A DNA stretch of 64,000 nt, from NCBI RefSeq assembly GCF_000023225.1, contig NC_013173.1, forward strand, positions 1,428,501 through 1,492,500. The letters are read 5' to 3'. The stretch is from Desulfomicrobium baculatum DSM 4028. GTDB lineage: Bacteria > Desulfobacterota > Desulfovibrionia > Desulfovibrionales > Desulfomicrobiaceae. The translations under genes were made by a program, and so were the position numbers. Under the pieces are notes generated by a model. The model was not told where the DNA came from and searched no databases. It saw only the letters and a program-made list of their open reading frames with translations. Numbering within the stretch: position 1 is the stretch's first letter; each line of letters begins with the position of its first letter. This document shows positions 1-64,000 of this stretch, one piece after another.

Positions 1-330
1 AAATATTTTTTTTAAATCATTTTCTACATACTGTTCTAGTGCGATCTTCACTTCATCTTGATTGAATATGTTTATGAATTGTAGTAATTCGATAATTTCT
101 CTGCCTTTTTGAGACAAGTTGTAGTCGCTATTTAAATATTTTCTTGATATTAAAAAAGTTAATTGTTTTTTTATAAGTTCTTCCTCGAGTTGGATAATAT
201 TTGATATGTTAGGTAAAGAAATATTTTCATTTATTGCTTGCATGCAAAAAACTGTAAACTCTCCCAGTTCTTTTAATATTTGATGCTCTATGTTTAGATT
301 GAAAATCGAAAATTTAAAAGTGATAATCAA
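1..330 (-). CDS. Partial hypothetical protein, winged-helix-like, TTG start
   Basis: An open frame of 110 codons runs from a TTG at 330 off the left edge. An AGAGAGG ribosome-binding site sits about 7 bases upstream of the TTG, and a TAA stop lies just before it in frame. The visible protein is AT-rich in codon use, with many Ile, Asn, Lys and Leu. A stretch around residues 25-75 (helix-rich, then SRKYLNSDYNLSQKGREII) resembles the recognition helix and wing of a small winged-helix DNA-binding fold. That resemblance is pattern-level only and I recognise no family. It is separated from the next gene by an AT-rich gap. The C-terminus is missing, so the function is left open. Confidence 0.5.
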   Translation of the reverse strand, partial: MIITFKFSIFNLNIEHQILKELGEFTVFCMQAINENISLPNISNIIQLEEELIKKQLTFLISRKYLNSDYNLSQKGREIIELLQFINIFNQDEVKIALEQYVENDLKKIF

Positions 331-704
331 TTAATGCCTCTCTTTTTATATGTGCAGTCTAGTTTCCGTCATCTCAATTCCCATTAGTCTCCAATTTTCG
401 ATCTCCTCTAACGTACAATTCTCTTGTCCTTTTTACATGGTTTCATGAACTTCTGCTGATAACACTCCGAGCCCTATTTTGTTAACATTTTGTGGTTAAA
501 GCCTTCGATCCGTAAGCGTTAGCGTGCAGTAGACGCTAACTATTTCCTCGTCGAAGTAATAAGCGGGCTATTGCTTCAACCGCACCATTAGCAAATAGGA
601 ATCTGACCAAAATTTTGTTCTTCATGATCCTTTTTATGTCAAGAGAATATTGTGTATGACGTTTGTTCATTGTGTTAAGGATATTAGTAGTTGTCATACA
701 TGTG
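331..704. other. AT-rich intergenic stretch with one hairpin
   Basis: I see no convincing gene here. A perfect 8-bp inverted repeat (GTTAGCGT at 518-525, ACGCTAAC at 533-540, 7-base loop) is present without a following T-run, so it is not a classical terminator on either strand. Base composition is clearly more AT-rich than the genes to the right, in keeping with mosaic island DNA. Confidence 0.4.
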
Positions 705-1055
705 TTATTTGACTTCATATAACTCTTTGAAATGATGTATTTCATTTTTTAGCGTAGCGATCACCGTTCCCAAAACAAATGCATCATCAAGCCAACCCAG
801 CATCGGGATAAAATCTGGAATCACATCTAGAGGAAAAACGACATAAGCCAGAGCCCCAGCAATCACGGCCCAGGTTGATGGACTCAGGCTGTAACCATCC
901 GTGGTGAGCATGCGCAGCAGCGTGGCAAAGTCCGAGAACCACTCCTTGTCCTCATGCTTCAATAAGAACGCCTCTGCCTTTTCTGGATCAAAATCGTCGG
1001 CCATTCCTGCAGCCCTCGACAGTGTTTCTGTCTTCTTTTGCTCGCTCATTGACAT
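705..1055 (-). CDS. YkvA/DUF1232 family small membrane-associated protein
   Basis: The 116-residue protein has the DUF1232 core at about residues 60-100. A hydrophobic helix runs into the family signature Pro-Leu-Asp-Val-Ile-Pro-Asp-Phe-Ile-Pro, followed by Gly-Trp-Leu-Asp-Asp-Ala. This Asp/Pro-rich hydrophobic block is the hallmark of the YkvA family, whose molecular role is not settled. The start at 1055 is supported by GGAGG eight bases upstream; a second in-frame ATG lies two codons later. The gene is divergent from the WYL regulator at 1191, with a 135-bp shared promoter region. It is probably a housekeeping or cargo gene of the island rather than a defence component. Confidence 0.8.
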   Translation of the reverse strand: MSMSEQKKTETLSRAAGMADDFDPEKAEAFLLKHEDKEWFSDFATLLRMLTTDGYSLSPSTWAVIAGALAYVVFPLDVIPDFIPMLGWLDDAFVLGTVIATLKNEIHHFKELYEVK

Positions 1056-1190
1056 AATGCTGACCTCCGTGATTGTTGCTTTTGTTGAATCGTGTATTGC
1101 TTATCTGCGACATGCGTTGACCTTTCTCAGATTCCCTCGCACCATATGTTTCCATATTATGGAATGTTCCGCGTAATTTTTGGAGGATGA

Positions 1191-2213
1191 ATGCCCCGTA
1201 AGAAACACGAGTCCACGGCTACGGAAAAGGCTCTCAAGCTTCTATATCTTCTGTTGTTTACCGGTCGGGCCTATTCGCTTGGCGATCTTGCCGAGACGCT
1301 TGAGTGTTCTCGCCAGACGGTCTTGCGGCTCATCGACCAGCTTGAAGCGATTCCTGGAGCCAAGTTTCAGCGCCGAACCGAAAACCGGCAGTCCTACTAT
1401 CAGATTCAGGTGCTGTGCGACCGGCCCAAGGTGAGCCTGACCGACACGGAGTTGTCGCAGCTCGTGCTGTGCAGGGAATGGATGTGTCATTTGCTTCCCG
1501 AAGGCATGAGGGCCAACCTTGAGAAAACGGCGGAGAAGGCTGCGGTGCTTCTGGATGACTATGAGACGCGCAGCCATGCCCTGACTCCACTTGGGCAGGG
1601 CGTTGCCAAAGGCCGCATCGACTATTCAGCATTCGAGAAGATCCTTGAGCGTCTCATGGTTGCCATCCGGGAGCGGCAGGTGGTGGAGGCTGTCTATCTT
1701 TCTCCGCACCGTGACACACCAAAAACGCATGTTTTTGTGCCTGTGCGGGTAATGGCTTTTCATGAAGCGTTATATGTGCGCGGGTGGAAAGTCGCCGAAA
1801 GGGGAATCCCGGAAGTGCAGCAGGAGATCACCTTGGCCATTCACAGGCTGCAGGTGCTGCAACCGACGCGTCGAATAGTACCTGAAGGCGCGTTGCGAAT
1901 TTTGCCTCCCGTTGATGAAAACGGGCATTTCGGAATGTCGCGCCAGACAGCTCCGTTCGAAGTGTCGGCTAAATTCAGCTCAGGCGGTGCCAGGTATGTC
2001 AGGGAACGCAAATGGAGCGCTTGCGACCGGTTGGAGGAGACTTCCGATGGGACTGTAGTGTTGACCTTTCAGGCACAATCGGAACTTGAGGTGGTCAAAT
2101 GGATTTTGAGCTTTGGGCGTGAAGCCGAACTGCTGCGACCTGCGCATCTTCGGGATCGGGTTCGCGAGGAATTGGCGGATGCCTTGGGATATTATTCATT
2201 GTGCGAAGCATAA
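1191..2213 (+). CDS. WYL-domain transcriptional regulator
   Basis: A 340-residue protein with the usual three-part layout of WYL regulators. Residues 1-75 form a winged-helix DNA-binding domain (YSLGDLAETLECSRQTVLR). A WYL-type ligand-sensing domain occupies roughly 155-235, ending in the block VRVMAFHEALYVRGWKV. A WCX-like C-terminal region (about 265-335) ends with the typical VKWILSFGREAELLRP segment. Family members such as BrxR and CapW repress phage-defence genes and probably respond to nucleic acid or nucleotide ligands. Which genes this one controls cannot be read from the sequence. A TGGAGG site precedes the start by four bases. The gene is monocistronic and followed by a strong terminator. 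Confidence 0.85.
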   Translation: MPRKKHESTATEKALKLLYLLLFTGRAYSLGDLAETLECSRQTVLRLIDQLEAIPGAKFQRRTENRQSYYQIQVLCDRPKVSLTDTELSQLVLCREWMCHLLPEGMRANLEKTAEKAAVLLDDYETRSHALTPLGQGVAKGRIDYSAFEKILERLMVAIRERQVVEAVYLSPHRDTPKTHVFVPVRVMAFHEALYVRGWKVAERGIPEVQQEITLAIHRLQVLQPTRRIVPEGALRILPPVDENGHFGMSRQTAPFEVSAKFSSGGARYVRERKWSACDRLEETSDGTVVLTFQAQSELEVVKWILSFGREAELLRPAHLRDRVREELADALGYYSLCEA

Positions 2214-2266
2214 AGCGAAGTTTCTTGAAATTTTCCTCAAAATAGAAGAGGGATGCGCATTTCAAG

Positions 2267-2304
2267 ATGAGCGGCCCAGGTGATCCCATGCCGCTCATTT
2301 TTTT
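2267..2304 (+). terminator. Rho-independent terminator after WYL regulator
   Basis: A perfect 9-bp stem (ATGAGCGGC at 2267-2275, GCCGCTCAT at 2290-2298) with a 14-base loop is followed by a run of seven T. It ends the regulator transcript and abuts the stop codon of the convergent small gene at 2303. Confidence 0.8.
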
Positions 2305-2476
2305 AGTTGACCATGATAATTCCCTTGTGTCCGCAATCTTTGCATTCCACAGTATAGCGGCCACCGGGGAAGCTTTTTTTTAGCGGGATCAGTTTCTCAA
2401 TCCAACCGATAAGTTTTGGGCCCTCGGGGGAGCATTTCGTGTTGTTGGAACCGCATTGGGGGCAGGGGATTTTCAT
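2303..2476 (-). CDS. Small zinc-ribbon protein
   Basis: A 57-residue protein with two CPxCG-type knuckles (CPQCG at residues 5-9 and CKDCG at 45-49), which would form a single treble-clef or rubredoxin-like zinc ribbon. The middle segment is basic and short. The ATG at 2476 was chosen because the longer open frame upstream is shared with the preceding gene in another frame and shows no protein-like sequence. It starts 10 bases after the stop of the 98-residue gene at 2487-2783, so the two are probably co-transcribed. Function unknown; nucleic-acid or protein binding is the generic expectation for such ribbons. Confidence 0.6.
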   Translation of the reverse strand: MKIPCPQCGSNNTKCSPEGPKLIGWIEKLIPLKKSFPGGRYTVECKDCGHKGIIMVN

Positions 2477-2486
2477 GTGTCTCCTC

Positions 2487-2783
2487 TCAGGTTGCTTGGG
2501 TATCGGGGCAGTCAGGGATGTCGTGCTCAGTCTGTTCGTTGTCGCTGTTGCTGTCGACATCGCCGCGGGGGAAGGCTTTGGCAAAGACTGCCGAAGCTGC
2601 CTTGCAATAATTTTCCGGATAGATTGGAGCCTCTTCATCAGAGGCGTCCTCGTTCGCAAATTTAACATCCTCGTCATCCTCGCACGAAGATGACGAACCG
2701 CAACTTTCATCCAATACGGAAATCGCAGCTGCGGCAAGCAGTCCGGTAGCACATCCGCCCAGGAACCATAAAAATTTGTTCAT
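2487..2783 (-). CDS. Small acidic membrane-anchored protein
   Basis: A 98-residue protein. Residues 2-22 form one hydrophobic helix with small residues (FLWFLGGCATGLLAAAAI), a signal anchor or possibly a lipoprotein-like leader, since a Cys lies within it. The rest is strongly acidic with clusters of Ser, Asp and Glu and four Cys. The start at 2783 has an excellent AGGAGG site directly upstream. It is probably exported or periplasm-facing. I recognise no family. It pairs with the zinc-ribbon gene downstream. Confidence 0.6.
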   Translation of the reverse strand: MNKFLWFLGGCATGLLAAAAISVLDESCGSSSSCEDDEDVKFANEDASDEEAPIYPENYCKAASAVFAKAFPRGDVDSNSDNEQTEHDIPDCPDTQAT

Positions 2784-2912
2784 ACAGTCCTCCTTGAATT
2801 TCGCGGGAAAATTCGTTTCCCCGTCATGTTGAAGGAGCATGCATGAGTATCTTTCCAGAATATGGAAAATATCAGGGGCTACTTTGCGTGCTGTTTGCCG
2901 GTTAATTGCGTT

Positions 2913-4694
2913 CTAAAGTTTGAGGGCCGGAATCATTCCGCTATTTTTGACATAGGCAATGAAAAGTTCATGCCGGGCGCGCGTGATTCCCGCGTATGCA
3001 AGACGCCTGTTTTTGCCGTCTGGGTAGTCCTTCAGATCGTCCAGGCCGATCAGGAATACATGGCCGAAATCCATCCCTTTGACGCTATGAATCGTTGAGA
3101 TTTTAACCGTGTCCGAAGTGATGTCGAAGCGGCGCTTTGATCTCTCGTCCTCTGCGGGCCATTCGGCCAATACCCCTTTGGTTTCTAATAGTCTTATAAG
3201 TTGGACTGGCAAAAGAGAGCCGTCTTTTAGCCTGGTTTTGGTGTAAAGTACTGCTATTTCGGACATTGGGATTCCGTCTTGGACGCGCCGGGCAATCTCG
3301 GTTGTGATCCCTTCAAGTAGGCGTTGTTGATCCGGAAAAGCCCTTATTGTTGGCGCGTTGCCGGCGTGGGCGGATTCGCATGGCTTATGCGGACACGCGC
3401 CAAAGAGTTGAGCACCCAGATCAGCAATGTTTCCTGTGCACCTGTACTGCTCCGCAAGGCGAAAAACCGTCAGGCCATGAATTCCCAAGTTCTCCCACAT
3501 GCGGGTTGCACAGGTGTAAATTGATTGGTTTTCATCCATGGCGATTGTCAGCACACCGTGTTTTGGGTGCAGGAGTTTCAGAAGAAGTTGGGCCATTTCC
3601 GGGGTGAAGTCTTGTCCCTCGTCGACGAGGATAGCATCCCACGAACCCATCTCGAGTTTTGTAGACAGTGCTTCCAGCGCTTCTTGAACAACCAGTTCGT
3701 AATAATCCGTCTGCTCTTTGGCATGGGCCAAGCGTTCGCCAAGAATGCGTTCACACAGGTCATAGATAGAGATGACCTCGACCCCGTTTTCACCCATGGG
3801 GACATGCTTTCGAGCCAGCAGTCTGCGGATATACCCCGGCAACGACAGGTTGAAGCATGTAAAGAGGACTTTTTTGATTTTCGGATTGACCCTCGGCAAG
3901 TGCCACGCCTGATGGGCTAATATCAGTGTTTTCCCACTTCCCGACGGGCCGGTGACGAGTCGTTTGCCCTGCGTGAAATTTCTGGCCAATTGTTCTTGGC
4001 AGTGATCGAGTGCTTGGATGACTTTTTCGTTGTCATTATGAACGGCACCTGCCCGGTGGGGCAGATTGATGCGAACGATGGGAAATAGCATTGCTCTGAG
4101 CCATGCTGTTTGGCGCGGAGAAAGCGAGAAGGAAAAAAGGGGAGGATATTTTTCCTGCAACCATGTCCGGAAGAGCGCCCCTGACGGGTCTGACCAGAAA
4201 GGTGACAGCTCATGCAGATCGTCCCAGAATATGATTTTACTGACGGGGATGACCTGGTCGAGCTTGGCTTCAAGAAAATCGAATTTCGTGATGTAAGGGA
4301 AGACGACCCCTGCTGTAATGGGGACGGGAGACTTTCCGGGTGATTGTTTGGCCTCGGACTGATCGCGGGTGATGCGAGTCAGCAACTCCTTCACATATTC
4401 CCTGGCCTGCGCTTGCGGATTTTTGCGCGGCTCGTCATGGGTGCCGCAACGTAATCGAAATTCTTTCGGGTTTGCTTCGTGTACTTGTTCAATTCGCCAA
4501 TCTTTGACTTCAAAAACGATCAGTCCACAATCTGGCGAGAAGAGTATGAAATCAGGTTCTCGGCCGGATATATCGGGTTCGTACCACGCGAGAATCTGAG
4601 AATCTGGCCTGGCAACCTTGCTGAGGAAATTATAAAAAACCTTTTCTCCTTCCGTCGTGAAGACGGAAGCTGATTCCGGGAACATTGTCGCCAT
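2913..4694 (-). CDS. NERD nuclease-like domain fused to UvrD-type helicase
   Basis: A 593-residue fusion. Residues about 12-130 form a NERD (nuclease-related) domain with the Asp...Glu-Val-Lys core (PDFILF..., IVFEVKDW). From about 245 follows a superfamily 1 helicase core: Walker A GPSGSGKT near 248, a DEGQDF Walker B, the EQYRC motif, the STIHSVKGMDFGHVFLIGLDD block and a terminal YAGITRARHELFIAY motif VI. Proteins of this architecture are common in phage-defence islands and are assumed to unwind and cut foreign DNA. It starts nine bases after the WYL regulator gene upstream, so regulator and effector almost certainly share one transcript. The family assignment is firm; a defence role is inference. 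Confidence 0.85.
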   Translation of the reverse strand: MATMFPESASVFTTEGEKVFYNFLSKVARPDSQILAWYEPDISGREPDFILFSPDCGLIVFEVKDWRIEQVHEANPKEFRLRCGTHDEPRKNPQAQAREYVKELLTRITRDQSEAKQSPGKSPVPITAGVVFPYITKFDFLEAKLDQVIPVSKIIFWDDLHELSPFWSDPSGALFRTWLQEKYPPLFSFSLSPRQTAWLRAMLFPIVRINLPHRAGAVHNDNEKVIQALDHCQEQLARNFTQGKRLVTGPSGSGKTLILAHQAWHLPRVNPKIKKVLFTCFNLSLPGYIRRLLARKHVPMGENGVEVISIYDLCERILGERLAHAKEQTDYYELVVQEALEALSTKLEMGSWDAILVDEGQDFTPEMAQLLLKLLHPKHGVLTIAMDENQSIYTCATRMWENLGIHGLTVFRLAEQYRCTGNIADLGAQLFGACPHKPCESAHAGNAPTIRAFPDQQRLLEGITTEIARRVQDGIPMSEIAVLYTKTRLKDGSLLPVQLIRLLETKGVLAEWPAEDERSKRRFDITSDTVKISTIHSVKGMDFGHVFLIGLDDLKDYPDGKNRRLAYAGITRARHELFIAYVKNSGMIPALKL

Positions 4695-4702
4695 TGTGAA
4701 TC

Positions 4703-5674
4703 CTATTGCTTATAGCGCTGCGCCATCTTCCTGATGGTCTTGATGGCCTCGTCCCTGAGCCACTGCGGTTCGATGATCTCGAAATTCCCTCCCCAGCGCA
4801 GGGCCCACCAAAGCACCTCTTCCGGTTCCGCCACATCAACCTCGAAGAAGATACTCCCGTCGCTGTTTTCGGTGAGTTTCTGCGAAGCATGGCGGGACTC
4901 TTCGCGGATGAACGGTGCAATTTCCGCTGCGAACCAGACTTTGACGTGCTCGGGCTCAAGGTTCGAGGCATAGATTCCGAAGACATTGGTCCGTCTGCGG
5001 GCGAAGTCGTATTCGCGCAGGTTCGAGAAGGTGAACCCAAGGTCGCGCACGCTGTGAATCCGGCATACCTTGAAGCAGCGGATCTCCTTGCGTTCAATGC
5101 AGTACCCGTCCAGGTACAGGAACCCATCGACCACGAACACCTGATAGGGCTCGACCTCGTAATCCTCGGCTGGCTGGCCCGGTTTGCAGTAGCTGATGCG
5201 AATACGCCGGCGGTTGATGGTGGCGTTGAGCAGGTCGGCGACGATCTGCTCTTGCCGTGATGAACCCCCGTGCGCGATTTCCTGGTCAAGGAGCGCCTTG
5301 CAGGCTTTGCAAAAAGAGTCATCCTGGCTGGCCAGGAGTTTGGATGCCGCCGCTCTGGCATGCTTTGCGAGAAAGGATTCCTGCAATTCCCCCAATTGGC
5401 TCAGCGCCAGGATGATGGCCAGTCGCTCGTCAAGGCTCAGGTCGGGGATGGGGAGATACCCATCTTGGGTAATGACCTGTCTTCGTACGGCCTTAACGTA
5501 GCTGAACTCGATCCCTATGCTTTCCATGAACTTGCGGTCCCGATTGTACGTGGACTTGCCGACACCAAGCTCTTCCTGAAGTTCCTTGGAGGACATTTCC
5601 GGTTTCGTCTTCACCAGTTGATAGAGGAGGAGGATGCGTCGCAGTTGCTGGATCTTCTGGGGGTCGTTGGCCAT
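4703..5674 (-). CDS. WYL-domain transcriptional regulator upstream of NERD-helicase
   Basis: A 323-residue regulator. The N-terminal helix-turn-helix (about residues 8-65, MSSKELQEELGVGKSTYNRD) is followed by a WYL domain whose signature block is YEVEPYQVFVVDGFLYLDGY, and by a C-terminal WCX-like segment ending VLWWALRWGGNFEIIEPQWL. The layout matches BrxR/CapW-type repressors. Being first in the operon, it most likely autoregulates and controls the NERD-helicase gene nine bases downstream. It is only distantly similar to the WYL protein at 1191-2213, so the two probably arrived separately. Confidence 0.85.
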   Translation of the reverse strand: MANDPQKIQQLRRILLLYQLVKTKPEMSSKELQEELGVGKSTYNRDRKFMESIGIEFSYVKAVRRQVITQDGYLPIPDLSLDERLAIILALSQLGELQESFLAKHARAAASKLLASQDDSFCKACKALLDQEIAHGGSSRQEQIVADLLNATINRRRIRISYCKPGQPAEDYEVEPYQVFVVDGFLYLDGYCIERKEIRCFKVCRIHSVRDLGFTFSNLREYDFARRRTNVFGIYASNLEPEHVKVWFAAEIAPFIREESRHASQKLTENSDGSIFFEVDVAEPEEVLWWALRWGGNFEIIEPQWLRDEAIKTIRKMAQRYKQ

Positions 5675-5709
5675 TTGGATCTCGATATCTTCAGGGTTGC
5701 ACCGATGGC

Positions 5710-5765
5710 GCCCAGGACACTGGGCGAGACCGTACAGGTGTAGCGTGTCTTGCTGCGCAACGCTA
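5710..5765. promoter_or_regulatory. Paired inverted repeats upstream of the WYL regulator
   Basis: Two dyads lie within 95 bp of the WYL start at 5674. GCCCAG/CTGGGC has a 4-base spacer (5710-5725). TAGCGT/ACGCTA has a 13-base spacer (5741-5765). WYL regulators bind inverted repeats in their own promoters, so either could be an operator. This is positional inference only; no promoter boxes are clear. Confidence 0.35.
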
Positions 5766-5841
5766 GATATGTTGGATTGTATGACAACAAAAAAAGACCG
5801 AGATATCGCTCACATGTACCCGTCGTGTCCAAATTGTTCTC

Positions 5842-6339
5842 TCACCTCAGACTAGCATTGACGGCTTCGACGATCGGCGTCTTATCTTTGAACCTGTGCC
5901 CGCCTTTCTCGAACGTTCTGATCGCCGCCGTGCCTTCGAAGCGCTTGATCACTTCCTGCGGATTGATGAGATCGTCATCAAGGTTGACGACAACGGTGAT
6001 TGGGATATTTTTCGGCGGCACGGGGATTTCGATCTCTGGATAGTTGTAAAAATACGGATTGAGCAGGACGCAGGATAGGCCAAAGTCGGCAGCCAGGACG
6101 CACGTCATGCGATAGGCCCAGTAGCCGCCCAGGGATATGCCGACGATGAGCGCTTCGGGGTGAGGGGAGATGTACTCCTTCAAATAGGCTTCGATTTCTT
6201 CATGTGTGCGTTCCATGGGTTTGTAATCCGGGATGAGCACGTTGAACTCGTTGGAGAAATGTTCCCGGATCGCCTTGCCGCTGCCGGAGCCTTCCGGCGT
6301 GGATTGTTTGCCGTGCAGGAAAATGATTGTTCTTTGCAT
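5842..6339 (-). CDS. Small alpha/beta hydrolase, YqiA/UPF0227-like esterase
   Basis: A 165-residue single-domain alpha/beta hydrolase. It opens with the strand and oxyanion segment IIFLHGKQSTPEGSGSG, has a nucleophile elbow Gly-Ile-Ser-Leu-Gly-Gly near residue 68, an acidic position in VVVNLDDDLINP, and a catalytic His in the GGHRF motif near 147. Size and motif spacing fit the YqiA/YcfP (UPF0227) esterase group, whose natural substrates are poorly known. It begins 51 bases after the ADP-ribosylglycohydrolase gene and is probably in its operon, which suggests but does not prove a role in removing a small ester or ADP-ribose-linked group. Confidence 0.75.
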   Translation of the reverse strand: MQRTIIFLHGKQSTPEGSGSGKAIREHFSNEFNVLIPDYKPMERTHEEIEAYLKEYISPHPEALIVGISLGGYWAYRMTCVLAADFGLSCVLLNPYFYNYPEIEIPVPPKNIPITVVVNLDDDLINPQEVIKRFEGTAAIRTFEKGGHRFKDKTPIVEAVNASLR

Positions 6340-6390
6340 GATGGGTCTCTCTTTGCTGATTGTGCTGCATGGGCGAATTGCGCCCGAAGG

Positions 6391-7869
6391 TCATTTTTCC
6401 CAAAATTCCTGGCGTGCCCTGGAAATGAGGCTGAAGATCTGGCCGTCATCTGTCCCTCTGGTTCGGCCTGTCAGTCCTTCAATCCACCGATTCGGCAGCC
6501 CTTTCCTGCCGTGCAGCGCACCGACAGCGGCTCCAACGATGGACGCGACGGTGTCGTTGTCCTTGGTGTCGTTGACGGCCCTGACCAGAGCTGCTTCAGG
6601 GTCCTGGGCGTGGCGCATGAGGATGTAGAGGACGCTTGGCACGGTCTCCAGCAAATAGGCTCCGGAACGCCAGATTTCGCAGGCCTCCATGACGCTCAGG
6701 TTTTCGCCGTATGCCCATGTGAGCTTTTCGCTGACAAATTGATGCAATGGGTCATCGAAGGAGTACTTCATGCACCCGCTTCTCGGAGCGTATCCGATGT
6801 TGCCTTGCAGATCGGCGGCCAGGGCTGCGTATCTTTTCGGCCACCAGGCGGGGTCGGGCGGCGTCTTCATGTCCAGCAATTCCCAGAGCATGGCCGTGAA
6901 GGCCAGGCATGAGGATGTGGACGCATGGTCATTGTGGGTCATCATGGCCGAGAGGGCAGTGTCGGTCCAGATGTCCGTGCCGCCTTGGCGCAGATGCGGG
7001 ATGAGCATGGGCGCGATGCGCATGAGCGCACCGTTGCCGGCGGAATGCGGCCCGCTTTCGTACCAGGGGCGGCCGGATTTGAATGCGTCCAGAAAGCCCT
7101 TCATGGTTCGGCCGATGCCGTAAATCCGGCCGCTGTCCGCGAATTTGCGGGCCAGATGCTCCGGTATGAACTCCCCCTTGTCTTCGATCAGTTGCTCCAG
7201 GGTCCAGAACGTCAGCTGCGTGTCGTCGCTGGGATAACCCATTGCGCTGCCGGTCCGATCCCGGACCAGATAGTCGCGGATTTCACCATGGAGTTGATGT
7301 CTGACCAGGGGAAGCCTTGATTCCGAGGTGTTCCCGAGAGAGTCGCCGATGGCAGCGCCCAGGAGCATGCCCTCCACTCGGCCGAAATCGAAATCCGGTC
7401 CTTTGGGGGCAAGCGAATGGTCAAAGATTGCGCCGCGCTCCAGCCGTATGGCTTTGGTGTCGAATAGCTGGCGGAGTATGGTGGCGTTAAGCTGCCGACT
7501 TTCTTTCATTCGGGATCTCCGGGACTTTCGGTTGCTGGATTCCTGGGTAGCGCAGGCATGGGCCGAATGGCTACAACTCGTAATCGGCTGGTCGATATGG
7601 TCAGGGCTATCTGGTGAAATCTCGCCTGGTTCAGTCCAGCTCGCATGGGCGTCCATGGCGATGGCGTGGAGGATCTCTTCGTAGCAGGTCGTCCCAAAAC
7701 GGCGATCTGCTGCGTCAGCGAAATAATCCGGACCACTTATGTATGCTCGAATACACCGCGCGCCCTGGATTTTTTCACTTCCTTGCATCTCACAATTTTT
7801 GAACGGTCTGCGAATTTTGAATTTTTCAACAGCTGGATAGGGGATGTGGTGCTGTGCGATTTCGTTCAT
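6391..7869 (-). CDS. ADP-ribosylglycohydrolase (DraG-like) with N-terminal extension
   Basis: The C-terminal about 370 residues form a DraG-type ADP-ribosyl hydrolase, which removes ADP-ribose from proteins or nucleic acids using two magnesium ions. Visible family motifs are EGMLLGAAIGDSLG at its start, the metal-binding PSDDTQL, the SAGNGALMRIAP block, and the C-terminal Asn-Asp-Thr...Asp-Asn-Asp-Thr-Val-Ala-Ser metal site. Two starts are possible in one frame. ATG at 7869 has GAGGAG upstream and gives a 492-residue protein with a 120-residue extension of unknown type (contains YISGPDYFADAADRRFG). ATG at 7509 has GGAG upstream and gives the bare catalytic domain. I chose the longer form because the frame is open. 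Neighbours: esterase downstream, AbiE pair upstream. Confidence 0.75.
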   Translation of the reverse strand: MNEIAQHHIPYPAVEKFKIRRPFKNCEMQGSEKIQGARCIRAYISGPDYFADAADRRFGTTCYEEILHAIAMDAHASWTEPGEISPDSPDHIDQPITSCSHSAHACATQESSNRKSRRSRMKESRQLNATILRQLFDTKAIRLERGAIFDHSLAPKGPDFDFGRVEGMLLGAAIGDSLGNTSESRLPLVRHQLHGEIRDYLVRDRTGSAMGYPSDDTQLTFWTLEQLIEDKGEFIPEHLARKFADSGRIYGIGRTMKGFLDAFKSGRPWYESGPHSAGNGALMRIAPMLIPHLRQGGTDIWTDTALSAMMTHNDHASTSSCLAFTAMLWELLDMKTPPDPAWWPKRYAALAADLQGNIGYAPRSGCMKYSFDDPLHQFVSEKLTWAYGENLSVMEACEIWRSGAYLLETVPSVLYILMRHAQDPEAALVRAVNDTKDNDTVASIVGAAVGALHGRKGLPNRWIEGLTGRTRGTDDGQIFSLISRARQEFWEK

Positions 7870-8064
7870 CGTGCTCCTCGCTTGTTGCGACGAAGGTTTG
7901 GATGTGCTTGACGCATTCCTTGTGCAGTTTGTCGTGTGGCGCGGCAATCATGGCGGGCTGGATGGTCCCGTGATGCTGGGAACATCCCGGCAAAGACTTG
8001 GTGAGGGATGGTGGAAAGAGAGAGGGACTTGTTTAGCGCAGTGAAGGGGTGAAATGGGTGGACT

Positions 8065-8967
8065 TCAGGACCATGGACCCGAGGCAGCCCATGCTTCTGG
8101 AATTTTTGACTCTTCTGAAATCGACGTTGCGATCGGTCCGAGGAATATTCCAAGCGCCGTCGTGACCTCCTGAAACGAAACAGGGACATGTTCCTGCTGC
8201 AGCCTCTTGCGGAAAGCCGCCCACTGGGTCTGTTTAACTTCAGCAAAGTCTCGGCGGAAAGCTTCAATTTGTTCAGGCAAGACAGTTCCTCTCTGTTTGA
8301 ACGTCAATCTGACGGCCTCGACCAAATCCTTTCCGTTAAAGTCAAATTGACGCGATAGGAGCCAGATGTCGTAGAAGTCCTTCATTCGGCTATTCAGGGC
8401 GCCCAGAGACACCATGGCTTCAAATTTTTCGGCAATGGCGCTTTCTCGGCTGTAGCAAAGAAGTCGCGGGGCCGGGAAATCGAGCATTGTGGGCATTTCC
8501 GCCATCTCGGGGCCGGGATGGACGATATCGCCGAAGCCGATGTCAATTTGCATGTTGATGCGTGCCGTGCCCAGGGTCCCGAGAAATCGCACTCTGATTC
8601 CTTCATACTCGGCGTCCTCGGTGATGCGCTCGGTCCGGAGCGAATCTGGGTCGAACGAAAGTCCGTCCATGCCTACATCCATCATCATGATATCCCGGAT
8701 TTGACGGAGAATGAGCGTTTCCTCGCGGTTTGTCCTGCCAAGCATGTCGATATCCATGGTCGGCCTGAATTGGGGGGATCGCCAGACCCTGAGCATTAAC
8801 GCCCCTTTGAGGACAAAGCGGTCCGCATGGGCAGAGCGGGAGAGGCGGTACAGAAAGCGCTCCATGGCATAGTATTGCAGGAGCTCATTGAAAGGCCTGT
8901 CGTCGTGGTGGGCACGGTTCAAGAGGCGTTGCCTGACGGATGCCGAGATGTTCTTGCCGGATGTCAC
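8065..8967 (-). CDS. abiEii: AbiEii/AbiGii-type nucleotidyltransferase toxin
   Basis: A 300-residue protein of the AbiEii family, the toxin of type IV toxin-antitoxin and abortive-infection systems. AbiEii proteins are DNA-polymerase-beta-fold nucleotidyltransferases; relatives such as MenT add nucleotides to tRNA acceptor ends. The N-terminal half shows the family pattern FVLKGALMLRVW followed by the catalytic-site block RPTMDIDMLG at about residues 68-77 (Asp-x-Asp). A C-terminal helical region includes YDIWLLSRQFDFNG. The start overlaps the stop of the antitoxin gene by four bases (ATGA), implying translational coupling. Confidence 0.88.
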   Translation of the reverse strand: MTSGKNISASVRQRLLNRAHHDDRPFNELLQYYAMERFLYRLSRSAHADRFVLKGALMLRVWRSPQFRPTMDIDMLGRTNREETLILRQIRDIMMMDVGMDGLSFDPDSLRTERITEDAEYEGIRVRFLGTLGTARINMQIDIGFGDIVHPGPEMAEMPTMLDFPAPRLLCYSRESAIAEKFEAMVSLGALNSRMKDFYDIWLLSRQFDFNGKDLVEAVRLTFKQRGTVLPEQIEAFRRDFAEVKQTQWAAFRKRLQQEHVPVSFQEVTTALGIFLGPIATSISEESKIPEAWAASGPWS

Positions 8968-9557
8968 AGGGTTGCCTCCAGGTACGGTCGCATCACGTTC
9001 TGAACCCGACAGATTTTCGCATAGTCGAGCAGGGCTGCGAGCTTGAAGGGTTTCCGGGTTTTGTAGAGTTTGAGCGCCTCCAGCACCACGTCCATGCCGA
9101 TCTTGTTTCGAAATTTGAAGCAGTCGGCGATGGTTTTTTCAGGGGAGTAGATGTTGACTGGTACCCCGTCGATCCGCTGCTCCTCGACGCCAGCCGTGTA
9201 CGACGCACCAGAAAACCGGTGTACGAACAGCGGAGGATGGTCCAGCTCCGGCCGTCTTGCCTGAAGTGGAATGGCCACGGAGACTCCGTGCGGAATCTGT
9301 GTGGTCATCTCGTGGAAGGCGAGGGCGGAAATCAGGCAGATGACCGCGTTCGGGACGCGCAGTGCGACAGTCACCAGATCGGGGTTGCCGATGGGGGGCA
9401 GTTCTACAAGGCGGTACACCCCGCGGCTGAGCTGCTCGATCACACCCCTGTCCCTGAGAGAGTAGAGCATGTAGCGGGAGATGCCGTGCGCGATGGCTTC
9501 GCTCATGCGCAGTTGGCCGCCGTTGGCTCGGAATACGTCTTCAGGGGTCTGCTTCAT
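8964..9557 (-). CDS. abiEi: AbiEi-type antitoxin and autorepressor
   Basis: A 197-residue protein of the AbiEi family. An N-terminal winged helix (about 5-60, AIAHGISRYMLYSLRDRG, then IEQLSRGVYRL) is the DNA-binding part. The C-terminal domain carries the family segments VICLISALAFHEMT and the terminal YTPEKTIADCF-like block (YSPEKTIADCFKFR). AbiEi neutralises the AbiEii toxin without direct binding and represses its own operon. Start at 9557 (MKQTPED) was preferred over an upstream in-frame ATG because GGAAGA lies at the right distance. First gene of the pair, directly downstream of a palindromic operator. Confidence 0.85.
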   Translation of the reverse strand: MKQTPEDVFRANGGQLRMSEAIAHGISRYMLYSLRDRGVIEQLSRGVYRLVELPPIGNPDLVTVALRVPNAVICLISALAFHEMTTQIPHGVSVAIPLQARRPELDHPPLFVHRFSGASYTAGVEEQRIDGVPVNIYSPEKTIADCFKFRNKIGMDVVLEALKLYKTRKPFKLAALLDYAKICRVQNVMRPYLEATL

Positions 9558-9573
9558 GGATTCTTCCAGACAA

Positions 9574-9605
9574 ATTGTCACTATTTGTTAATAAGTATGG
9601 ACAAT
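9574..9605. promoter_or_regulatory. Palindromic operator upstream of abiEi
   Basis: A 32-bp imperfect palindrome begins ATTGTC and ends GACAAT, with a TTAA core; 12 of 16 half-site positions match. It sits 16 bases upstream of the chosen abiEi start codon. AbiEi family members repress by binding inverted repeats at their promoter, so this is a strong candidate operator. Confidence 0.6.
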
Positions 9606-9916
9606 ATGTCTTGTCGCGGTTGGAAAATCAAGACCTTTCCGCGCTTATGCGAAGTCATGCGTCTTCTCTGGGAGTAAATCTCGCAACTCGGCAAACTTGC
9701 AGCATCTTTTTGCGTGCAACACTTTGATATTTCGAATATTTTAGAATGTCTTCCCGGCGGGAAGTGAAAAAAACGAGGGATCTTCCCAGCCTCACGGGAC
9801 GATCATCGTGTTCTCGATAGCCAGTGATCATGCGGACTTGGTAATACTGATCTCAAGCGACCTGCTCCGGCAGGCCCAGGATTTCAGACCCAACTGTAGA
9901 CCATTGGAGAGACCAC
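9606..9916. other. Divergent intergenic region
   Basis: This is the remaining shared upstream region of abiEi (leftward) and the AAA+ gene (rightward). It has no gene-like frame. A short dyad ATATT-TCG-AATAT lies at 9727-9739. A GGAGAG ribosome-binding site for the AAA+ gene occurs near 9904. No convincing promoter boxes were identified by eye. Confidence 0.35.
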
Positions 9917-12112
9917 ATGAGACGAATGTTCAGAAGAAGCAATTCCGGTTCCATCGATTCCACGCCCGAAAGTCGCTATGCGCGGATCAAGACGGCGGGC
10001 TGGCTCATGCGTCTTTTTGACAAGCGGATTGTCCTGAGCTCGGAACTTTTCGCGTGCACGGCGTGGTGTCTGGGCGGGCTTGATTTCTGCCTGCAGGGCC
10101 TCATCAAGGAGGCTGCGTCGTTCGTTCCCGTGTCCAAGAGCGAGGACGAGTTGGCGACTCTCGAAGAGCTCAAGCGCGTCTCCCTCTATAATTTAGGCAA
10201 TGCGCTGGAAGATTTTCTGCAGGAACATCCTCGCCATCACAAATCTGCCCGGGCGCTGCTTCAGGCAGAGTGCAGGGAGATGCATTCCACTCGGATGAAG
10301 CGTCCTCGTTCGTACGCCATGGCCGCCAAGCGGCTGGAAGAGCTGTTCGGGCTTGACCGGGAGAGCGTTGAGCTGTGTGAGTTTCTGTTCATCAATCGAT
10401 CTTTTGATTCGGTGGAAAGCTATTTCGAAGACAATTTGCAGGCCATGCGGTTTGGCGGCCTCTATTTTCTGGCTCACATGCTCGGCATCACGGCCTCACG
10501 GTGTCGCAGCATTCTGCGGGAACTGGCTTATCTTGGCATCGCTGAAGTTGATCGAAGGCACGTTGCTCTGGAAGACTCCATTCGTGATCTGTGGACCGAG
10601 AGCGACTCAACGCGCGTATCCCAATCTTTTTGCCGTCCTTTGGAAGGGGAGGCGTTGCCGCTCGAAAATTTCAGCATCCCCGCCGAACAGGTGGAGCATG
10701 TCCGCGCCTTGCTTCGGCAGCCCAGTGACCGCCCTATGCACATCCTTCTCTACGGCGCCCCAGGCACCGGCAAGACGACTTTTGCTCGAAGCCTGGCTGC
10801 GGCCGAAGGCATTCCGGCCTGGTCCGTGAGCCCGCCCCAAGGCGCGGATAATGACCGCCGCGCCCAACTCACAGCCGGAGCACGCATCGCCTCCCAGCAC
10901 GACAAGGCGTTTCTGCTCGTGGATGAGGCAGAGCGCATCCTCGATTGCGACATGTTCTCTCGGGAAAAGAACGTGGATAAAGCCTGGCTCAATACCTTTC
11001 TGGAAAAGCCCGGCCAGCGGGTGTTGTGGATCACGAACCACGTGCATCACCTCGAAGGGGCGGTGCGGCGGCGCTTTCATTTCAGCATTCATTTCGAGCC
11101 GCTGGGGAGAAAGGAGCGGAGCGCCATGTGGCGGCAGATCCTGGAGCGGCGCGGTGTGCTGAATCGCGTGAATGACGCCGAGCTGGCAGACCTGTCCCGC
11201 ACCTACGATGTCCCGGCATCGGTCATGGAGATGTCCGTGACCCAGGCTGCGGCGCTGACCGGGAGAAAGCGGAGCGCCTTTGTCCCAGCGCTCAGGCGCG
11301 TGGTGGATTCTTATCAGACGCTGCTGCGTGATGGCGGCAAGCAGTGCAAGAAGATCGCGGTGGCACCGCACTACGACCCCAAAGGCGTCAGCCTGGAAGG
11401 CTCCGTTGATGCCCTGATGAACAAGCTGACTCGGGTGGATCGCATGCTGCGAAGCGGCGGCGAGCTGAACGCAGGCGCGGCCACGATGCTCTTCTACGGC
11501 CCTCCCGGCACAGGCAAGACCGCGCTCGCCCGGTATCTGGCGGACAGGCTGGACCGGGAGTGCAAGGTTGTCCGCGCCAGCGACCTGCTCGGGCCGTATG
11601 TCGGCATGACGGAAGCGAACATTGCGGAGGCTTTTCGGGATGCGGAGCGTGACGACGCCGTTCTCGTCATCGACGAAGCCGACAGCTTCCTCTTTCCAAG
11701 GGAAAAAGCAGCGCATTCCTGGGAGACCACCCAAGTCAACGAGTTCCTGACCGCCCTCGAAGAATGCCGGGGTTTCTGCATCTGCACCAGCAACCGTCGG
11801 GACAACATGGATCAGGCAGCCATGCGTCGGTTTAGCCACAAGATTGCGTTCACGTACTCCAAGCCGGAGCAGGTGCAGGCACTTTATGACGCACTTCTTG
11901 CGCCACTGGCGTCGGAGCCGATGTCAAAAGAGCTGGAAACGGAACTGCTGGCTATGCGCCGCCTGACACCGGGGGATTTTCACGCGGTTCGTTCACGAAT
12001 GCTATTTGATGGCGCAAAGGGTGTAAAACATCATGTGTTACTTGAGGGTTTGCGCAAAGAGCAGGAATTGAAGCTCGATATCGACCGACGGGGAATGGGG
12101 TTCTTGAAATAG
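9917..12112 (+). CDS. Tandem double-AAA+ ATPase
   Basis: A 731-residue protein with an unrecognised helical N-terminal region (1-255) and two AAA+ modules. Module 1 has Walker A GAPGTGKT near 279 and Walker B FLLVDEAE near 331. Module 2 has Walker A GPPGTGKT near 528, Walker B LVIDEAD near 583 and a sensor-type ICTSNRRDNMD segment. The second module resembles the CDC48/spastin-like group (MTEANIAEAFRDAERDDAVL). Such double-AAA proteins remodel or unfold protein complexes. The downstream PcfJ-domain gene starts ten bases after its stop, so the two form an operon. I do not recognise a named system. GGAGAG precedes the ATG. Confidence 0.75.
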   Translation: MRRMFRRSNSGSIDSTPESRYARIKTAGWLMRLFDKRIVLSSELFACTAWCLGGLDFCLQGLIKEAASFVPVSKSEDELATLEELKRVSLYNLGNALEDFLQEHPRHHKSARALLQAECREMHSTRMKRPRSYAMAAKRLEELFGLDRESVELCEFLFINRSFDSVESYFEDNLQAMRFGGLYFLAHMLGITASRCRSILRELAYLGIAEVDRRHVALEDSIRDLWTESDSTRVSQSFCRPLEGEALPLENFSIPAEQVEHVRALLRQPSDRPMHILLYGAPGTGKTTFARSLAAAEGIPAWSVSPPQGADNDRRAQLTAGARIASQHDKAFLLVDEAERILDCDMFSREKNVDKAWLNTFLEKPGQRVLWITNHVHHLEGAVRRRFHFSIHFEPLGRKERSAMWRQILERRGVLNRVNDAELADLSRTYDVPASVMEMSVTQAAALTGRKRSAFVPALRRVVDSYQTLLRDGGKQCKKIAVAPHYDPKGVSLEGSVDALMNKLTRVDRMLRSGGELNAGAATMLFYGPPGTGKTALARYLADRLDRECKVVRASDLLGPYVGMTEANIAEAFRDAERDDAVLVIDEADSFLFPREKAAHSWETTQVNEFLTALEECRGFCICTSNRRDNMDQAAMRRFSHKIAFTYSKPEQVQALYDALLAPLASEPMSKELETELLAMRRLTPGDFHAVRSRMLFDGAKGVKHHVLLEGLRKEQELKLDIDRRGMGFLK

Positions 12113-12121
12113 AGGTGCGCC

Positions 12122-13294
12122 ATGATCATTGATCCCGAATATTGCGAATTTGATCCAGCCTCGCAGCGACTGACCGTCATTTTGGGTCTGGCTTCCGAAG
12201 GAGGATTCCAGGTCCGGCTACGATCCTGGAACGAGGGAGGGGGAGTGGAACTCATGGAAGGGGGCCGCTGGAAAAGAAACGACGACGCCTTCGACTTCCC
12301 CATTGTTTCCGACGATGTCAGCGATCTTGAACCAACGCACCCGGTGCGAGCATACCATGACGCCCTGCCCGCAGACGTGACCAAGGTGCTGCGTCAGTTC
12401 AGTTCGCTGCAATGCAGACTTCTGCATGTGATCGGCCAGTTTCCTGAAAGCGCGGAGATGGCTGACTCCGAGCCAATCCTCTTTTGGCTGGCATCAAACA
12501 TGCTCGGTCCGGCTCCGTCCAAGGCCGATGTCAGGAGACTTTATGCCCGTCGCCGCGTTTCGATCTTGGAATCATTTTGCTCGGCTTCAAGCAGATCGCA
12601 TCTGAAGTTTTTGTCGAAAATCTGTGAGTTCGGTTATTTATTCAAAGATCTTGAGCTGCTGCGCCGCATTCTTAACGATGGAGAGTTTTTGAAAAGGGTG
12701 CGTCATTATCGGCAGATCAACTGGCCCGTGCTGAAGGTGTTTTACACCCAACGGTACGTGATGGATCTTGGATGCGCCAAGGACTGCCTGGCGGCTGGCA
12801 GCTGCCGGGATGCCTTTCGGTATTTGTACAAGGTCTGTCGTGATATTCGCGGTATCCGCATGATGTGCAAAATGCTCGAGTGCGAAAATCCGGAGCAGCA
12901 GGTTTTCGCCATGAAAAGCGCATTTCAGATCCGTGACCTGCATGATAAAATCGCCAGGGATTTAAGCATAAAAGAAAGAGAAACTATTATTGCCCACTAT
13001 GGTGAACTCTTTCCGCCGTCGCCACTTAAAGAGACAAAAGATATCGAATATATAAGCAATGTTGGCGATTTGCTTGAAGAAGGGCTGGTGATGAGGCATT
13101 GCGCTGGAGAATTTGTCTACCAGGCATTGCGAGGGGATGTTTTTATTTATCGCGTCCACGCGCCGGAGAGGGCGACTATGGCGGTGCAGAGGTCTGCTGA
13201 TGGGAGTTTTTCGATTGAGCAGGTTAAATTGTGTAGGAATGGGAAGGCTTCTGAAGAGACGTGGGAGATATTGAATGCTTGGATAAGTATTTGA
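12122..13294 (+). CDS. PcfJ-domain protein
   Basis: A 390-residue protein. Its C-terminal third matches the PcfJ domain, recognisable by the Met-x-His-Cys-x5-Tyr signature (LVMRHCAGEFVYQAL at about 323-337), followed by the beta-hairpin IYRVHAPERATMAVQ and an SIEQVKLCRNGKASEE block. PcfJ domains occur on conjugative plasmids, phages and islands and their biochemical role is unknown. The N-terminal region is Cys-containing and helical, with no domain I can name. It lies ten bases behind the double-AAA+ gene. Together they may be an ATPase and its client, which is inference from operon layout only. Confidence 0.7.
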   Translation: MIIDPEYCEFDPASQRLTVILGLASEGGFQVRLRSWNEGGGVELMEGGRWKRNDDAFDFPIVSDDVSDLEPTHPVRAYHDALPADVTKVLRQFSSLQCRLLHVIGQFPESAEMADSEPILFWLASNMLGPAPSKADVRRLYARRRVSILESFCSASSRSHLKFLSKICEFGYLFKDLELLRRILNDGEFLKRVRHYRQINWPVLKVFYTQRYVMDLGCAKDCLAAGSCRDAFRYLYKVCRDIRGIRMMCKMLECENPEQQVFAMKSAFQIRDLHDKIARDLSIKERETIIAHYGELFPPSPLKETKDIEYISNVGDLLEEGLVMRHCAGEFVYQALRGDVFIYRVHAPERATMAVQRSADGSFSIEQVKLCRNGKASEETWEILNAWISI

Positions 13295-13624
13295 TATTTG
13301 GAATAATATTAAAAATAGTGAATGTATAATTTAAGAAGAAATAATGATGATACATGTTGAGCATAATTGTATATGATGAAAAAATTGAATTAAGCGGTAC
13401 TAAATTTATTATCAAACTGCATCACCTGATAATGAATGTGGATAAGTTGTATTGCATTTTCTTAATATTCGAATTATATGCTTATTTCATTGACTATGCA
13501 TGTAGTATGGATGATTGTTTTTTTGATTCAAGGTGTCTATATTTTGTATTGAATTGTAAATATAGGAATTTTTATTTGTGGAAAATGTATTATCTTTGTA
13601 AGTTTTAATTTTTAGGGGTAGTTT
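13295..13624. other. AT-rich gap
   Basis: A strongly AT-rich stretch following the PcfJ gene. A frame at 13,354-13,608 is open for 84 codons, but its composition (Tyr, Phe, Cys, Ile) mirrors AT-rich noncoding DNA and no ribosome-binding site precedes it, so I do not call a gene. An AGGGG site near its right end serves the next gene. Confidence 0.4.
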
Positions 13625-14134
13625 ATGTTGTATTATTATAGTAAAAAAGGTATTTTTTCTCATGTCGAATCTTGTAATGATGTGTTTGAAATTCACTATG
13701 TTGAGTTTGGGTGTAATAAAAAATTAACATTTGAAACTGATGAGCTGATAAAATCAGTTGGACTTAATGGTGATGAGTCTAGTGAAATAATTTTCGAAGT
13801 AATTAAAGATAAATTTAAGGATGTAATGCGTAATATACCAAAGAGATTAATGAAGAAAATTTTTACCAGCCCTGTTCCAAAAGAGTGGAGAGATTTTTCA
13901 AATGAATACATATTTAATAATAAACAAATTAATAGATTTCAAAGTTCTGATGTTGATTTATTTGTTTCTCATTATGGTCCATTTTTTACGTTTGTTTTTA
14001 TTCAAGAGTTAGTAAAATGCTATATCTCGCACGGTCTGCCTGTCCCCTATTTTGCCGAAAGGGTAATTGCTGATCCAGTTAAACGTCTATTTGTGACAGA
14101 AGAGCCTGATCAAGAATGGCAGGATGAAGAGTAA
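13625..14134 (+). CDS. Hypothetical protein, AT-rich orphan
   Basis: A 169-residue protein of unknown family. An AGGGG ribosome-binding site lies upstream of the ATG. The sequence is protein-like: balanced charge, an amphipathic helix around residues 65-80 (MRNIPKRLMKKIF), a hydrophobic segment FFTFVFIQELVKCYI near 120-134, and an acidic tail. There is no signal peptide and no recognised motif. Codon use is far more AT-rich than in the PcfJ operon to its left, marking a separate acquisition. It stands alone on the plus strand. Confidence 0.5.
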   Translation: MLYYYSKKGIFSHVESCNDVFEIHYVEFGCNKKLTFETDELIKSVGLNGDESSEIIFEVIKDKFKDVMRNIPKRLMKKIFTSPVPKEWRDFSNEYIFNNKQINRFQSSDVDLFVSHYGPFFTFVFIQELVKCYISHGLPVPYFAERVIADPVKRLFVTEEPDQEWQDEE

Positions 14135-14549
14135 TTTTTAGTTTTTCTTTTTATATCTCGTATAGCATTGTATTCATTTTCGTATTCATTATCAAAATTT
14201 TATTAAATAATCTCAGCAATTCGGTTTTTAGTTGCGGCCGGAATAAACATTTATTTAACAGGTATAGATCATAAACTCAAGGTGCTGGGTTTAGGTCACG
14301 GTCAACGTTGGTAACCTAAAACTGATCTATAACAAAAATGAATTTTTATTGGATTACAGATTATAAAGAGTGCATAATAAACGAGTTAATTTTAATCTAT
14401 TTCATTAGATTCTTCTGTTTTTCAGGACAGACTATTTTAGTAACTTGCGTTGAATTTTAGTTGCAAGATAAGGTCTTGTAAAAGCGTCGACTTGAAGATT
14501 ATATGATTACTATATTCGATTTGTTGCATTTGTATGAATACTGATTAGC
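14135..14549. other. AT-rich intergenic region with nested inverted repeats
   Basis: There is no gene-like frame. The notable content is a nested dyad between 14,264 and 14,330. Outer arms are ATAGATC / GATCTAT (14,264-14,270 and 14,324-14,330) and inner arms TTTAGGT / ACCTAAA (14,290-14,296 and 14,314-14,320), around a central AACGTT. It could be a structured RNA, a recombination site or a protein-binding site. It lies between the convergent ends of the orphan gene and the helicase operon and has no T-run to mark it as a terminator. Confidence 0.4.
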
Positions 14550-17500
14550 TCAACGTTGTGGCGGTCCGGGCGGTTCTAGCCGAATGCTCCAACGTTCAGC
14601 AATATGCGAGGCTTGGTCCGGGCCAAATTGGCTAATAAGATACTCCAGTAGGTCCTCCTGCCTCGGCTGTCCGAAGACCATACGGTAGAGGGCAAGGCTG
14701 CGTTGTAAGCGGCGATAGCGTCCTTCGTCGCGACTGTATGGTATGGCCAAAATGCGTCTTTCTACTTTAGCGCCGCCTTCGGTTTCGAAGATCCAGTAGG
14801 GGACGAGGTCGTTGCAGCCGTCATTCCGTGTGGCATGAGCCTGTTCGAAGAGAATGCGCCAGGGGTCTTTGCCAAGTGTCGAGGTACCTGCCAGGGCATT
14901 GAGGCCGAAAGCATCGGCAACATTCTTGCGAACCGCGTGACCTTTGTAGCGGTGAACGCGACCCTCTCGCTGTTCCAAGTCTACCGGGTTGGCCGGCAGG
15001 TTCCAGTGCACTACTGAATGGCACCAGACATGGAAATCCAACCCTTCCTGGCCTACTGAGGTAGATGCCAACACGAAGGGGCGAAACGGAGAATTGAACG
15101 CTGAGCGAACAGCTTCCTTACGGGCTACAGACTTGTCCTCTTCGCGTTCGCCAAAACGCATGGCATAGTGGCAGCGGATGGGGAAATGGTCGATGACAGC
15201 TCTGTCTCGACGCACACGGATTTCATCGGGTCGGAGGGTCGATGTGCGGATGGATAGAGCGGTATGAAGTTCCTCGGCGATGCCTTTGGCTGTTTGCTCG
15301 TCTGTCGAATCGAGAAGTCCCAATGATTCGCGCAGAACATGGACCTGCTCGTCAAGTAAGGCCTGGAGGTTGCCTTCAGCGCAGTAGGTCAGTACTTGCT
15401 GCCAGAAATTTGAGGCTTTTTTCTTGCCTTTGACGAGAGCCGTGGCCTCTGGGGAATTGAACTGCTTGCACAGGCCCTTGGCTACGAAGACGGCAGAATT
15501 CCGCAAGGTCAAATCATCGAGCTTGAGTCCGGGACTTGCCCGATGAAGGGCGCGCAGTGCACAAACAGCAGGTCCTGCCAGAGCGATATCGGCCAAAATT
15601 TCGCAGAGGTCGTCCGGCGGTCGGCCTGTACAGTTCTCGACGCCGTCCCATGTTCGCAGCCAACTCTGAAGGAAGCGCCCAAATCTATCTGACTCGTCAG
15701 GACCCTCATCCTCGAAATTGCCGGTACGCGCTGAGGACCAATGTGTTGCGCACCAGTCGCGGAAGAGGTGCGAATTGTCTCGCTCCAGGAAAATGATCGC
15801 CCGCCAGTACCAATCGGAGTCAGGCTCCGCGTCTTCCAAGCCACTGGGAACAAGCGGCTCTAGCCGTTCGCGGATTCTTTGTGCCACTATGGCACGGACT
15901 TCGGCTAGAAGTGGACACTTACCGGTGGTGCTGGCAAGTTCCAGCGGATCGGCTAGAGCGGCCAGGGTTGTAGACGGAAAGAGGAGAGCCAAGGTCATGT
16001 GACTGGCTTGGTTGCGAAAAGCAAACTGTGGCTTGGCGGGATCACCTTTCAAACGCAGGTTAATCTGGAATCTTTTTGCAAGATTATCATAAGCGACCTT
16101 CCGGCCCGCTTCGCGGACCATCAGTCGTTCCACTTCGTAAGAAAGCATGGTGGCGATAGCATCAGGAACCACGTTCCAGCCAGAGAATATTAGGGTCTTG
16201 GTGGCTTGGCGTACGAAGGCAAAGGCGCCTTCTGGCCGCCAGTACGGTAGTGATGGAGGCAGCCAAAGCAACCGCCACAGCCCTGAATCGACGACTTCTT
16301 GGAAGAGCAGTCGTAGGCGGGCGTTTGCTGGCTCTAGCGCTGCGTAGGCTGCGAATCGTTTCTTGTCGAGTAGCCCTTGGGGATGATTGCGGAGGATCTC
16401 AAGAATGCTGTTTGTTTCCGTACCTCTCGTGGTCAGCCGCTCGCGCAGTTTTTGCTTGAGTTTGTAGTCCTTCATGAAATTGAGCAGGTACGGACTGGAC
16501 TTCCAGTATTCGAGCGTATCGGGATTTCCCACTTCGCGACCTACCGCATCGACTAGGCGCAGGTCGGCCAAATCGCCTGCCGCCAGCGGTAGAGTGGGCC
16601 GCTTCTCGACGACCATGGCGTCACGTCTGGTGGTGGCGCAAATCCTTTCCGTACGGCACATCACCCGACGCAGACACCCCTCCACGCTGTTTTTGATCGT
16701 CGCTAGCCCCTCAAAATCGTCCTCATTCCCGGCCGCCTGCAGAGCGCGGCGGAACATTCGGAGATCCTCCTCCAACCTAGCTAGTGAAGCCGGGCTGTCT
16801 AAAAGAAAGCCCATTGTCTGCAGGAAGTCCCGGTAATGGTCTTCCTCTTCGTCATCCCGGGCGAACATTTTGTAAGGGGTAGCCGACAGGAGCAGAACGC
16901 GCAGATCGGGGTTGGGATAGTTGAACAGCTCCTGGGCAAGTTCAGCAACCGGATTTTCTTCCGGATCGCCAAGCAGGTCTTTGAACCGTTGAAACTCGTC
17001 GAGAATGACTAAATTCGGCCTCAATGCGTCTAGACAACTCTTTGCCAGAAGCCGGCGGAGGTTTCCGACGAGCTGAAGACAACGCTGCCGCTGCTCATCA
17101 TGGATGCTTCGCCGGCCATCGTGGTAGATGGCACAAAGTTCAATAATCTCCCTACTTATGGTTGAAGATGCACAAATAGCGCTATAAAATGTGTCAGCAA
17201 TGCCATTATCGAAGTCCAGATCTGAATTAACTTCAGTTCGCCAGCCATCTCCTGCGTTGCCCTGCAGCAGACGAGCGAGTCCATTGGGTGAAACATGAAG
17301 GCGCGAGCGGAGCATCTGGTAAATGAGATGACGCTCTCGTTTCGTTCCGGTCCGATGCCCATGATTGAAGGTCGTACCAGGGGTGAAGCTGATGAAATTA
17401 AGGGAATTAGTTTGGAGGTCACGGACACGAGTTGGTAACAGAGTCAATCGCTCAGGACAGAAGAAGGCCGACCGGCCAGTGATGTTCAATCGACTTACAT

Positions 17501-17753
17501 TTTGCCGGGCGATGTCTGCATTGGAACAGATGTAAATCACATCGATCCGTTCCACTCCTTTGGCTTTCAAGTGGTCGACAATGGAGGCAATGAGACCGCG
17601 GGCCACCAGGGTCTTCCCTAAGCCGACTTCGTCTGCCACCAGAAAACGTCGCGCTGGCTCCTGTTCCTGGTACATTCGCCGAAATACGTACTCCACAGTG
17701 CGGCGCTGAAAGTCCTTGAGGCCTGTCAGAGCAGGGGGGGGGGCAAGCGTCAT
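14550..17753 (-). CDS. SNF2-type helicase, last gene of PLD/DUF6361 operon
   Basis: A 1,067-residue superfamily 2 helicase/translocase. The Q-like and Walker A region sits at the very N-terminus (LKDFQRRTVEYVF, then VADEVGLGKT near residues 42-51). The Walker B is LVILDEFQRF near 245, followed by LLLSATPYKM. The C-terminal helicase lobe is near 900-935, with ASTSVGQEGLDFHVWCHSVV and the arginine-finger block DLEQREGRVHRYKGH. A long insertion separates the lobes. Members act on double-stranded DNA as translocases. Its ATG overlaps the stop of the PLD gene by four bases, so the two are translationally coupled. Pairing of an SNF2 helicase with a PLD protein recalls DISARM and the dpd systems, but the partner genes differ. 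Confidence 0.85.
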   Translation of the reverse strand: MTLAPPPALTGLKDFQRRTVEYVFRRMYQEQEPARRFLVADEVGLGKTLVARGLIASIVDHLKAKGVERIDVIYICSNADIARQNVSRLNITGRSAFFCPERLTLLPTRVRDLQTNSLNFISFTPGTTFNHGHRTGTKRERHLIYQMLRSRLHVSPNGLARLLQGNAGDGWRTEVNSDLDFDNGIADTFYSAICASSTISREIIELCAIYHDGRRSIHDEQRQRCLQLVGNLRRLLAKSCLDALRPNLVILDEFQRFKDLLGDPEENPVAELAQELFNYPNPDLRVLLLSATPYKMFARDDEEEDHYRDFLQTMGFLLDSPASLARLEEDLRMFRRALQAAGNEDDFEGLATIKNSVEGCLRRVMCRTERICATTRRDAMVVEKRPTLPLAAGDLADLRLVDAVGREVGNPDTLEYWKSSPYLLNFMKDYKLKQKLRERLTTRGTETNSILEILRNHPQGLLDKKRFAAYAALEPANARLRLLFQEVVDSGLWRLLWLPPSLPYWRPEGAFAFVRQATKTLIFSGWNVVPDAIATMLSYEVERLMVREAGRKVAYDNLAKRFQINLRLKGDPAKPQFAFRNQASHMTLALLFPSTTLAALADPLELASTTGKCPLLAEVRAIVAQRIRERLEPLVPSGLEDAEPDSDWYWRAIIFLERDNSHLFRDWCATHWSSARTGNFEDEGPDESDRFGRFLQSWLRTWDGVENCTGRPPDDLCEILADIALAGPAVCALRALHRASPGLKLDDLTLRNSAVFVAKGLCKQFNSPEATALVKGKKKASNFWQQVLTYCAEGNLQALLDEQVHVLRESLGLLDSTDEQTAKGIAEELHTALSIRTSTLRPDEIRVRRDRAVIDHFPIRCHYAMRFGEREEDKSVARKEAVRSAFNSPFRPFVLASTSVGQEGLDFHVWCHSVVHWNLPANPVDLEQREGRVHRYKGHAVRKNVADAFGLNALAGTSTLGKDPWRILFEQAHATRNDGCNDLVPYWIFETEGGAKVERRILAIPYSRDEGRYRRLQRSLALYRMVFGQPRQEDLLEYLISQFGPDQASHIAERWSIRLEPPGPPQR

Positions 17754-19558
17754 GAGGCAGCCTCATTGGCCATGGCTGTCTTGAACACTCTCCAGACTTC
17801 CAAAAAATCTTCAGGAAGTATTGGCTCGCCATGCTCGCCGGTAGCATCGTGGAGGCGCTCGACCATGGCGGCCACCTCGTCAAGTCGCTCTGGCTCCCTG
17901 GCCCAAGCCTGAGCAAGCATTTCGAACAGCGGGATATCGGTCAAACTCTCGCTACCCCATGAGCCAAGTCCGATAATGTTGCCCATTGTGGAGGTAGGGA
18001 TGGTTTGCAACTGGCCCCAGTCTGCCAGCAGGAGTAGCAGATATCGCACGAAGGCCTCACGATTTCGAAGGATGGAGCGCAGTATAGCCTGGTCCCGGTC
18101 TTCTGGCCCTCCATGCAGAGGCAGATCAAGAGCAAAACAAGCTTCTTCTTCACCCAGTCGCAGCCTGAATGCTGTCAGAGAAGTGATTTCCGCGGCTGCC
18201 AAGATTCCAAAATCCACCGGTTGCGCAGGATCTAGACCTGACACAGTTATGGCACGTTCTTGGGCGATGGAAAGCGGCCGGACGTCCATGGTGATGTCAT
18301 CCAGTTTGAACACGCTCGTAGAGTGCAGGGTCAGAGTCCAACCATCGGTTTCGAATGCGCAGTGTAGTTCCAACTCCATTTTGGAGAGATTCGTGGCCAT
18401 TGTTTCCAACTTGATGGCATCCGGCGTGGGACCTCCTTCCAATGGAGATTTGGGCGGGGTGTAGTCGATGAGAATTTTTTGCAGACTCTTTTCGCCCGAA
18501 ATCCAAGATTCTGGGCGACCGATCTTGCTGTAGCGACCGATGAGTTCGACAAGAATCTCAACATTGATCCCTCGGACCAGGGCGGCGTCCGTGGCGTTGG
18601 CTGAGCCGATGACAAGATGGGTGTCCCAGCCTTTCTTCAGAACGTATGCCTTGGCATGCAGCCCTTGCAGTTGCCCCAGCCGAACGTCCTCCACGTCGCT
18701 GACCTCAGCCTGAGAATTCAAAGTGAGGCAACGTTCGAAGCTACTGAGGACGCTCGGTATCCGGTCCATTTCCTCGCCCCGCGAGAGAACGAAGACGGGC
18801 TTATCCGTCAATTTCTGCAAGGCTTTTAGGGCCTGTTCTCCGAGAAAGGGCGAGATGACTCCCATCTCCTCGGATCGTTCAGGCAGCCAGCCCGTTGGTC
18901 GCCTGCCTGTCCCCAGAACATGGAACCGTGCCTCGTTGAAGTCTTTTGGCAAATCCCAGCGGCAGCGGCTGACCTCGCGCGACAGGACTCCAAGTTCGGC
19001 TGTACGTTCTTCCGTCAGTGACTTGGAGGTAAACTTCGGCAAGGTGGCAATGAAACCGGACAATGGTTTGTTTGCCTCCATTATCCCGCGTTCCGGTTTT
19101 CCCTCCATTTGTAGACACAGATCCCAGGATCTGTCGGAGGTAAGGTTGCGTGAAGGAACGACCAGACGCAGAAGCGGCGAGTCTTTTCCTTCATTGGCAA
19201 CAAAGCGCAACAACCAAAGTTTGGCATGAAAAGCTCCTCCGTGTGGCGCCACGGATTCATGGATCATCCCTTCTAGCAGACCATAGAGTGGATGCGGACG
19301 GTCGGGGGCTTGCATACGGCCGCGTTCAGAAAAGACAGTCAGTCTGCTGGCTACTCGGCGCAAGGCTTCAACAAGACGAATGGGATCTGTCAGCGGATCC
19401 TGACTGTCACCCAAGCCAAGCCAAGCCAAGTGTAGCGGGATGGATAGGAGAATGGTCGGGTCAAGGGAATACGTGGTCACAACGCCCATGGCGAAACGCA
19501 TTCCCGCTGGTGGAGTCAGTGCGTCGCTGAGTTGGCTGCGGGTATGCGGTGGAATCAT
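17750..19558 (-). CDS. Phospholipase D-like protein
   Basis: A 602-residue protein with two His-x-Lys elements typical of PLD-superfamily nucleases and phospholipases: FHAKLWLLRF near residue 108 and LHAKAYVLKK near 300, the latter followed by the GSANATDAAL block that normally completes the active site. The first half may be catalytically degenerate because I see no clear Gly-Ser-Asn partner for it except RNLTSDRSW. PLD proteins in defence operons are usually nucleases. Start at 19558 was chosen because it overlaps the DUF6361 stop by four bases (ATGA) and the sequence upstream in frame is not protein-like. Coupled to both neighbours. Confidence 0.8.
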   Translation of the reverse strand: MIPPHTRSQLSDALTPPAGMRFAMGVVTTYSLDPTILLSIPLHLAWLGLGDSQDPLTDPIRLVEALRRVASRLTVFSERGRMQAPDRPHPLYGLLEGMIHESVAPHGGAFHAKLWLLRFVANEGKDSPLLRLVVPSRNLTSDRSWDLCLQMEGKPERGIMEANKPLSGFIATLPKFTSKSLTEERTAELGVLSREVSRCRWDLPKDFNEARFHVLGTGRRPTGWLPERSEEMGVISPFLGEQALKALQKLTDKPVFVLSRGEEMDRIPSVLSSFERCLTLNSQAEVSDVEDVRLGQLQGLHAKAYVLKKGWDTHLVIGSANATDAALVRGINVEILVELIGRYSKIGRPESWISGEKSLQKILIDYTPPKSPLEGGPTPDAIKLETMATNLSKMELELHCAFETDGWTLTLHSTSVFKLDDITMDVRPLSIAQERAITVSGLDPAQPVDFGILAAAEITSLTAFRLRLGEEEACFALDLPLHGGPEDRDQAILRSILRNREAFVRYLLLLLADWGQLQTIPTSTMGNIIGLGSWGSESLTDIPLFEMLAQAWAREPERLDEVAAMVERLHDATGEHGEPILPEDFLEVWRVFKTAMANEAAS

Positions 19559-20793
19559 GAATGAAACGCTTTTTGGAGATCGTTGATAAAAGTTTGGGCC
19601 GTGGGCCAGCGATAGACAAGTCGAGCGGTACCGGCTGATCCGCCCCATTGTTTAAGGGCGTTGCGATTGACAAAACGGGACTGAGGACCTTTACGTTTTT
19701 CGCGCATCCTGATCAAATTTCTAGCATCTTTGGAATCTGACACTGAAGCTCCATTGTGGAGAACGATTTGCCACCATTGCTCAACAAAAGTCCGGGTCTG
19801 GCCATTGATAGAATGCCCTTGGGCTACGACTTCCGGCCATAAGGAGGTAGGTGACCAAACGGCAAGTTGATGAAACTCCGAGTCATTCGTCCAGTCCTTC
19901 AACGCCTCGCGGTATTTTTCCGGATTGATTTCAGATGACGAAGGAGCACTTCCGCCTGTTGTCACAAGCTCAGCGTATAATTCTGCCAACTGTAGGTTGT
20001 AGAGCAGGGCCGCGCCCTTATGGAGAAACGAGAAGATACGTCCTTGGTACAGGCAATTCCGGTGAGCCAGAGGAAATGTCTCATACTTCGGGTGCTGCCA
20101 AGGGAAGTCACAAGCGACTCTGTCCGTAAGCGTCTCCGCGCTTCTGGCCAGCCAAGCCAGCAGGGAGTCGCGTTGATGCCTCTGAAGGCATTCCACCAAC
20201 AGGCTTGCTTCCTGCTTGGTGAGATTGAAATCCATACCGGTCGGGAAGTTAGACGGTTTCAACCTCAGAAGGTGCGCATACCAGGTGTCATGACTCTGTT
20301 CATCCAGCCATTCACCGTCGTCACGACGGGTGCGAGACTTGCGGAGAGCATATAATTTTTCAACGCTACGATGGTATTCTTGCTGCGAGCTCTGGAATCG
20401 ACGTAGTCCCCATGCTCCCATACCGGACCAATAAATGGAGCTAGGAAGACGCTTCAGGGTAGCTCCGGCTTCGCGGCCGATGACTCCCGTTTTTTCCGTC
20501 TTCCCTAATTCGACCATGAGCCGTGCCTCGGCCTCACGTCCTTTGCTCAGCATTTCGTTGGCCGGCACTCGATGTTTTTCCAACCCTGCGTATATCCACG
20601 GAATGAAACACATATACCGCAAGCGAGTCTGGATGGTGGATGTGCCAGGAAAAAGGCGATCGGCGATGGCATCGCGTATAGCGCCAATGCCGAGTTCGTC
20701 GCGAGATTCCTTTTCTTTGAACAGCGCCAGTAGTCTTAAGCTGCGCTCATATGCTGCGCTGTCGTGGTCGAGCCAGGTAAGGGATGCTGTCAT
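19555..20793 (-). CDS. DUF6361 family protein
   Basis: A 412-residue protein that I recognise as the DUF6361 family from its N-terminus (LTWLDHDSAAYERSLRLLAL, then ELGIGAIRDAIADRLFPGTS and YMCFIPWIY). The family has no assigned biochemical function. It has Trp- and Arg-rich helices and no membrane segment or catalytic motif that I can point to. It is second in a four-gene operon with four-base overlaps on both sides, between the small 148-residue gene and the PLD gene. Tight coupling to a PLD protein and a helicase suggests a subunit of a DNA-targeting complex, which is inference. Confidence 0.8.
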   Translation of the reverse strand: MTASLTWLDHDSAAYERSLRLLALFKEKESRDELGIGAIRDAIADRLFPGTSTIQTRLRYMCFIPWIYAGLEKHRVPANEMLSKGREAEARLMVELGKTEKTGVIGREAGATLKRLPSSIYWSGMGAWGLRRFQSSQQEYHRSVEKLYALRKSRTRRDDGEWLDEQSHDTWYAHLLRLKPSNFPTGMDFNLTKQEASLLVECLQRHQRDSLLAWLARSAETLTDRVACDFPWQHPKYETFPLAHRNCLYQGRIFSFLHKGAALLYNLQLAELYAELVTTGGSAPSSSEINPEKYREALKDWTNDSEFHQLAVWSPTSLWPEVVAQGHSINGQTRTFVEQWWQIVLHNGASVSDSKDARNLIRMREKRKGPQSRFVNRNALKQWGGSAGTARLVYRWPTAQTFINDLQKAFHS

Positions 20794-21236
20794 ATTTTTT
20801 TTGCGAGTTTTATATAAGATTTCCCTACGTCCAAATGAGATTTTTCAACGATATTTTTGTCGATAAATATTGATATCAATTTCATCTTATTTTCTAATTC
20901 TTCGTCTAGTATGCCATGGGTTATAGATTTTAATCTAATCTTGTTAAGTTTTTCAAATTCTTCAGATTCCTCGATATAATTTATAAATTTATTTAATTCG
21001 CCGAGTATTTTCTGTGTTTTACATTTTAATGTCAGCTGTTTTTTGATTTTTTCAATACAATTTGTGTGATCTGTGTCGCCAATCTCATAGTTATTGTTGT
21101 CATAACAATAGCGATCCGCAAATTGCCTAACGGACCAGCCCATACAGGCGAGGTGAGTTTGAATAAGCCTTTGCATTTCAAAAATTTCATCTGAAAAATC
21201 GGTTTTTTCCCCATTTTTCCCAATGACGCGTGGCAT
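20790..21236 (-). CDS. Small helical protein heading the DUF6361-PLD-helicase operon
   Basis: A 148-residue protein starting at 21236 (MPRVIGKNGEK), chosen for the GGAGAG site just upstream; two earlier in-frame ATG codons exist. Residues 15-50 (MQRLIQTHLACMGWSVRQFADRYC) look like the first helices of an XRE-type helix-turn-helix; the remainder is Lys/Glu/Ile-rich and helical. It may be the operon's regulator or a small structural subunit. AT-rich codon use contrasts with the GC-richer DUF6361 gene that it overlaps by four bases, so it may have joined the operon later. Confidence 0.6.
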   Translation of the reverse strand: MPRVIGKNGEKTDFSDEIFEMQRLIQTHLACMGWSVRQFADRYCYDNNNYEIGDTDHTNCIEKIKKQLTLKCKTQKILGELNKFINYIEESEEFEKLNKIRLKSITHGILDEELENKMKLISIFIDKNIVEKSHLDVGKSYIKLAKKI

Positions 21237-21275
21237 AGATCTCTCCATCGAAATCATTCAACCTAGGAGGTGTTT

Positions 21276-21431
21276 ATGTCTAAGTCCAAGAAGTCATCCA
21301 ATCCCATTAAGCCCAAAGACAACAGTTCGAATATGCCCAATCCCAACAAGGGCACTTCGGGGACAAATCGTCAGCATGATCAGGTACACGGTAACCGTGG
21401 GAAGCAACTCAATCCAAATCAAAATCAGTAG
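21276..21431 (+). CDS. Tiny basic Asn/Pro/Lys-rich protein
   Basis: A 51-residue frame too short for most gene finders, but preceded by a perfect TAGGAGG five bases before the ATG. The protein is basic (7 Lys, 2 Arg, 2 Asp) and low-complexity, with Ser/Lys at the start, a PNPNKGTSGTNRQ centre and the end GNRGKQLNPNQNQ. Similar small unannotated proteins with a conserved Gly-Asn-Arg-Gly-Lys-Gln-Leu/Met-Asn-Pro-Asn tail are, to my memory, widespread in proteobacterial genomes; no function is known to me. It is divergent from the DUF6361-PLD-helicase operon, 39 bp away, and followed by a second tiny gene. Confidence 0.7.
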   Translation: MSKSKKSSNPIKPKDNSSNMPNPNKGTSGTNRQHDQVHGNRGKQLNPNQNQ

Positions 21432-21446
21432 AAATAGGAGTCACAA

Positions 21447-21578
21447 ATGTCGAATATGAGCCAATCTGAACTTGATCTTTGGTCAGACATCAATAATCCA
21501 AACAATGACGCTGATATGGACGATTGGTCTGATGCACATAATCCTAATAATGATTCATATTTAGGAGATGATGAATAG
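21447..21578 (+). CDS. Tiny acidic protein with two WSD..NPNND repeats
   Basis: A 43-residue protein with TAGGAG seven bases before its ATG, starting 15 bases after the basic gene. It contains no Lys or Arg and about twelve Asp/Glu residues. It is built from two imperfect copies of Asp-x-Trp-Ser-Asp-x-x-Asn-Pro-Asn-Asn-Asp (DLWSDINNPNND and DDWSDAHNPNND), about 18 residues apart. The Asn-Pro-Asn-Asn repeat resembles small repeat proteins seen in many proteobacteria. Charge makes it a natural partner for the basic protein next door, or a DNA mimic. Both ideas are inference. Confidence 0.65.
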   Translation: MSNMSQSELDLWSDINNPNNDADMDDWSDAHNPNNDSYLGDDE

Positions 21579-21631
21579 GGTTTTTTCTATTGAGGGGTTG
21601 CCAGTGCGTGCTGATAACCCCTTGCTGATAT

Positions 21632-22066
21632 TTATTGTAAAAATTTTGATGCTTCATACGCGTGTTTTTGAAATTCATTAGCAAATTGTGCTGTGTCACC
21701 AGAATACTCAGAATAGCTGATATTTTCTTGCGATTTCTCAAGAGAATACACGCATATTTTTAATTTATGGCTGACATATTCTCTTGGAATTAAATAGCCA
21801 GAGCCTGAAACGCATTTGTCAATTATTGAGTATTCTACGCTTATTGGATATCTATGAGAGTTTTTTTGGTATTGTTTGTATCCAAATAATCCAGACGATA
21901 CTAGCATGCTTGTCATTAATATTGATGCTGCTGCTTTTTTAAATTTTGTTCCGGAAAATGATTTATCACATTTTTCGCAATTTGTGTTTTCAAGGTGTAT
22001 TTTGTTTTCAGTTTTACAATGTGGGCATTCAAGAATGATGTTTTTTACATTTTTTAAAGATTCCAA
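21632..22066 (-). CDS. Zinc-ribbon single-pass membrane protein
   Basis: A 144-residue protein starting with TTG at 22066 (GAGG lies five bases upstream). Residues 13-35 hold a CPHC...CEKC zinc ribbon. A transmembrane helix follows at about 47-62 (AAASILMTSMLVSSGLFGY), then about 80 residues of polar C-terminal domain that would face the periplasm if the ribbon is cytoplasmic. AT-rich codon use matches the neighbouring tiny genes. No named family. It ends 53 bases from the stop of the tiny acidic gene, converging on it. Confidence 0.6.
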   Translation of the reverse strand: MESLKNVKNIILECPHCKTENKIHLENTNCEKCDKSFSGTKFKKAAASILMTSMLVSSGLFGYKQYQKNSHRYPISVEYSIIDKCVSGSGYLIPREYVSHKLKICVYSLEKSQENISYSEYSGDTAQFANEFQKHAYEASKFLQ

Positions 22067-22096
22067 AATTACCTCATTGGCAAATTTAATTGAATT

Positions 22097-22190
22097 TCAA
22101 GTATCCAAAAAATCCAAAGCAGGGCCAGTGCTTGTGACAAGAAGGTGATCTCTTGAGCTGGTACATGCTACATAAAGACATGTGGCGCCT
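22097..22190 (-). pseudogene. C-terminal scrap of a UvrD-type helicase
   Basis: Read on the minus strand, this stretch encodes LYVACTSSRDHLLVTSTGPA and ends with a TGA at 22097-22099. That is a motif VI-like tail of a superfamily 1A (UvrD/Rep) helicase. The frame is closed just upstream by a stop and gives way to an unrelated IS630-type fragment. No start or other helicase motif survives nearby. It is most likely the tail of a helicase gene that was destroyed by insertion and deletion. Confidence 0.6.
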
Positions 22191-22385
22191 CAGTCCCTGT
22201 GGCTCGGACGTGACCTCGTGCAACGCCCAAATATCGATCCGTTTATTCTTCAAAAATCTCAGCAGTTTTTGATATTTCGCCTGCGGGGCTGGATCAGCGT
22301 GCGCTATCGTCGGCCGAGGATTGCGGAGTCGAAAACCGAGCTGCCAGAAAAGGCGCTGACATTGACGAACTCCAAGCGAGATCCT
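22191..22385 (-). mobile_element. IS630-family transposase remnant
   Basis: The minus-strand frame reads LGVRQCQRLFWQLGFRLRNP followed by TIAHADPAPQAKYQKLLRFL and IDIWALHEVTSEPQGLRRHM. This matches the linker between the N-terminal helix-turn-helix and the DDE domain of IS630-family transposases, whose intact form reads roughly LGF..KPRP.IAHAD and then a Trp-Ala-x-Asp-Glu catalytic block. Here the catalytic Asp appears as His (ALHEV). About 65 codons remain with no start, no C-terminus and no inverted repeats, so the element is dead. Confidence 0.65.
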
Positions 22386-22445
22386 CCATTTTTATCTTAG
22401 GACTGGCATGCTACTGGGAATCATACAAAACAAACATAAGAAAAT

Positions 22446-22925
22446 CTAACTATACGGTAACACTAGTTTTGTTGATATACTATTATTTTGCAGGCCAACC
22501 CACAGTCCCCCTGGGAAGGGATTTGTACCCACGATCACCATGAGCATCGCGTGGAGTTCATGGGTCGACTTCTGGAAGCGACTTTGGAAAGTCTGGTAGT
22601 CCATTGGCGAGGGGGTGGGAATAGTCGCCGGATGCGTATGCCAATCACCCAAGTAGTGCAGCCCCTTTTCGAATTCGGCATTGATCTCCCTCTGATCAGC
22701 CCGTTGGTTTAAAATGATCCTGTTCCAGAATCTTCGATAGGCAGATACCGGTCCGGTCGCCTTCTCTACCTTCATAATGTTCGGGGCGGGGAATGTCCCG
22801 AACAGTTGCCCGCCTGCCTCACTGCGCCCCCCTCGCTGCGCGTTCGCTTCAAAGTGGGCAAGGACGTTCGGAGTGAGGGTGACAACTAGGCTGGACCCCT
22901 GGGCCGTAAAGGTCAACTCCTGCAT
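22446..22925 (-). CDS. cap3: CBASS Cap3, JAB/MPN-family isopeptidase
   Basis: A 159-residue JAMM/JAB-fold metalloprotease. The zinc site is intact: Glu36 in RSEAGGQLFG, His96 and His98 in GDWHTHP, and the Ser106-x-x-Asp109 pair in SPMD. In type II CBASS, Cap3 removes the conjugates that Cap2 forms on the CD-NTase and so tempers the system. Start at 22925 (MQELTF) was taken because AGGG lies upstream; an ATG nine codons earlier is in frame. It overlaps the end of cap2 by 13 bases and is the last gene of the operon. Confidence 0.9.
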   Translation of the reverse strand: MQELTFTAQGSSLVVTLTPNVLAHFEANAQRGGRSEAGGQLFGTFPAPNIMKVEKATGPVSAYRRFWNRIILNQRADQREINAEFEKGLHYLGDWHTHPATIPTPSPMDYQTFQSRFQKSTHELHAMLMVIVGTNPFPGGLWVGLQNNSISTKLVLPYS

Positions 22926-24835
22926 ACGTGGCAACCCTTGTCCTGATCCCATGGGGCTGTAAAGAAGGTCCCTTCGTGCCTAGGGGGAAGAAAATCGGCA
23001 GCCCAGTCGGATTCACGACCATCGTGAGCGCTGATTATGCTGGCTGCAGCAACGTACACGCGCTGGCTGGGTGATTCGACCTCACCGAGAAGCACCTCAA
23101 TAGAAAATTTGGCAGTCATGGATGCGATAGGATTCATCTCCAAAGCACCATACGGCATGAATGAATCTCCGCAGGCCGGGACCAAAGTCTTAAGGAGTCT
23201 TTCGCGAGGGAATGTACACGCTTCGCTTTTAACTGTACGCCCCACTTCTATGCCGCACTCCAAGCATCCGGAAGCAAAATCCACAAGCACTGCCTTCCCC
23301 GCACAACAGTAAGCCTCTGCCCATGCGAAAATTGTATCAGGCACGGGTCTCTTCCTACTATACGATACCAAAACACGATTCAGGAATAAATTCGACTGAA
23401 GTTCGCCGGTTGTGGACAGGATCAAATCTGCCCCAAGAAGCTCTTCTTTGTGCTTCGGGATGTTCAGGGCCTCTTCCCACTTCAAGGGGATCCCATTAAG
23501 TGACAGATGCGGAAAACGTCGGAGGAGTGCTCGGCTCGTCTCCCTGGCCTTGTTCCCGCGTATGGTGTCAACTCCCAGCAAATGGCGACCGATATTTCCT
23601 GCCTCCATGTCATCATGGTCCAGGATCGTAAGTTGGCCAACGCCCGCCGCGCACAGCATCTCCGCCACCCGACTCCCGAGGGATCCCGCGCCGATCAAGA
23701 CCACATGGGATTCGCTTAGTACCTGCTTCTTTTCCGATGCGGAATCGTCCCCTCCTCGGAATCCGAGCCAATCGCCATCGACGCGTGTGATATTGAACGG
23801 CAATATCTCGCCACCAAGGCCGAAAAACTGTCTCTGGATCAGATTACTCATACCGGGCTGCCAATAACCTGAAGAAGTCTTTGGACCTTGATTTCTGGAT
23901 GGTGGAAGCGCAAGCAATCCGGCGAGAGCTGGTCCGTGTTCCGTATCGAACCCAAAGCAAATCGGTAGGTCGTTGCGGCGGCCTTTTGCCACCTTCCTAA
24001 TGGCCTTCTGGCGTTTTGTAGGAGTGCATGCAAGGAGCACCTCCGCGGCAGCATCGTCCGCCAACGAAAGGAGCGCACGGAGGTGCTTGTTTCTCAATGG
24101 GTATAAACCCGGCATGAGCCCTTCTTTCAGCCAAAGAAACGCTGCGGGTTGTGTATACACCTTAACGTCGGGACCAAAGACGTTCTTGGCCCAAGCCACC
24201 CCATCCTCTTGATTTTCAGCGAGGAGGTAACCTGCTTTCTTGTCTCCGGTGAGTGTTAGATGGGATACGACCCGGGATCGCTTTATGGATATTTTAAGAA
24301 GAGACCAGCGAGGTTTCATAGGCGTTTGCTTCAATCTACAAAAATTGGCCCAATAGCTAAGAAATTCTTGTACAAAATGATCCGCGTTTTTCCTCGAAAA
24401 ATTGTCACGTAGAAGAACCGCCGTGGCGGCTAGAAGATGGTCGCAAAGGTCGCGGCACATTGCGTCGTTCAGAGCAGGATATGCATTGTCCTGCGGTCCC
24501 AGAAGACACAGTCTGCCACTGAGCTCGACGTGAGGATACTGTATGGCCATCTTCTCATGAGGTTCAAGGAGGTAGACGTCGGGAGGAGACAGAGGAAAAC
24601 AGTTCCGCAGGAAGATTCCAAGGATAACTTTATGGTCATCAACATTAAAAGGGAAAGACCAACCTTTTGCGAATACTCCTTTGGTGGAGGTGCGCTCTTG
24701 GATTTCCACGAGGGAGAGCTCTTCAATGTCGCCGACAAGCCGGTTTAGGTGTCGTCCGATACCTCCCGCAGCCTTATAGTAGATTTCTGGGAAAAAAGGT
24801 AAAAAGGAGCCTTTAGCCAAAGGTGGTGTCTCCAC
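22913..24835 (-). CDS. cap2: CBASS Cap2, E1-E2 ubiquitin-like transferase fusion
   Basis: A 640-residue protein. The N-terminal E2-like domain has its likely catalytic Cys110 in SGRLCLLGP, preceded by the PLSPPDVYLLEPH strand region. The C-terminal E1/ThiF adenylation domain starts with the nucleotide-binding IGAGSLGSRVAEMLCAAG near 380-397, with the ILDHDDMEAGNIGRHL block and Cys residues around 525-545 (GCLECGIEVG...SEACTFPRER), one of which is the probable E1 Cys. Cap2 joins the C-terminus of the CD-NTase to target molecules, priming it for signalling. It overlaps the CD-NTase gene by 23 bases and cap3 by 13. Confidence 0.9.
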   Translation of the reverse strand: METPPLAKGSFLPFFPEIYYKAAGGIGRHLNRLVGDIEELSLVEIQERTSTKGVFAKGWSFPFNVDDHKVILGIFLRNCFPLSPPDVYLLEPHEKMAIQYPHVELSGRLCLLGPQDNAYPALNDAMCRDLCDHLLAATAVLLRDNFSRKNADHFVQEFLSYWANFCRLKQTPMKPRWSLLKISIKRSRVVSHLTLTGDKKAGYLLAENQEDGVAWAKNVFGPDVKVYTQPAAFLWLKEGLMPGLYPLRNKHLRALLSLADDAAAEVLLACTPTKRQKAIRKVAKGRRNDLPICFGFDTEHGPALAGLLALPPSRNQGPKTSSGYWQPGMSNLIQRQFFGLGGEILPFNITRVDGDWLGFRGGDDSASEKKQVLSESHVVLIGAGSLGSRVAEMLCAAGVGQLTILDHDDMEAGNIGRHLLGVDTIRGNKARETSRALLRRFPHLSLNGIPLKWEEALNIPKHKEELLGADLILSTTGELQSNLFLNRVLVSYSRKRPVPDTIFAWAEAYCCAGKAVLVDFASGCLECGIEVGRTVKSEACTFPRERLLKTLVPACGDSFMPYGALEMNPIASMTAKFSIEVLLGEVESPSQRVYVAAASIISAHDGRESDWAADFLPPRHEGTFFTAPWDQDKGCHVCRS

Positions 24836-25850
24836 CCTTGTCTACGGCCTTCTTGGGTATCCCCCCCGTCGCGACGAAGCAATTGCGATTCTCGGGATTG
24901 TCTTCCTCTTCATCCTCAATGTACTGATCGAAGTAGTGCGTGTTAAAGAACTTATTCCATGCGTCTAGTGCTTGATTTTTAGTGCAGTCGGGGTCGTCAA
25001 GGATTTCGAGCTTCGGGAGCCACTCGTTGAGCTTGGCCTGCAAATTGTCCATCTTGGCCTCGCGTCCGGACGCGAAATCCTCATCGAGATCGGGGGCGGG
25101 GTGCTGGGCGGTCTTGTCTCCTCTGTCCAGGCGGCACTTGAGGGCCTTCAAAAGAGCATGAAACGCATTGTCGTCACGGTCGCGCCGGGGAACGTACAGT
25201 TCGTCGACCAAGACGGAGAAGATCAAACCGCTGGGAAGGTTCCACGACGCCCGACTAGATGACCAAGCTTTGAGCAGGCACACAAGTCTACGCATCTGGT
25301 AGGGTTGATTGTCTTCCGGGCTTTTTTCGGGGACCACCTTCTTGAACCAGTTGGTTATGATCTGCGGATTCGACTCAATCCAGTCTGCGGCGGCCAGTTC
25401 GCGGTGTTCGGTGCCGTCGTCATCGGTCCACTCTCGATATACCGGAATGTCGACGTGGTAGCCAGCTGCGTAGTGTACGCGGACGCACTTTGGGAGACAC
25501 TCGGGCTTTTTCTTGAAACTTCCATCGTCAATGGCATCGCGGACCATCTGGCGAGCTGCCAACGCCGTCTTGTCCGCGCCCTGGGCACCTTTTAGGTCGT
25601 CACGGGAGAAGCAGGCCCCGTCATCGATGTCGTAGTCATCGTCAGGACGCTGGACCATTGTGTACATCGCGTAGGATCCCTGAATCAGATGATGTGTGGG
25701 CGTAGGCATCATGTTCTTTATCAAGCCATTCTTCAAGCGATTACGGTTTGTCTTACGACGCTCCTTCATCTCCTTCCTTTTATCTTCAGGCAGTTTGACC
25801 TCGCCCCCATAAAACGCAAACAATTCAGCATGAGTATTTATAGTGGTCAT
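24813..25850 (-). CDS. cdnA: CBASS CD-NTase, DncV-like cGAMP synthase
   Basis: A 345-residue nucleotidyltransferase. The catalytic core is GSYAMYTMV at residues 58-66, followed by the metal ligands in DDYDIDDG (Asp74 and Asp76), with a third acidic residue in YHVDIPVY. Order and spacing match the DncV-like clade A enzymes that make 3',3'-cGAMP-type dinucleotides from ATP and GTP on phage infection; the exact product cannot be read from sequence. The C-terminal tail ends ...GGDTTFG, a terminal Gly as expected for a Cap2 substrate. It overlaps the patatin gene by four bases. Confidence 0.9.
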   Translation of the reverse strand: MTTINTHAELFAFYGGEVKLPEDKRKEMKERRKTNRNRLKNGLIKNMMPTPTHHLIQGSYAMYTMVQRPDDDYDIDDGACFSRDDLKGAQGADKTALAARQMVRDAIDDGSFKKKPECLPKCVRVHYAAGYHVDIPVYREWTDDDGTEHRELAAADWIESNPQIITNWFKKVVPEKSPEDNQPYQMRRLVCLLKAWSSSRASWNLPSGLIFSVLVDELYVPRRDRDDNAFHALLKALKCRLDRGDKTAQHPAPDLDEDFASGREAKMDNLQAKLNEWLPKLEILDDPDCTKNQALDAWNKFFNTHYFDQYIEDEEEDNPENRNCFVATGGIPKKAVDKGGDTTFG

Positions 25851-26950
25851 TGATATACCTCCTCAAAAGGCTTCATTATCTCGAAAACCCGGCCTAAACG
25901 ACAAAGATCCTCGTCTCCGTTTTTGATTTTTCTAAGTACCTCCTGCGAATCATGTCTGGCCCTGTTTAGAAGAGCACGGACGGCCTTTTGTGAAGGATTG
26001 TCCAGTGTAAGGTGTTTGGCCTCTTTTGAGGAAGGAGACGAACATGGAAGGCGGACAATGGTGGCTTCACATTTTAAATATCTTGCAATGTGCGTGGCCA
26101 TAAAACTGTGTCCTGTGGCCTGGGCATCAATGGACAGGCTCAGAGGCTTTAAGCCGACGTGCCAAGCGAGCACTCCTCTATCGGGATTCGCAATGTCGTC
26201 TCCGCTTGCTGGCGAACATGTGCCAACGGAAAAGACCTCTATAGGCCGATCGTGATCGCCATTTAGTTCATTGATATGAAGGGCCTCGATGAGGCCCACC
26301 AAAACAGGATTGTTCGCCCATAGGCCGCCGTCGATAAAAAAACACTCGCGACTCTCATTTTGAGGGTCTTGTATCTCGGCAATCGGGAAGATAATCGGCG
26401 CGGCACTCGTCGCTAGGCAGACATCAGAAAGCTTAAAAAGACAGTCAATGGTGTATGTCGGGTCATGAGGTGTTTTGAAAACTTTACTAGTTGAGGTCCC
26501 CGCGTGGACCGCAGGGATGCATAGAGCAACTCTCCGTTCCTTGTAGAGGTCTGCCAATGTCGTGTGACCAAACACCTCTTCGAGTCTGGCCTTTAGGGCT
26601 AAGTTATTCGCGGACGAGGATATACTGTGCTTAATGGCCCAAGCCAGAAGCCACCCCAGACCAGAGGGTGCTGGACTTGGAAAAATCGAAGGACCGTGTT
26701 CGCGGTAAAGAGAGACCACAGCATTAGGGTGAAGCCCCTTTGCCAATGCGCAGGCCAGTATGCCTCCGGTGCTCGTCCCGGCAATCAGGTCGAAGCCGGT
26801 GCCGATGTCGAGGCCACTTTTCACGCCCCTTAACAGTGCATAGTGGTCCATTATGTCTTTTAGCAATGCGGCAGTGTACAGGCCGCGTATTCCACCGCCA
26901 TCTATGGTCAGGACTCGAAACGGTATTGCTTTATCCTCTGGCGAACACAC
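25847..26950 (-). CDS. capV: CBASS effector CapV, patatin-like phospholipase
   Basis: A 367-residue patatin-family lipase. It has the oxyanion-hole glycine string DGGGIRGLY at 17-25, the nucleophile Ser60 in GTSTGG, and the catalytic Asp in FIDGGLWANNP near 208. CapV is switched on by the CD-NTase product (cGAMP for the Vibrio enzyme) and degrades inner-membrane phospholipids, killing the infected cell. The frame opens with GTG at 26950, with GAGG seven bases upstream. It is the first gene of the four-gene operon (effector, CD-NTase, Cap2, Cap3), the classic type II order. Confidence 0.9.
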   Translation of the reverse strand: MCSPEDKAIPFRVLTIDGGGIRGLYTAALLKDIMDHYALLRGVKSGLDIGTGFDLIAGTSTGGILACALAKGLHPNAVVSLYREHGPSIFPSPAPSGLGWLLAWAIKHSISSSANNLALKARLEEVFGHTTLADLYKERRVALCIPAVHAGTSTSKVFKTPHDPTYTIDCLFKLSDVCLATSAAPIIFPIAEIQDPQNESRECFFIDGGLWANNPVLVGLIEALHINELNGDHDRPIEVFSVGTCSPASGDDIANPDRGVLAWHVGLKPLSLSIDAQATGHSFMATHIARYLKCEATIVRLPCSSPSSKEAKHLTLDNPSQKAVRALLNRARHDSQEVLRKIKNGDEDLCRLGRVFEIMKPFEEVYQ

Positions 26951-27021
26951 CGTGAAACCTCGTATTTTATGACAACTCTAAAAATTCGGACGATCAGTGG
27001 CCTAGAGTAGTCATTTAATCA

Positions 27022-27684
27022 TTAAAGATTTATAAATCCTGACACGCACTGGCCACAAACGATTGCTTCTAAATTGAATACGTAGTTTAGCCTGCTCTGT
27101 TCTTTATTTTGGAAAAATGATCTAGTAGAGGACTTTTTTTCTATTTTGTAAATATCCCATTGTCCATCATGTGTTCGGATAAGAAATGTTTTGTTAGCTT
27201 CGAGTGTTTTATTGGTAAAGTCGACAATGACTATGTCGCCATTTTTTAAGTATGAAATTGAGTCTTTTTTTTCATGGACCCAATAGCCAGTGTTTTTGGG
27301 TGTTAATTTATTCGTTTCCATAAAATGTTTTGTAAGAGGAATTCGGGGATTGATGTCACTGATGATCGGCCTTCCGTCATTAGTTATTTTTGAAATGTTA
27401 TTAATAAGGACGATGTTGTTATATAGAGAAATATGAAATGAGTCGTATTTCTCTCCAATTCCATATGCGATCCAGTCAAAGTTAAATCCCTTATCCTCGA
27501 ATCTTTTTTTCCATCCAGATGGTATGTGATTTTTTTTCAGCGCTGGGGTGATATTTGACCGATTACATTCTAATATCCTTGCAAGTGCTGAGTAGTTTCT
27601 TATAACTTTGGCATCAATTAATCTGTTATAAACTTCTTCGAATGTGATACCTGGGATCGCAGTATCGTAATTATTATCTGGCAT
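27022..27684 (-). CDS. CI-like repressor with S24-type C-terminal domain
   Basis: A 220-residue protein. The N-terminal domain (about 10-75) is the phage CI repressor helix-turn-helix type, with ALARILECNRSNITPALKK and the characteristic FNFDWIAYG. The C-terminal domain resembles LexA/S24: DSISYLKNGDIVIVDF holds a Ser at the self-cleavage nucleophile position, and a Lys occurs later near WDIYKIEKK. Such repressors are inactivated by RecA during DNA damage. It lies 71 bases upstream of capV on the same strand and may regulate CBASS or be a prophage relic. AT-rich codon use differs from the CBASS genes. Confidence 0.75.
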   Translation of the reverse strand: MPDNNYDTAIPGITFEEVYNRLIDAKVIRNYSALARILECNRSNITPALKKNHIPSGWKKRFEDKGFNFDWIAYGIGEKYDSFHISLYNNIVLINNISKITNDGRPIISDINPRIPLTKHFMETNKLTPKNTGYWVHEKKDSISYLKNGDIVIVDFTNKTLEANKTFLIRTHDGQWDIYKIEKKSSTRSFFQNKEQSRLNYVFNLEAIVCGQCVSGFINL

Positions 27685-27720
27685 TGTGTGTGTTATTCTT
27701 GATAAAAAGTTGGCGGGGCA

Positions 27721-27744
27721 TGGAGGGGAGATGTCTCCCCTCCA
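27721..27744. promoter_or_regulatory. 24-bp perfect palindrome upstream of CI-like gene
   Basis: An 11-bp stem (TGGAGGGGAGA / TCTCCCCTCCA) is separated by two bases and is perfectly symmetric. It lies 37 bases upstream of the repressor start at 27684 and contains Shine-Dalgarno-like GGAGGGG on both strands. It could be the repressor's operator or an RNA hairpin that sequesters a ribosome-binding site. No T-run follows. Confidence 0.45.
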
Positions 27745-27788
27745 GCACTTCTCCTATGCAATTTGCTATGGCTTCCTCAATATACACG

Positions 27789-27854
27789 CTATAATGATGG
27801 TCTATGCTGCCCCAGAAGTGCTGTTCCCGCCATTAGTAACGTTAATTCAGTCAT
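27789..27854 (-). CDS. Possible 21-residue hydrophobic peptide
   Basis: A frame of 21 codons, MTELTLLMAGTALLGQHRPSL, has AGGAG nine bases before its ATG. The middle is hydrophobic, so it could be a leader peptide or a small type I-like toxin. It reads toward the 24-bp palindrome and the CI-like gene. The flanks (27,685-28,081) are otherwise empty and AT-rich. Weak call based only on the ribosome-binding site and composition. Confidence 0.25.
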   Translation of the reverse strand: MTELTLLMAGTALLGQHRPSL

Positions 27855-28081
27855 CTTTGTTGCTCCTATGTCAAATTTCGAAGTAAATGTTGATTGAACT
27901 ATTCCAATTTCAACATCAAAGAAATTTGGGGTGAAGCCGATCAAGAAGATAAGTATATCAATTATTCCATAGCTAGCGAATAGGCATTATTATGATATAT
28001 AAATTGTATTATATTTTCTGGAGAATCATGTCTTGGAATTTCGATAAATATCGACCTTCGTCTCCAAACACTTTCTCAATC

Positions 28082-28414
28082 TTAAATCAGTGGCACCAAG
28101 CTCATACCACCCCCCCCGGGCTTTTGGTAGAAATCAAGGCCTCGACCAATTTTTATTACCCATCCGTTATTGAATCTGATTTCTCGGTCGTGAATTTTTG
28201 GATTCAAGTTAATATCCAATTCAACATCAATCTCAAGCAAGCTTTGCTTAAGCTCATCCAACTTGGCGTGCATATCAGCGTGCCGGTTGTTATCATCATA
28301 ACTCGTGATGAGCGAAATTTTACGAATGGTACCTTCTTTGATAACCGTTTCGCAGAATCGTACAAAGTTTTGAATTTGATGAGGAATACGAATATATGGG
28401 TCTTCGACTGTCAC
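28082..28414 (-). pseudogene. MIT C-terminal-domain fragment behind brxL
   Basis: About 110 codons from a GTG at 28414 encode a near-complete MIT_C (PLD-like) domain: VEDPYIRIPHQIQNFVRF at the start, ISLITSYDDNN, then IHDREIRFNNGWVIKIGRGL and DFYQKPGG at the end. Homology seems to extend a few codons before the GTG (GSCLSGTTVV), up to a stop codon, and there is no ribosome-binding site, so it is probably the remnant of a longer protein. It sits 115 bases past the BrxL stop in the same direction. It may be the detached tail of an ancestral BREX gene or an unrelated protein fragment. A plus-strand frame opposite it is a shadow. Confidence 0.55.
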
Positions 28415-28529
28415 AACAGTTGTTCCAGAAAGACATGACCCGACAATTGGGCATTAAGCACCTGTCTCTTTGAGTCCTTATGTACAGATAAATTATAGTA
28501 ATATAAGTAAAATTCGAATTAAATAGTTT

Positions 28530-30587
28530 TTATTCAATAATTGCTTTCAATAACGCATCTTTAGCGTCAGAATAGAACTGAATATCGACTTTTGTCGCCA
28601 TATCATCTGATAAATCGAATAATTGCTTTCGACATGAAACTGGAATTAAAAGAGACGTCGCTCCTTTTTCCACTGCTATTTCGGCAATATTTACTGGATT
28701 ATGAATTGATTCAATTGAACCGCCAAGATTAATTTCGCCTACCAGTATAAGCCCGCCCCGCACGCTTTTTTTGAGCAGGGCAGTGCATAACGCCACCAGA
28801 GCCGCAACTCCGATCTTGGCTCCTGATTTTGAGGCATCAAAGGCCCTAAGTTGAGCTGTGAATTCGTGGTGCCTTGGGTCTTTGTCTCCGACCAGTTGGC
28901 TTGCCCGTGAGTAGAGATTTTGCTCGGCGCATCCGATGCTTTCCCGGAATGCCGGTGGAATAGGTTTGTTGAGAACCTTCAGCCCAGAGCCTGGTCCTTC
29001 GTTAACTTCGATTCGGTAGAGTCCAGGATTTTCGCCATTACCACCCGGGCTGATGGCCCAGACTTGACCAGGCTCAAGAGGATCTGTTCCGATGCTGTTG
29101 TCGCTTTGAAGTTCCGGTGTTGAAACGAATTTCTCCACACCGTCCGTCCCCATCACATAACTGAAATGGGTATTTCGGAATTCGGCGGCACCGATTCTTT
29201 TTTGCTGTTCCTTTACGCGTCTTCGAGATTCCATGGCGATTCTGACCGCCCATTCAATGTCTTCCTCTGGAATCTGTTGTGTGCCGTCAGGATGAAGAAG
29301 TTTAAGCAGCCCGCTCACGGTTTTGTTCACGGCATTGGTGTCCCGACCTGACAGTGCGCCACCATAGAAAACTCTGTTTTGAAGCTGTGAGACACGGCTC
29401 TGATTTCGGAGTTGGGTCCAACACTCTGAAAGGAAATCGCTGACCAATCCGAAATGATTGGTTAGCAGCTCCTTGCTGATTTTGGGTACATCCCAGCCTG
29501 GTAGGAATGCGTGCAATCGGTCCATGAAGGCAGTGTCATCCCTCATTTCGGCTGGCATTGGGCCAAAAAGATGGCCGACCCGTTGCTGGTGTTCCACGTC
29601 AACATCGAAGTTGCCTACCATGACAACACTTCCGTCCGCCCTGATACTCTCCTTTCCACGGCTGAATTCACCGGACTCCATGTAGCCCTTCATGATGTTT
29701 ACGCCGTCTTTCTGGTCGAAAGATATCCCGGAAATTTCATCAAAGCAGACGACATCGTATTGGCAAACAAGCCCTTTTTGTCCGGTGCCCATATGCACGA
29801 ACATTCTGGCTACAGTAGCCTTTCCACCGGATATCAAGTGGGCATAAGGAGAAACCTGCTGGAATAGATGACTTTTGCCGGTTCCACGAGGACCAAGTTC
29901 GACCATATTGAAGTTACGCTCAACAAAAGGAACCATACGCAAAAAGAGGGCATTTTGCTGTCGTTCCGACAGCGCGGAATCCTCGATGCCAATTGAGCGC
30001 AGAAGTAATGTCTTCCACTCCTTGGTGGAGAACTGTGCTCTTGCTTCGCCAAGTTTCTCCAGGACATCTCGATTCGAAAGTTGGATCTCCCGCAAACCGT
30101 CAATTCCGAAAGGGCGTCCAGTTTTTTCTTGGGCAATTATCGGGTCGTAGCCAAGTGTGATCTCAGCGTAAAAGCCTCCGGTCAGCATGCGCTCGTGTTT
30201 GCTGACAACGGCGGCCTCAATGCGTGCGTCTGTGAGCCTTAAGCTAGGCAGGGTCGCCAGGTAGGAATCGGATTTGGCATCAAGACGGGCGGATACAAGG
30301 TCGATGATTTTGACCTGTCCCTTCTCCCTGGCGCGAGATTTGAAAAGTTCTTCCTCGCCAGCCTTGACGGTGCGATCCAGGAGTTGCCGTTGGACAATGC
30401 CCAGACCTTCATCGATCTCATCCTGATCGATACTGGCGCAATACCTGCCGAGCAAAAATTCTACGACATAGGTTGGAACAGGAAACTGTCTGCTGAAGGT
30501 TCGAACCAGGTCCTTGCGAACCAGATAACCTTCAAACGTCGAGGCCGCTTTGCGATCAATTGCGTCCAAATTCATATGGTTATCCAC
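28530..30587 (-). CDS. brxL: BREX BrxL, Lon-like AAA+ protein
   Basis: A 685-residue protein matching BrxL. The N-terminal region begins DRKAASTFEGYLVRKDLVR. A central AAA+ module has Walker A LGPRGTGKSHLF near 235 and Walker B VVCFDEISG. The C-terminal Lon-type protease-fold domain (about 590-685) contains SKSGAKIGVAALVALC and LILVGEINLGGSIESI. BrxL assembles on DNA and is required for type I BREX defence, while the methylation function needs other subunits. It is the last intact gene of the operon and overlaps pglZ by eight bases. Confidence 0.92.
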   Translation of the reverse strand: MDNHMNLDAIDRKAASTFEGYLVRKDLVRTFSRQFPVPTYVVEFLLGRYCASIDQDEIDEGLGIVQRQLLDRTVKAGEEELFKSRAREKGQVKIIDLVSARLDAKSDSYLATLPSLRLTDARIEAAVVSKHERMLTGGFYAEITLGYDPIIAQEKTGRPFGIDGLREIQLSNRDVLEKLGEARAQFSTKEWKTLLLRSIGIEDSALSERQQNALFLRMVPFVERNFNMVELGPRGTGKSHLFQQVSPYAHLISGGKATVARMFVHMGTGQKGLVCQYDVVCFDEISGISFDQKDGVNIMKGYMESGEFSRGKESIRADGSVVMVGNFDVDVEHQQRVGHLFGPMPAEMRDDTAFMDRLHAFLPGWDVPKISKELLTNHFGLVSDFLSECWTQLRNQSRVSQLQNRVFYGGALSGRDTNAVNKTVSGLLKLLHPDGTQQIPEEDIEWAVRIAMESRRRVKEQQKRIGAAEFRNTHFSYVMGTDGVEKFVSTPELQSDNSIGTDPLEPGQVWAISPGGNGENPGLYRIEVNEGPGSGLKVLNKPIPPAFRESIGCAEQNLYSRASQLVGDKDPRHHEFTAQLRAFDASKSGAKIGVAALVALCTALLKKSVRGGLILVGEINLGGSIESIHNPVNIAEIAVEKGATSLLIPVSCRKQLFDLSDDMATKVDIQFYSDAKDALLKAIIE

Positions 30588-32913
30588 CGATTCGTGTCGA
30601 AATTTGTGTTGTCACTGTGCCCGCATCATTGGTTAGCACGATAAAAGCATCTGTTCCGTCCAGATCCCCGTCCATGTCAACGATCAGCACAGAAGCGCGT
30701 CCGTCATCTTCAATGGGTTTGGCTTGATTGATGAGGGAAGTATCTGCATCTTCTGCAAATTTGCGGACGTCGAGTTGAAGCCCGCTCAATGCGCCTTGGG
30801 CTAGCACGGAACAGCGTAAGCCTTTCCATCGGACTTCAGCGATGGTGACGGCTTCTTGAAGAGAATCTGAAGATACAATCAGGTCCAAGGTTAAGCATTC
30901 TTGAAGGCTTAAACCACCATGGGTGTATTCTTCGTTGCTTCGGAAGCAACTGATTCCATCGGCCAGAACGACTGACTCGTCAGGATTCCAATGCCAAGGA
31001 AATATGCGATGATCGGTAATTGCACCGGATTTTATCAGGGCGCACCGACCCCATTTGCTTTCAGAAACGGCGCTGGGCAGGTTTGATTTTGGCAGACCAC
31101 CAGGCAGGAGGAGCCAGCCATGATCAGTGACTACTCGAATGCGAGACCATCCCGCAGAAAGCAGGGCTTCGATTCTTTCGGCAACTTCTGCCAAGAGGGC
31201 CGGGAGCTGCTTCGCAAGCTTCGCTCCCCGTTCGTGCCCTTCGTGATCGATGTTGCCGATCTCCACCCAAAGTTTGTTGACCGTGGACGCGACGGGGTAG
31301 CCTTGGCAAATTGGGGCTGGAATCGGATCTTTGGCTCGGATTACCATCCAGCCTGAGTCTTTGAGAGCTTTCTCGAATTGATACGGAGACATCGCTTGAA
31401 AGTCTGTGGAACTTGGATTCTCCGCAGCACTGGTTGAGGCCAAAGGTGCCACTGCTGGCTTTCCCGTCCCTGTCACACTTGGCAATGCAGCCCATCGAAT
31501 TTGCTCCTTAACGACAGCACCTTTTGATGCAAGGATGGACTTTAAACGCCGAGCGGAATCAGCACGCAAACCGTCGACAAAGACAATGCAGCTTTCGGCA
31601 TCAGACGAAAGGTTATCAATCTTCGCTATTGGTTCCCAAATATTTTGCAGATGGCGGGCGGAGTCCTCCAACCAGGGAAGGTAGACGCTTCGAATCGCCA
31701 CTGTCACGGCGTTGAAATCTTCACTGCTTTCCACGCATGCAAGCGCGGACAAAACTGCATCGTCGGCTTTCCAGGCACTGTTCAGGTAAGCTTGGACTAC
31801 GTCATCCAGAGAGCCTGCGTTCAAAGATTTCCGTATTTCTGACGCCATTACCATCAAATGCTCTAAGGCTAGGGCTAAAGACGCTTCTCGCAGTTCCGCC
31901 CACACCAGACTACGGCGTGCGACATGGTGCTGTTCAAACTTGATAAGTTCAGTGCGGCATGTGGATGCATCATGCTTTGCAAGGGACAATAGCCCTTGGC
32001 GTAACGCCGTTTCTTGCAACTCGTTCCATTGTGGCCAGCCTTCATACTCCGATGCTTTGCCCATGCTCCACAGCATCGAGTTTCCGGGCATTTTGCATTT
32101 TTTGATTTGTGCGGGGATATTAGGATACCTGTTGGGCGCTTCGCAAAACCTATCCCACACGGTTTTCCACGGACCTTCTCTCAAAGCGAGTCGCTCAGAG
32201 GCAACAAGGGGGCCGTCTTTTTCAGGATGGATGCCAAACTGAGAACGGCAAACCTCAATAAACGCCAGCCATTCGTTTTCACTAGAGTTGGTTCGGTATT
32301 TTTCTGAGTGGTCGATCCACTCCAAAATTTGCCGACGCGGATCACCGATCAGAAGTTTTTTGAAAAATTCGGCATCAAGCCGTTTGTTTTTTAATGGCTC
32401 GACTTCTTCATCCAGCAGGCGGCTGAGAGCCAGTAGCATAGACTGTTTGGTGTCGTTGTCTTGGGCAACGTCTAGGCCCAAGCCCCCTTGGGCTGATCTT
32501 AGAAAGGCGAGAATGGTCCAGTCCTTTGCATTGCTTTGATTCCAGATCGTTCCCCGGTATTGCAACTCAGCAAGTGGTTTCAGGTGTTCCGGACAATTTT
32601 CAACAGCGCGCAAGTCTTGCCTACTTACACCAGGAAGATACAGGATCGGCGTCTGATTTAACGGCCTTGGGATGTTGGATAATGTATTAGCCAGGACACA
32701 ACGTAGCCAGATGGCCGGGCCAGTCCTCTTGTCCGAGGAGTAGTCTCCAAGGATGAATAGTTCCGGAAGCTCATCAAGCAGGAGCAGAATGATTCCTTCC
32801 CACTGTCTTTCTTTGTCTGGCCAAAGGATGCAGACGGGAGGTGTCTGGATTTCTGGGTTGTGATTGCCTGAACTACGGATTGTATTGGCTAGTTCCTTGA
32901 GGATGTTAGGCAC
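30580..32913 (-). CDS. pglZ: BREX PglZ, type B alkaline-phosphatase-fold protein
   Basis: A 777-residue PglZ protein. The alkaline-phosphatase superfamily core shows IVFVDGLRADSARRLKSIL near 440 (metal-binding Asp plus nucleophile position) and VVTDHGWLLLPGG near 596 (Asp-His metal ligands). Its length and N-terminus fit the PglZ type B group rather than the longer type A. PglZ is essential for BREX modification and defence and has nuclease or phosphatase-like activity in studied cases. The start is GTG at 32913, overlapping the AIPR stop by eight bases. Confidence 0.9.
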   Translation of the reverse strand: MPNILKELANTIRSSGNHNPEIQTPPVCILWPDKERQWEGIILLLLDELPELFILGDYSSDKRTGPAIWLRCVLANTLSNIPRPLNQTPILYLPGVSRQDLRAVENCPEHLKPLAELQYRGTIWNQSNAKDWTILAFLRSAQGGLGLDVAQDNDTKQSMLLALSRLLDEEVEPLKNKRLDAEFFKKLLIGDPRRQILEWIDHSEKYRTNSSENEWLAFIEVCRSQFGIHPEKDGPLVASERLALREGPWKTVWDRFCEAPNRYPNIPAQIKKCKMPGNSMLWSMGKASEYEGWPQWNELQETALRQGLLSLAKHDASTCRTELIKFEQHHVARRSLVWAELREASLALALEHLMVMASEIRKSLNAGSLDDVVQAYLNSAWKADDAVLSALACVESSEDFNAVTVAIRSVYLPWLEDSARHLQNIWEPIAKIDNLSSDAESCIVFVDGLRADSARRLKSILASKGAVVKEQIRWAALPSVTGTGKPAVAPLASTSAAENPSSTDFQAMSPYQFEKALKDSGWMVIRAKDPIPAPICQGYPVASTVNKLWVEIGNIDHEGHERGAKLAKQLPALLAEVAERIEALLSAGWSRIRVVTDHGWLLLPGGLPKSNLPSAVSESKWGRCALIKSGAITDHRIFPWHWNPDESVVLADGISCFRSNEEYTHGGLSLQECLTLDLIVSSDSLQEAVTIAEVRWKGLRCSVLAQGALSGLQLDVRKFAEDADTSLINQAKPIEDDGRASVLIVDMDGDLDGTDAFIVLTNDAGTVTTQISTRIGG

Positions 32914-34600
32914 CTAATGCAACCTCACCCTTCAACTCTTGTAGTAAATCACCGCGCCGGAAAGTTGCCGCCAGCCTTTGTAGGGAAAGATTTTGCTGTC
33001 CATACAGCTTTCCGATTGCCTTTTCTATGGCCGTGACAGCCTCCTTGAAATATCTTTCCGCATTCTGATCCCACTTACTCCTGGCTTCCAAGAAATTTAG
33101 GTGATTCAGTTTGTCCAGACCAATGCCAAGATCATGAAGAAGGTATTGTCCCATGAGCATGGCCAGAAAACACGAAGCATAGCTTATAAAGTCTGGAGAA
33201 CCTTCCGGCGGACGCCTGCGCATGTTTTCGGCATGGCGAAACAAAAGAACTGCCATAATGACTTGAGCCGCATGCAAATCATCCGTAAAGATCAGGTCAT
33301 AGAGCTTTCCAAAGTGTTCCCGTCCATAAAACTTCGCCTGATGCGGGCGCTCTCGCCATACAGACAAGACAGCTTCTGCCGCCGTCGCACTGCTGATATC
33401 GGTCGGTTTCAAAGATGCTTGGCTGCGGTGCCGATGGTAGGCGAACCCCAGGTCACTGATGGAAGTCTCCAAACTTTTTTGCTTGGGATCGTTGGAACGC
33501 AGGTCGCGGAGGTCTACAGGATTCTGACTGTTGGTCGCGTAGATAATGCTCCGCACCAAGTCGGCGGATTCAGAGGGCAACTGATAGAGGCGAACAAGAA
33601 CGAATGCATTCTCCATTCCGTCGTCCATGCCGGCCAGTGACGCCAGAGTTGTTTGAATAGTCTTGCAGGTCTGACCGCCGTTGATGACTTGTAAACCTTC
33701 AACTCGAACTTGGTAGTTTTCCCCTTGGAGTGCATTGTATGCAAACTTGCGGCATAACAAGGTAATACCGTTGTTATAGAAGTAGAAGTTGCCGCGTTCT
33801 GCTTCGGTCTTCAGGGTATGTTCGATGTTCTGATTGACCCGATTTCCCTGCAAACCCAGAAACCGGCGTACGTTTCTCTCAAGCAGGAGGTCGCCGTGGC
33901 GATTGAAGAGCACCTCGACTTCCCGCACAGGAATTTTCCCAACGAGTACTCGACAGTAGTCCAAATCTTCAATGATGGCCTTGCCAGATAATCTCAAGGT
34001 ATCATCAACTTGCTTTGTCGATTGCAACATGCGGACTATGCAATCATGATTGACGTGCTCCCAAACCACTTGGTCATCTGGGTATCCGGCGCGTTCGATG
34101 AGTTGCTGCGCGGTATCCGTCCACTTCAAACCATTGTTGCAGAGTACCACCCGCACTCGGGGAATGTGGCCATCGCGCACCAGCGACCGGATTTCTTCCA
34201 ACCGCTTGGTCAGGTTCTCGTTGGTGGTAATGACTGCATCTGGATCGAAGAGGTACCGAATCGCCTGGATGGTTTTTTCGACACCTGTCTGCGGAAAATT
34301 GGCATCACCAGCTAGATTCTGTTTGTACTTACCCTGGAACAGGGTCACTGCAAACTCGCCATCTTCCACATCCCCTATGTGAAGGGCGTCCACGCCAAAA
34401 TCGTTGCCGCCTTCTGTAAGGCAGTCCAGCCCCTGCTCGTCGGGTAGGTCAAGTATGGTTTTCACAACCAAAAAAACAAAAGAAAGCGAGCGTTGTTTGT
34501 TTTCATCGTTCTTGATATTCAGCCGGGCCTCAAATTCCGCTGCCAAGTCTTCGGCGAGTTTGCGGATACGCTGATCAATGATTCCGATATTGATGCTCAT
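32906..34600 (-). CDS. AIPR-family (abortive infection phage resistance) protein within BREX operon
   Basis: A 564-residue protein with the AIPR domain. The N-terminal part resembles a restriction-endonuclease-like fold (GGNDFGVDALHIG and LFQGKYKQ, an Asp...Gln-x-Lys pattern). The AIPR core follows at about 250-330 with FYFYNNGITLLCRKF and VINGGQTCKTI. AIPR proteins occur in many phage-defence contexts, including as accessory genes of BREX. It is coupled to pglX by a four-base overlap and to pglZ by eight bases, so it is a real operon member rather than a later insertion beside it. It probably adds a nuclease activity, which is inference. Confidence 0.85.
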   Translation of the reverse strand: MSINIGIIDQRIRKLAEDLAAEFEARLNIKNDENKQRSLSFVFLVVKTILDLPDEQGLDCLTEGGNDFGVDALHIGDVEDGEFAVTLFQGKYKQNLAGDANFPQTGVEKTIQAIRYLFDPDAVITTNENLTKRLEEIRSLVRDGHIPRVRVVLCNNGLKWTDTAQQLIERAGYPDDQVVWEHVNHDCIVRMLQSTKQVDDTLRLSGKAIIEDLDYCRVLVGKIPVREVEVLFNRHGDLLLERNVRRFLGLQGNRVNQNIEHTLKTEAERGNFYFYNNGITLLCRKFAYNALQGENYQVRVEGLQVINGGQTCKTIQTTLASLAGMDDGMENAFVLVRLYQLPSESADLVRSIIYATNSQNPVDLRDLRSNDPKQKSLETSISDLGFAYHRHRSQASLKPTDISSATAAEAVLSVWRERPHQAKFYGREHFGKLYDLIFTDDLHAAQVIMAVLLFRHAENMRRRPPEGSPDFISYASCFLAMLMGQYLLHDLGIGLDKLNHLNFLEARSKWDQNAERYFKEAVTAIEKAIGKLYGQQNLSLQRLAATFRRGDLLQELKGEVALGA

Positions 34601-37600
34601 GATGTACTATCCTCTGCTCTTATCACGCGACGCGCCCGGCGTTTAACGTCGAGGCTGTAATGACAATTATTGTAACGATCGCCGGTGAACTCCGCCCCAC
34701 CTGCAAAATCAATGGTTTCATCCCATCCCCAGAACCAAGGAAAATCATTTTGTGGACGAACTGGTTCCTTGCCTCGATCCTTCTTCCAGTCAATTCTTGG
34801 TTTTTCACGAAGTACGCCTGCGCCTTTCTTCTTGATGTCAGGCACGGTCATGAAAGGACGAATATTAACACGTACACCGTCATTCAGGTCTGGCTCCCAA
34901 CCAATTGGTTGTTTCAGTAACGGCTTCCAACGCACAAAAATGTCGTAGGGCGTATCCCCTTGAAGGATCAGTTCGAGCCTTTGCTTAAGTGTTTCAGCAG
35001 CGGCCAGTCTCTCTTGTGCGCCATCCGTGTTTGACAATATCTCGTCTCTCTGGCGTGTGATCCAGTCACCTAGATACGTATATATCAGAGTTTCCATATT
35101 CTTGCGATCGAGCTTGTGGTAATTGACCAAGGCTGAAAAACCATCGGGAAGGCCGTCCCATATGTGCCAGATGAAAGGGCGTTGATGAAAGAGTTGGCAG
35201 TGTTGGATAAAGAATTTATTGCGCAGCCAAGACTCGATCGTTTTGCCGGCATGATCTGCGGCTTTGAGGAGTTCGGAGAGCATTTCAGAGCCCCAATTTT
35301 GGCCGTACGCCAAGGCCAGAAGATTTAGTAAGCGTTCGACGGCAGGAGCTTCCCCGCGAACTGGCGGGATACAAACAATGCCGTCGCTGTCTGCAAAGTG
35401 ACCCAATTCGGCACAGCTATTGGCTAATTTACTGGCTCGATTACTGAGGCGCATGTTTGCGTCAAGCTCGGCAGGCCATCGGTAGCCAAGCAGGCGGGCG
35501 ACAGCAACTTGAAGTGGAGCGAAAGAGTTTTCTGGTCGTCCATGGAAAAGCCATTGAGTTGGGTCATCGCTTTCCGGTTCTGGGAGTCCGCTGGGGTATT
35601 TCTCCGCGGCGACCTTCTGCCAGTGGTCGAGGTCGAAGGGCAGCTTCTCGAAGGTGGCATTCGTTACTCCGACCTTTTGGTCTAGGACTCGGACACCGGT
35701 GACAAACTCTGGAGAAGTGGCGAACGCCCAGATCGCGGGCAGATGGTTATGATTCGTCGGTTTTAACACACAAGCATTGTTGTCGTAGGGCGTGCCTTGG
35801 TAGAGAGTTGCACACATACGAGCCATTTGGCCCACCACCACACCAGGGCTTCCCCACGCTCCGCGGCCATATGTTCGTGCACCTGGAACTTCGTTCATCG
35901 GGCCATTGCCGTCATGCCACTCAACGATTGACTCACACCCGCCGAACGTGATGTGTGCTTGGACAGTGCTTTGGAACCATTCCCACCCAGGAAGGCGCCG
36001 TTCGACCTCCCAAAAACGTCGGATAAAACGGTCAGAGTCACCTGTAGTGATACCTTTAACGCTTTCAGCAAAATCACCAAGCCGTTTCAAATCGCAATGA
36101 AGTTCGAACAGAACTCGTGCGTCAGGGTTTTTGAGTTGCTCCTTCTGAGGCAGAACCAAAATCTCAGCAGGATCATCTCCTCGTAGCAACGCCGCCTTTT
36201 CTTCGGGACGGCTGGCCTCAGAAACATCGATTCCAGACATCGCCTGATCGTCAACGGGTTTGGAAGCAGTGAGTACGCTGAGTTGGATATTGAAGTCCCA
36301 CATTGGTGTTTGAAAGCCTTTTGCTCCCAACCTAGCCACTATCTCCCATGAACGGTTTCGCAGGAGAGTTTCGCGAAGATTTTTATAAGTCGTCAGGAAA
36401 AGCCAGTTCTGGGGTGTCACCAGCGCGGTGGACCCTCCCTTGGTACAGAATTCGAGGCAACGCAGAACAAAAGCGGTGGCTAGGTCGGCCTTACCAAGAG
36501 GATATTGGGTTTCCAGATGTTTTTTGAGCACATCATCCTGTTTCCCCCGCCCGAGATAGGGCACATTAGTGACCACCAAGGTATAGCGCTCCGCAAGTAG
36601 TTCGGCTGCTTTAGTTAATCCGGCGGCCACAACCCCAAGTTCATACTTGTCCGAAGCGGTCGATTCGAATTTTATAGCTGTGCGCAAAACCTGCATCAGG
36701 ACTCGCATGCCACTCTCGTCCAAGAGACCACGTCCCAAAAACCTATGCGGATTGATCAAACTGCCTAGGGTTGGCGCTTTGGTGAAAAGATTGTAAAGTT
36801 GCTCAAAATGGAACCGCAGGTCGAGCTTCAGATGCTGCCCTTCCAAGATAGCCATCCATTGTTCTTTAGTACTGCTGATGGAAAGTCCAGTCGAGGCCAC
36901 ATTAAGTTCGGGCAATGTCCGATAACCGCCAGCGCTTGGATATCTCCATGCGGTGAGGGCTAGGGCAAAGGCGGCAATCTCAACACAGCGTTGATCAATC
37001 TCAAGACCGTGGAGGTTCTCAGTGAGAACTTTGTCGATAGCCTCATGCACTGACAGCTTCTCAAGCTCCATGCGCATGGGTACCAGCATTTGCAAAGCGG
37101 CGACCAGAAAGTGACCCGAACCGCAACTTGGATCGAGTATTTTCAGCTCAGAAAATGTTCTCGGCCAACCAAGGAATGTTCCCGCAGCCGGAGTCCACAA
37201 ATCGTCTTCACTTTTTACAAAACGCAGATACGACAGCGGGACGCCGGGGAGCGATGCCTTCCTGCGGAGTTCGTCTTCGTCTTTTGCAGAGCTTAATTCA
37301 GATTTCGTCAGTTTTCTTGATGCCCACCAAGAGCCCAGCGTGTTGTCCAAGAGAAAAGCAACCATATAAGGCTCGGTGAAAAGCTGGGTCACGGCAGGCA
37401 ACTCTCTCGCGCCGATCTTGACCTCAGATGTATTAACCTCGTCTTTGCGCTTGCTTTGCCAGAACTGGTACACCCACCCTAAGGAATCGGACGCCATGAA
37501 AACATCTACGGGTAAATCTGCGATGAGCCGCTCCAGACTTCGCTGATGCTCCGGAGAAAAATGCAGTTTGAAGACAACTGAATCCGTGCGAAATATCTGA

Positions 37601-38022
37601 GGCAGCATGGCTCCGGCCAGATCGGCGGCCATCTCCCATTCATTGGTAAAGCCTTCATCTTCATCTGCTGCCAGCTCCGCGCATTCTGCCAACGTGACGG
37701 CCACGCCGTCGAACATGAGCAAATTATTATCAGCCAGAAAACGGGCAAAAAGCATGCGATGCCAATGCTCATATGCCACTTCTTCCAAAAGCAAGGTTAT
37801 TTCCTGCTCCCCTTTGGTAGATCGAATATCTCCAAGTTGTCTCCCGTGAGCCCGGAGCCTTCGCCGTAAGTTCTTTTGTTCGTCTGATAGATGCGAAAAC
37901 GGCACAGACTCACCAACTCCAAGTTGCTCCAAGCATGCCTTGGCTGCATTTTCAGCAATGTCGCGAGCGGATTTGACGGTTTTCTCCAAATCGTTGCGAA
38001 GGGATCTAGCGAGAGGCTGCAT
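34597..38022 (-). CDS. pglX: BREX PglX, adenine-specific DNA methyltransferase
   Basis: A 1,141-residue methyltransferase. The S-adenosylmethionine motif I is LDPSCGSGHFLVAALQM near 300. Motif IV is TNVPYLGRGKQ near 484, a variant of the usual Asn-Pro-Pro-Tyr. Upstream sits the family segment on DNTLGSWWASRKL, and the C-terminal third contains target-recognition-like sequence. PglX marks the host's non-palindromic BREX sites with N6-methyladenine, so host DNA is spared. It lies 52 bases after brxC and overlaps the AIPR gene by four bases. Confidence 0.92.
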   Translation of the reverse strand: MQPLARSLRNDLEKTVKSARDIAENAAKACLEQLGVGESVPFSHLSDEQKNLRRRLRAHGRQLGDIRSTKGEQEITLLLEEVAYEHWHRMLFARFLADNNLLMFDGVAVTLAECAELAADEDEGFTNEWEMAADLAGAMLPQIFRTDSVVFKLHFSPEHQRSLERLIADLPVDVFMASDSLGWVYQFWQSKRKDEVNTSEVKIGARELPAVTQLFTEPYMVAFLLDNTLGSWWASRKLTKSELSSAKDEDELRRKASLPGVPLSYLRFVKSEDDLWTPAAGTFLGWPRTFSELKILDPSCGSGHFLVAALQMLVPMRMELEKLSVHEAIDKVLTENLHGLEIDQRCVEIAAFALALTAWRYPSAGGYRTLPELNVASTGLSISSTKEQWMAILEGQHLKLDLRFHFEQLYNLFTKAPTLGSLINPHRFLGRGLLDESGMRVLMQVLRTAIKFESTASDKYELGVVAAGLTKAAELLAERYTLVVTNVPYLGRGKQDDVLKKHLETQYPLGKADLATAFVLRCLEFCTKGGSTALVTPQNWLFLTTYKNLRETLLRNRSWEIVARLGAKGFQTPMWDFNIQLSVLTASKPVDDQAMSGIDVSEASRPEEKAALLRGDDPAEILVLPQKEQLKNPDARVLFELHCDLKRLGDFAESVKGITTGDSDRFIRRFWEVERRLPGWEWFQSTVQAHITFGGCESIVEWHDGNGPMNEVPGARTYGRGAWGSPGVVVGQMARMCATLYQGTPYDNNACVLKPTNHNHLPAIWAFATSPEFVTGVRVLDQKVGVTNATFEKLPFDLDHWQKVAAEKYPSGLPEPESDDPTQWLFHGRPENSFAPLQVAVARLLGYRWPAELDANMRLSNRASKLANSCAELGHFADSDGIVCIPPVRGEAPAVERLLNLLALAYGQNWGSEMLSELLKAADHAGKTIESWLRNKFFIQHCQLFHQRPFIWHIWDGLPDGFSALVNYHKLDRKNMETLIYTYLGDWITRQRDEILSNTDGAQERLAAAETLKQRLELILQGDTPYDIFVRWKPLLKQPIGWEPDLNDGVRVNIRPFMTVPDIKKKGAGVLREKPRIDWKKDRGKEPVRPQNDFPWFWGWDETIDFAGGAEFTGDRYNNCHYSLDVKRRARRVIRAEDSTS

Positions 38023-38074
38023 GGGGTATAGCTCCTTGCATTACAGGATCATCGAGTAGCTCACTACTTTTGGA

Positions 38075-41000
38075 CTACTGAATAACCACAGGCCCAGAGT
38101 TTAGCGCAGTCACGAGTTGTTTTTTTACTTCTACCAGCCAAGCATCCAACTCATCCGCAGACTTGATAGTCCGCCGCGGCAGATGAACGAACTTCGCTTC
38201 CGGTTCCATGAGTTCTGCCGCAGCTTGCAGGACTGCGTCAAATCGTCCCGGCATAGCGGCAATGCGGTCCTCAAACATGCTCAGCGAGAAAGCTTCCAGT
38301 GTGCGCAGCACGTCTTCCGTTGCTTGGACTTCAACTTTTGGTCTGGCAGACTCATGCAGCATTTGGCCTGACAAAAGTTGATGACGCTGTTCCGGTTCCA
38401 ACTGTTGCCAATTGTCATCCTGTTTAAGCCGGGCCATGCCCTCTTCGTGTTTGGTCGAATACTCACGATCAAGACGGTTCAGTTCTGCTCGCAGAATTTG
38501 GGCCAGACTGGATACGAGGGGACTTACCAGATCGGGATCATTTAACAGTTGGCGTTCCTGTTCAATGATCGAAATCTGATCGAACAGCAGCTTGGCTTGG
38601 GATAAGGTTGCGGCGTGTTTTTTCAGACGGACCAGGGTGGTCCAGGCAGGACCGCGCTTGGAGATTTGATCTGCAACTTCTGTCCAGGAATCAATCAAGG
38701 CGGCTAACTCATCGCGCAGATTGTACACCGCAAGAAGCTGTTCGTTCCCGGTTGTCAGTCTGATGTCTTCGAGGCAGGCGGTATCCGGTATCGCAGGCTT
38801 GGGTGCATCGCCGCCCGCTCGCTCGGCCAGGTTTTTCATGCTCTGCACAAACTCGGGGATCGAGGCGGATTCCTCACCCTGTTTGGCGGCAATGCCAATT
38901 TTTTGCAGAACCTTGCGGATCTGGATTTTTTGGGCCGCACTGATGGTGGTCGCTTCAACTTTAAAAGAGGTTTTGCCGAAATTCCTTCGGTCTAACGTCT
39001 TCGCGTCCAAGGCCTTGCCCATGTCATCCAGAGCACGAACAAGACCCGCGTTGACCATGACGAGCAAGGCTCCATCCACTGCATCCCTCGGCCATCCGTA
39101 TACGGGGCCTTCAAAGTGACTACGGATGTCGACGCCTTTTTTTCCTCCGGCGATAAAGCCCAGGATCGCTTTGCAAACGACATTGGCTCCAGGCTCACCT
39201 TCATAGCCAACGGCCTTCAAGGCGTCAGGAGCGCCTTTTTGGGCGCGTTCAAGCACTTTGGTCCAGCCATTGTTGTCTGCAAGGTCGAATTGTGGAAACA
39301 GGCGGGCCAATGAATTTTTGGCTGCTTCCGTCACCTTGTCCTGAAGCTCATTGCCCAGAATTTCGTTACCGCCTCCTTGGAACACTCTGGCCCCCGAAAA
39401 CGCATCATCCAGAAGTGCGGCTATGCGTGCTTCCGCATTAAATTTCGCCGTTTCCATGGCGGCTCGGGCTTCGGTGCCTTCCGGGGTTGAAGGGACTCCA
39501 CGTTTTTCCAAGGTGGCGCTGGCTGCCTTGTAATCCATCAGTTGATGACGAAGGTCATCAGCCGAGCGTTTGGGAATAAAAACAAAGATCGTGGGGGATT
39601 GGTTTCCGGCGTGCCGGGCATCAGCTAAAACGGAATTTTCATCCGTGCTCCAGCCGTCACGAATCCATACGCAGATTTTTCCGGAGGCGTCAGACGGGAG
39701 CTGGGAATCAAAGATCGTAGAGATATCACGCGGTGTCTTGGACATTCCGTGCTGAATAGAAATCTTGCGCAGAGACTCACTGACCTTGCGTCTGATGCGG
39801 TCGTCACGTTCTGTTTCGATGCGATGGGCGGTGCTGGCCAAGCTTGTGCGTTGGCTTAAAAATTCGTCATTCCAAGCCGCGCTTTCTTCGGTCTGGATGC
39901 GGTACTCGTCGCCAACCTTCATCAGCAGTTCGCAGGAGTTCAACAGGCCCGGAAGCTTGCTGCGCAGCACGCTTGAGCCTTGGGACAAATCCTCCACGAG
40001 TAAGTCTGCGAGCGTGTCCACCGTAGTTTTCAGGCCGATTTCAGTGTTTGCAGCGGCTAGCTTGGTGATCAAAAACACAAGGGCGCACGCTCTGGACATG
40101 AGCTGTTCATCGGTAGACCCGGATTTCCACCCCACGGTTTTTTCGTACACTTTGCGCGGCAGGATTCTGGTACGGAGGAGATTTTCCGCCAGGTCAAAGA
40201 AAATAAAGTCCGCCGGTGCGACATGCCCGATGGGTTGTTCGGCATTGGTTTGGATGACCTTGTGAATCAGGCTGAGCTGGTTGCGGAGCTGACTGTCCGT
40301 CCCAGACTGATCCAGGACACGTAAGGCATTTTCCCAAAGACGGCGGCGAACCGGCAGGATGGGGTAGTCATGAACGATGTATTCCAAGTCCGCCTGGCGG
40401 TGCGCGATGGTGGTTCCTGTCAGATGGCGGGAGATTTCGCCTAAATTGGCCTGGACCATTGAACTGATGGGAGCCATGGCCTCAGGTTTTTTGGCCAGGA
40501 TGACCTGCCGAATAACCGCGTCCACATCGGCGTCAGAAAGCTCGACTCGGACCGTAAACCGTCCTTCAAGTTTTTTGAGGTTGCTTGTCCCAGTCACGGC
40601 GGTCTGCCCGGTGCCCACAAAGAGCAGCTTGCCGCCGATGTTCTTGGAACAGGCCTCGACAACTTCCTGCACATCGATCGACCGTTGACTGTCCTCGCCG
40701 ATGTATTGTTGGACTTCGTCCAGCACGATCAGGGTCAGCGGCAGTTTGCCATCCTTGGACAGGGCCTGCTTGATAGCTTTTATCATGTCGTCGCTGGAAA
40801 CGTCTTTGCCGGATGGAAACTGGTTTCGCAGAATATCGGCGCAGGTTTTTTCATCGAAAAAGATTTGCGGCCTGATTTTGACCAGAGCTTCGCGGAGCAC
40901 CGTGGAGACGTGCAGACGCAGGACTTCCTGGTCCCAAATTTTACCCGCATTTTCGACATGTTGTCGAATTTGATCCAAGATGCCTTCTTCCTGGAGCCAC

Positions 41001-41503
41001 ATGACGAATGATGCAAAGTGGTACTTCGCGGGCAGTCCGACGGATTTGAAGATCATGGCCAAAATGGCGGCGCGGGCACTGTTGCTGTCATCGTTGGCCT
41101 TCAAGGTGCCGCTGACGCTGTGTAAACCGCCATGTCTCTGTCCGGCTGTTTTCAATTCTAGGAATAGCTCCTGAACTTCAGGTGGGAGGGTCGTGATGCC
41201 TCGCGCGGTGGCTCCATCGGAAAAGATATAGTCCAGCCAGAGAGCGGCCAGAATTTTAACCAAGTGCGATTTGCCTGACCCGAAAAAACCGCTGATCCAG
41301 ACGCCTGGCTGTTGGGGGTGTTTGAGATTCTCCAAATACGTCCGCAGAATGTGCACCAATCCTTTTTCGTACTGTCCGCTGCACACAAAGGTTTCAAGCT
41401 CGTAGCGAAGGATGCTTTCGTCCGACTCGTTAACGCTTGCCACGCCCTGGTTGGCCAGTTTGCGCGATACAGGATCTTTGAGAAAAATGTATTTGTTGAG
41501 CAT
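38075..41503 (-). CDS. brxC: BREX BrxC, large P-loop ATPase
   Basis: A 1,142-residue protein of the BrxC/PglY group. Walker A is ISGFFGSGKSHLVK near 71-84 and Walker B is LTLIVLDEVQQYIGE near 262. The family-typical N-terminus is the ILRYELETFVCSGQYEKGLV region. The long C-terminal part is helical with coiled-coil character (about 900-1100). BrxC is an AAA+-like ATPase required for both BREX methylation and exclusion and is thought to be a core scaffold. It starts eight bases after brxB. Confidence 0.92.
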   Translation of the reverse strand: MLNKYIFLKDPVSRKLANQGVASVNESDESILRYELETFVCSGQYEKGLVHILRTYLENLKHPQQPGVWISGFFGSGKSHLVKILAALWLDYIFSDGATARGITTLPPEVQELFLELKTAGQRHGGLHSVSGTLKANDDSNSARAAILAMIFKSVGLPAKYHFASFVMWLQEEGILDQIRQHVENAGKIWDQEVLRLHVSTVLREALVKIRPQIFFDEKTCADILRNQFPSGKDVSSDDMIKAIKQALSKDGKLPLTLIVLDEVQQYIGEDSQRSIDVQEVVEACSKNIGGKLLFVGTGQTAVTGTSNLKKLEGRFTVRVELSDADVDAVIRQVILAKKPEAMAPISSMVQANLGEISRHLTGTTIAHRQADLEYIVHDYPILPVRRRLWENALRVLDQSGTDSQLRNQLSLIHKVIQTNAEQPIGHVAPADFIFFDLAENLLRTRILPRKVYEKTVGWKSGSTDEQLMSRACALVFLITKLAAANTEIGLKTTVDTLADLLVEDLSQGSSVLRSKLPGLLNSCELLMKVGDEYRIQTEESAAWNDEFLSQRTSLASTAHRIETERDDRIRRKVSESLRKISIQHGMSKTPRDISTIFDSQLPSDASGKICVWIRDGWSTDENSVLADARHAGNQSPTIFVFIPKRSADDLRHQLMDYKAASATLEKRGVPSTPEGTEARAAMETAKFNAEARIAALLDDAFSGARVFQGGGNEILGNELQDKVTEAAKNSLARLFPQFDLADNNGWTKVLERAQKGAPDALKAVGYEGEPGANVVCKAILGFIAGGKKGVDIRSHFEGPVYGWPRDAVDGALLVMVNAGLVRALDDMGKALDAKTLDRRNFGKTSFKVEATTISAAQKIQIRKVLQKIGIAAKQGEESASIPEFVQSMKNLAERAGGDAPKPAIPDTACLEDIRLTTGNEQLLAVYNLRDELAALIDSWTEVADQISKRGPAWTTLVRLKKHAATLSQAKLLFDQISIIEQERQLLNDPDLVSPLVSSLAQILRAELNRLDREYSTKHEEGMARLKQDDNWQQLEPEQRHQLLSGQMLHESARPKVEVQATEDVLRTLEAFSLSMFEDRIAAMPGRFDAVLQAAAELMEPEAKFVHLPRRTIKSADELDAWLVEVKKQLVTALNSGPVVIQ

Positions 41504-41511
41504 GGGAGTTC

Positions 41512-42066
41512 CTAGAATGATTTGTCGGCGGTGATGGGTACCGCGAGATAATTCCAGCCATCGTAGCCGTCGAGCAGGCGATAGTTGTTGTTTTCGTAAC
41601 TGCCGGGGAAAAAGATCATCAGGCGTCCCTTGACCAAAGGAGCCAAGCTATCCACGAGGTCTTTGACCTTGGCGAATCCAAAGAGTGCGCCCACACCCAG
41701 CACCGCGATTACAGCGTTTGGATTTGCCGTGGCCTCACCTATGTACGTATTGAAGGATGAGATTAGGAAACGAAGATATTCCTCCGGGAGAAGGTCGCCC
41801 AGTAGGCTTGGTTCTCTGAAGAATTCCTCGGCGTAATCCTCGTTTGCCAACCACAGGGCGAATGAGTCGGTCACATCAAAGACAAACCAGTCGTGACCGG
41901 CTTGGCGTGTGGTCAGCTCGAACTCTTCGATTTTGGCCCTGAGACGAAGTTCTTCATTCTCGTCATAAACGCAGAAAATGACCCGCTGGGCTGGGGCGGC
42001 ATCTTCACGCCAAGGGACGGCGATAAAGTTGGCATAGGATTGGATCAGCCTTTTAACTTTGCTCAC
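41512..42066 (-). CDS. brxB: BREX BrxB (DUF1788)
   Basis: A 184-residue protein of the DUF1788 family. It shows the typical VIFCVYDENEELRLRAKIEE early segment, the ALFGFAKVKDLVDSLAPLVKG block and the terminal FFPGSYENNNYRLLDG motif. BrxB is a core BREX subunit needed for methylation and defence, and its biochemical activity is not known. It overlaps brxA by 14 bases, and brxC follows after eight. Confidence 0.92.
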   Translation of the reverse strand: MSKVKRLIQSYANFIAVPWREDAAPAQRVIFCVYDENEELRLRAKIEEFELTTRQAGHDWFVFDVTDSFALWLANEDYAEEFFREPSLLGDLLPEEYLRFLISSFNTYIGEATANPNAVIAVLGVGALFGFAKVKDLVDSLAPLVKGRLMIFFPGSYENNNYRLLDGYDGWNYLAVPITADKSF

Positions 42067-42853
42067 GCAGCAACTCCATTTCCTTATCAGTCAGAAGGTT
42101 TGGAAAAAGGACTTCGACCACGGTGCCGATCCTTTTTAAAACGATCCAGCCACGGCGAGAAGCCTCTGCGGCGGCATCAAGAGCCGATTCCAGGGGACAG
42201 TCAAGGAGGTTCATGTATTCTGATTGGAAAAGGGACATTCCACGCAACCCGTTAAGATACCCCAAAAGAAGAGCATAAGCCGTCGCGCCAGGGGTGACGG
42301 GTGGCTGAGAGCGAATTTTTCGGACACGGCCACTCAGATAACCCGCCTGCGTCCAGGACGAACTGATATTCTGCGCCAGCGATTTAAGCGTGGCGGCGCT
42401 GAAACGGTCAGTCTCCAGCGAATCAATGTAGTGTTCGAGGTTCTGCCGGATGACCGTTGATCCAATGGGGTGATCAAAGAGGAATGGTGTTGCGCTGCGT
42501 AAAAGGGGGTCGCGGGCGTACGCGCAAAGGAAGGCCAGAGATGCCCTGGCGGATGGATCCCGCTGCCAGAGGTAAAGGAGGTTACGAAATAAGGTGGTCC
42601 CTGTGTCCAGACTATAAAGATCCACGAGGTGCCGGTAGGTCAGCAACCTCGTTCGGCCCGAACGCTTGTTAAGGCAGTTCTCGTCGACAATGGCCTTCCG
42701 GAAGTCATCTTTGGAAACCGTAAATTCCGTAGGTTGCCGCAAGACTTCCTGGAGTTCCTCGAACATGATGGTTCGAGCCAGATGGGCTCCCCCTCGTTCA
42801 TAACTGAATCCGAACGGGCTGATTCCCTTAGAATGCTTATCTTTGTTCGTCAA
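42053..42853 (-). CDS. brxA: BREX BrxA (DUF1819)
   Basis: A 266-residue protein of the DUF1819 family, first gene of the BREX operon. Recognised from its position before brxB and from the all-helical, winged-helix-bearing layout of BrxA (FRKAIVDENCLNKRSGRTR near the N-terminus, then YRHLVDLYSLDTGTTLFRNL, with LYLWQRDP and FLCAYARDPLL). Structural work on BrxA shows DNA binding. No regulator gene sits directly upstream; the next gene (NERD protein) ends 68 bases away in the same direction, so the BREX promoter should lie in or near 42,854-42,921. Confidence 0.88.
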   Translation of the reverse strand: MTNKDKHSKGISPFGFSYERGGAHLARTIMFEELQEVLRQPTEFTVSKDDFRKAIVDENCLNKRSGRTRLLTYRHLVDLYSLDTGTTLFRNLLYLWQRDPSARASLAFLCAYARDPLLRSATPFLFDHPIGSTVIRQNLEHYIDSLETDRFSAATLKSLAQNISSSWTQAGYLSGRVRKIRSQPPVTPGATAYALLLGYLNGLRGMSLFQSEYMNLLDCPLESALDAAAEASRRGWIVLKRIGTVVEVLFPNLLTDKEMELLREQS

Positions 42854-42921
42854 AACACGTGCCTTTTATAATGAATAATTGGTGAGAAGCTTTTTTCTGA
42901 AAAGTGTTAAACAGGCCATCG

Positions 42922-44496
42922 TCAAGAAGGCCCCCCACGTTTGAAGGCCGCCTTAACCCATGCCTTAGCTTCTGTAATAGGGCTTGGGCCTCCTTTCTGA
43001 AGGAACATGCTGGACGTGGCTTGAATGGACGTGACGTTGCCTGTTTTCGTCTGAGAACTCAAGGTAATAAGGGCTTTCTTCGATTCTGATGCTGGGCCGA
43101 ACAAGTCTTCGTAGCCCTGCCAGGCTTCGCCGGTGACAATGACGTAGCCCAAGTCGACGCGGGGGAGTGTCGTGGTCAATTTTTCGTTCGCGCGAACGCA
43201 GGCCCGCAAGGCGAGGGTTTTGGCCTTGTTGTCGAAGAAAAGCAGTATCACATTCTGCCCTCGATCTTCCTCAAAGACGAAAGTGATCGCCTTTGCGGAA
43301 TTATCCGATGAGACAGCGTGCGTAAGTGGAAATGTTGCGAGATGAACTGAATTCGGCTCATCTGGAATAGGCTTTTCTGGGGCCTGCTTGGTTTGCGTTT
43401 GTGGGGGGCTGAAAATGCTGGTCACGGTGGCCTGCATGGTTTTGTAGGCACCGATCAAGAGGAGGGCGGCCAGGGCGCATGCTGCTAATTTGAGCGTCAG
43501 CGCAGACCACTGAATTTGTTTGGTTGGCGATTGCTTGTGCTGCGAATCCTGGCCGGAAAGAAGGGCTTGCAATGTCCTGGTTAAATCCTTGGGGGCTGCT
43601 GCCTGGGCGGACGTGCTGTCGTGAGGTGAATTCGTCTGGACGTGGGCGTAGATGACGCCGCATTTCGGGCATTCGCCCGCGCTAAAGTGCAGATCATCGT
43701 TTTGTGTACGCTCATAATAGCATTTCGGACAGACAATGCCGCCGGTCTTGGACTGAGGGACCATTGGGCTGGGTTGTGCTGTCTGGTCGGACAACGCCGC
43801 GGCCAGAAAGGGGATGATTTGATCCCTCGCCTGGGCCGGAAGACTCCCACGCTGCGAGAGAATATACGGCCGTAAGAAGCGGATATTCAGCACCTCAACG
43901 CCTCTCACCAGCCCACGAATTTGTATAAATCCCCGAGAGAAGCAAAGAATAGGCATGATCGTCTGTCCGCCAAGTCTCTCCGCGCCCAGATGATCCCGGA
44001 GCGAGTAGGTTTGGCTCCAGCATTGATTCAAAAAATCCTTGAAGAATTTACGCCCGTTTCTGAGCAGAACGTCGTTTTCCTGGGTTATGTTCCCTTTCTG
44101 GCTCTTGGTCTCCACCAGAAAAATGCCATTGGGGCCGATTACGACATGGTCGATGTTGAAACCAGGGAATTCGAGGTCATGGAAGACGTAGTAATCGTCA
44201 GGGAGTTCCTGAAGGGCGTCGGCGACGGCTTGTTCAGCTTCGGCGCCTGTGTCGGCGTCGGAAATGCGTTTTTTGAGCTTGATTCCGGTTTCTTCAAGTG
44301 ACTTGATGGAGACGATATAAATGCCAGCGACCACGACGCCCCAGAAAAAATGGCCACGGGTTAGCAGATAATACCCGAGAGGTATCAGCAGCAGTAGCGA
44401 AAGCATGGGCAGGGCGATGCGCGAAAGCAAGTCCTGATACCGTGTGTCGCCCATGGAAAAAACACTTTTCCCAGCTGATCCAAAGACCTGAGCCAT
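42922..44496 (-). CDS. Membrane-anchored NERD-domain protein with zinc ribbon
   Basis: A 524-residue protein. Two adjacent transmembrane helices lie at about 25-70 (ALPMLSLLLLIPLGYYLL and HFFWGVVVAGIYIVSI). A NERD nuclease-related domain follows at about 85-210 (AEQAVADAL, VFHDLEFPGFNIDHVVIG, then LVETKSQKGNI). Further on are a CPKC...CPKC zinc ribbon near 275-300, another hydrophobic segment near 350 (LAACALAALLLIGAY) and a periplasmic-looking tail. Start at 44496 (MAQVF) has GAGGAGG directly upstream. It sits just before the BREX operon in the same direction but has no known BREX role. Confidence 0.78.
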   Translation of the reverse strand: MAQVFGSAGKSVFSMGDTRYQDLLSRIALPMLSLLLLIPLGYYLLTRGHFFWGVVVAGIYIVSIKSLEETGIKLKKRISDADTGAEAEQAVADALQELPDDYYVFHDLEFPGFNIDHVVIGPNGIFLVETKSQKGNITQENDVLLRNGRKFFKDFLNQCWSQTYSLRDHLGAERLGGQTIMPILCFSRGFIQIRGLVRGVEVLNIRFLRPYILSQRGSLPAQARDQIIPFLAAALSDQTAQPSPMVPQSKTGGIVCPKCYYERTQNDDLHFSAGECPKCGVIYAHVQTNSPHDSTSAQAAAPKDLTRTLQALLSGQDSQHKQSPTKQIQWSALTLKLAACALAALLLIGAYKTMQATVTSIFSPPQTQTKQAPEKPIPDEPNSVHLATFPLTHAVSSDNSAKAITFVFEEDRGQNVILLFFDNKAKTLALRACVRANEKLTTTLPRVDLGYVIVTGEAWQGYEDLFGPASESKKALITLSSQTKTGNVTSIQATSSMFLQKGGPSPITEAKAWVKAAFKRGGPS

Positions 44497-44855
44497 TTCC
44501 TCCTCGTCCTCCTGGTTCGTGAGCACTCGAAATGTGCTGCACATTTTGTTGCAGCCATTTTGATAAGCCTCAGCTGGGCGAAAGTGTCAAGAATTTTAGG
44601 ATGTAAGACATCTTGGCCGGTGTTGTTGAATTCGTGCGGAAAATTGGTTCTTGTCAGACGCCAGCCGAAACATAATGTTTCCAATACACCTTCTTTGGGG
44701 ATTTATCGTCTTGGATAGTGGAGATCGTCCCAGGCTGTTGGGACGATCTCGTGGAAATTCTGTTGCGCTTTTTCTGTTTGGTAAGCGGTATCAATGAAAG
44801 GCCATCTCGATTTATTTCGGGATTTTTTCGATGATTATTGAACTATCTGAGCGTG
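44497..44855. other. Intergenic region with a perfect 12-bp hairpin
   Basis: There is no gene-like frame on either strand. A perfect 12-bp stem (GAGATCGTCCCA at 44,721-44,732 and TGGGACGATCTC at 44,739-44,750) with a 6-base loop is the only clear structure. No T-run follows on either strand, so it is not a simple terminator. Confidence 0.45.
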
Positions 44856-45119
44856 TTATTCATGAGACGATGCGTTATTCATGGCATCCAACTCTGCAAC
44901 CGCATCCTTTGCGGCGTGGTAGTCCTTCTCCATCAGATACTTACGCAGAATCAGGCGCTCTTTTGACGTCACCTTGAGCTCAGGGTGAAGGCGTATGCGG
45001 TCGTCTTCGATGTCCCAAGGATACTTTCGCAGTATGCGCCTGAGCGTAGTCACTTCCTCGGGATCAATCGGATTCTTTGGAGGCCTCACCTTGGAGAAGT
45101 CATAGACCATTGTGTGCAT
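44856..45119 (-). CDS. Hypothetical small protein at the end of the phosphoesterase operon
   Basis: An 87-residue, charged, helical protein. Central sequence is EVTTLRRILRKYPWDIEDDR, then HPELKVTSKERLILRKYLM; the C-terminus is Asp/Ala/Asn-rich. GGAG lies seven bases before the ATG at 45119, 14 bases after the metallophosphoesterase stop. No family recognised. It is probably co-transcribed with the two phosphoesterase genes and might be a partner or inhibitor, based on position only. Confidence 0.6.
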   Translation of the reverse strand: MHTMVYDFSKVRPPKNPIDPEEVTTLRRILRKYPWDIEDDRIRLHPELKVTSKERLILRKYLMEKDYHAAKDAVAELDAMNNASSHE

Positions 45120-45132
45120 GGGTGTTCTCCTC

Positions 45133-45996
45133 TTATCTACGCTTGGGTTTCTTCATGAACGTTTCAAGAAGCAGGGCGCCTTTTTCCTGCAAGGCGTTCA
45201 GATCGGGCGCCGTAAGATCTTTGAACTTTTCCTGGCCGACGAACTCGCCTTGGAACATCTTTTTTTTCGGGTCGTATCCCATTGCAAGCACATTGCCGCC
45301 AGGGAAGGCCGAAAGCCAGAAGAGCCCATCCCTTGGCTGAAGCCATTCGATCATCATGCCCGACATGCCCACCCCGGCAACCCTGACGCCGCCATCAAGC
45401 ATGGCGTCATAACGCTCGTGGTGATGAGCGTGAACATGAATTCTGGCCTTGAGGGAGCGGGCCACTTCACCCAGGATCCGGTAGCCGAGTTTGTAGGATT
45501 CCGGGGCCTCGTGACTCACGATGACGTCGACGCGGGTCTTGCTGGCAAGGCGGGCCATCAGCGCAAGGTCTTCCGGGAAAATTGTCGTGTGATCCTGCGG
45601 GGCGAGCTTCTTGTCCTTGCGAATCAATGCCAAGCTTTGGCGAGTGTCCTGGGGGCGGACGTGGGGCAGGTCGCTCAACGTCGTCTGCCGGTCAACGCCC
45701 AGGACATTGGACCGAAAAGTGCCGCCGAGACCGGCGATGCGCAGGCCATCAATCTCCACCACGCGGCAATGCAGGTTTCTGTCGGCCATAGACGAGTGAT
45801 GCTTGATGTATTCGGGATCGTCACTGTCATGGTTGCCGAATATCCACCATGTCTTTGCCGCGATCTCCGGGCCGAGGATGGCTGCCAGATCGTCGAGGGG
45901 TTCCTGGTCGCCAAGGAGGACGACTGCTGTGGCCCCTACTGCGGCTTCGAGCATGGGTTCAAAGTCGCCGTGGCAGTCCCCGACGAAAAGGATCAT
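45133..45996 (-). CDS. Metallophosphoesterase, paralog 1
   Basis: A 287-residue calcineurin-like phosphoesterase with the full metal-ligand set: GDCHGDF at 6-12, GDQEP near 30, GNHDSDDPEY near 54, THEAPES-like block (SHEAPESYKLGYRI) near 165, and HVHAHHHERYDA near 187. Substrates of such stand-alone enzymes include cyclic nucleotides, phosphoproteins and RNA ends; nothing here discriminates between them. Its start overlaps the preceding paralog's stop by four bases. The two proteins are clearly related throughout (same GDCHGDF, GDQEPL and HHHERY motifs), so they arose by tandem duplication. Confidence 0.8.
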   Translation of the reverse strand: MILFVGDCHGDFEPMLEAAVGATAVVLLGDQEPLDDLAAILGPEIAAKTWWIFGNHDSDDPEYIKHHSSMADRNLHCRVVEIDGLRIAGLGGTFRSNVLGVDRQTTLSDLPHVRPQDTRQSLALIRKDKKLAPQDHTTIFPEDLALMARLASKTRVDVIVSHEAPESYKLGYRILGEVARSLKARIHVHAHHHERYDAMLDGGVRVAGVGMSGMMIEWLQPRDGLFWLSAFPGGNVLAMGYDPKKKMFQGEFVGQEKFKDLTAPDLNALQEKGALLLETFMKKPKRR

Positions 45997-46676
45997 GACC
46001 GGTCTCCCAGACCTTGGCCCAGCCAGAAAAAACCTTCGGCGGTTCTCGCCATTCCGATCCCTTCCACGCGAATGTCACCGTCCAGGGTGGCGCTGTAGCG
46101 TTCGTGGTGGTGGCCGTGGATCAGCATCCTGACGCCCATGGCACGGGCAATGTCACCGAGGAGTGGGAAACCGAGCGGGTGAGACTCGGGTGCCTCGTGT
46201 GTGACTAAAACATCCACGTGTCCTGTCAGCGCCAGCAAGGATTTTAAATCGTCAGGAAAGATCGAGGTGAAGTCTGCGGGGTACGCTCGTCCGCCTCGCC
46301 GAAGTTTAATCCATGCTTCCCGGTAGTCCTGTGGGCAGTCCAGATCCACTTCGGCCAGGCGCGTGGTCTGGTCAATTTCGAACTTCTTTGCGCGGAACAC
46401 CCCGCCCAGACCCGCGACCCGCAAGCCCCCGATCTCGACCACCTGGCAGTGCAGGTTCCGCTCGGCCATGGATTCGTGGTGTGTCATGTAGTCGAGGTAA
46501 TCGCTGTCGTGGTTCCCGTAGATCCACCACGTCTTCGGGGCCACGCCAGGCCCCAGCTCCGCGGCAAGGTCGTTCAGCGGCTCCTGGTCGCCCAGGAGCA
46601 CTACAGCCGTGGCCTCGCCGGCCTCCTCGATGACAGGGATGAAATCCCCGTGGCAGTCACCTGCAAACAGAATCAT
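45993..46676 (-). CDS. Metallophosphoesterase, paralog 2
   Basis: A 227-residue calcineurin-like phosphoesterase with GDCHGDF at 6-12, GDQEPLNDLAAELG, IYGNHDSDYLDY, LVTHEAPESHPLGFPL and LIHGHHHERYSAT. It is shorter than paralog 1 at the C-terminus, lacking about 60 residues that in paralog 1 follow the last metal motif. It overlaps both neighbours by four bases, giving a fully coupled order: small protein, paralog 2, paralog 1. Function in a defence or toxin-antitoxin setting is inferred from the DUF6088 gene upstream. Confidence 0.8.
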   Translation of the reverse strand: MILFAGDCHGDFIPVIEEAGEATAVVLLGDQEPLNDLAAELGPGVAPKTWWIYGNHDSDYLDYMTHHESMAERNLHCQVVEIGGLRVAGLGGVFRAKKFEIDQTTRLAEVDLDCPQDYREAWIKLRRGGRAYPADFTSIFPDDLKSLLALTGHVDVLVTHEAPESHPLGFPLLGDIARAMGVRMLIHGHHHERYSATLDGDIRVEGIGMARTAEGFFWLGQGLGDRS

Positions 46677-46942
46677 ATTCCCCCACAGTCTTTGAAATTA
46701 GGCCCCCAGGACTCCCTCTCTGGATCCTGCACCCATCTCCACCATTCCTGGTAAACCAGATCGTCAAAGGGGCTCTTCAAGTTCTTCTCGCATCCGGCGA
46801 TCTTGTTCAACCGCACCATGATCTCCTGATCATCGAGCGCAGCTTGCCGCATCTCATCCCAATCCTGTTGGCGGCCTCTGGTGATGCAGGAGTCAATAGC
46901 CGCCGGGGTCCACAGTTCATGGTTCAAATTTCTGTGCTTCAT
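46673..46942 (-). CDS. Small protein between DUF6088 and phosphoesterases
   Basis: An 89-residue protein starting at 46942 (MKHRNLNHELW), inside the last codons of the DUF6088 gene (26-base overlap). It is rich in Trp, Arg and acidic residues (IDSCITRGRQQDWDEMRQAA, then VYQEWWRWVQDP). I recall similar small proteins immediately after DUF6088 genes, often before a nucleotidyltransferase, but cannot name a family. Its stop overlaps the ATG of the next phosphoesterase by four bases. Confidence 0.6.
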   Translation of the reverse strand: MKHRNLNHELWTPAAIDSCITRGRQQDWDEMRQAALDDQEIMVRLNKIAGCEKNLKSPFDDLVYQEWWRWVQDPERESWGPNFKDCGGI

Positions 46943-47726
46943 TTCTTCTTTTCTTCCACCGCCGTTCCCACGCTCTATAAGTCCGCCCAGGTCCAACCAA
47001 TTTCCATTTTTTAAAATTTGGCAAAGCCTTATCAACGCCAACAAAGTATTCAGTCCTCGGATTCAATGTTTTGCGAAGCATTTCGCTCAAGTGCAGATGC
47101 TTCTCAATTTCAAATATCGCACCAAGCAACGCCCGTACCTGCGGAGGATATTGCAGTCCATACTTCAAAAGATAACCAAGATGCTCGATCGTCACGTGCT
47201 GTTTGAAGAGTAAAAAAAGTTGGTTCACAACGTGATTCGGTGACGAATCACTGACGTGACGTATTTCTTTGAGTGCATCAAGAATCATAAGTGCCAGCCT
47301 TGCCGCATGCACCTTCGGGATTTCTTTAATTGTAGATTGTATATAGCGCACTTTCTGGTATCCAAAACGCCTCTCATGAGTCCAACTAGGCGTCGCAATA
47401 GTCAAGACCATCGGGACTTGTGTAGAAAGTCCGAGGTCGTTATGCGCCCATGAGCCGGCAGGATAGCCCACATCCAGGGCCTCGCGCAGCAGTTCACGGC
47501 CAAAAAGCTCCATAGGGCCGAAACGGTCCGACGCCCTTGGCCGGTAGAACCGGCCCGGGTATGCCCGCCGGATCTCCTTGTCCTTGACCATCTGTCGCAG
47601 TGCCCGCGAGAGCGCCCTGCGCCTGGTCGTGGCCAGATCCCCGAAATCAGCGAAGCCGAAGCTCTGAGCAACCGGTATCTGCTCGACCATCTGCCTCACA
47701 ATCTCGATGACGCTTTTTTTTTTCAC
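46917..47726 (-). CDS. DUF6088 family AbiEi-like antitoxin/repressor
   Basis: A 269-residue protein of the DUF6088 group. The N-terminal winged helix (about 15-65, FADFGDLATTRRRALSRAL, then KEIRRAYPGRFYRP) and the following domain with GRELLREALDVGYPAGSWAH and ERRFGYQKVRYI resemble AbiEi antitoxins. Start is GTG at 47726 with GGAGG seven bases upstream. Codons 2-4 form a run of ten A, a possible slippage site. No nucleotidyltransferase toxin follows; instead come a small protein and two phosphoesterases. It should repress its own operon through the operators just upstream. Confidence 0.72.
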   Translation of the reverse strand: MKKKSVIEIVRQMVEQIPVAQSFGFADFGDLATTRRRALSRALRQMVKDKEIRRAYPGRFYRPRASDRFGPMELFGRELLREALDVGYPAGSWAHNDLGLSTQVPMVLTIATPSWTHERRFGYQKVRYIQSTIKEIPKVHAARLALMILDALKEIRHVSDSSPNHVVNQLFLLFKQHVTIEHLGYLLKYGLQYPPQVRALLGAIFEIEKHLHLSEMLRKTLNPRTEYFVGVDKALPNFKKWKLVGPGRTYRAWERRWKKRRNEAQKFEP

Positions 47727-47744
47727 AACAAAACCTCCGCAGCC

Positions 47745-47863
47745 CGCCTTTCACCGTCGCCTCATAGTACCAAAGTCTAAAAAAATTGGACTACCGTACT
47801 ATGAGCCGCCTTTCACCGTCGCCAAGAAGTACAGTAACGTCAAAATCTGACGCTAACGTACTT
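47745..47863. promoter_or_regulatory. Duplicated operator units upstream of DUF6088 operon
   Basis: Two units, each a 17-base direct repeat (CGCCTTTCACCGTCGCC at 47,745-47,761 and 47,807-47,823, 62 bases apart) followed by an inverted repeat. Unit 1 has TCATAGTAC / GTACTATGA (47,762-47,770 and 47,796-47,804, perfect 9 bp plus inner matches). Unit 2 has AAGTACAGTAACGTC / GACGCTAACGTACTT (47,827-47,841 and 47,849-47,863, 12 of 15 matching). They fill the gap before the DUF6088 start and are probably its binding sites; AbiEi proteins also use two inverted repeats. Confidence 0.65.
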
Positions 47864-48582
47864 CATCCCACTTCCACCCACCACTTGCCCCCAAGGCCTT
47901 CGCCGGACAGGCACTGCCAGGCGCAGCCATGATCCACTCCCTTTGCGTGTAAGTGGAAGTGCCCAAAGAACCACTGCTTTGGGTGAAACTCGCCCAAAAT
48001 TATGTCCAAAAGCGCCACTGTGGGATCCATAAGCCGGTCATGGTCAATCTTGTTCTTCGGGAGCTGCTGCAAGAAGGCCAAAGGCCCCGTGTGCGAGATC
48101 ACCATGTCGACCCGCCCTCCGTGGGCCAGGACTTGTGCCCGGGCGTGCTCCAGGTCCGTCTTTGTAGGCACTTCCCCGGCCCACCAGTCATCGCCCTCAA
48201 CGCGGCCCTCCTTGTCCGTTGACATCGCCCCACCAAAGAAGAGTATGTTTCTGCCGTCGTCCAGGGTCAGGATTGAGCCCTTGGGCATGTAGAAGCATCC
48301 CGGAACCGGGATCTCAATCGGTCCGTCCGGGGCAGCCTTCACGCGTTCCTGCAGATCGTCGTGATTTTCGTGATTCCCGTCGCACCAGTATATTTTTGTG
48401 CTTTGCGGCTTGATGGAATACTGATCGAATCGGCGATTTCTGGTGATTTTCTCTGTTCCGTGTCGATGTGGCCACCAGCCGAAATCTCCGCATTGCAGAA
48501 CAATGTCCGGCTTCTTTTTGTTCAGAAACTGGTTCAACGACCCAAAATCTGCGTGAATGTCGCCCATGATGATAATTTTCAT
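47863..48582 (-). CDS. Metallophosphoesterase, third and divergent copy
   Basis: A 239-residue calcineurin-like phosphoesterase. Motifs are MGDIHADFGSL at 6-16, QCGDFGWWPH near 36, WCDGNHENHDDL near 70, VISHTGPLAF near 160 and WFFGHFHLHAKG near 212. It belongs to the same superfamily as the two paralogs downstream but is a different subgroup, with longer loops around the GNHEN motif. Its stop touches operator unit 2 of the DUF6088 operon, so it is likely a separate transcript upstream. Divergent from the small XRE gene. Confidence 0.8.
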   Translation of the reverse strand: MKIIIMGDIHADFGSLNQFLNKKKPDIVLQCGDFGWWPHRHGTEKITRNRRFDQYSIKPQSTKIYWCDGNHENHDDLQERVKAAPDGPIEIPVPGCFYMPKGSILTLDDGRNILFFGGAMSTDKEGRVEGDDWWAGEVPTKTDLEHARAQVLAHGGRVDMVISHTGPLAFLQQLPKNKIDHDRLMDPTVALLDIILGEFHPKQWFFGHFHLHAKGVDHGCAWQCLSGEGLGGKWWVEVG

Positions 48583-48663
48583 AACAATCTGTAAGTAATA
48601 GATTTTTTCTCAAGATACGGCTTTAATGTCGGTGCCGGTAGAAGGTAAAGGTTGATGAATACA

Positions 48664-48675
48664 GTAATATATTAC
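48664..48675. promoter_or_regulatory. Perfect 12-bp palindrome in divergent promoter
   Basis: GTAATATATTAC lies between the divergent phosphoesterase gene (start 48582) and the small XRE gene (start 48738). An AT-rich palindrome in this position is a plausible binding site for the XRE protein. It is short, so chance cannot be excluded. Confidence 0.35.
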
Positions 48676-48737
48676 GTTGAGCTTGTCAATAGATTTCCGC
48701 TAGTCTCACCCAAAATAATCAGGACGGTGGTGGGGTC

Positions 48738-48965
48738 ATGTCAATTTACGATATTCGTTTGGAAACAACAGGGATTACGAGTAATGTGAAGCGAATCATG
48801 GAAGAGAAAAAAATATCCATAGTAGCGCTTTCAAATGAAACAAAGTTGTCCACAAAAATTATTGAGCGAGCCAGAACAAGCCAAATTAAATTGTGCAAGC
48901 TTGAAACTCTTGCAATAATTGCCAAGGGATTGAATGTAAAAATAGTTGAATTGTTTAACGAGTGA
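48738..48965 (+). CDS. Small XRE-type helix-turn-helix regulator
   Basis: A 75-residue protein that is little more than one XRE domain: VKRIMEEKKISIVALSNETK for helices 1-2, the recognition helix around LSTKIIERA, then LCKLETLAIIAKGLNVKIVE to close the fold. The start has only a weak GGTGGGG site. It is divergent from the third phosphoesterase and convergent with the integrase, whose stop is 26 bases away. It may control either neighbour. Confidence 0.75.
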   Translation: MSIYDIRLETTGITSNVKRIMEEKKISIVALSNETKLSTKIIERARTSQIKLCKLETLAIIAKGLNVKIVELFNE

Positions 48966-48991
48966 TATCTGGCAAAGCGCCGATTATACGA

Positions 48992-50170
48992 TTATTTTTC
49001 GGCGTTGATTTTTGAGACTGTGGCCTTTTTCTTCACCTTCACCATGTCATCCGCAAGAGAAGCGGCACGCCGCAGCGCCTGGTCGGAGAGATGTGCATAC
49101 CGTTTCGTCACGCTGAGGTCGCCATGAGTCAGGAGCGTGCCCACCTCATACAGGCTCGCGCCTGAACTGGCCAGATGGCTGGCAAAATGATGCCGGAGTC
49201 CATGCACCGGACGGAAGTCCGCCGGGAGTCCGGCTTTGTCCCTGAGTCGTCGTCCCATGCGCCGCATGTCTTCTCTGGCGCCTCCATTCTGGCCTGGCCA
49301 GATGTAAGGAGAGTTCGGGCGCACGATGCCTTTCAACACCTCCACCGCGCCGGGGGAGAGGGGTATGGTCTGCGTCTTTTCGTTCTTTGCCGTGGCCCCG
49401 CGCAGGGTCAGGAATCCATTCTCGAGATCCACGTCTGACCACATGACGTTGAGAAGGGCGGTCCGCCTGATCCCTGTCAAAAGTGCGATGCGGAAAAAGG
49501 CCGCGCAGTGCTGGTTCGATTCTTCATCCAATGCTTTAAGATATGCCGAAAGCTGGTCCTCGGTCATGAACTCGGTCTTTTCGTTATCTACGGTCGGCAT
49601 GCGGAACTTGAGGTGCACTGGCGGATCAATATGTCCCATGTCCGCCGCCCACCTGAGCATGCGCTTGAGCAGGGCCAGGACGTGTTTCTGGGTCTGAGCG
49701 GAGAGGGTCTTGCGCGTTCTGGGGCTCTTCGTCTTGGCCAGATTCCGGCGCAGACGTTCAAGGTCCAGCGTCACGATTTCGGAAGGGGTCTTCTCGCCAA
49801 GTTCGGGCAGGAGGCGGTTTGCATAGGACGCGTCCGGCTTAGCGCAGGCCCGGTCCTTGTGTGCATCATCGTATTCATCCCAGATCTTCTGGACTGTCCA
49901 GCGCCCGGTAATGGCTTCTTGGGCGGCCTTCTCCTGCGTCCTGCGCTCTGTGTTGGGCAAGGTTTGCCCCGTCATGCGTGCAGCCCTTGCCTGGGATGCC
50001 TTGGCTTCAGTCATGGCGGATGTGGACTTCCCCACGGGCTCTTCGATTTCCTTGGAACCACGCCCCCCGAGCCGATAGCGAATGTAATAGGTCTTTTCGC
50101 CATTCTCGGGATTTTTACGCCAATATACGCCTGGATATTTCTTCGACTTCTCGCGCTTTTCCTCGGTCAT
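48992..50170 (-). CDS. int: Tyrosine recombinase, island integrase
   Basis: A 392-residue phage-type integrase. The N-terminal arm-binding-like domain contains YPGVYWRKNPENGEKTYYIRY, and a core-binding helical domain follows. The catalytic domain has Arg in LTGIRRTALLNVMW, His-x-x-Arg in VHGLRHHFASHLA, His in LLTHGDLS and the Tyr nucleophile in VTKRYAHLS near residue 365. Start at 50170 (MTEEKREK) has GAGGGGG upstream. It lies 180 bases from the tRNA-Arg remnant and points away from it, the usual position for the enzyme that inserted the island. Confidence 0.9.
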   Translation of the reverse strand: MTEEKREKSKKYPGVYWRKNPENGEKTYYIRYRLGGRGSKEIEEPVGKSTSAMTEAKASQARAARMTGQTLPNTERRTQEKAAQEAITGRWTVQKIWDEYDDAHKDRACAKPDASYANRLLPELGEKTPSEIVTLDLERLRRNLAKTKSPRTRKTLSAQTQKHVLALLKRMLRWAADMGHIDPPVHLKFRMPTVDNEKTEFMTEDQLSAYLKALDEESNQHCAAFFRIALLTGIRRTALLNVMWSDVDLENGFLTLRGATAKNEKTQTIPLSPGAVEVLKGIVRPNSPYIWPGQNGGAREDMRRMGRRLRDKAGLPADFRPVHGLRHHFASHLASSGASLYEVGTLLTHGDLSVTKRYAHLSDQALRRAASLADDMVKVKKKATVSKINAEK

Positions 50171-50350
50171 GAATTCCCCCTCGCGTTTCGGTACCTCAAG
50201 CGATTCTTCCCCGCACCTTCCCCGCACGCAAGGCGTAAATACAGCTCGGGGACCAGAAGTCAATAGAGAGTGACTAATTGATAACTATCTGAAAAATATG
50301 AGATATAGGATGCAATGGGATTTGGTAGAAATTGATGAAAAAGTGACTTT

Positions 50351-50400
50351 TAAGCCTCCGGAGCTAAAGGCCGCAAGTTCGATTCTTGCATTGCGCACCA
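50351..50400 (+). other. tRNA-Arg(CCG) 3' remnant, probable att site
   Basis: The stretch reads as the anticodon arm to CCA end of a tRNA: anticodon loop CTCCGGA at 50,356-50,362 (anticodon CCG) with stem TAAGC/GCTAA (one mismatch), variable loop, T arm GCAAG-TTCGATT-CTTGC (50,373-50,389), acceptor strand ATTGCGC, discriminator A and CCA to 50,400. No matching D arm or 5' acceptor strand occurs at the right distance upstream, so it is a fragment. It is the duplicated 3' end left at the far side of an element integrated in tRNA-Arg. Confidence 0.75.
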
Positions 50401-50408
50401 AGAAAATC

Positions 50409-50445
50409 AGGGAGTTAGGTATTTAAGCCTAGCTCCCTTTTTCTT
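50409..50445 (+). terminator. Rho-independent terminator behind tRNA remnant
   Basis: An 11-bp stem (AGGGAGTTAGG at 50,409-50,419 and CCTAGCTCCCT at 50,428-50,438, one G-T wobble) with an 8-base loop is followed by a T-rich run. It is the expected native terminator of the tRNA gene whose 3' end precedes it, supporting the idea that chromosome begins here. Confidence 0.75.
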
Positions 50446-50624
50446 TTTCCCATCATATCTCCGCCCCGCAAAATCCACGTCACAACTCTCCATATCTCCA
50501 GGTCCTGCCCTGGACTGATACGCAGCGGCTGATAATCCTTCTTGTCTTTAGGATTGACTTTTTTGTGTTTCCTGTCTTCATTCTTGATGGGGTCCTCTCT
50601 CTGTTCCCGTCCTCTCTTTGTCCT
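50415..50624 (-). pseudogene. C-terminal scrap of a LexA/S24-type repressor
   Basis: Minus-strand frame after a stop codon: a charged stretch, then DKKDYQPLRISPGQDLEIWR, VVTWILRGGDMMG and a TAA at 50,415-50,417. The Pro-Leu-Arg-Ile...Gln-Asp-Leu-Glu-Ile-Trp-x-Val-Val-Thr-Trp pattern is the usual end of LexA/phage-repressor S24 domains. No start or helix-turn-helix remains. It overlaps the tRNA terminator and is probably what is left of an older prophage at the same site. Confidence 0.55.
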
Positions 50625-51222
50625 CTATATGTTCCGTTTGATGCGTAACATTTCTCAATCCTCTGATTGTCAATGTTTTTACTTTACTGTAACAGCAATA
50701 ATCATGCACAAAAAAATTTATTATTGAATTTTAAGTTAAATTTATTTCCATAAAAAATAAATACGATGTATTTTAGAATTGCTTATGTAAGTTAAAAATT
50801 ATGAATTAAAAAAAATATTTTGAAATTCTGTTTTTTACATATATTCCAATCGAAATTTCTGTCATGACGCATAAAATAAATGAATACTGTGGTACGTATT
50901 TTGAGCCGGAGGCGTACTGTTTACGGACTGGAAAATTGGAAGGAAAGGGGCTGTTTTAGTGCTCATAAATGTACTTGCAACTACCTGTTAACTAGGAGTA
51001 TTATTCACAAGTTTTGATACAGAGTGTATTAAAATTTATACGGATTTACTAAAATATAGCTAGTATTAATGAGTATTCTAGGAAGTTAGTAATACATACC
51101 AATATTTATTTTCACTAATATATTTTTTTTACGCGCTTTTCAAACGTTTTTTCATTTTATTGTTTAATAATTTTCCAGAATTTTATTTATTACAGGCGTT
51201 TAAATTTTTTCAGGAGGAAGCA
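50625..51222. other. AT-rich intergenic region before the TolC-like gene
   Basis: A strongly AT-rich stretch with no gene I can support. A 61-codon frame at 50,542-50,727 lies antisense to the S24 scrap and is dismissed. The right end carries CAGGAGG, the ribosome-binding site of the next gene. The promoter for the secretion locus must lie here, but no boxes stand out. Confidence 0.4.
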
Positions 51223-52593
51223 ATGAGGCTGATTATTTCCTTTTTGAATGGTATTTCTATGGTTCGCTGCATTAAAATTTTCCTCACGTTACTTGCTTTC
51301 CTTTCTTTTTCAACGCCTGCTGTCGCGACAGGTCTGCTGGATATGTACAAGCAGGCCGTTCAGAATGATCCTATATTTCAAAGCTATCAATTTCGGACCT
51401 TTGTCGCCCAGGAAGGGAAACGGCAGGCTTTGGCCGCCATGCTGCCGACGGTGATGGCTACGGGCAGCTATATGCACAAGAGTCAGGACATCGTCAGCAG
51501 CGACAACGAGGTCTACGCCTCGGGCAGTTCCGAGTACGGGACCACCGTCTATGGCGTAAACCTGACTCAGCCTTTGTTCAACTGGGCCTCTTACACCGGG
51601 TGGAAGCAGGCCGAGATCGTTCGCGTCCGCTCGGAGATGGAGTTCGTTCTGGCCGGGCAGGAGCTGATCACCCGGGTCTCGGACCTTTATTTCCAGGCAC
51701 TGGCCGCAAAGGACAGGCTCGACTACGCCCTCGTCGAGCAGGCCGCCGTCGAGAAACACTTCGAACTGGCCCAGGGCCGTTCGGACATGGGCCTCATTCC
51801 CATCACCGACCTGTACGACGCCAAGGCGCGCCTCGCGGCCACCGAGGCCCTGACCATCGAGGCGCACAACAGGCTTGATGACGCCCTGCAAGCCTTGAGC
51901 GAAGTGACCGGCGCACCCGTGGATGACCTCATTCCTCTGGCACCAAACATCAAGCTGAAGAGGCCTGAGCCGCCGACCCTGGATTCCTGGCTCGCTGGAG
52001 CCCTCGAAGGGAACCCGGCCATCGAGCTCAGCAAAAAGGCCGTGGAAGTGGCCGAACTCGAAGTGAAGCGCCAGAACGCCGCCCATTATCCTACGCTGGA
52101 CCTGGTCAGTTCCTTCGACAACGAGAACACCGAGGATTCGCTTTTCGGTGGAAGCAGCGAGGTCGACACGTACAAGATCGGCGTGCAGTTCAACCTGCCC
52201 CTGTATCAGGGCGGTGAAGTCGCTTCCAAGACCCGCTCTGCGCGGCACGAGGTCGGCATCGCCCGGCAGGATCTGGTCAAGCAGTCCCGGTCGGTTGCGC
52301 GCAAGACCCGCTCGGCCTTTCTCGGCGTCGACAGTTCACTGAAGAGGGTGGACGCGCTCGCGCAGTCCCTCGACGCCAACAAATTGGCTCTCGAAGCCAA
52401 GCAGGACGGCTACATGTCCGGATTGTTCACCAGCCTTGGCGTCCTTGACGCCGAACGCGACCTGGCACTGGTCAGCATCGACCATGCCCAGGCACGCTAT
52501 GATTACATTCTCAATAGCCTGCGGCTCAAGCAGGCTGTTGGATCCCTGACCGAACAGGACTTGCTGGATCTGGAAAACTGGCTTGTGAAATAG
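51223..52593 (+). CDS. TolC-family outer membrane channel for type I secretion
   Basis: A 456-residue protein with a signal peptide of about 36 residues (hydrophobic core KIFLTLLAFLSF, cleavage likely after AVA). Two related outer-membrane efflux repeats follow: each has a long helical hairpin with a strand, for example GLLDMYKQAVQNDP at the start, GVNLTQPLFNWASYTGWKQA in the first repeat and FNLPLYQGGEVASKTRSARH in the second. This is the TolC architecture. Start at 51223 has AGGAGG upstream, whereas an earlier in-frame ATG has none. It lies 37 bases before the giant gene and probably forms its exit channel; no ABC transporter or membrane-fusion partner is in the window. Confidence 0.88.
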   Translation: MRLIISFLNGISMVRCIKIFLTLLAFLSFSTPAVATGLLDMYKQAVQNDPIFQSYQFRTFVAQEGKRQALAAMLPTVMATGSYMHKSQDIVSSDNEVYASGSSEYGTTVYGVNLTQPLFNWASYTGWKQAEIVRVRSEMEFVLAGQELITRVSDLYFQALAAKDRLDYALVEQAAVEKHFELAQGRSDMGLIPITDLYDAKARLAATEALTIEAHNRLDDALQALSEVTGAPVDDLIPLAPNIKLKRPEPPTLDSWLAGALEGNPAIELSKKAVEVAELEVKRQNAAHYPTLDLVSSFDNENTEDSLFGGSSEVDTYKIGVQFNLPLYQGGEVASKTRSARHEVGIARQDLVKQSRSVARKTRSAFLGVDSSLKRVDALAQSLDANKLALEAKQDGYMSGLFTSLGVLDAERDLALVSIDHAQARYDYILNSLRLKQAVGSLTEQDLLDLENWLVK

Positions 52594-52630
52594 GCTCGTA
52601 CACGCTGCCGACCACTTGGAGGGTATGGGA

Positions 52631-55600
52631 ATGCTGAAGCATCTGCGCGAAAGATTCGCCGCCATGAGGCGTGGTTCCGTTTCGCCGGTCGAACCAAGGC
52701 GAAAGATGAGGTTTGAAACCCTGGAACCGCGCATCCTGCTTTCGGCGGATCTGGGCATGGAAAATCCCGATCCCGGTCCTCATGGACAAGACGCCACGGT
52801 GGCCATCGAGCAGCCTCTGGTCCAGACCCAAGACCCTGCCGTCGTCGCTTCCGACGACACCACGCCCACGGACAGCCCATGGCTGGAAAGTCCCGGACAG
52901 GAGAGCCCCGGGCTGCGTAGCTCCACGGAAATGGTTCTCGTCGATCCGTCCGTGGGCGATTACCACTCCCTCCTCGACAGCCTGCGCTCTTCTTCTGAAA
53001 ATCTTGCCCAGTACGAGGTCCACGTGCTGGACGCGTCCCGGGACGGGTTCGAGCAGATCTCGTCTCTGTTGCAGGATCGGGAAGGAATCGATGCGCTGCA
53101 CCTTGTCGCGCACGGGGATGACGGGAATCTGAGGCTCGGGACGACGATTCTGTCCGGGGCCAACCTGTCGCAACATTCCGACGAGCTGCGTTCCTGGAAC
53201 ACTGCCTTGAGCGATAACGGCGACATCCTGCTGTACGGCTGCGGCATCGCCGCCGGACAGGACGGCGTGGAATTTGTTCAGGAACTCGCCTCCATGACCG
53301 GGGCCGATGTCGCGGCCTCCATCGATGCCACGGGCAGCGCCGGCCTTGGTGGCGACTGGGATCTGGAATACGCCACCGGCGCCATCGAAAGCGCCACGCT
53401 GTTCGCCAATCACAACGATTACGCCCGGCTGCTGCAGGACCGCTATGTCACCGGCACCGACAGCGCCGATACATTCACTCTCGACCTCGCAGGGCTCACC
53501 CTGACCGGCGGGGGCGCGAGCCTCTCCCTGAACACCACCGACAACTATATTCTGAACGGAGCGGGCGGTTCCGACACCCTGATGATCGTGGGCGGGACCG
53601 GCGAGGACACCGTTTCGCTTTCCTCCACCGGCATCGCCTTCAACGGCACGACCTATAATTTTCTGTTTGGCAGCATGACCAGCGTGGAATCGGTGATCAT
53701 CACCCCCGGCGACCACTCTGAGGATGTACTTTCCGTGGGAAGCCTGGACATGGACGGCAGCCTGACCCTGCTGGCGTCCCAGGGGACGGTGGCGATTGAA
53801 GCAGGCGCCGTCGTGACCTGCGACACCGGCATCTTCGTCACCGCGCCGACCATCACCATCGCCGACGGGGCCGTGCTGACGACAGACCAGGATATCCGGC
53901 TCATCGCCAGCGCCGGGGTGCAAGTGACCTGGCTGACGGCCACGCCGGTATTCAATTATCAGAAAGCCGAGGCCTCCATCGATATTGGCGCCGCCACGCT
54001 GAACGCCGACAACGTACTGATCCATGCCGATGCCACCACCATCAAGAAATTCGAGCTGGTGGTGGACGAAAACGCCTTGAGCAGTTTTGTCGACAGGCTG
54101 GTAAGCGGGCTGCTGCCCGCCAACACCTCCCTTGCCTTCACCGACAGCGGAGGGGCTGCGGCAGATGCTATCACCCGCGGCGACGGCGGAAGCTGGATTT
54201 CCGACGGGTTCAGCGCCGGTCAGTTGATCCGGATCAGCGGCACGGCCTCCAACAACGGGATCTACCGGGTTGATTCTCTGACGGCCGACACTCTGACCCT
54301 GGGAGCGGAATACGCCCTGGTCAACGAAACCACGGCTTCGGCTTCCGTGGCCTCCGCCGTGGCCCTGACCGGCGAGCTTCAGCTTGCCTTCAACAACATC
54401 GACAACGCCGCCGACACCATCGTCCGCGCCGTCGGCACCTGGGCCGCGGACGGCTTTGTGGCCGGCCAGTACATCAGCGTGACCGGTTCCGCCGACAATG
54501 ACGGGATCTACCGCATCGCCTCCATCTCCGGCGCCGTCATCACCCTGCAGAGCAGCTACGTACTGTCCCGGGAAATCCAGACCGAAGCGTCAACAAGCGT
54601 GGCCTCCCTCATTGGCATGACGGCCGCGGATCAGCTGACGCTGGCCACCAGCGGGGGCGTCTCCACCATCATCCGGGATTCGGGAAGCTGGCTCAGGGAA
54701 GGATTCCAGGCCGGACAGAGCATCGAGATTTCCGGATCCACCGCGACGATCACGCTGTCGGGCGATTTCCATTTCAGGGACAATGGCGCGGCGGCGGACA
54801 CCATCGAGCGCGCCGACGGCCTGTACTGGGAAGATGGCGGGTTTCAGGCGGGGCAGTACATCTCGGTCGCCGGCGCCAATGCGGGCGTTTACCAGATCGC
54901 GGCGGTCGAGGGGTCCGTGCTGACCCTCATGGATATGGACAGCCTGGCCGCGATGGATTCCCAGGCCGCCGTCATCACGGCCGTCACGGCCATGGTTGGC
55001 GCTCCGTCCCTGACCTTCGCCGCCACGGCGGATCAGGGGGCCATGGTCTCACGGGATACGGGCAGCTGGGTGGAGGATGGTTTTTCCGCCGGCATGACCG
55101 TTTCCGTCGGCGGTTCCGCGTCCAATGACGGAGTCTACCGCATCGCCTACCTCGACGACCTCAATCTGATCCTGGAATCGGGCGCGGTGCTTACGGACGA
55201 AGCGCCCGAGGACGGCGTCACCCAAAACATCACCGTCCTTTCCCCCCGCAGCGGGATCAATAACGGCACCTTTCAGATTCAGTCGGTTTCCGCCGACGGC
55301 CGCACCCTGACTCTGACGGACACCTTCGTGCTGCTGGCGGAAACCGGCAACGGGTTCACGGTTACGGCCGACCCCGTTTCGGCCGCCGATGTCCCCATCG
55401 CCATCGTGGACCAGAGCCAGGGGATGACGGGTACTCCGGCGCTCTATTTCGTGAACAAAGGGGTGCTGGCCGGGGTTGGAAGCCTGACCTTCACCGACAA
55501 CAGTATCACTCAGGACACCATTTCCCGGGATACGGGCAGCTGGGTGACCGACGGCTTTGCCGTGGGCCAGGAAATCACCGTCACCGGATCCGCCGGAAAC

Positions 55601-58600
55601 GACGGGGACTACGTCATTGCCGACATCATCGACGGCGGAAAGACCCTGCGCCTGGTTTCCGGTCAGGAACTGACGAACGAGACGGCTCAGTGCGAGGATG
55701 TCAGCGTCATGACCGATACCGCCGACACCATCACCCGCGCCACCGGCAGTTGGACCTCCGACGGCTTTGCCGCCGGCCAGTACATCGCCGTGTCCGGCAC
55801 GGACAACAACGACGGCACCTATCTGATCGCAGCCGTTTCCGCCGACGGCAGAACCCTGACGCTGGACGGTGTTTACACCCTGAATGGGGAAATCACGGAC
55901 AGCGCCTCGGTGGCCCGGATCGCTTCCGCCCTCAACAGCAGCGGCGGACAGCTGACGGCCGGGGATGTCTCCGCTCAGCTTCTGAGTCAGGTCGACGGGG
56001 TCGGCCTGTTCAACACGATCAGCTATGTGGCCCAGGTGCTTCTGGCCGAGGCTACGAGCACCATCACTCTCGGCGCGACGATCAACGCGGCGGGGAATGT
56101 GGTGGTTGAGGCCGAATCCGTCGCCAACACCACCCTGAAGACTCCCAGCCTGATTTTCGGGGTGTCGGTGGGATCGTCCACGGCAACGGCGTCGGCCGTT
56201 GTGGAAAGCGGGTCCGTCATTACAGCGGGCGGGAATTTCAGCCTGACCACCACGGTGGACAACACCCTCAGTGTGACCTCGGCCGCCATGAAGGGCATCC
56301 AGAAGATCATCGCCCAGAAAGTGCTGCATATTCCCAGCGGCCCCGGGCTGTTCATCGCGGTGGGCGTGGCCGATTCGAACAATACGGTCGCCGTGAACAG
56401 CGGTGCGGTGATCGAGGCGGACTCCGTGGCCGTGCGCGCGGAAACCACCAACAGTTTCAGCACGGCCGCCAAAAGCGTCGTCATCACGCCGCAGAAGAAC
56501 ATGGGTGAGGCCATCGGGGTTGCCGTGGCCACCTACAGCTCCGATACGAGCGCCCATATCGGCGGCACGGTGACCGCTACCGTTGGAGGGGTGTCGGTGG
56601 CGGCAGAGTCCGTCAACGTTGTCGATCGGGTCAGCGCCGCCTCGGCCGTCAAGGCCAAGCCTCCCCTTGCCGGACGCATGATGGGCGCAGTCACGAACAA
56701 ACTGTCCGGCACCAAGGATCCAAAGGCCGGGTTCAGCCAGTTCTCCATGGCGGCCAGCGTGGCGGTCGCGGTGAGCAGCAACAACGCCGAAGCCTATATC
56801 GCGGACGGGGCCGTCGTCACTGCCGCCGGCGACATCGTGGTGACCGCCCGGGCCGAAGACAATTTCAAGGTGATCTCCACGGCGGCGGCCAAGCTCAACG
56901 CAGCCGTCAGCATCGCCGGAGCCGTGGCGGTGACCGATTACACCAATACCGCCAATGCCCAAATCGGAGCGGACGCGACGGTGATTTCCGGCGGCGATGT
57001 GATCGTGACGGCCGACGCCGTGGTGCCGAGCCAGTTCAAGGTCGTCAGCGATTTCATCACGCTCATGACCTGGTTTGCGGATCTGGACCAGAACATCACC
57101 GCGCCCAGCATCGATTTCAACCTGCCCAGCATCGATTCGAGCACCGGGACCATCGACTTTGCCGCCTCCCAGGACACCCTGACCCAGCTGTCCACCTACA
57201 GCTCGGAAACCCTGGCCGAACTCCTTGAGCCGGTGCAGCTGCTGATCGGTTACCTGAAGGTGGTGCCCACCAGCATCGCCACCACCTTTGTGCAGGCCAG
57301 TTCCGCGTCCAAGACCGAGAAGGACAAGAAAACCGGTCAGGTGAAAGACCCCGACGCCATCGGCAAGTTTTCCGCCTCGGGCATCGTCAACGTACAGTCC
57401 GTGGACAATGTGGCCAGCGCCTTCATCGGCGCCGGCGCGGTGGTGTCCGGAGATAACGTCGTGGTGGAAGCCGCCGCCAGCATGGACACCATCAGCATCG
57501 CAGGGATGAAGCTGGGCAAGATCCAGGATGTCATCGCGCTGCTGAAGGCCGGCGGGGCCGCCGGAAACGAAAGCTCCGGCAGCGGGGCCGGCGGCACGTA
57601 CAACGGTCAGACCTTTGCCAATCGGGCCACAGCCCTGGTGGACGACGGCGCGGTGGTTACGGCCACCGCAGGCGGCATCACTATCGCGGCTGACGTAAGC
57701 AACTGGATGCTCAACATCGCCCAGGCCGGCGGTAGCGCCGAAAAGTTCGGGGTGTCCGGGGCCTTTGCCTGGAACAACGCCACCCATGAAGCCGTGGCCC
57801 ATGTGGAAGACACGGCCACCCTCGCCGCAACGGGTAATGTCGATATTGAGGCGTCCACGTCCTACCAGAACATCAATATCGTCGGTGCGATCCAGAAGGG
57901 CGGCACGGCATCGGCGGGTGCCGCGGTGGTGCTCAATCAGGTCAGCAACATCACCGAGGCCTTTGTCGGCGACACGTCCCACAGCGCCGAGCCTGCGGTT
58001 TCAGGCACGCCCACCCTGACTTTTGCCGGTAACGCCGTCATTCGGTCCGGCGGAAGCTGGACGACCGATGGGTTCCGCGTCGGACAGTTGATCCAGATTT
58101 CAGGAACCGCCGGCAACAACGGTCTGTATCGCATTGTGTCCATTTCTGCGGGCGGCACGACCTTGACGCTCGACGCGGCCGTTGTCGCCGAAGCGACGGC
58201 TGCTGCCGGCGTTTCGGTACTGGGTTCCATCACGTCCGGCGGGGCGGTTAGGCTTGATGCCCGCTCGGATGAACTGCTGGTCACGGTCACGGTGGCCGCT
58301 TCCCAGTCCAAGGGCGGCACCAAAAAGGAGGAGACGGGCAGTTCCCCGGATGATCCCCTGGACGGCGAGAGCCTCCCGAACCTGTTCAGCGAAGAGCCGA
58401 CCAACGTTAAGCAAGTGGCCGGCATCGCCGTTTCCGGCGGGGCGAGCGTCAACACCGTGAGCGATGTCACCCGGGCCTACGTCAGTGACGGCGTTCACCT
58501 TGATGCGGCGGGAGATTTGATCATCACGGCCGACAACCAGGCTCTGCTGGTTTCCGTTTCGACGGCCCTGGGCATCGACATGAGCAAGGCCGATGGGGGC

Positions 58601-61600
58601 GCGGCCCTGGCCGGGTCTTTCGCCTACCAGGATCTGGACCGGGACGTGAAGGCCTATGCGCAGGATGCGGTAATTTCGGCGCATAATGTCTCCACCGTCG
58701 CATCCAGCGATGATCTGGTGGTTTCCGTCAGCGCCGGCGGGGGCGGTTCCAAGAAGGGGAAACTGTCCGTGGCCGGATCCGCGGACCTCGTCCTGGTCGA
58801 CAGCGACGTGCAGGCCGGTCTGTGGGCCAACACTTCCCTGGATGCCGGGGGGGATGTGACCATCGACGCTTCGGGCAAGCTGCTGGACGTGTCCGTGGCC
58901 GGGGCCGTTTCCTATTCCGGCGGCGCCAACGGCATCGGTGGGTTTGGGGCGGCGGCCGATGCGGTGGCGCTGGTGCAGACCGTCAAGGCCTTTATCGGCG
59001 ATAACGCCGTGGTGGATGCCGCCGGGGATATCAGCATCACCGCTTCCCAGGATACGGATATCATCTCCGTGGCGGCCTGCGGGGCTGTGACCAAAGGCAA
59101 GATCGGCATGACCGGTTCCGCCTCGATTCAGGTGGTGACCAATGTCGTAGAGGCCTCTATCGGCGCCGACGCCGTGGTGACCACACCCGGAAGCCTGCTT
59201 CTGGACGCGGACGACTCGCTCTTTGTGGTGTCGGTGGCCGGGGCCGTGGCGTACGGCAACACGGCCGGGTTCGGGGCGTCCGGGGCGGTCGGGGTCATCG
59301 ATCAGACCACCTCGGCCTATATCGGCGATGACGCGACGGTTTCGGCCCAGGGGCACGGCGATGGGGTTTCCGGCGGCAGCGGCCTGTCCGCCAACGGCAT
59401 CGTGATTGATGCCGGCACTTCGGACACGATTTTCCGCATCGCCGGCGGCGGCGGTATCAGCAGCAAGACAGTGGGCGGGGCCTTTTCCGCAAGCACCGAT
59501 ACAATCGACATCGACACCTTGGCCTATATCGGCGACGGAGCCTCCATCAACGCTTCCACCACGGGGGCGGCGGCCAGTCAGGCCGTCAGGCTCCGTGCCG
59601 AGGATTCCCTGTTCAAGGTGGGCGTGGCCGGATCCCTGGGCGTTTCCAAAGCCGTGGGCGTCGGCATTGCGGCGGACGTGGAGGTCATCGGACGGCGCAC
59701 CAAGGCCTATATCGGCAACGACAGCACCGTGAATGCCGTGGATGATGTCGGCTTGCAGGCGGATACGAACGGGAAGATCTTTTCCTTTGCCGCCGGTCTG
59801 GGGATCGGCAGCGACACGGCAGGCGTGGCCGGTTCGGCCGCCGTGGTGACCACCACCGATGTGACCCGTTCTTCCATCGGCAGCGGATCGACGGTTTCAG
59901 TCGGCGGCGACGTGTCCCTTCATGCCGCCTCTGACACACTGCAGGTCGGCGGCGCCGGAGTGTTCGCGGTGGGCGGCAAGGCCGGTATCGGCCTGACCAA
60001 CGTGACGGTGGTGCGCAGCGACACGGTGGAAACCGAAATAAGCGGGGCCACGGTGACGGCTGGCGGCGCGGTCGGTCTGGAATCCGGCGCTCATTCCTCT
60101 GTCGTGAACCTGGCCATCGGCGGGGCGGCTTCGTCCGAATTCGCCGCCGGCGCCGGCATTGCCGTGAATATCGAGACCACCACGGTCTATGCCGGAATCT
60201 CGGGCAACGCTACGGTGACGGCGGGGGGGGATGTGACCGTACAGGCCCTCAATGACCGGTCGGTGGATACCTTGGCCATCGGCGGTTCCGGCGGCGGCAG
60301 CTACGCCGGCGCGGCCGGAGTGGCCGCCAATGCGGTCATCAACCGCGTCACGGCGGAGATCGCCGCGTCGACGGTGAAGGCCGGCATGAACGCCGACGGC
60401 TCCATAGCCAATGAGGCGGCGGATGTTGTCCTGCTGGCCCAATCCTCCTCCAGCATCCGGGCCCTGGCCCTCGGCGTTTCCGGAGCGGGCACCGGAGCTC
60501 TTTCCATCGCGGCGCTGGGCAATGTCGTGACGAACGCCATCGGTGCCCGTATCACCGGCTCCACGGTGGCGGCCGGGGGAGACGTCACTTTGACGGCCAG
60601 GGAGCTGGCACCGTTCAGCATTCCGGACTGGATCGTGCCTGCGGAGGCGGCCGCCGACCTATCAACCGCCCTGGACGGATCCCCGGTGCAGCTGGACGCC
60701 AACATCCTGGCCGTGAACGTGAGCGTGGCCGGTTCCGGTAAGGTCGCCGTGAGTGGGCTTCTGACGGGCAATGTGATCGCCAACGACATTTCCTCGGAAA
60801 TATCCGCATCTACGGTAACGGCGGGAAGACACACCGCGAGTGGGGATATTCTCAATCCGTCTGCCGACGTCATCCTGACCACCTTGACCGATTCGGCCAT
60901 CCTGGCCCTGTCCGTGGGCGTGGGCGCATCGGGCCAAGTGGCGGTGCAGGCCACCGGCTTCGGCAACGTGATCACCGGGGGCGTCGAGTCGAGCATAACC
61001 TCGGCATCCACCGTCCAAAGCGGTGGTCTGGTGACGCTGTCCGCCGATGACCAGTCCCACATCACCTCGGTCGGCCTGAGCGTGGCGGCTTCCGGCAGTA
61101 CGGCGGTCTCCGCCATCATCGGCGCCAACGTGATCACGAGCACCGTGGATGCGCTGATCTCCGGGGCTACGGTCACGAGTGGCAGCACCCTGGCCCTCAC
61201 GGCCACGTCCGCATCCACCATCTTCAGCTTTGCCGGCGGAGTGGCCGCTTCCGGCTCCACTGCCGTGCAAGTGACCATGGCCGGCAACGTAGTCACGAAC
61301 ACCACCCGGGCCGCAATCCTGGCGGGAACGAGCGCCTCGGATGTGGATGCCGTCGGCGCCGTCACGCTTTCGGCCACGGACACCTCCATCGTCGACGCCA
61401 TTGCCTTCGGGGTTGCCGGCAGCGGCAGCACGGCCGTGGGCGTGGGCATGGCCGCCAACGTGATCACCAATTCCACGGTGGCCGCTGTCGGCGGATCGAG
61501 CCTTGATACGGGCTCAGCGCTGACCCTGACTGCGCAGTCCACCGAGATCATCCGCGCGCTGGCCCTGGGCATTGCCGGGTCCGGTTCGGCGGCCGTGCAG

Positions 61601-64000
61601 GTCACGGCCCTGGGCAACGCCATCATCAACAGCGTTGCCGCCACCATTTCCGGGTCCACGGTGAGCGCCGCCGGAGACATCGTCCTGACCGCCCGGGATC
61701 TGGCCCCGAGCGTGCTGACTCCCTGGAACCTGGGCAGCGAGAAAAACGAAGACGATGTGGACGCCGCCCTGAGCGGTTCGCCCATCTCCCTGGACGCCAA
61801 CATCCTGGCCCTGAACGTCGGCGTGGCCGCGTCGGGATCCGTGGCGATCAACGCCGTCCTGACCGGCAACGACATCACGGGCTGCGTCGAGACCGGGATC
61901 ACGGGCTCCGTGGTCACGTCCACCGCCGGCGACATCGTCCTCGACAGCGACGCCAGTTCCGGCATCATATCCATGACCGTTGGCGTGGCCGGATCGGGCG
62001 CCGTGGCCGTGAACGCCACGGGCTTTGGCAACGTCATCACCAATTCCGTCACCTCCACCATCAGCGGCAACTCCACGGTAACTGCCGGCGGCCTGGTGGA
62101 TCTGAGCGCCACGGATCAGTCCATGATCCGTTCGCTGGGCGTCAGCGTGGCCGGATCGGGCGCTGTGGCCGTCGGCGCCCTGATCGCCGCGAACGTGATT
62201 ACCAATACGGTTGTGGCGGAGATTTCCGGATCCACGGTGACCAGTGGCGGGGCCCTGGGTGTCGCGGCAACCAGCGATTCGAGTATCCTGTCCCTGGCCG
62301 GCGGCGTTGCGGCGTCCAGCGTTAGTGTGATGATGTCGCTCACCGGCAATGTCATCACCGGAACCACTAGTGCCGTGGTGTCGGATTCGACACTCGAAGC
62401 CGGGGGCGCGATGACGATCGAGGCGGTCAACAGTTCCAGCATCGACGCCCTGGGCTTCGGGGTGGCGGCGGGCTCTGTCGGCGTCGGCGTGGCGCTCTCC
62501 GCCAATGTCATCGTCAATACCACCGAGGCCCTGATCAGCGGCTCGACCGTGACCAACGCCGGATCGCTGGACGTTCTGGCCGAGTCCTCGGCGATCATCC
62601 GTTCCTTGGCCGTCAACGTGGGCGCGGGCGCCGTTGGCGTCAACGTTGGCGTGCTCGGCAATGCGCTGACCAGCAACGTTCTGGCGACCGTTGAGGATTC
62701 CACCATCACTGCAAACGGGGATATCGTCATTTCCGCCCTGGATCAGGCGCCAAGCAGCATTCCCGACTGGATCATTCCGGATCAGTACCAGGAGGATCTC
62801 GAGTCGATTCTTGACGACACCCCCATCGACTTGGATGCCAATATCCTGTCGGCCACCATCAACGTCGGCGCCGGCGCCGTCGGTGTCAACGTAGCCCTGG
62901 TCGGCAACCTCGTCATCAACACCACCGAGGCGAGGATCGACAACTCCACCGTCACATCGACCACCGGCAAGGTGGCGTTGGGTTCCTCCTCCGAATCGGG
63001 CATCACCTCGTTCAACGTGGGCGTGGGCGGCGGCGCCGTGGCCGTCAATGTTGTAGGCTACGGCAATGTTGTCACCAGTATCGTCGGATCGACGGTTGAA
63101 AATGGTTCAGTTATCGATGCCGGCGGTGCGGTGGCGATCACCGCCGAAAACACGGCGAGCATCCGCGCTCTGGGGATCGGGGTCGCGGGTGGCGCAGTCG
63201 CTGTCGGGGTCATGGCGGCGGGAAACCTGATCGTCGGCACGGTTGATGCCACGGTGGATGCATCCGAGGTGACGAGCGGCACAACCCTGGACATCACGGC
63301 TCTCTCCGAGGCGAATATTATAGCCCTGACCTGTGCTGTTGGTGCCGGTGCGGTCGGGGTCAATGCCACTTTCTCCGCCAATATCGTCACCGGAACCACC
63401 AAGGCTGGAGTGATTGCCGGATCGGTACTTGAGTCCGGCGGTGCCACCACCATCGAGGCGGTCAACAGTTCCGTCATCGATGCCCTGGCTTTCGGGGTCG
63501 GTGCCGGTGCGGTCGGGGTTGGCGTTGCGCTCTCCGCCAATGTCATCGTCACTACCACCGAGGCCCTGATCAGCGGCTCGACTCTGACCGATGCCGCGTC
63601 GCTGCACGTTTTGGCTGAGTCTTCGGCAATCATCCGTTCCCTGGCCATCAACGTGGGCGCGGGCGCCGTGGGCGTCAACGTCAATGTGCTCGGCAATGCG
63701 CTGACCAGTAACGTTCTGGCGACCGTGAAAGATTCCACCGTCACGGCAGACGGGGATATCGTCATTTCCGCCCTGGATCAGGCGCCAAGCAGCATTCCCG
63801 ACTGGATTATTCCGGACCAGTACCAGGAGGATCTTGAGTCGATTCTTGACGACACCCCCATCGATCTGGATGCCAACATCCTCTCGGCCACCATCAATGT
63901 CGGCGCCGGTGCCGTGGGTGTCAACGTGGCCCTGGTCGGCAACCTTGTTGTCAACACCACCGAGGCGAGGATCGACAACTCCACCGTCACATCGACCACC
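52631..64000 (+). CDS. Giant LEPR-motif adhesin-like protein, 3' end beyond window
   Basis: One frame runs open for 3,790 codons to the window edge; I checked the phase at several points and it holds. The start at 52631 has GGAGGG eight bases upstream; an ATG two codons earlier is too close to that site. Residues 27-40 hold the LEPR motif (RFETLEPRILLSAD) seen at the head of very large secreted proteins. Residues about 100-260 form a DUF4347 domain (LHLVAHGDDGNLRLG and LLYGCGIAAG). After that the protein is beta-rich, low in Cys, Gly/Ala/Thr/Val-rich and repetitive. No signal peptide: type I secretion through the upstream channel is expected. C-terminal RTX or secretion signals would lie outside the window. 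Confidence 0.85.
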   Translation, partial: MLKHLRERFAAMRRGSVSPVEPRRKMRFETLEPRILLSADLGMENPDPGPHGQDATVAIEQPLVQTQDPAVVASDDTTPTDSPWLESPGQESPGLRSSTEMVLVDPSVGDYHSLLDSLRSSSENLAQYEVHVLDASRDGFEQISSLLQDREGIDALHLVAHGDDGNLRLGTTILSGANLSQHSDELRSWNTALSDNGDILLYGCGIAAGQDGVEFVQELASMTGADVAASIDATGSAGLGGDWDLEYATGAIESATLFANHNDYARLLQDRYVTGTDSADTFTLDLAGLTLTGGGASLSLNTTDNYILNGAGGSDTLMIVGGTGEDTVSLSSTGIAFNGTTYNFLFGSMTSVESVIITPGDHSEDVLSVGSLDMDGSLTLLASQGTVAIEAGAVVTCDTGIFVTAPTITIADGAVLTTDQDIRLIASAGVQVTWLTATPVFNYQKAEASIDIGAATLNADNVLIHADATTIKKFELVVDENALSSFVDRLVSGLLPANTSLAFTDSGGAAADAITRGDGGSWISDGFSAGQLIRISGTASNNGIYRVDSLTADTLTLGAEYALVNETTASASVASAVALTGELQLAFNNIDNAADTIVRAVGTWAADGFVAGQYISVTGSADNDGIYRIASISGAVITLQSSYVLSREIQTEASTSVASLIGMTAADQLTLATSGGVSTIIRDSGSWLREGFQAGQSIEISGSTATITLSGDFHFRDNGAAADTIERADGLYWEDGGFQAGQYISVAGANAGVYQIAAVEGSVLTLMDMDSLAAMDSQAAVITAVTAMVGAPSLTFAATADQGAMVSRDTGSWVEDGFSAGMTVSVGGSASNDGVYRIAYLDDLNLILESGAVLTDEAPEDGVTQNITVLSPRSGINNGTFQIQSVSADGRTLTLTDTFVLLAETGNGFTVTADPVSAADVPIAIVDQSQGMTGTPALYFVNKGVLAGVGSLTFTDNSITQDTISRDTGSWVTDGFAVGQEITVTGSAGNDGDYVIADIIDGGKTLRLVSGQELTNETAQCEDVSVMTDTADTITRATGSWTSDGFAAGQYIAVSGTDNNDGTYLIAAVSADGRTLTLDGVYTLNGEITDSASVARIASALNSSGGQLTAGDVSAQLLSQVDGVGLFNTISYVAQVLLAEATSTITLGATINAAGNVVVEAESVANTTLKTPSLIFGVSVGSSTATASAVVESGSVITAGGNFSLTTTVDNTLSVTSAAMKGIQKIIAQKVLHIPSGPGLFIAVGVADSNNTVAVNSGAVIEADSVAVRAETTNSFSTAAKSVVITPQKNMGEAIGVAVATYSSDTSAHIGGTVTATVGGVSVAAESVNVVDRVSAASAVKAKPPLAGRMMGAVTNKLSGTKDPKAGFSQFSMAASVAVAVSSNNAEAYIADGAVVTAAGDIVVTARAEDNFKVISTAAAKLNAAVSIAGAVAVTDYTNTANAQIGADATVISGGDVIVTADAVVPSQFKVVSDFITLMTWFADLDQNITAPSIDFNLPSIDSSTGTIDFAASQDTLTQLSTYSSETLAELLEPVQLLIGYLKVVPTSIATTFVQASSASKTEKDKKTGQVKDPDAIGKFSASGIVNVQSVDNVASAFIGAGAVVSGDNVVVEAAASMDTISIAGMKLGKIQDVIALLKAGGAAGNESSGSGAGGTYNGQTFANRATALVDDGAVVTATAGGITIAADVSNWMLNIAQAGGSAEKFGVSGAFAWNNATHEAVAHVEDTATLAATGNVDIEASTSYQNINIVGAIQKGGTASAGAAVVLNQVSNITEAFVGDTSHSAEPAVSGTPTLTFAGNAVIRSGGSWTTDGFRVGQLIQISGTAGNNGLYRIVSISAGGTTLTLDAAVVAEATAAAGVSVLGSITSGGAVRLDARSDELLVTVTVAASQSKGGTKKEETGSSPDDPLDGESLPNLFSEEPTNVKQVAGIAVSGGASVNTVSDVTRAYVSDGVHLDAAGDLIITADNQALLVSVSTALGIDMSKADGGAALAGSFAYQDLDRDVKAYAQDAVISAHNVSTVASSDDLVVSVSAGGGGSKKGKLSVAGSADLVLVDSDVQAGLWANTSLDAGGDVTIDASGKLLDVSVAGAVSYSGGANGIGGFGAAADAVALVQTVKAFIGDNAVVDAAGDISITASQDTDIISVAACGAVTKGKIGMTGSASIQVVTNVVEASIGADAVVTTPGSLLLDADDSLFVVSVAGAVAYGNTAGFGASGAVGVIDQTTSAYIGDDATVSAQGHGDGVSGGSGLSANGIVIDAGTSDTIFRIAGGGGISSKTVGGAFSASTDTIDIDTLAYIGDGASINASTTGAAASQAVRLRAEDSLFKVGVAGSLGVSKAVGVGIAADVEVIGRRTKAYIGNDSTVNAVDDVGLQADTNGKIFSFAAGLGIGSDTAGVAGSAAVVTTTDVTRSSIGSGSTVSVGGDVSLHAASDTLQVGGAGVFAVGGKAGIGLTNVTVVRSDTVETEISGATVTAGGAVGLESGAHSSVVNLAIGGAASSEFAAGAGIAVNIETTTVYAGISGNATVTAGGDVTVQALNDRSVDTLAIGGSGGGSYAGAAGVAANAVINRVTAEIAASTVKAGMNADGSIANEAADVVLLAQSSSSIRALALGVSGAGTGALSIAALGNVVTNAIGARITGSTVAAGGDVTLTARELAPFSIPDWIVPAEAAADLSTALDGSPVQLDANILAVNVSVAGSGKVAVSGLLTGNVIANDISSEISASTVTAGRHTASGDILNPSADVILTTLTDSAILALSVGVGASGQVAVQATGFGNVITGGVESSITSASTVQSGGLVTLSADDQSHITSVGLSVAASGSTAVSAIIGANVITSTVDALISGATVTSGSTLALTATSASTIFSFAGGVAASGSTAVQVTMAGNVVTNTTRAAILAGTSASDVDAVGAVTLSATDTSIVDAIAFGVAGSGSTAVGVGMAANVITNSTVAAVGGSSLDTGSALTLTAQSTEIIRALALGIAGSGSAAVQVTALGNAIINSVAATISGSTVSAAGDIVLTARDLAPSVLTPWNLGSEKNEDDVDAALSGSPISLDANILALNVGVAASGSVAINAVLTGNDITGCVETGITGSVVTSTAGDIVLDSDASSGIISMTVGVAGSGAVAVNATGFGNVITNSVTSTISGNSTVTAGGLVDLSATDQSMIRSLGVSVAGSGAVAVGALIAANVITNTVVAEISGSTVTSGGALGVAATSDSSILSLAGGVAASSVSVMMSLTGNVITGTTSAVVSDSTLEAGGAMTIEAVNSSSIDALGFGVAAGSVGVGVALSANVIVNTTEALISGSTVTNAGSLDVLAESSAIIRSLAVNVGAGAVGVNVGVLGNALTSNVLATVEDSTITANGDIVISALDQAPSSIPDWIIPDQYQEDLESILDDTPIDLDANILSATINVGAGAVGVNVALVGNLVINTTEARIDNSTVTSTTGKVALGSSSESGITSFNVGVGGGAVAVNVVGYGNVVTSIVGSTVENGSVIDAGGAVAITAENTASIRALGIGVAGGAVAVGVMAAGNLIVGTVDATVDASEVTSGTTLDITALSEANIIALTCAVGAGAVGVNATFSANIVTGTTKAGVIAGSVLESGGATTIEAVNSSVIDALAFGVGAGAVGVGVALSANVIVTTTEALISGSTLTDAASLHVLAESSAIIRSLAINVGAGAVGVNVNVLGNALTSNVLATVKDSTVTADGDIVISALDQAPSSIPDWIIPDQYQEDLESILDDTPIDLDANILSATINVGAGAVGVNVALVGNLVVNTTEARIDNSTVTSTT
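54150..55940 (+). repeat. Tandem SW-DGF-GQ modules within the giant protein
   Basis: About seven modules of 60-85 residues follow one another, with an eighth isolated at about 57,970-58,200. Each has a Thr-Ile-x-Arg, Gly-Ser-Trp, Asp-Gly-Phe-x-x-Gly-Gln, Ser-Gly-x-x-x-Asn-x-Gly-x-Tyr-x-Ile and Leu-Thr-Leu pattern; an example is GSWTSDGFAAGQYIAVSGTD near 55,745. The modules vary in length and identity, so they are old duplications. The fold is probably a small beta-sandwich or barrel. Confidence 0.75.
60581..64000 (+). repeat. Four super-repeats of 345-365 residues in the giant protein
   Basis: The anchor block Asp-Ile-Val-x-x-Ala-x-Asp-x-Ala-Pro-Ser with a following Leu-Asp-Ala-Asn-Ile-Leu begins at 60,581, 61,676, 62,720 and 63,755. 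Spacings are 1,095, 1,044 and 1,035 bases. Copies three and four are nearly identical over at least 245 bases, while copies one and two are diverged, which points to recent duplication or gene conversion at the right end. Each unit is itself made of shorter Gly/Ala/Val repeats with the pattern Asn-Val-x-x-Gly-Asn-Val-Ile. Confidence 0.8.

Follow-up and report, generated by a model that had tools for sequence, protein, structure and literature searches.

Profile matches indicate that the last three genes of a four-gene cluster in Desulfomicrobium baculatum DSM 4028 very probably (probability roughly 0.93) make up a three-gene Azaca system, an already catalogued anti-phage system. The cluster lies in the 64,000-nucleotide stretch of DNA analysed here, referred to as the window. 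When compared to the PADLOC models, the three products matched ZacA with 414 bits (positions 1–393 of 396), ZacB with 541 bits (positions 1–584 of 586) and ZacC with 1142 bits (positions 8–1016 of 1019). The runner-up models for the zacB product were mREase_IV (13.8 bits, E 0.0022) and DrmC (13.3 bits, E 0.0074), and those for the zacC product were PDC-M27C (66.9 bits), DrmD (48.2 bits), DpdE (46 bits) and DrmA (35 bits), with best stretches of only about 50–65 residues. In Pfam, the zacA product was assigned to DUF6361 (202.8 bits, cut-off 25) and the zacC product to Helicase_C and DEAD (31.1 and 27.1 bits, cut-offs 23.5 and 26), and the zacB product scored 16.8 bits against the PLD-like family, under the cut-off of 27, with two HxK motifs present. 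All three proteins are full length, the catalytic motifs of ZacB and the ATPase motifs of ZacC are intact, and zacA, zacB and zacC are adjacent in this order on one strand. The locus thus looks like an ordinary complete copy of Azaca, and is apparently intact.

The earlier note on this DNA had presented the cluster as a new four-gene defence complex. The novelty was not borne out, as PADLOC identifies the genes for the DUF6361, PLD and helicase proteins as zacA, zacB and zacC, and these near-full-length matches assign the cluster to a described system, an outcome that the note had itself named as refuting. The complex also shrinks from four genes to three, the small first gene having no significant relatives and not being conserved alongside the others. 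What family membership does sustain is the proposal of an anti-phage defence locus. The note's suggestion that the complex could do without a host-modification gene would be in keeping with the three genes conserved in Azaca.

PMC10952713 cites Millman et al. 2022 for Azaca and, in one passage, gives a PLD-like domain for the system. In passages of two further papers, Azaca is counted among the defence systems found in genomes of E. coli (PMC10121019) and ZacC is treated as an SF1/SF2 helicase (PMC12278908). Among the matches listed in our literature search, the defence papers naming Azaca do so one to three times each, and no mechanism paper on Azaca was found; the name "DUF6361" had no occurrence in the literature searched.

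Organization of the locus

The four minus-strand ORFs span positions 14550–21257 (or from 21236) and are present both in the sequence and in the ORF list (Table 1). All three junctions consist of 4-base ATGA overlaps (20793–20790, 19558–19555 and 17753–17750). The arrangement given by the earlier note, with four ATGA-joined genes on one strand, could be verified in full, and its domain calls (DUF6361, PLD-like with two HxK motifs, SNF2-type helicase) agree with Pfam and the motifs. For the PLD gene, the mechanical ORF list starts at 19648, giving a longer ORF than the ATG at 19558; the latter start is preferred since it overlaps the stop codon of the DUF6361 gene and agrees with where the aligned homologues begin. 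The 155-aa gene has possible starts at 21257, 21248 and 21236, with a GGAGAG just upstream of the last, which is the start given in the earlier note. Promoter-like and terminator-like sites in 14100–22500 (12 against 7.9 in shuffles, sd 3.0, and 6 against 9.7, sd 3.2, respectively) occur near shuffle levels and therefore carry little information on operon structure.

Table 1 Features of the Azaca locus and the surrounding defence island (positions in the window).
Feature	Position	Strand	Basis
zacC, SNF2/RapA-like helicase-translocase of Azaca, 1067 aa	14550..17753	-	PADLOC ZacC, invariant ATPase motifs
zacB, phospholipase-D-type protein of Azaca with two HxK motifs, 602 aa	17750..19558	-	PADLOC ZacB
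zacA, DUF6361 protein of Azaca, 412 aa	19555..20793	-	PADLOC ZacA, Pfam DUF6361
ORFan, 155 aa, ATGA-joined to zacA	20790..21257 (start may be 21236)	-	32% GC, no significant matches
CBASS genes (JAB, E1-E2, cyclase, patatin-type effector)	22446-26950		PADLOC, Pfam
BREX operon (BrxL, PglZ, AbiU-like gene, PglX, BrxC, BrxB, BrxA)	28530-42853		PADLOC
PglX methyltransferase of BREX	34597-38022
Integrase gene	48992-50263

Conserved residues and structural relatives

The three proteins were each aligned with their homologues. The ZacA alignment comprised the window, 10 of the 11 loci with all three genes from the phylum sample and four of five plasmid loci, without L024 (whose zacA contains a stop), L027 (a fragment) and L030 (which lacks annotation); the ZacB alignment comprised the window, six of the 11 phylum loci and four of the five plasmid loci, and the ZacC alignment the window, five of the 11 and three of the five. 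The window proteins are 27–47% identical to the aligned sequences. In ZacC, the motifs GLGKT, DEFQ, SATPY, SxGQEGLDF and QREGR were invariant in all nine sequences, window included; the Walker A lysine is K47. Both HxK half-sites of ZacB, along with their RN and GSxN partners, were present in 11 of 11 aligned sequences, the invariant residues being H111, K113, R137 and N138 together with H301, K303, G318, S319 and N321 (window included). ZacA contains the block DELGxGxxRDxxADxxFPGTSTIQTR, whose named positions were invariant in all 15 sequences, again including the window. For tests of Azaca, these invariant positions in ZacA and ZacB provide targets.

Among solved structures, RapA was matched by the ZacC profile along a stretch of about 50 residues (best E 8.2e-6). 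The ZacB profile, in the part around its second half-site, matched some 50 residues (110–156) of a "putative helicase", PDB 7clg, at E 4.6e-4; we take this structure to be SauUSI. A single-sequence search with ZacA gave no match to solved structures; the profile of 15 sequences gave five matches with E-values from 0.056 to 0.4, which were taken as chance, and a single-sequence structure model of ZacA had a mean pLDDT of 34.

Conservation of the gene cluster

ZacA was found in 13 of the 395 genomes of the phylum sample (own genome counted) and in none of 14 control genomes. In 11 of the 12 other ZacA-bearing genomes, zacB and zacC follow directly downstream of zacA in the same order, and in the twelfth (G297) the match covers no more than roughly the N-terminal 84 residues of ZacA; a scan of genome contigs with a single protein likewise gave one match of 84 residues. 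Two of these 11 loci look damaged, with a stop inside zacA and an available stretch ending within zacC in L024, and zacB in two pieces in L025. Among plasmids, ZacA relatives were found in 45 records (E ≤ 1e-5) and ZacC relatives in 48 (E ≤ 1e-30), and 44 of the 45 records with ZacA also have ZacC close by (the exception being NZ_CP015523.1). The linkage of ZacC to ZacA is not absolute, since four of the 48 ZacC records had no ZacA relative among the matches listed. Cronobacter plasmids account for 19 of the 45 ZacA records and, given their near-equal identities, are probably mostly redundant. Annotated side by side, zacA, zacB and zacC occur in Cronobacter, Bradyrhizobium and the archaeon Halomarina; a search of viral contigs with the ZacA alignment returned no relatives.

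The co-occurrence of DUF6361, PLD and helicase genes that the earlier note had put forward as a check was thereby observed, both in the phylum sample and, for ZacA and ZacC, in plasmids. As their linkage is conserved, the three large genes are not explained by chance. With the known Azaca system the window shares the three near-full-length proteins, the gene order and the tight junctions, and differs from it by a non-conserved 155-aa gene before zacA. Within the order, ZacC (E ≤ 1e-60) was found in 14 of 199 genomes, with 15 matches of which four were partial, and at the same threshold it was not found in the 15 other genomes of the genus listed. The zacABC locus in the window adds one copy of Azaca in this genus.

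The locus sits in a defence island together with CBASS and BREX (Table 1), and the nearness to known defence genes that had been expected holds at this site, where both systems adjoin it. The presence of an integrase gene, together with the distribution of ZacC within the genus, suggests that the island was probably acquired horizontally.

Alternative readings of the cluster

DISARM is characterized by DrmB (DUF1998), DrmA and a methyltransferase, with DrmD as an SNF2-like helicase and DrmC as a PLD protein, and Dpd by DpdA and preQ0/deazaguanine genes with other Dpd proteins. Azaca shares an SNF2-like helicase and a PLD protein with DISARM, and if the cluster were a novel system akin to DISARM or Dpd, this would account for the local matches of ZacC to DrmD, DpdE and DrmA (48, 46 and 35 bits, the best stretches spanning some 50–60 residues) and for the very weak match of ZacB to DrmC (13 bits). 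This reading is highly improbable, as ZacC and ZacB score 1142 and 541 bits on the Zac models over nearly their full length, and such a system is ruled out by these profile scores. A PADLOC scan covering 20 island proteins of the window yielded, among the matches listed, neither a best match to DISARM or Dpd nor DrmB (DUF1998); the only Dpd matches were the local ones of ZacC to DpdE, at no more than 46 bits. The scan bears out the earlier distinction of the cluster from DISARM and Dpd. The accompanying statement that no methyltransferase is present holds inside the four genes but fails for the island, which encodes a methyltransferase scoring best as BREX PglX (1829 bits). Type IV PLD-helicase restriction enzymes (represented by mREase_IV in PADLOC and by PDB 7clg) also have a PLD-type motif and a helicase in common with Azaca, but these enzymes form one fused chain, whereas Azaca consists of three separate proteins and the likeness extends over no more than about 50 residues of ZacB.

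The 155-aa gene raises the question of whether the system is a four-gene variant of Azaca, in which the small protein would be a real accessory or regulator (e.g. silencing ZacABC) translationally coupled to zacA. Such a variant would fit the ATGA overlap that joins the gene to zacA, the presence of a plausible ribosome-binding site and the low chance of 155 open codons at 32% GC (about 5e-6 for one frame, uncorrected for the number of frames). Its composition, however, is sharply unlike that of the zac genes (32% GC compared to 53–55%), and among the 395 phylum and 199 order genomes, which are overlapping draws, the gene was seen only in its own genome. For the protein, blastp gave no match at E<1 among the ORFs of the 12 other ZacA loci, and searches of plasmids and of phages yielded none up to an E of 1. 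Comparison with PADLOC, PHROGs, NCBIfam and PDB sequences brought up nothing significant, and the best Pfam match (E 0.066) is below the cut-off; the protein's single-sequence structure model (mean pLDDT 44) is uninformative on function. We consider the four-gene variant unlikely, and slightly less likely still its more specific form, a regulated variant in which the ORFan would be a lineage-specific control protein of Azaca (silencer or trigger). If true, the small subunit would reveal how healthy cells keep Azaca inactive. Given the divergent GC content, the lack of significant relatives and the restriction to its own genome, the 155-aa gene is probably a neighbour unrelated to Azaca rather than a component of it, and the three-gene assignment is retained.

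Predicted mechanism of Azaca

Based on the domain families, an outline mechanism can be proposed to which we give roughly even odds. ZacC would act as an ATP-driven dsDNA translocase moving along DNA, ZacB would be a nuclease cutting DNA with two HKD half-sites in one chain, and ZacA might serve as a recognition or assembly subunit. Together, the three proteins would bind and cut invading DNA like a split PLD-helicase restriction enzyme, and self would be distinguished from non-self by the state of the DNA and not by a methylation mark of the host. The role of ZacA is a guess, because the protein is without a structural relative by sequence and its structure model is unusable. DNA as the target of the locus, as the earlier note had it, is probably right.

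The main rival on mechanism is an abortive mode resembling Hachiman, in which ZacC, upon sensing phage DNA, would free or activate ZacB to degrade nucleic acid of the cell itself, in the manner of HamB acting on HamA. A passage in PMC12278908 describes a sensor helicase restraining the nuclease in Hachiman (HamAB), and Azaca pairs a helicase with a putative nuclease following the same logic, albeit with three genes as opposed to two. However, neither HamA nor HamB is among the models that ZacB or ZacC matched in PADLOC, and ZacC resembles proteins of the RapA/DrmD type while ZacB is a PLD protein. The abortive mode is judged possible but the less favoured of the two, and cleavage of invading DNA by a translocating ZacABC complex is tentatively preferred.

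An AddAB-like gene pair beside Azaca in other genomes

In other genomes, Azaca is adjoined by a two-gene AddAB-like set, comprising a large PD-(D/E)XK protein and a UvrD-type helicase. Relatives of the nuclease from the plasmid locus L029 lie within 10 kb of ZacA in at least 11 of the 45 plasmid ZacA records (that of L029 included), upstream of ZacA and on the same strand in 10 of these 11, and at about 24–25 kb in at least four more, as measured for the best 60 of 64 nuclease records. The UvrD gene is found between the nuclease and zacA in all three loci inspected closely (L029, L030 and L032). In L018 and L022, two of the 11 loci from the phylum sample (with limited stretches available), a gene for a PD-(D/E)XK protein and the first part of a UvrD-type gene lie downstream of zacC. 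Their UvrD gene matches that of L029, and the L029 nuclease had no match in either locus at E 1e-5, so that Pfam is the sole basis for the kinship of the nucleases. A tblastn search of the window with the L029 pair (E 1e-5) did not find the set. Four nucleases were scanned with PADLOC, where that of L022 matched DruK (22 bits) and those of L018, L029 and L032 matched no model at E 0.001. The term "AddAB-like" combined with defence terms was not found in the literature among the matches listed.

The AddAB-like pair also occurs beside other genes in four hand-picked plasmid loci, namely TerB/ATPase/helicase genes (L033), multiubiquitin/ThiF genes (L034), nucleotidyltransferase/ThiF/Mov34 genes (L035) and AbiE genes (L036). 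Its recurrence beside Azaca and other defence genes may merit a study of its own.

Azaca-related loci and recurrent neighbours in other genomes

Eleven plasmid records (H153-H163) carried divergent DUF6361 proteins whose likeness to ZacA was confined to approximately the first half or two thirds, and in 10 of them a divergent ZacC-like helicase was encoded near the divergent DUF6361 gene. These loci possibly represent a second subtype of Azaca.

An AddAB-like pair, comprising a PD-(D/E)XK nuclease and a UvrD helicase, was recurrent in the phylum Azaca loci L018 and L022, the plasmid Azaca loci L029, L030 and L032, and four other, hand-chosen plasmid loci (L033-L036). Its neighbours were Azaca, TerB/ATPase/helicase, multiubiquitin/ThiF, nucleotidyltransferase/ThiF/Mov34 or AbiE genes, and a WYL gene was found close to the pair in L018, L029 and L035. 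The AddAB-like pair may be an accessory module common to defence loci.

Additional genes of the window

Further features of the window are listed in the table below. For the protein with two AAA stretches the top PADLOC match was IetA (126 bits), and together with the PcfJ-domain gene it is a possible uncharacterized two-gene defence pair. The AT-rich 144-aa ORF was without significant match when compared to NCBIfam; judged by eye, it encodes an apparent zinc-ribbon and a membrane segment. Among the 100 other order genomes searched, a relative of the 43-aa ORF was found in a single one (G040; 83% identity over 40 residues), approximately 3.5 kb from an ORF that, by eye, resembles a mobilization/relaxase gene.

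Table. Additional features of the window.
Feature	Position	Strand	Remark
NERD-UvrD protein, WYL regulator, ADP-ribosylglycohydrolase, AbiEii gene	2913-9677		Defence-type genes at the island edge
Two-AAA-stretch protein, then PcfJ-domain protein	9917-13294	+	Gene pair
Tiny ORF, 51 aa	21276-21431	+	NPN(N) motif; upstream of the 155-aa gene, divergent
Tiny ORF, 43 aa	21447-21578	+	NPN(N) motif; upstream of the 155-aa gene, divergent
144-aa ORF	21632-22066	-	AT-rich, TTG start; in the interval from the 155-aa gene to the CBASS genes
AbiU-like gene	32906-34600	-	140 bits; situated between pglX and pglZ within the BREX operon
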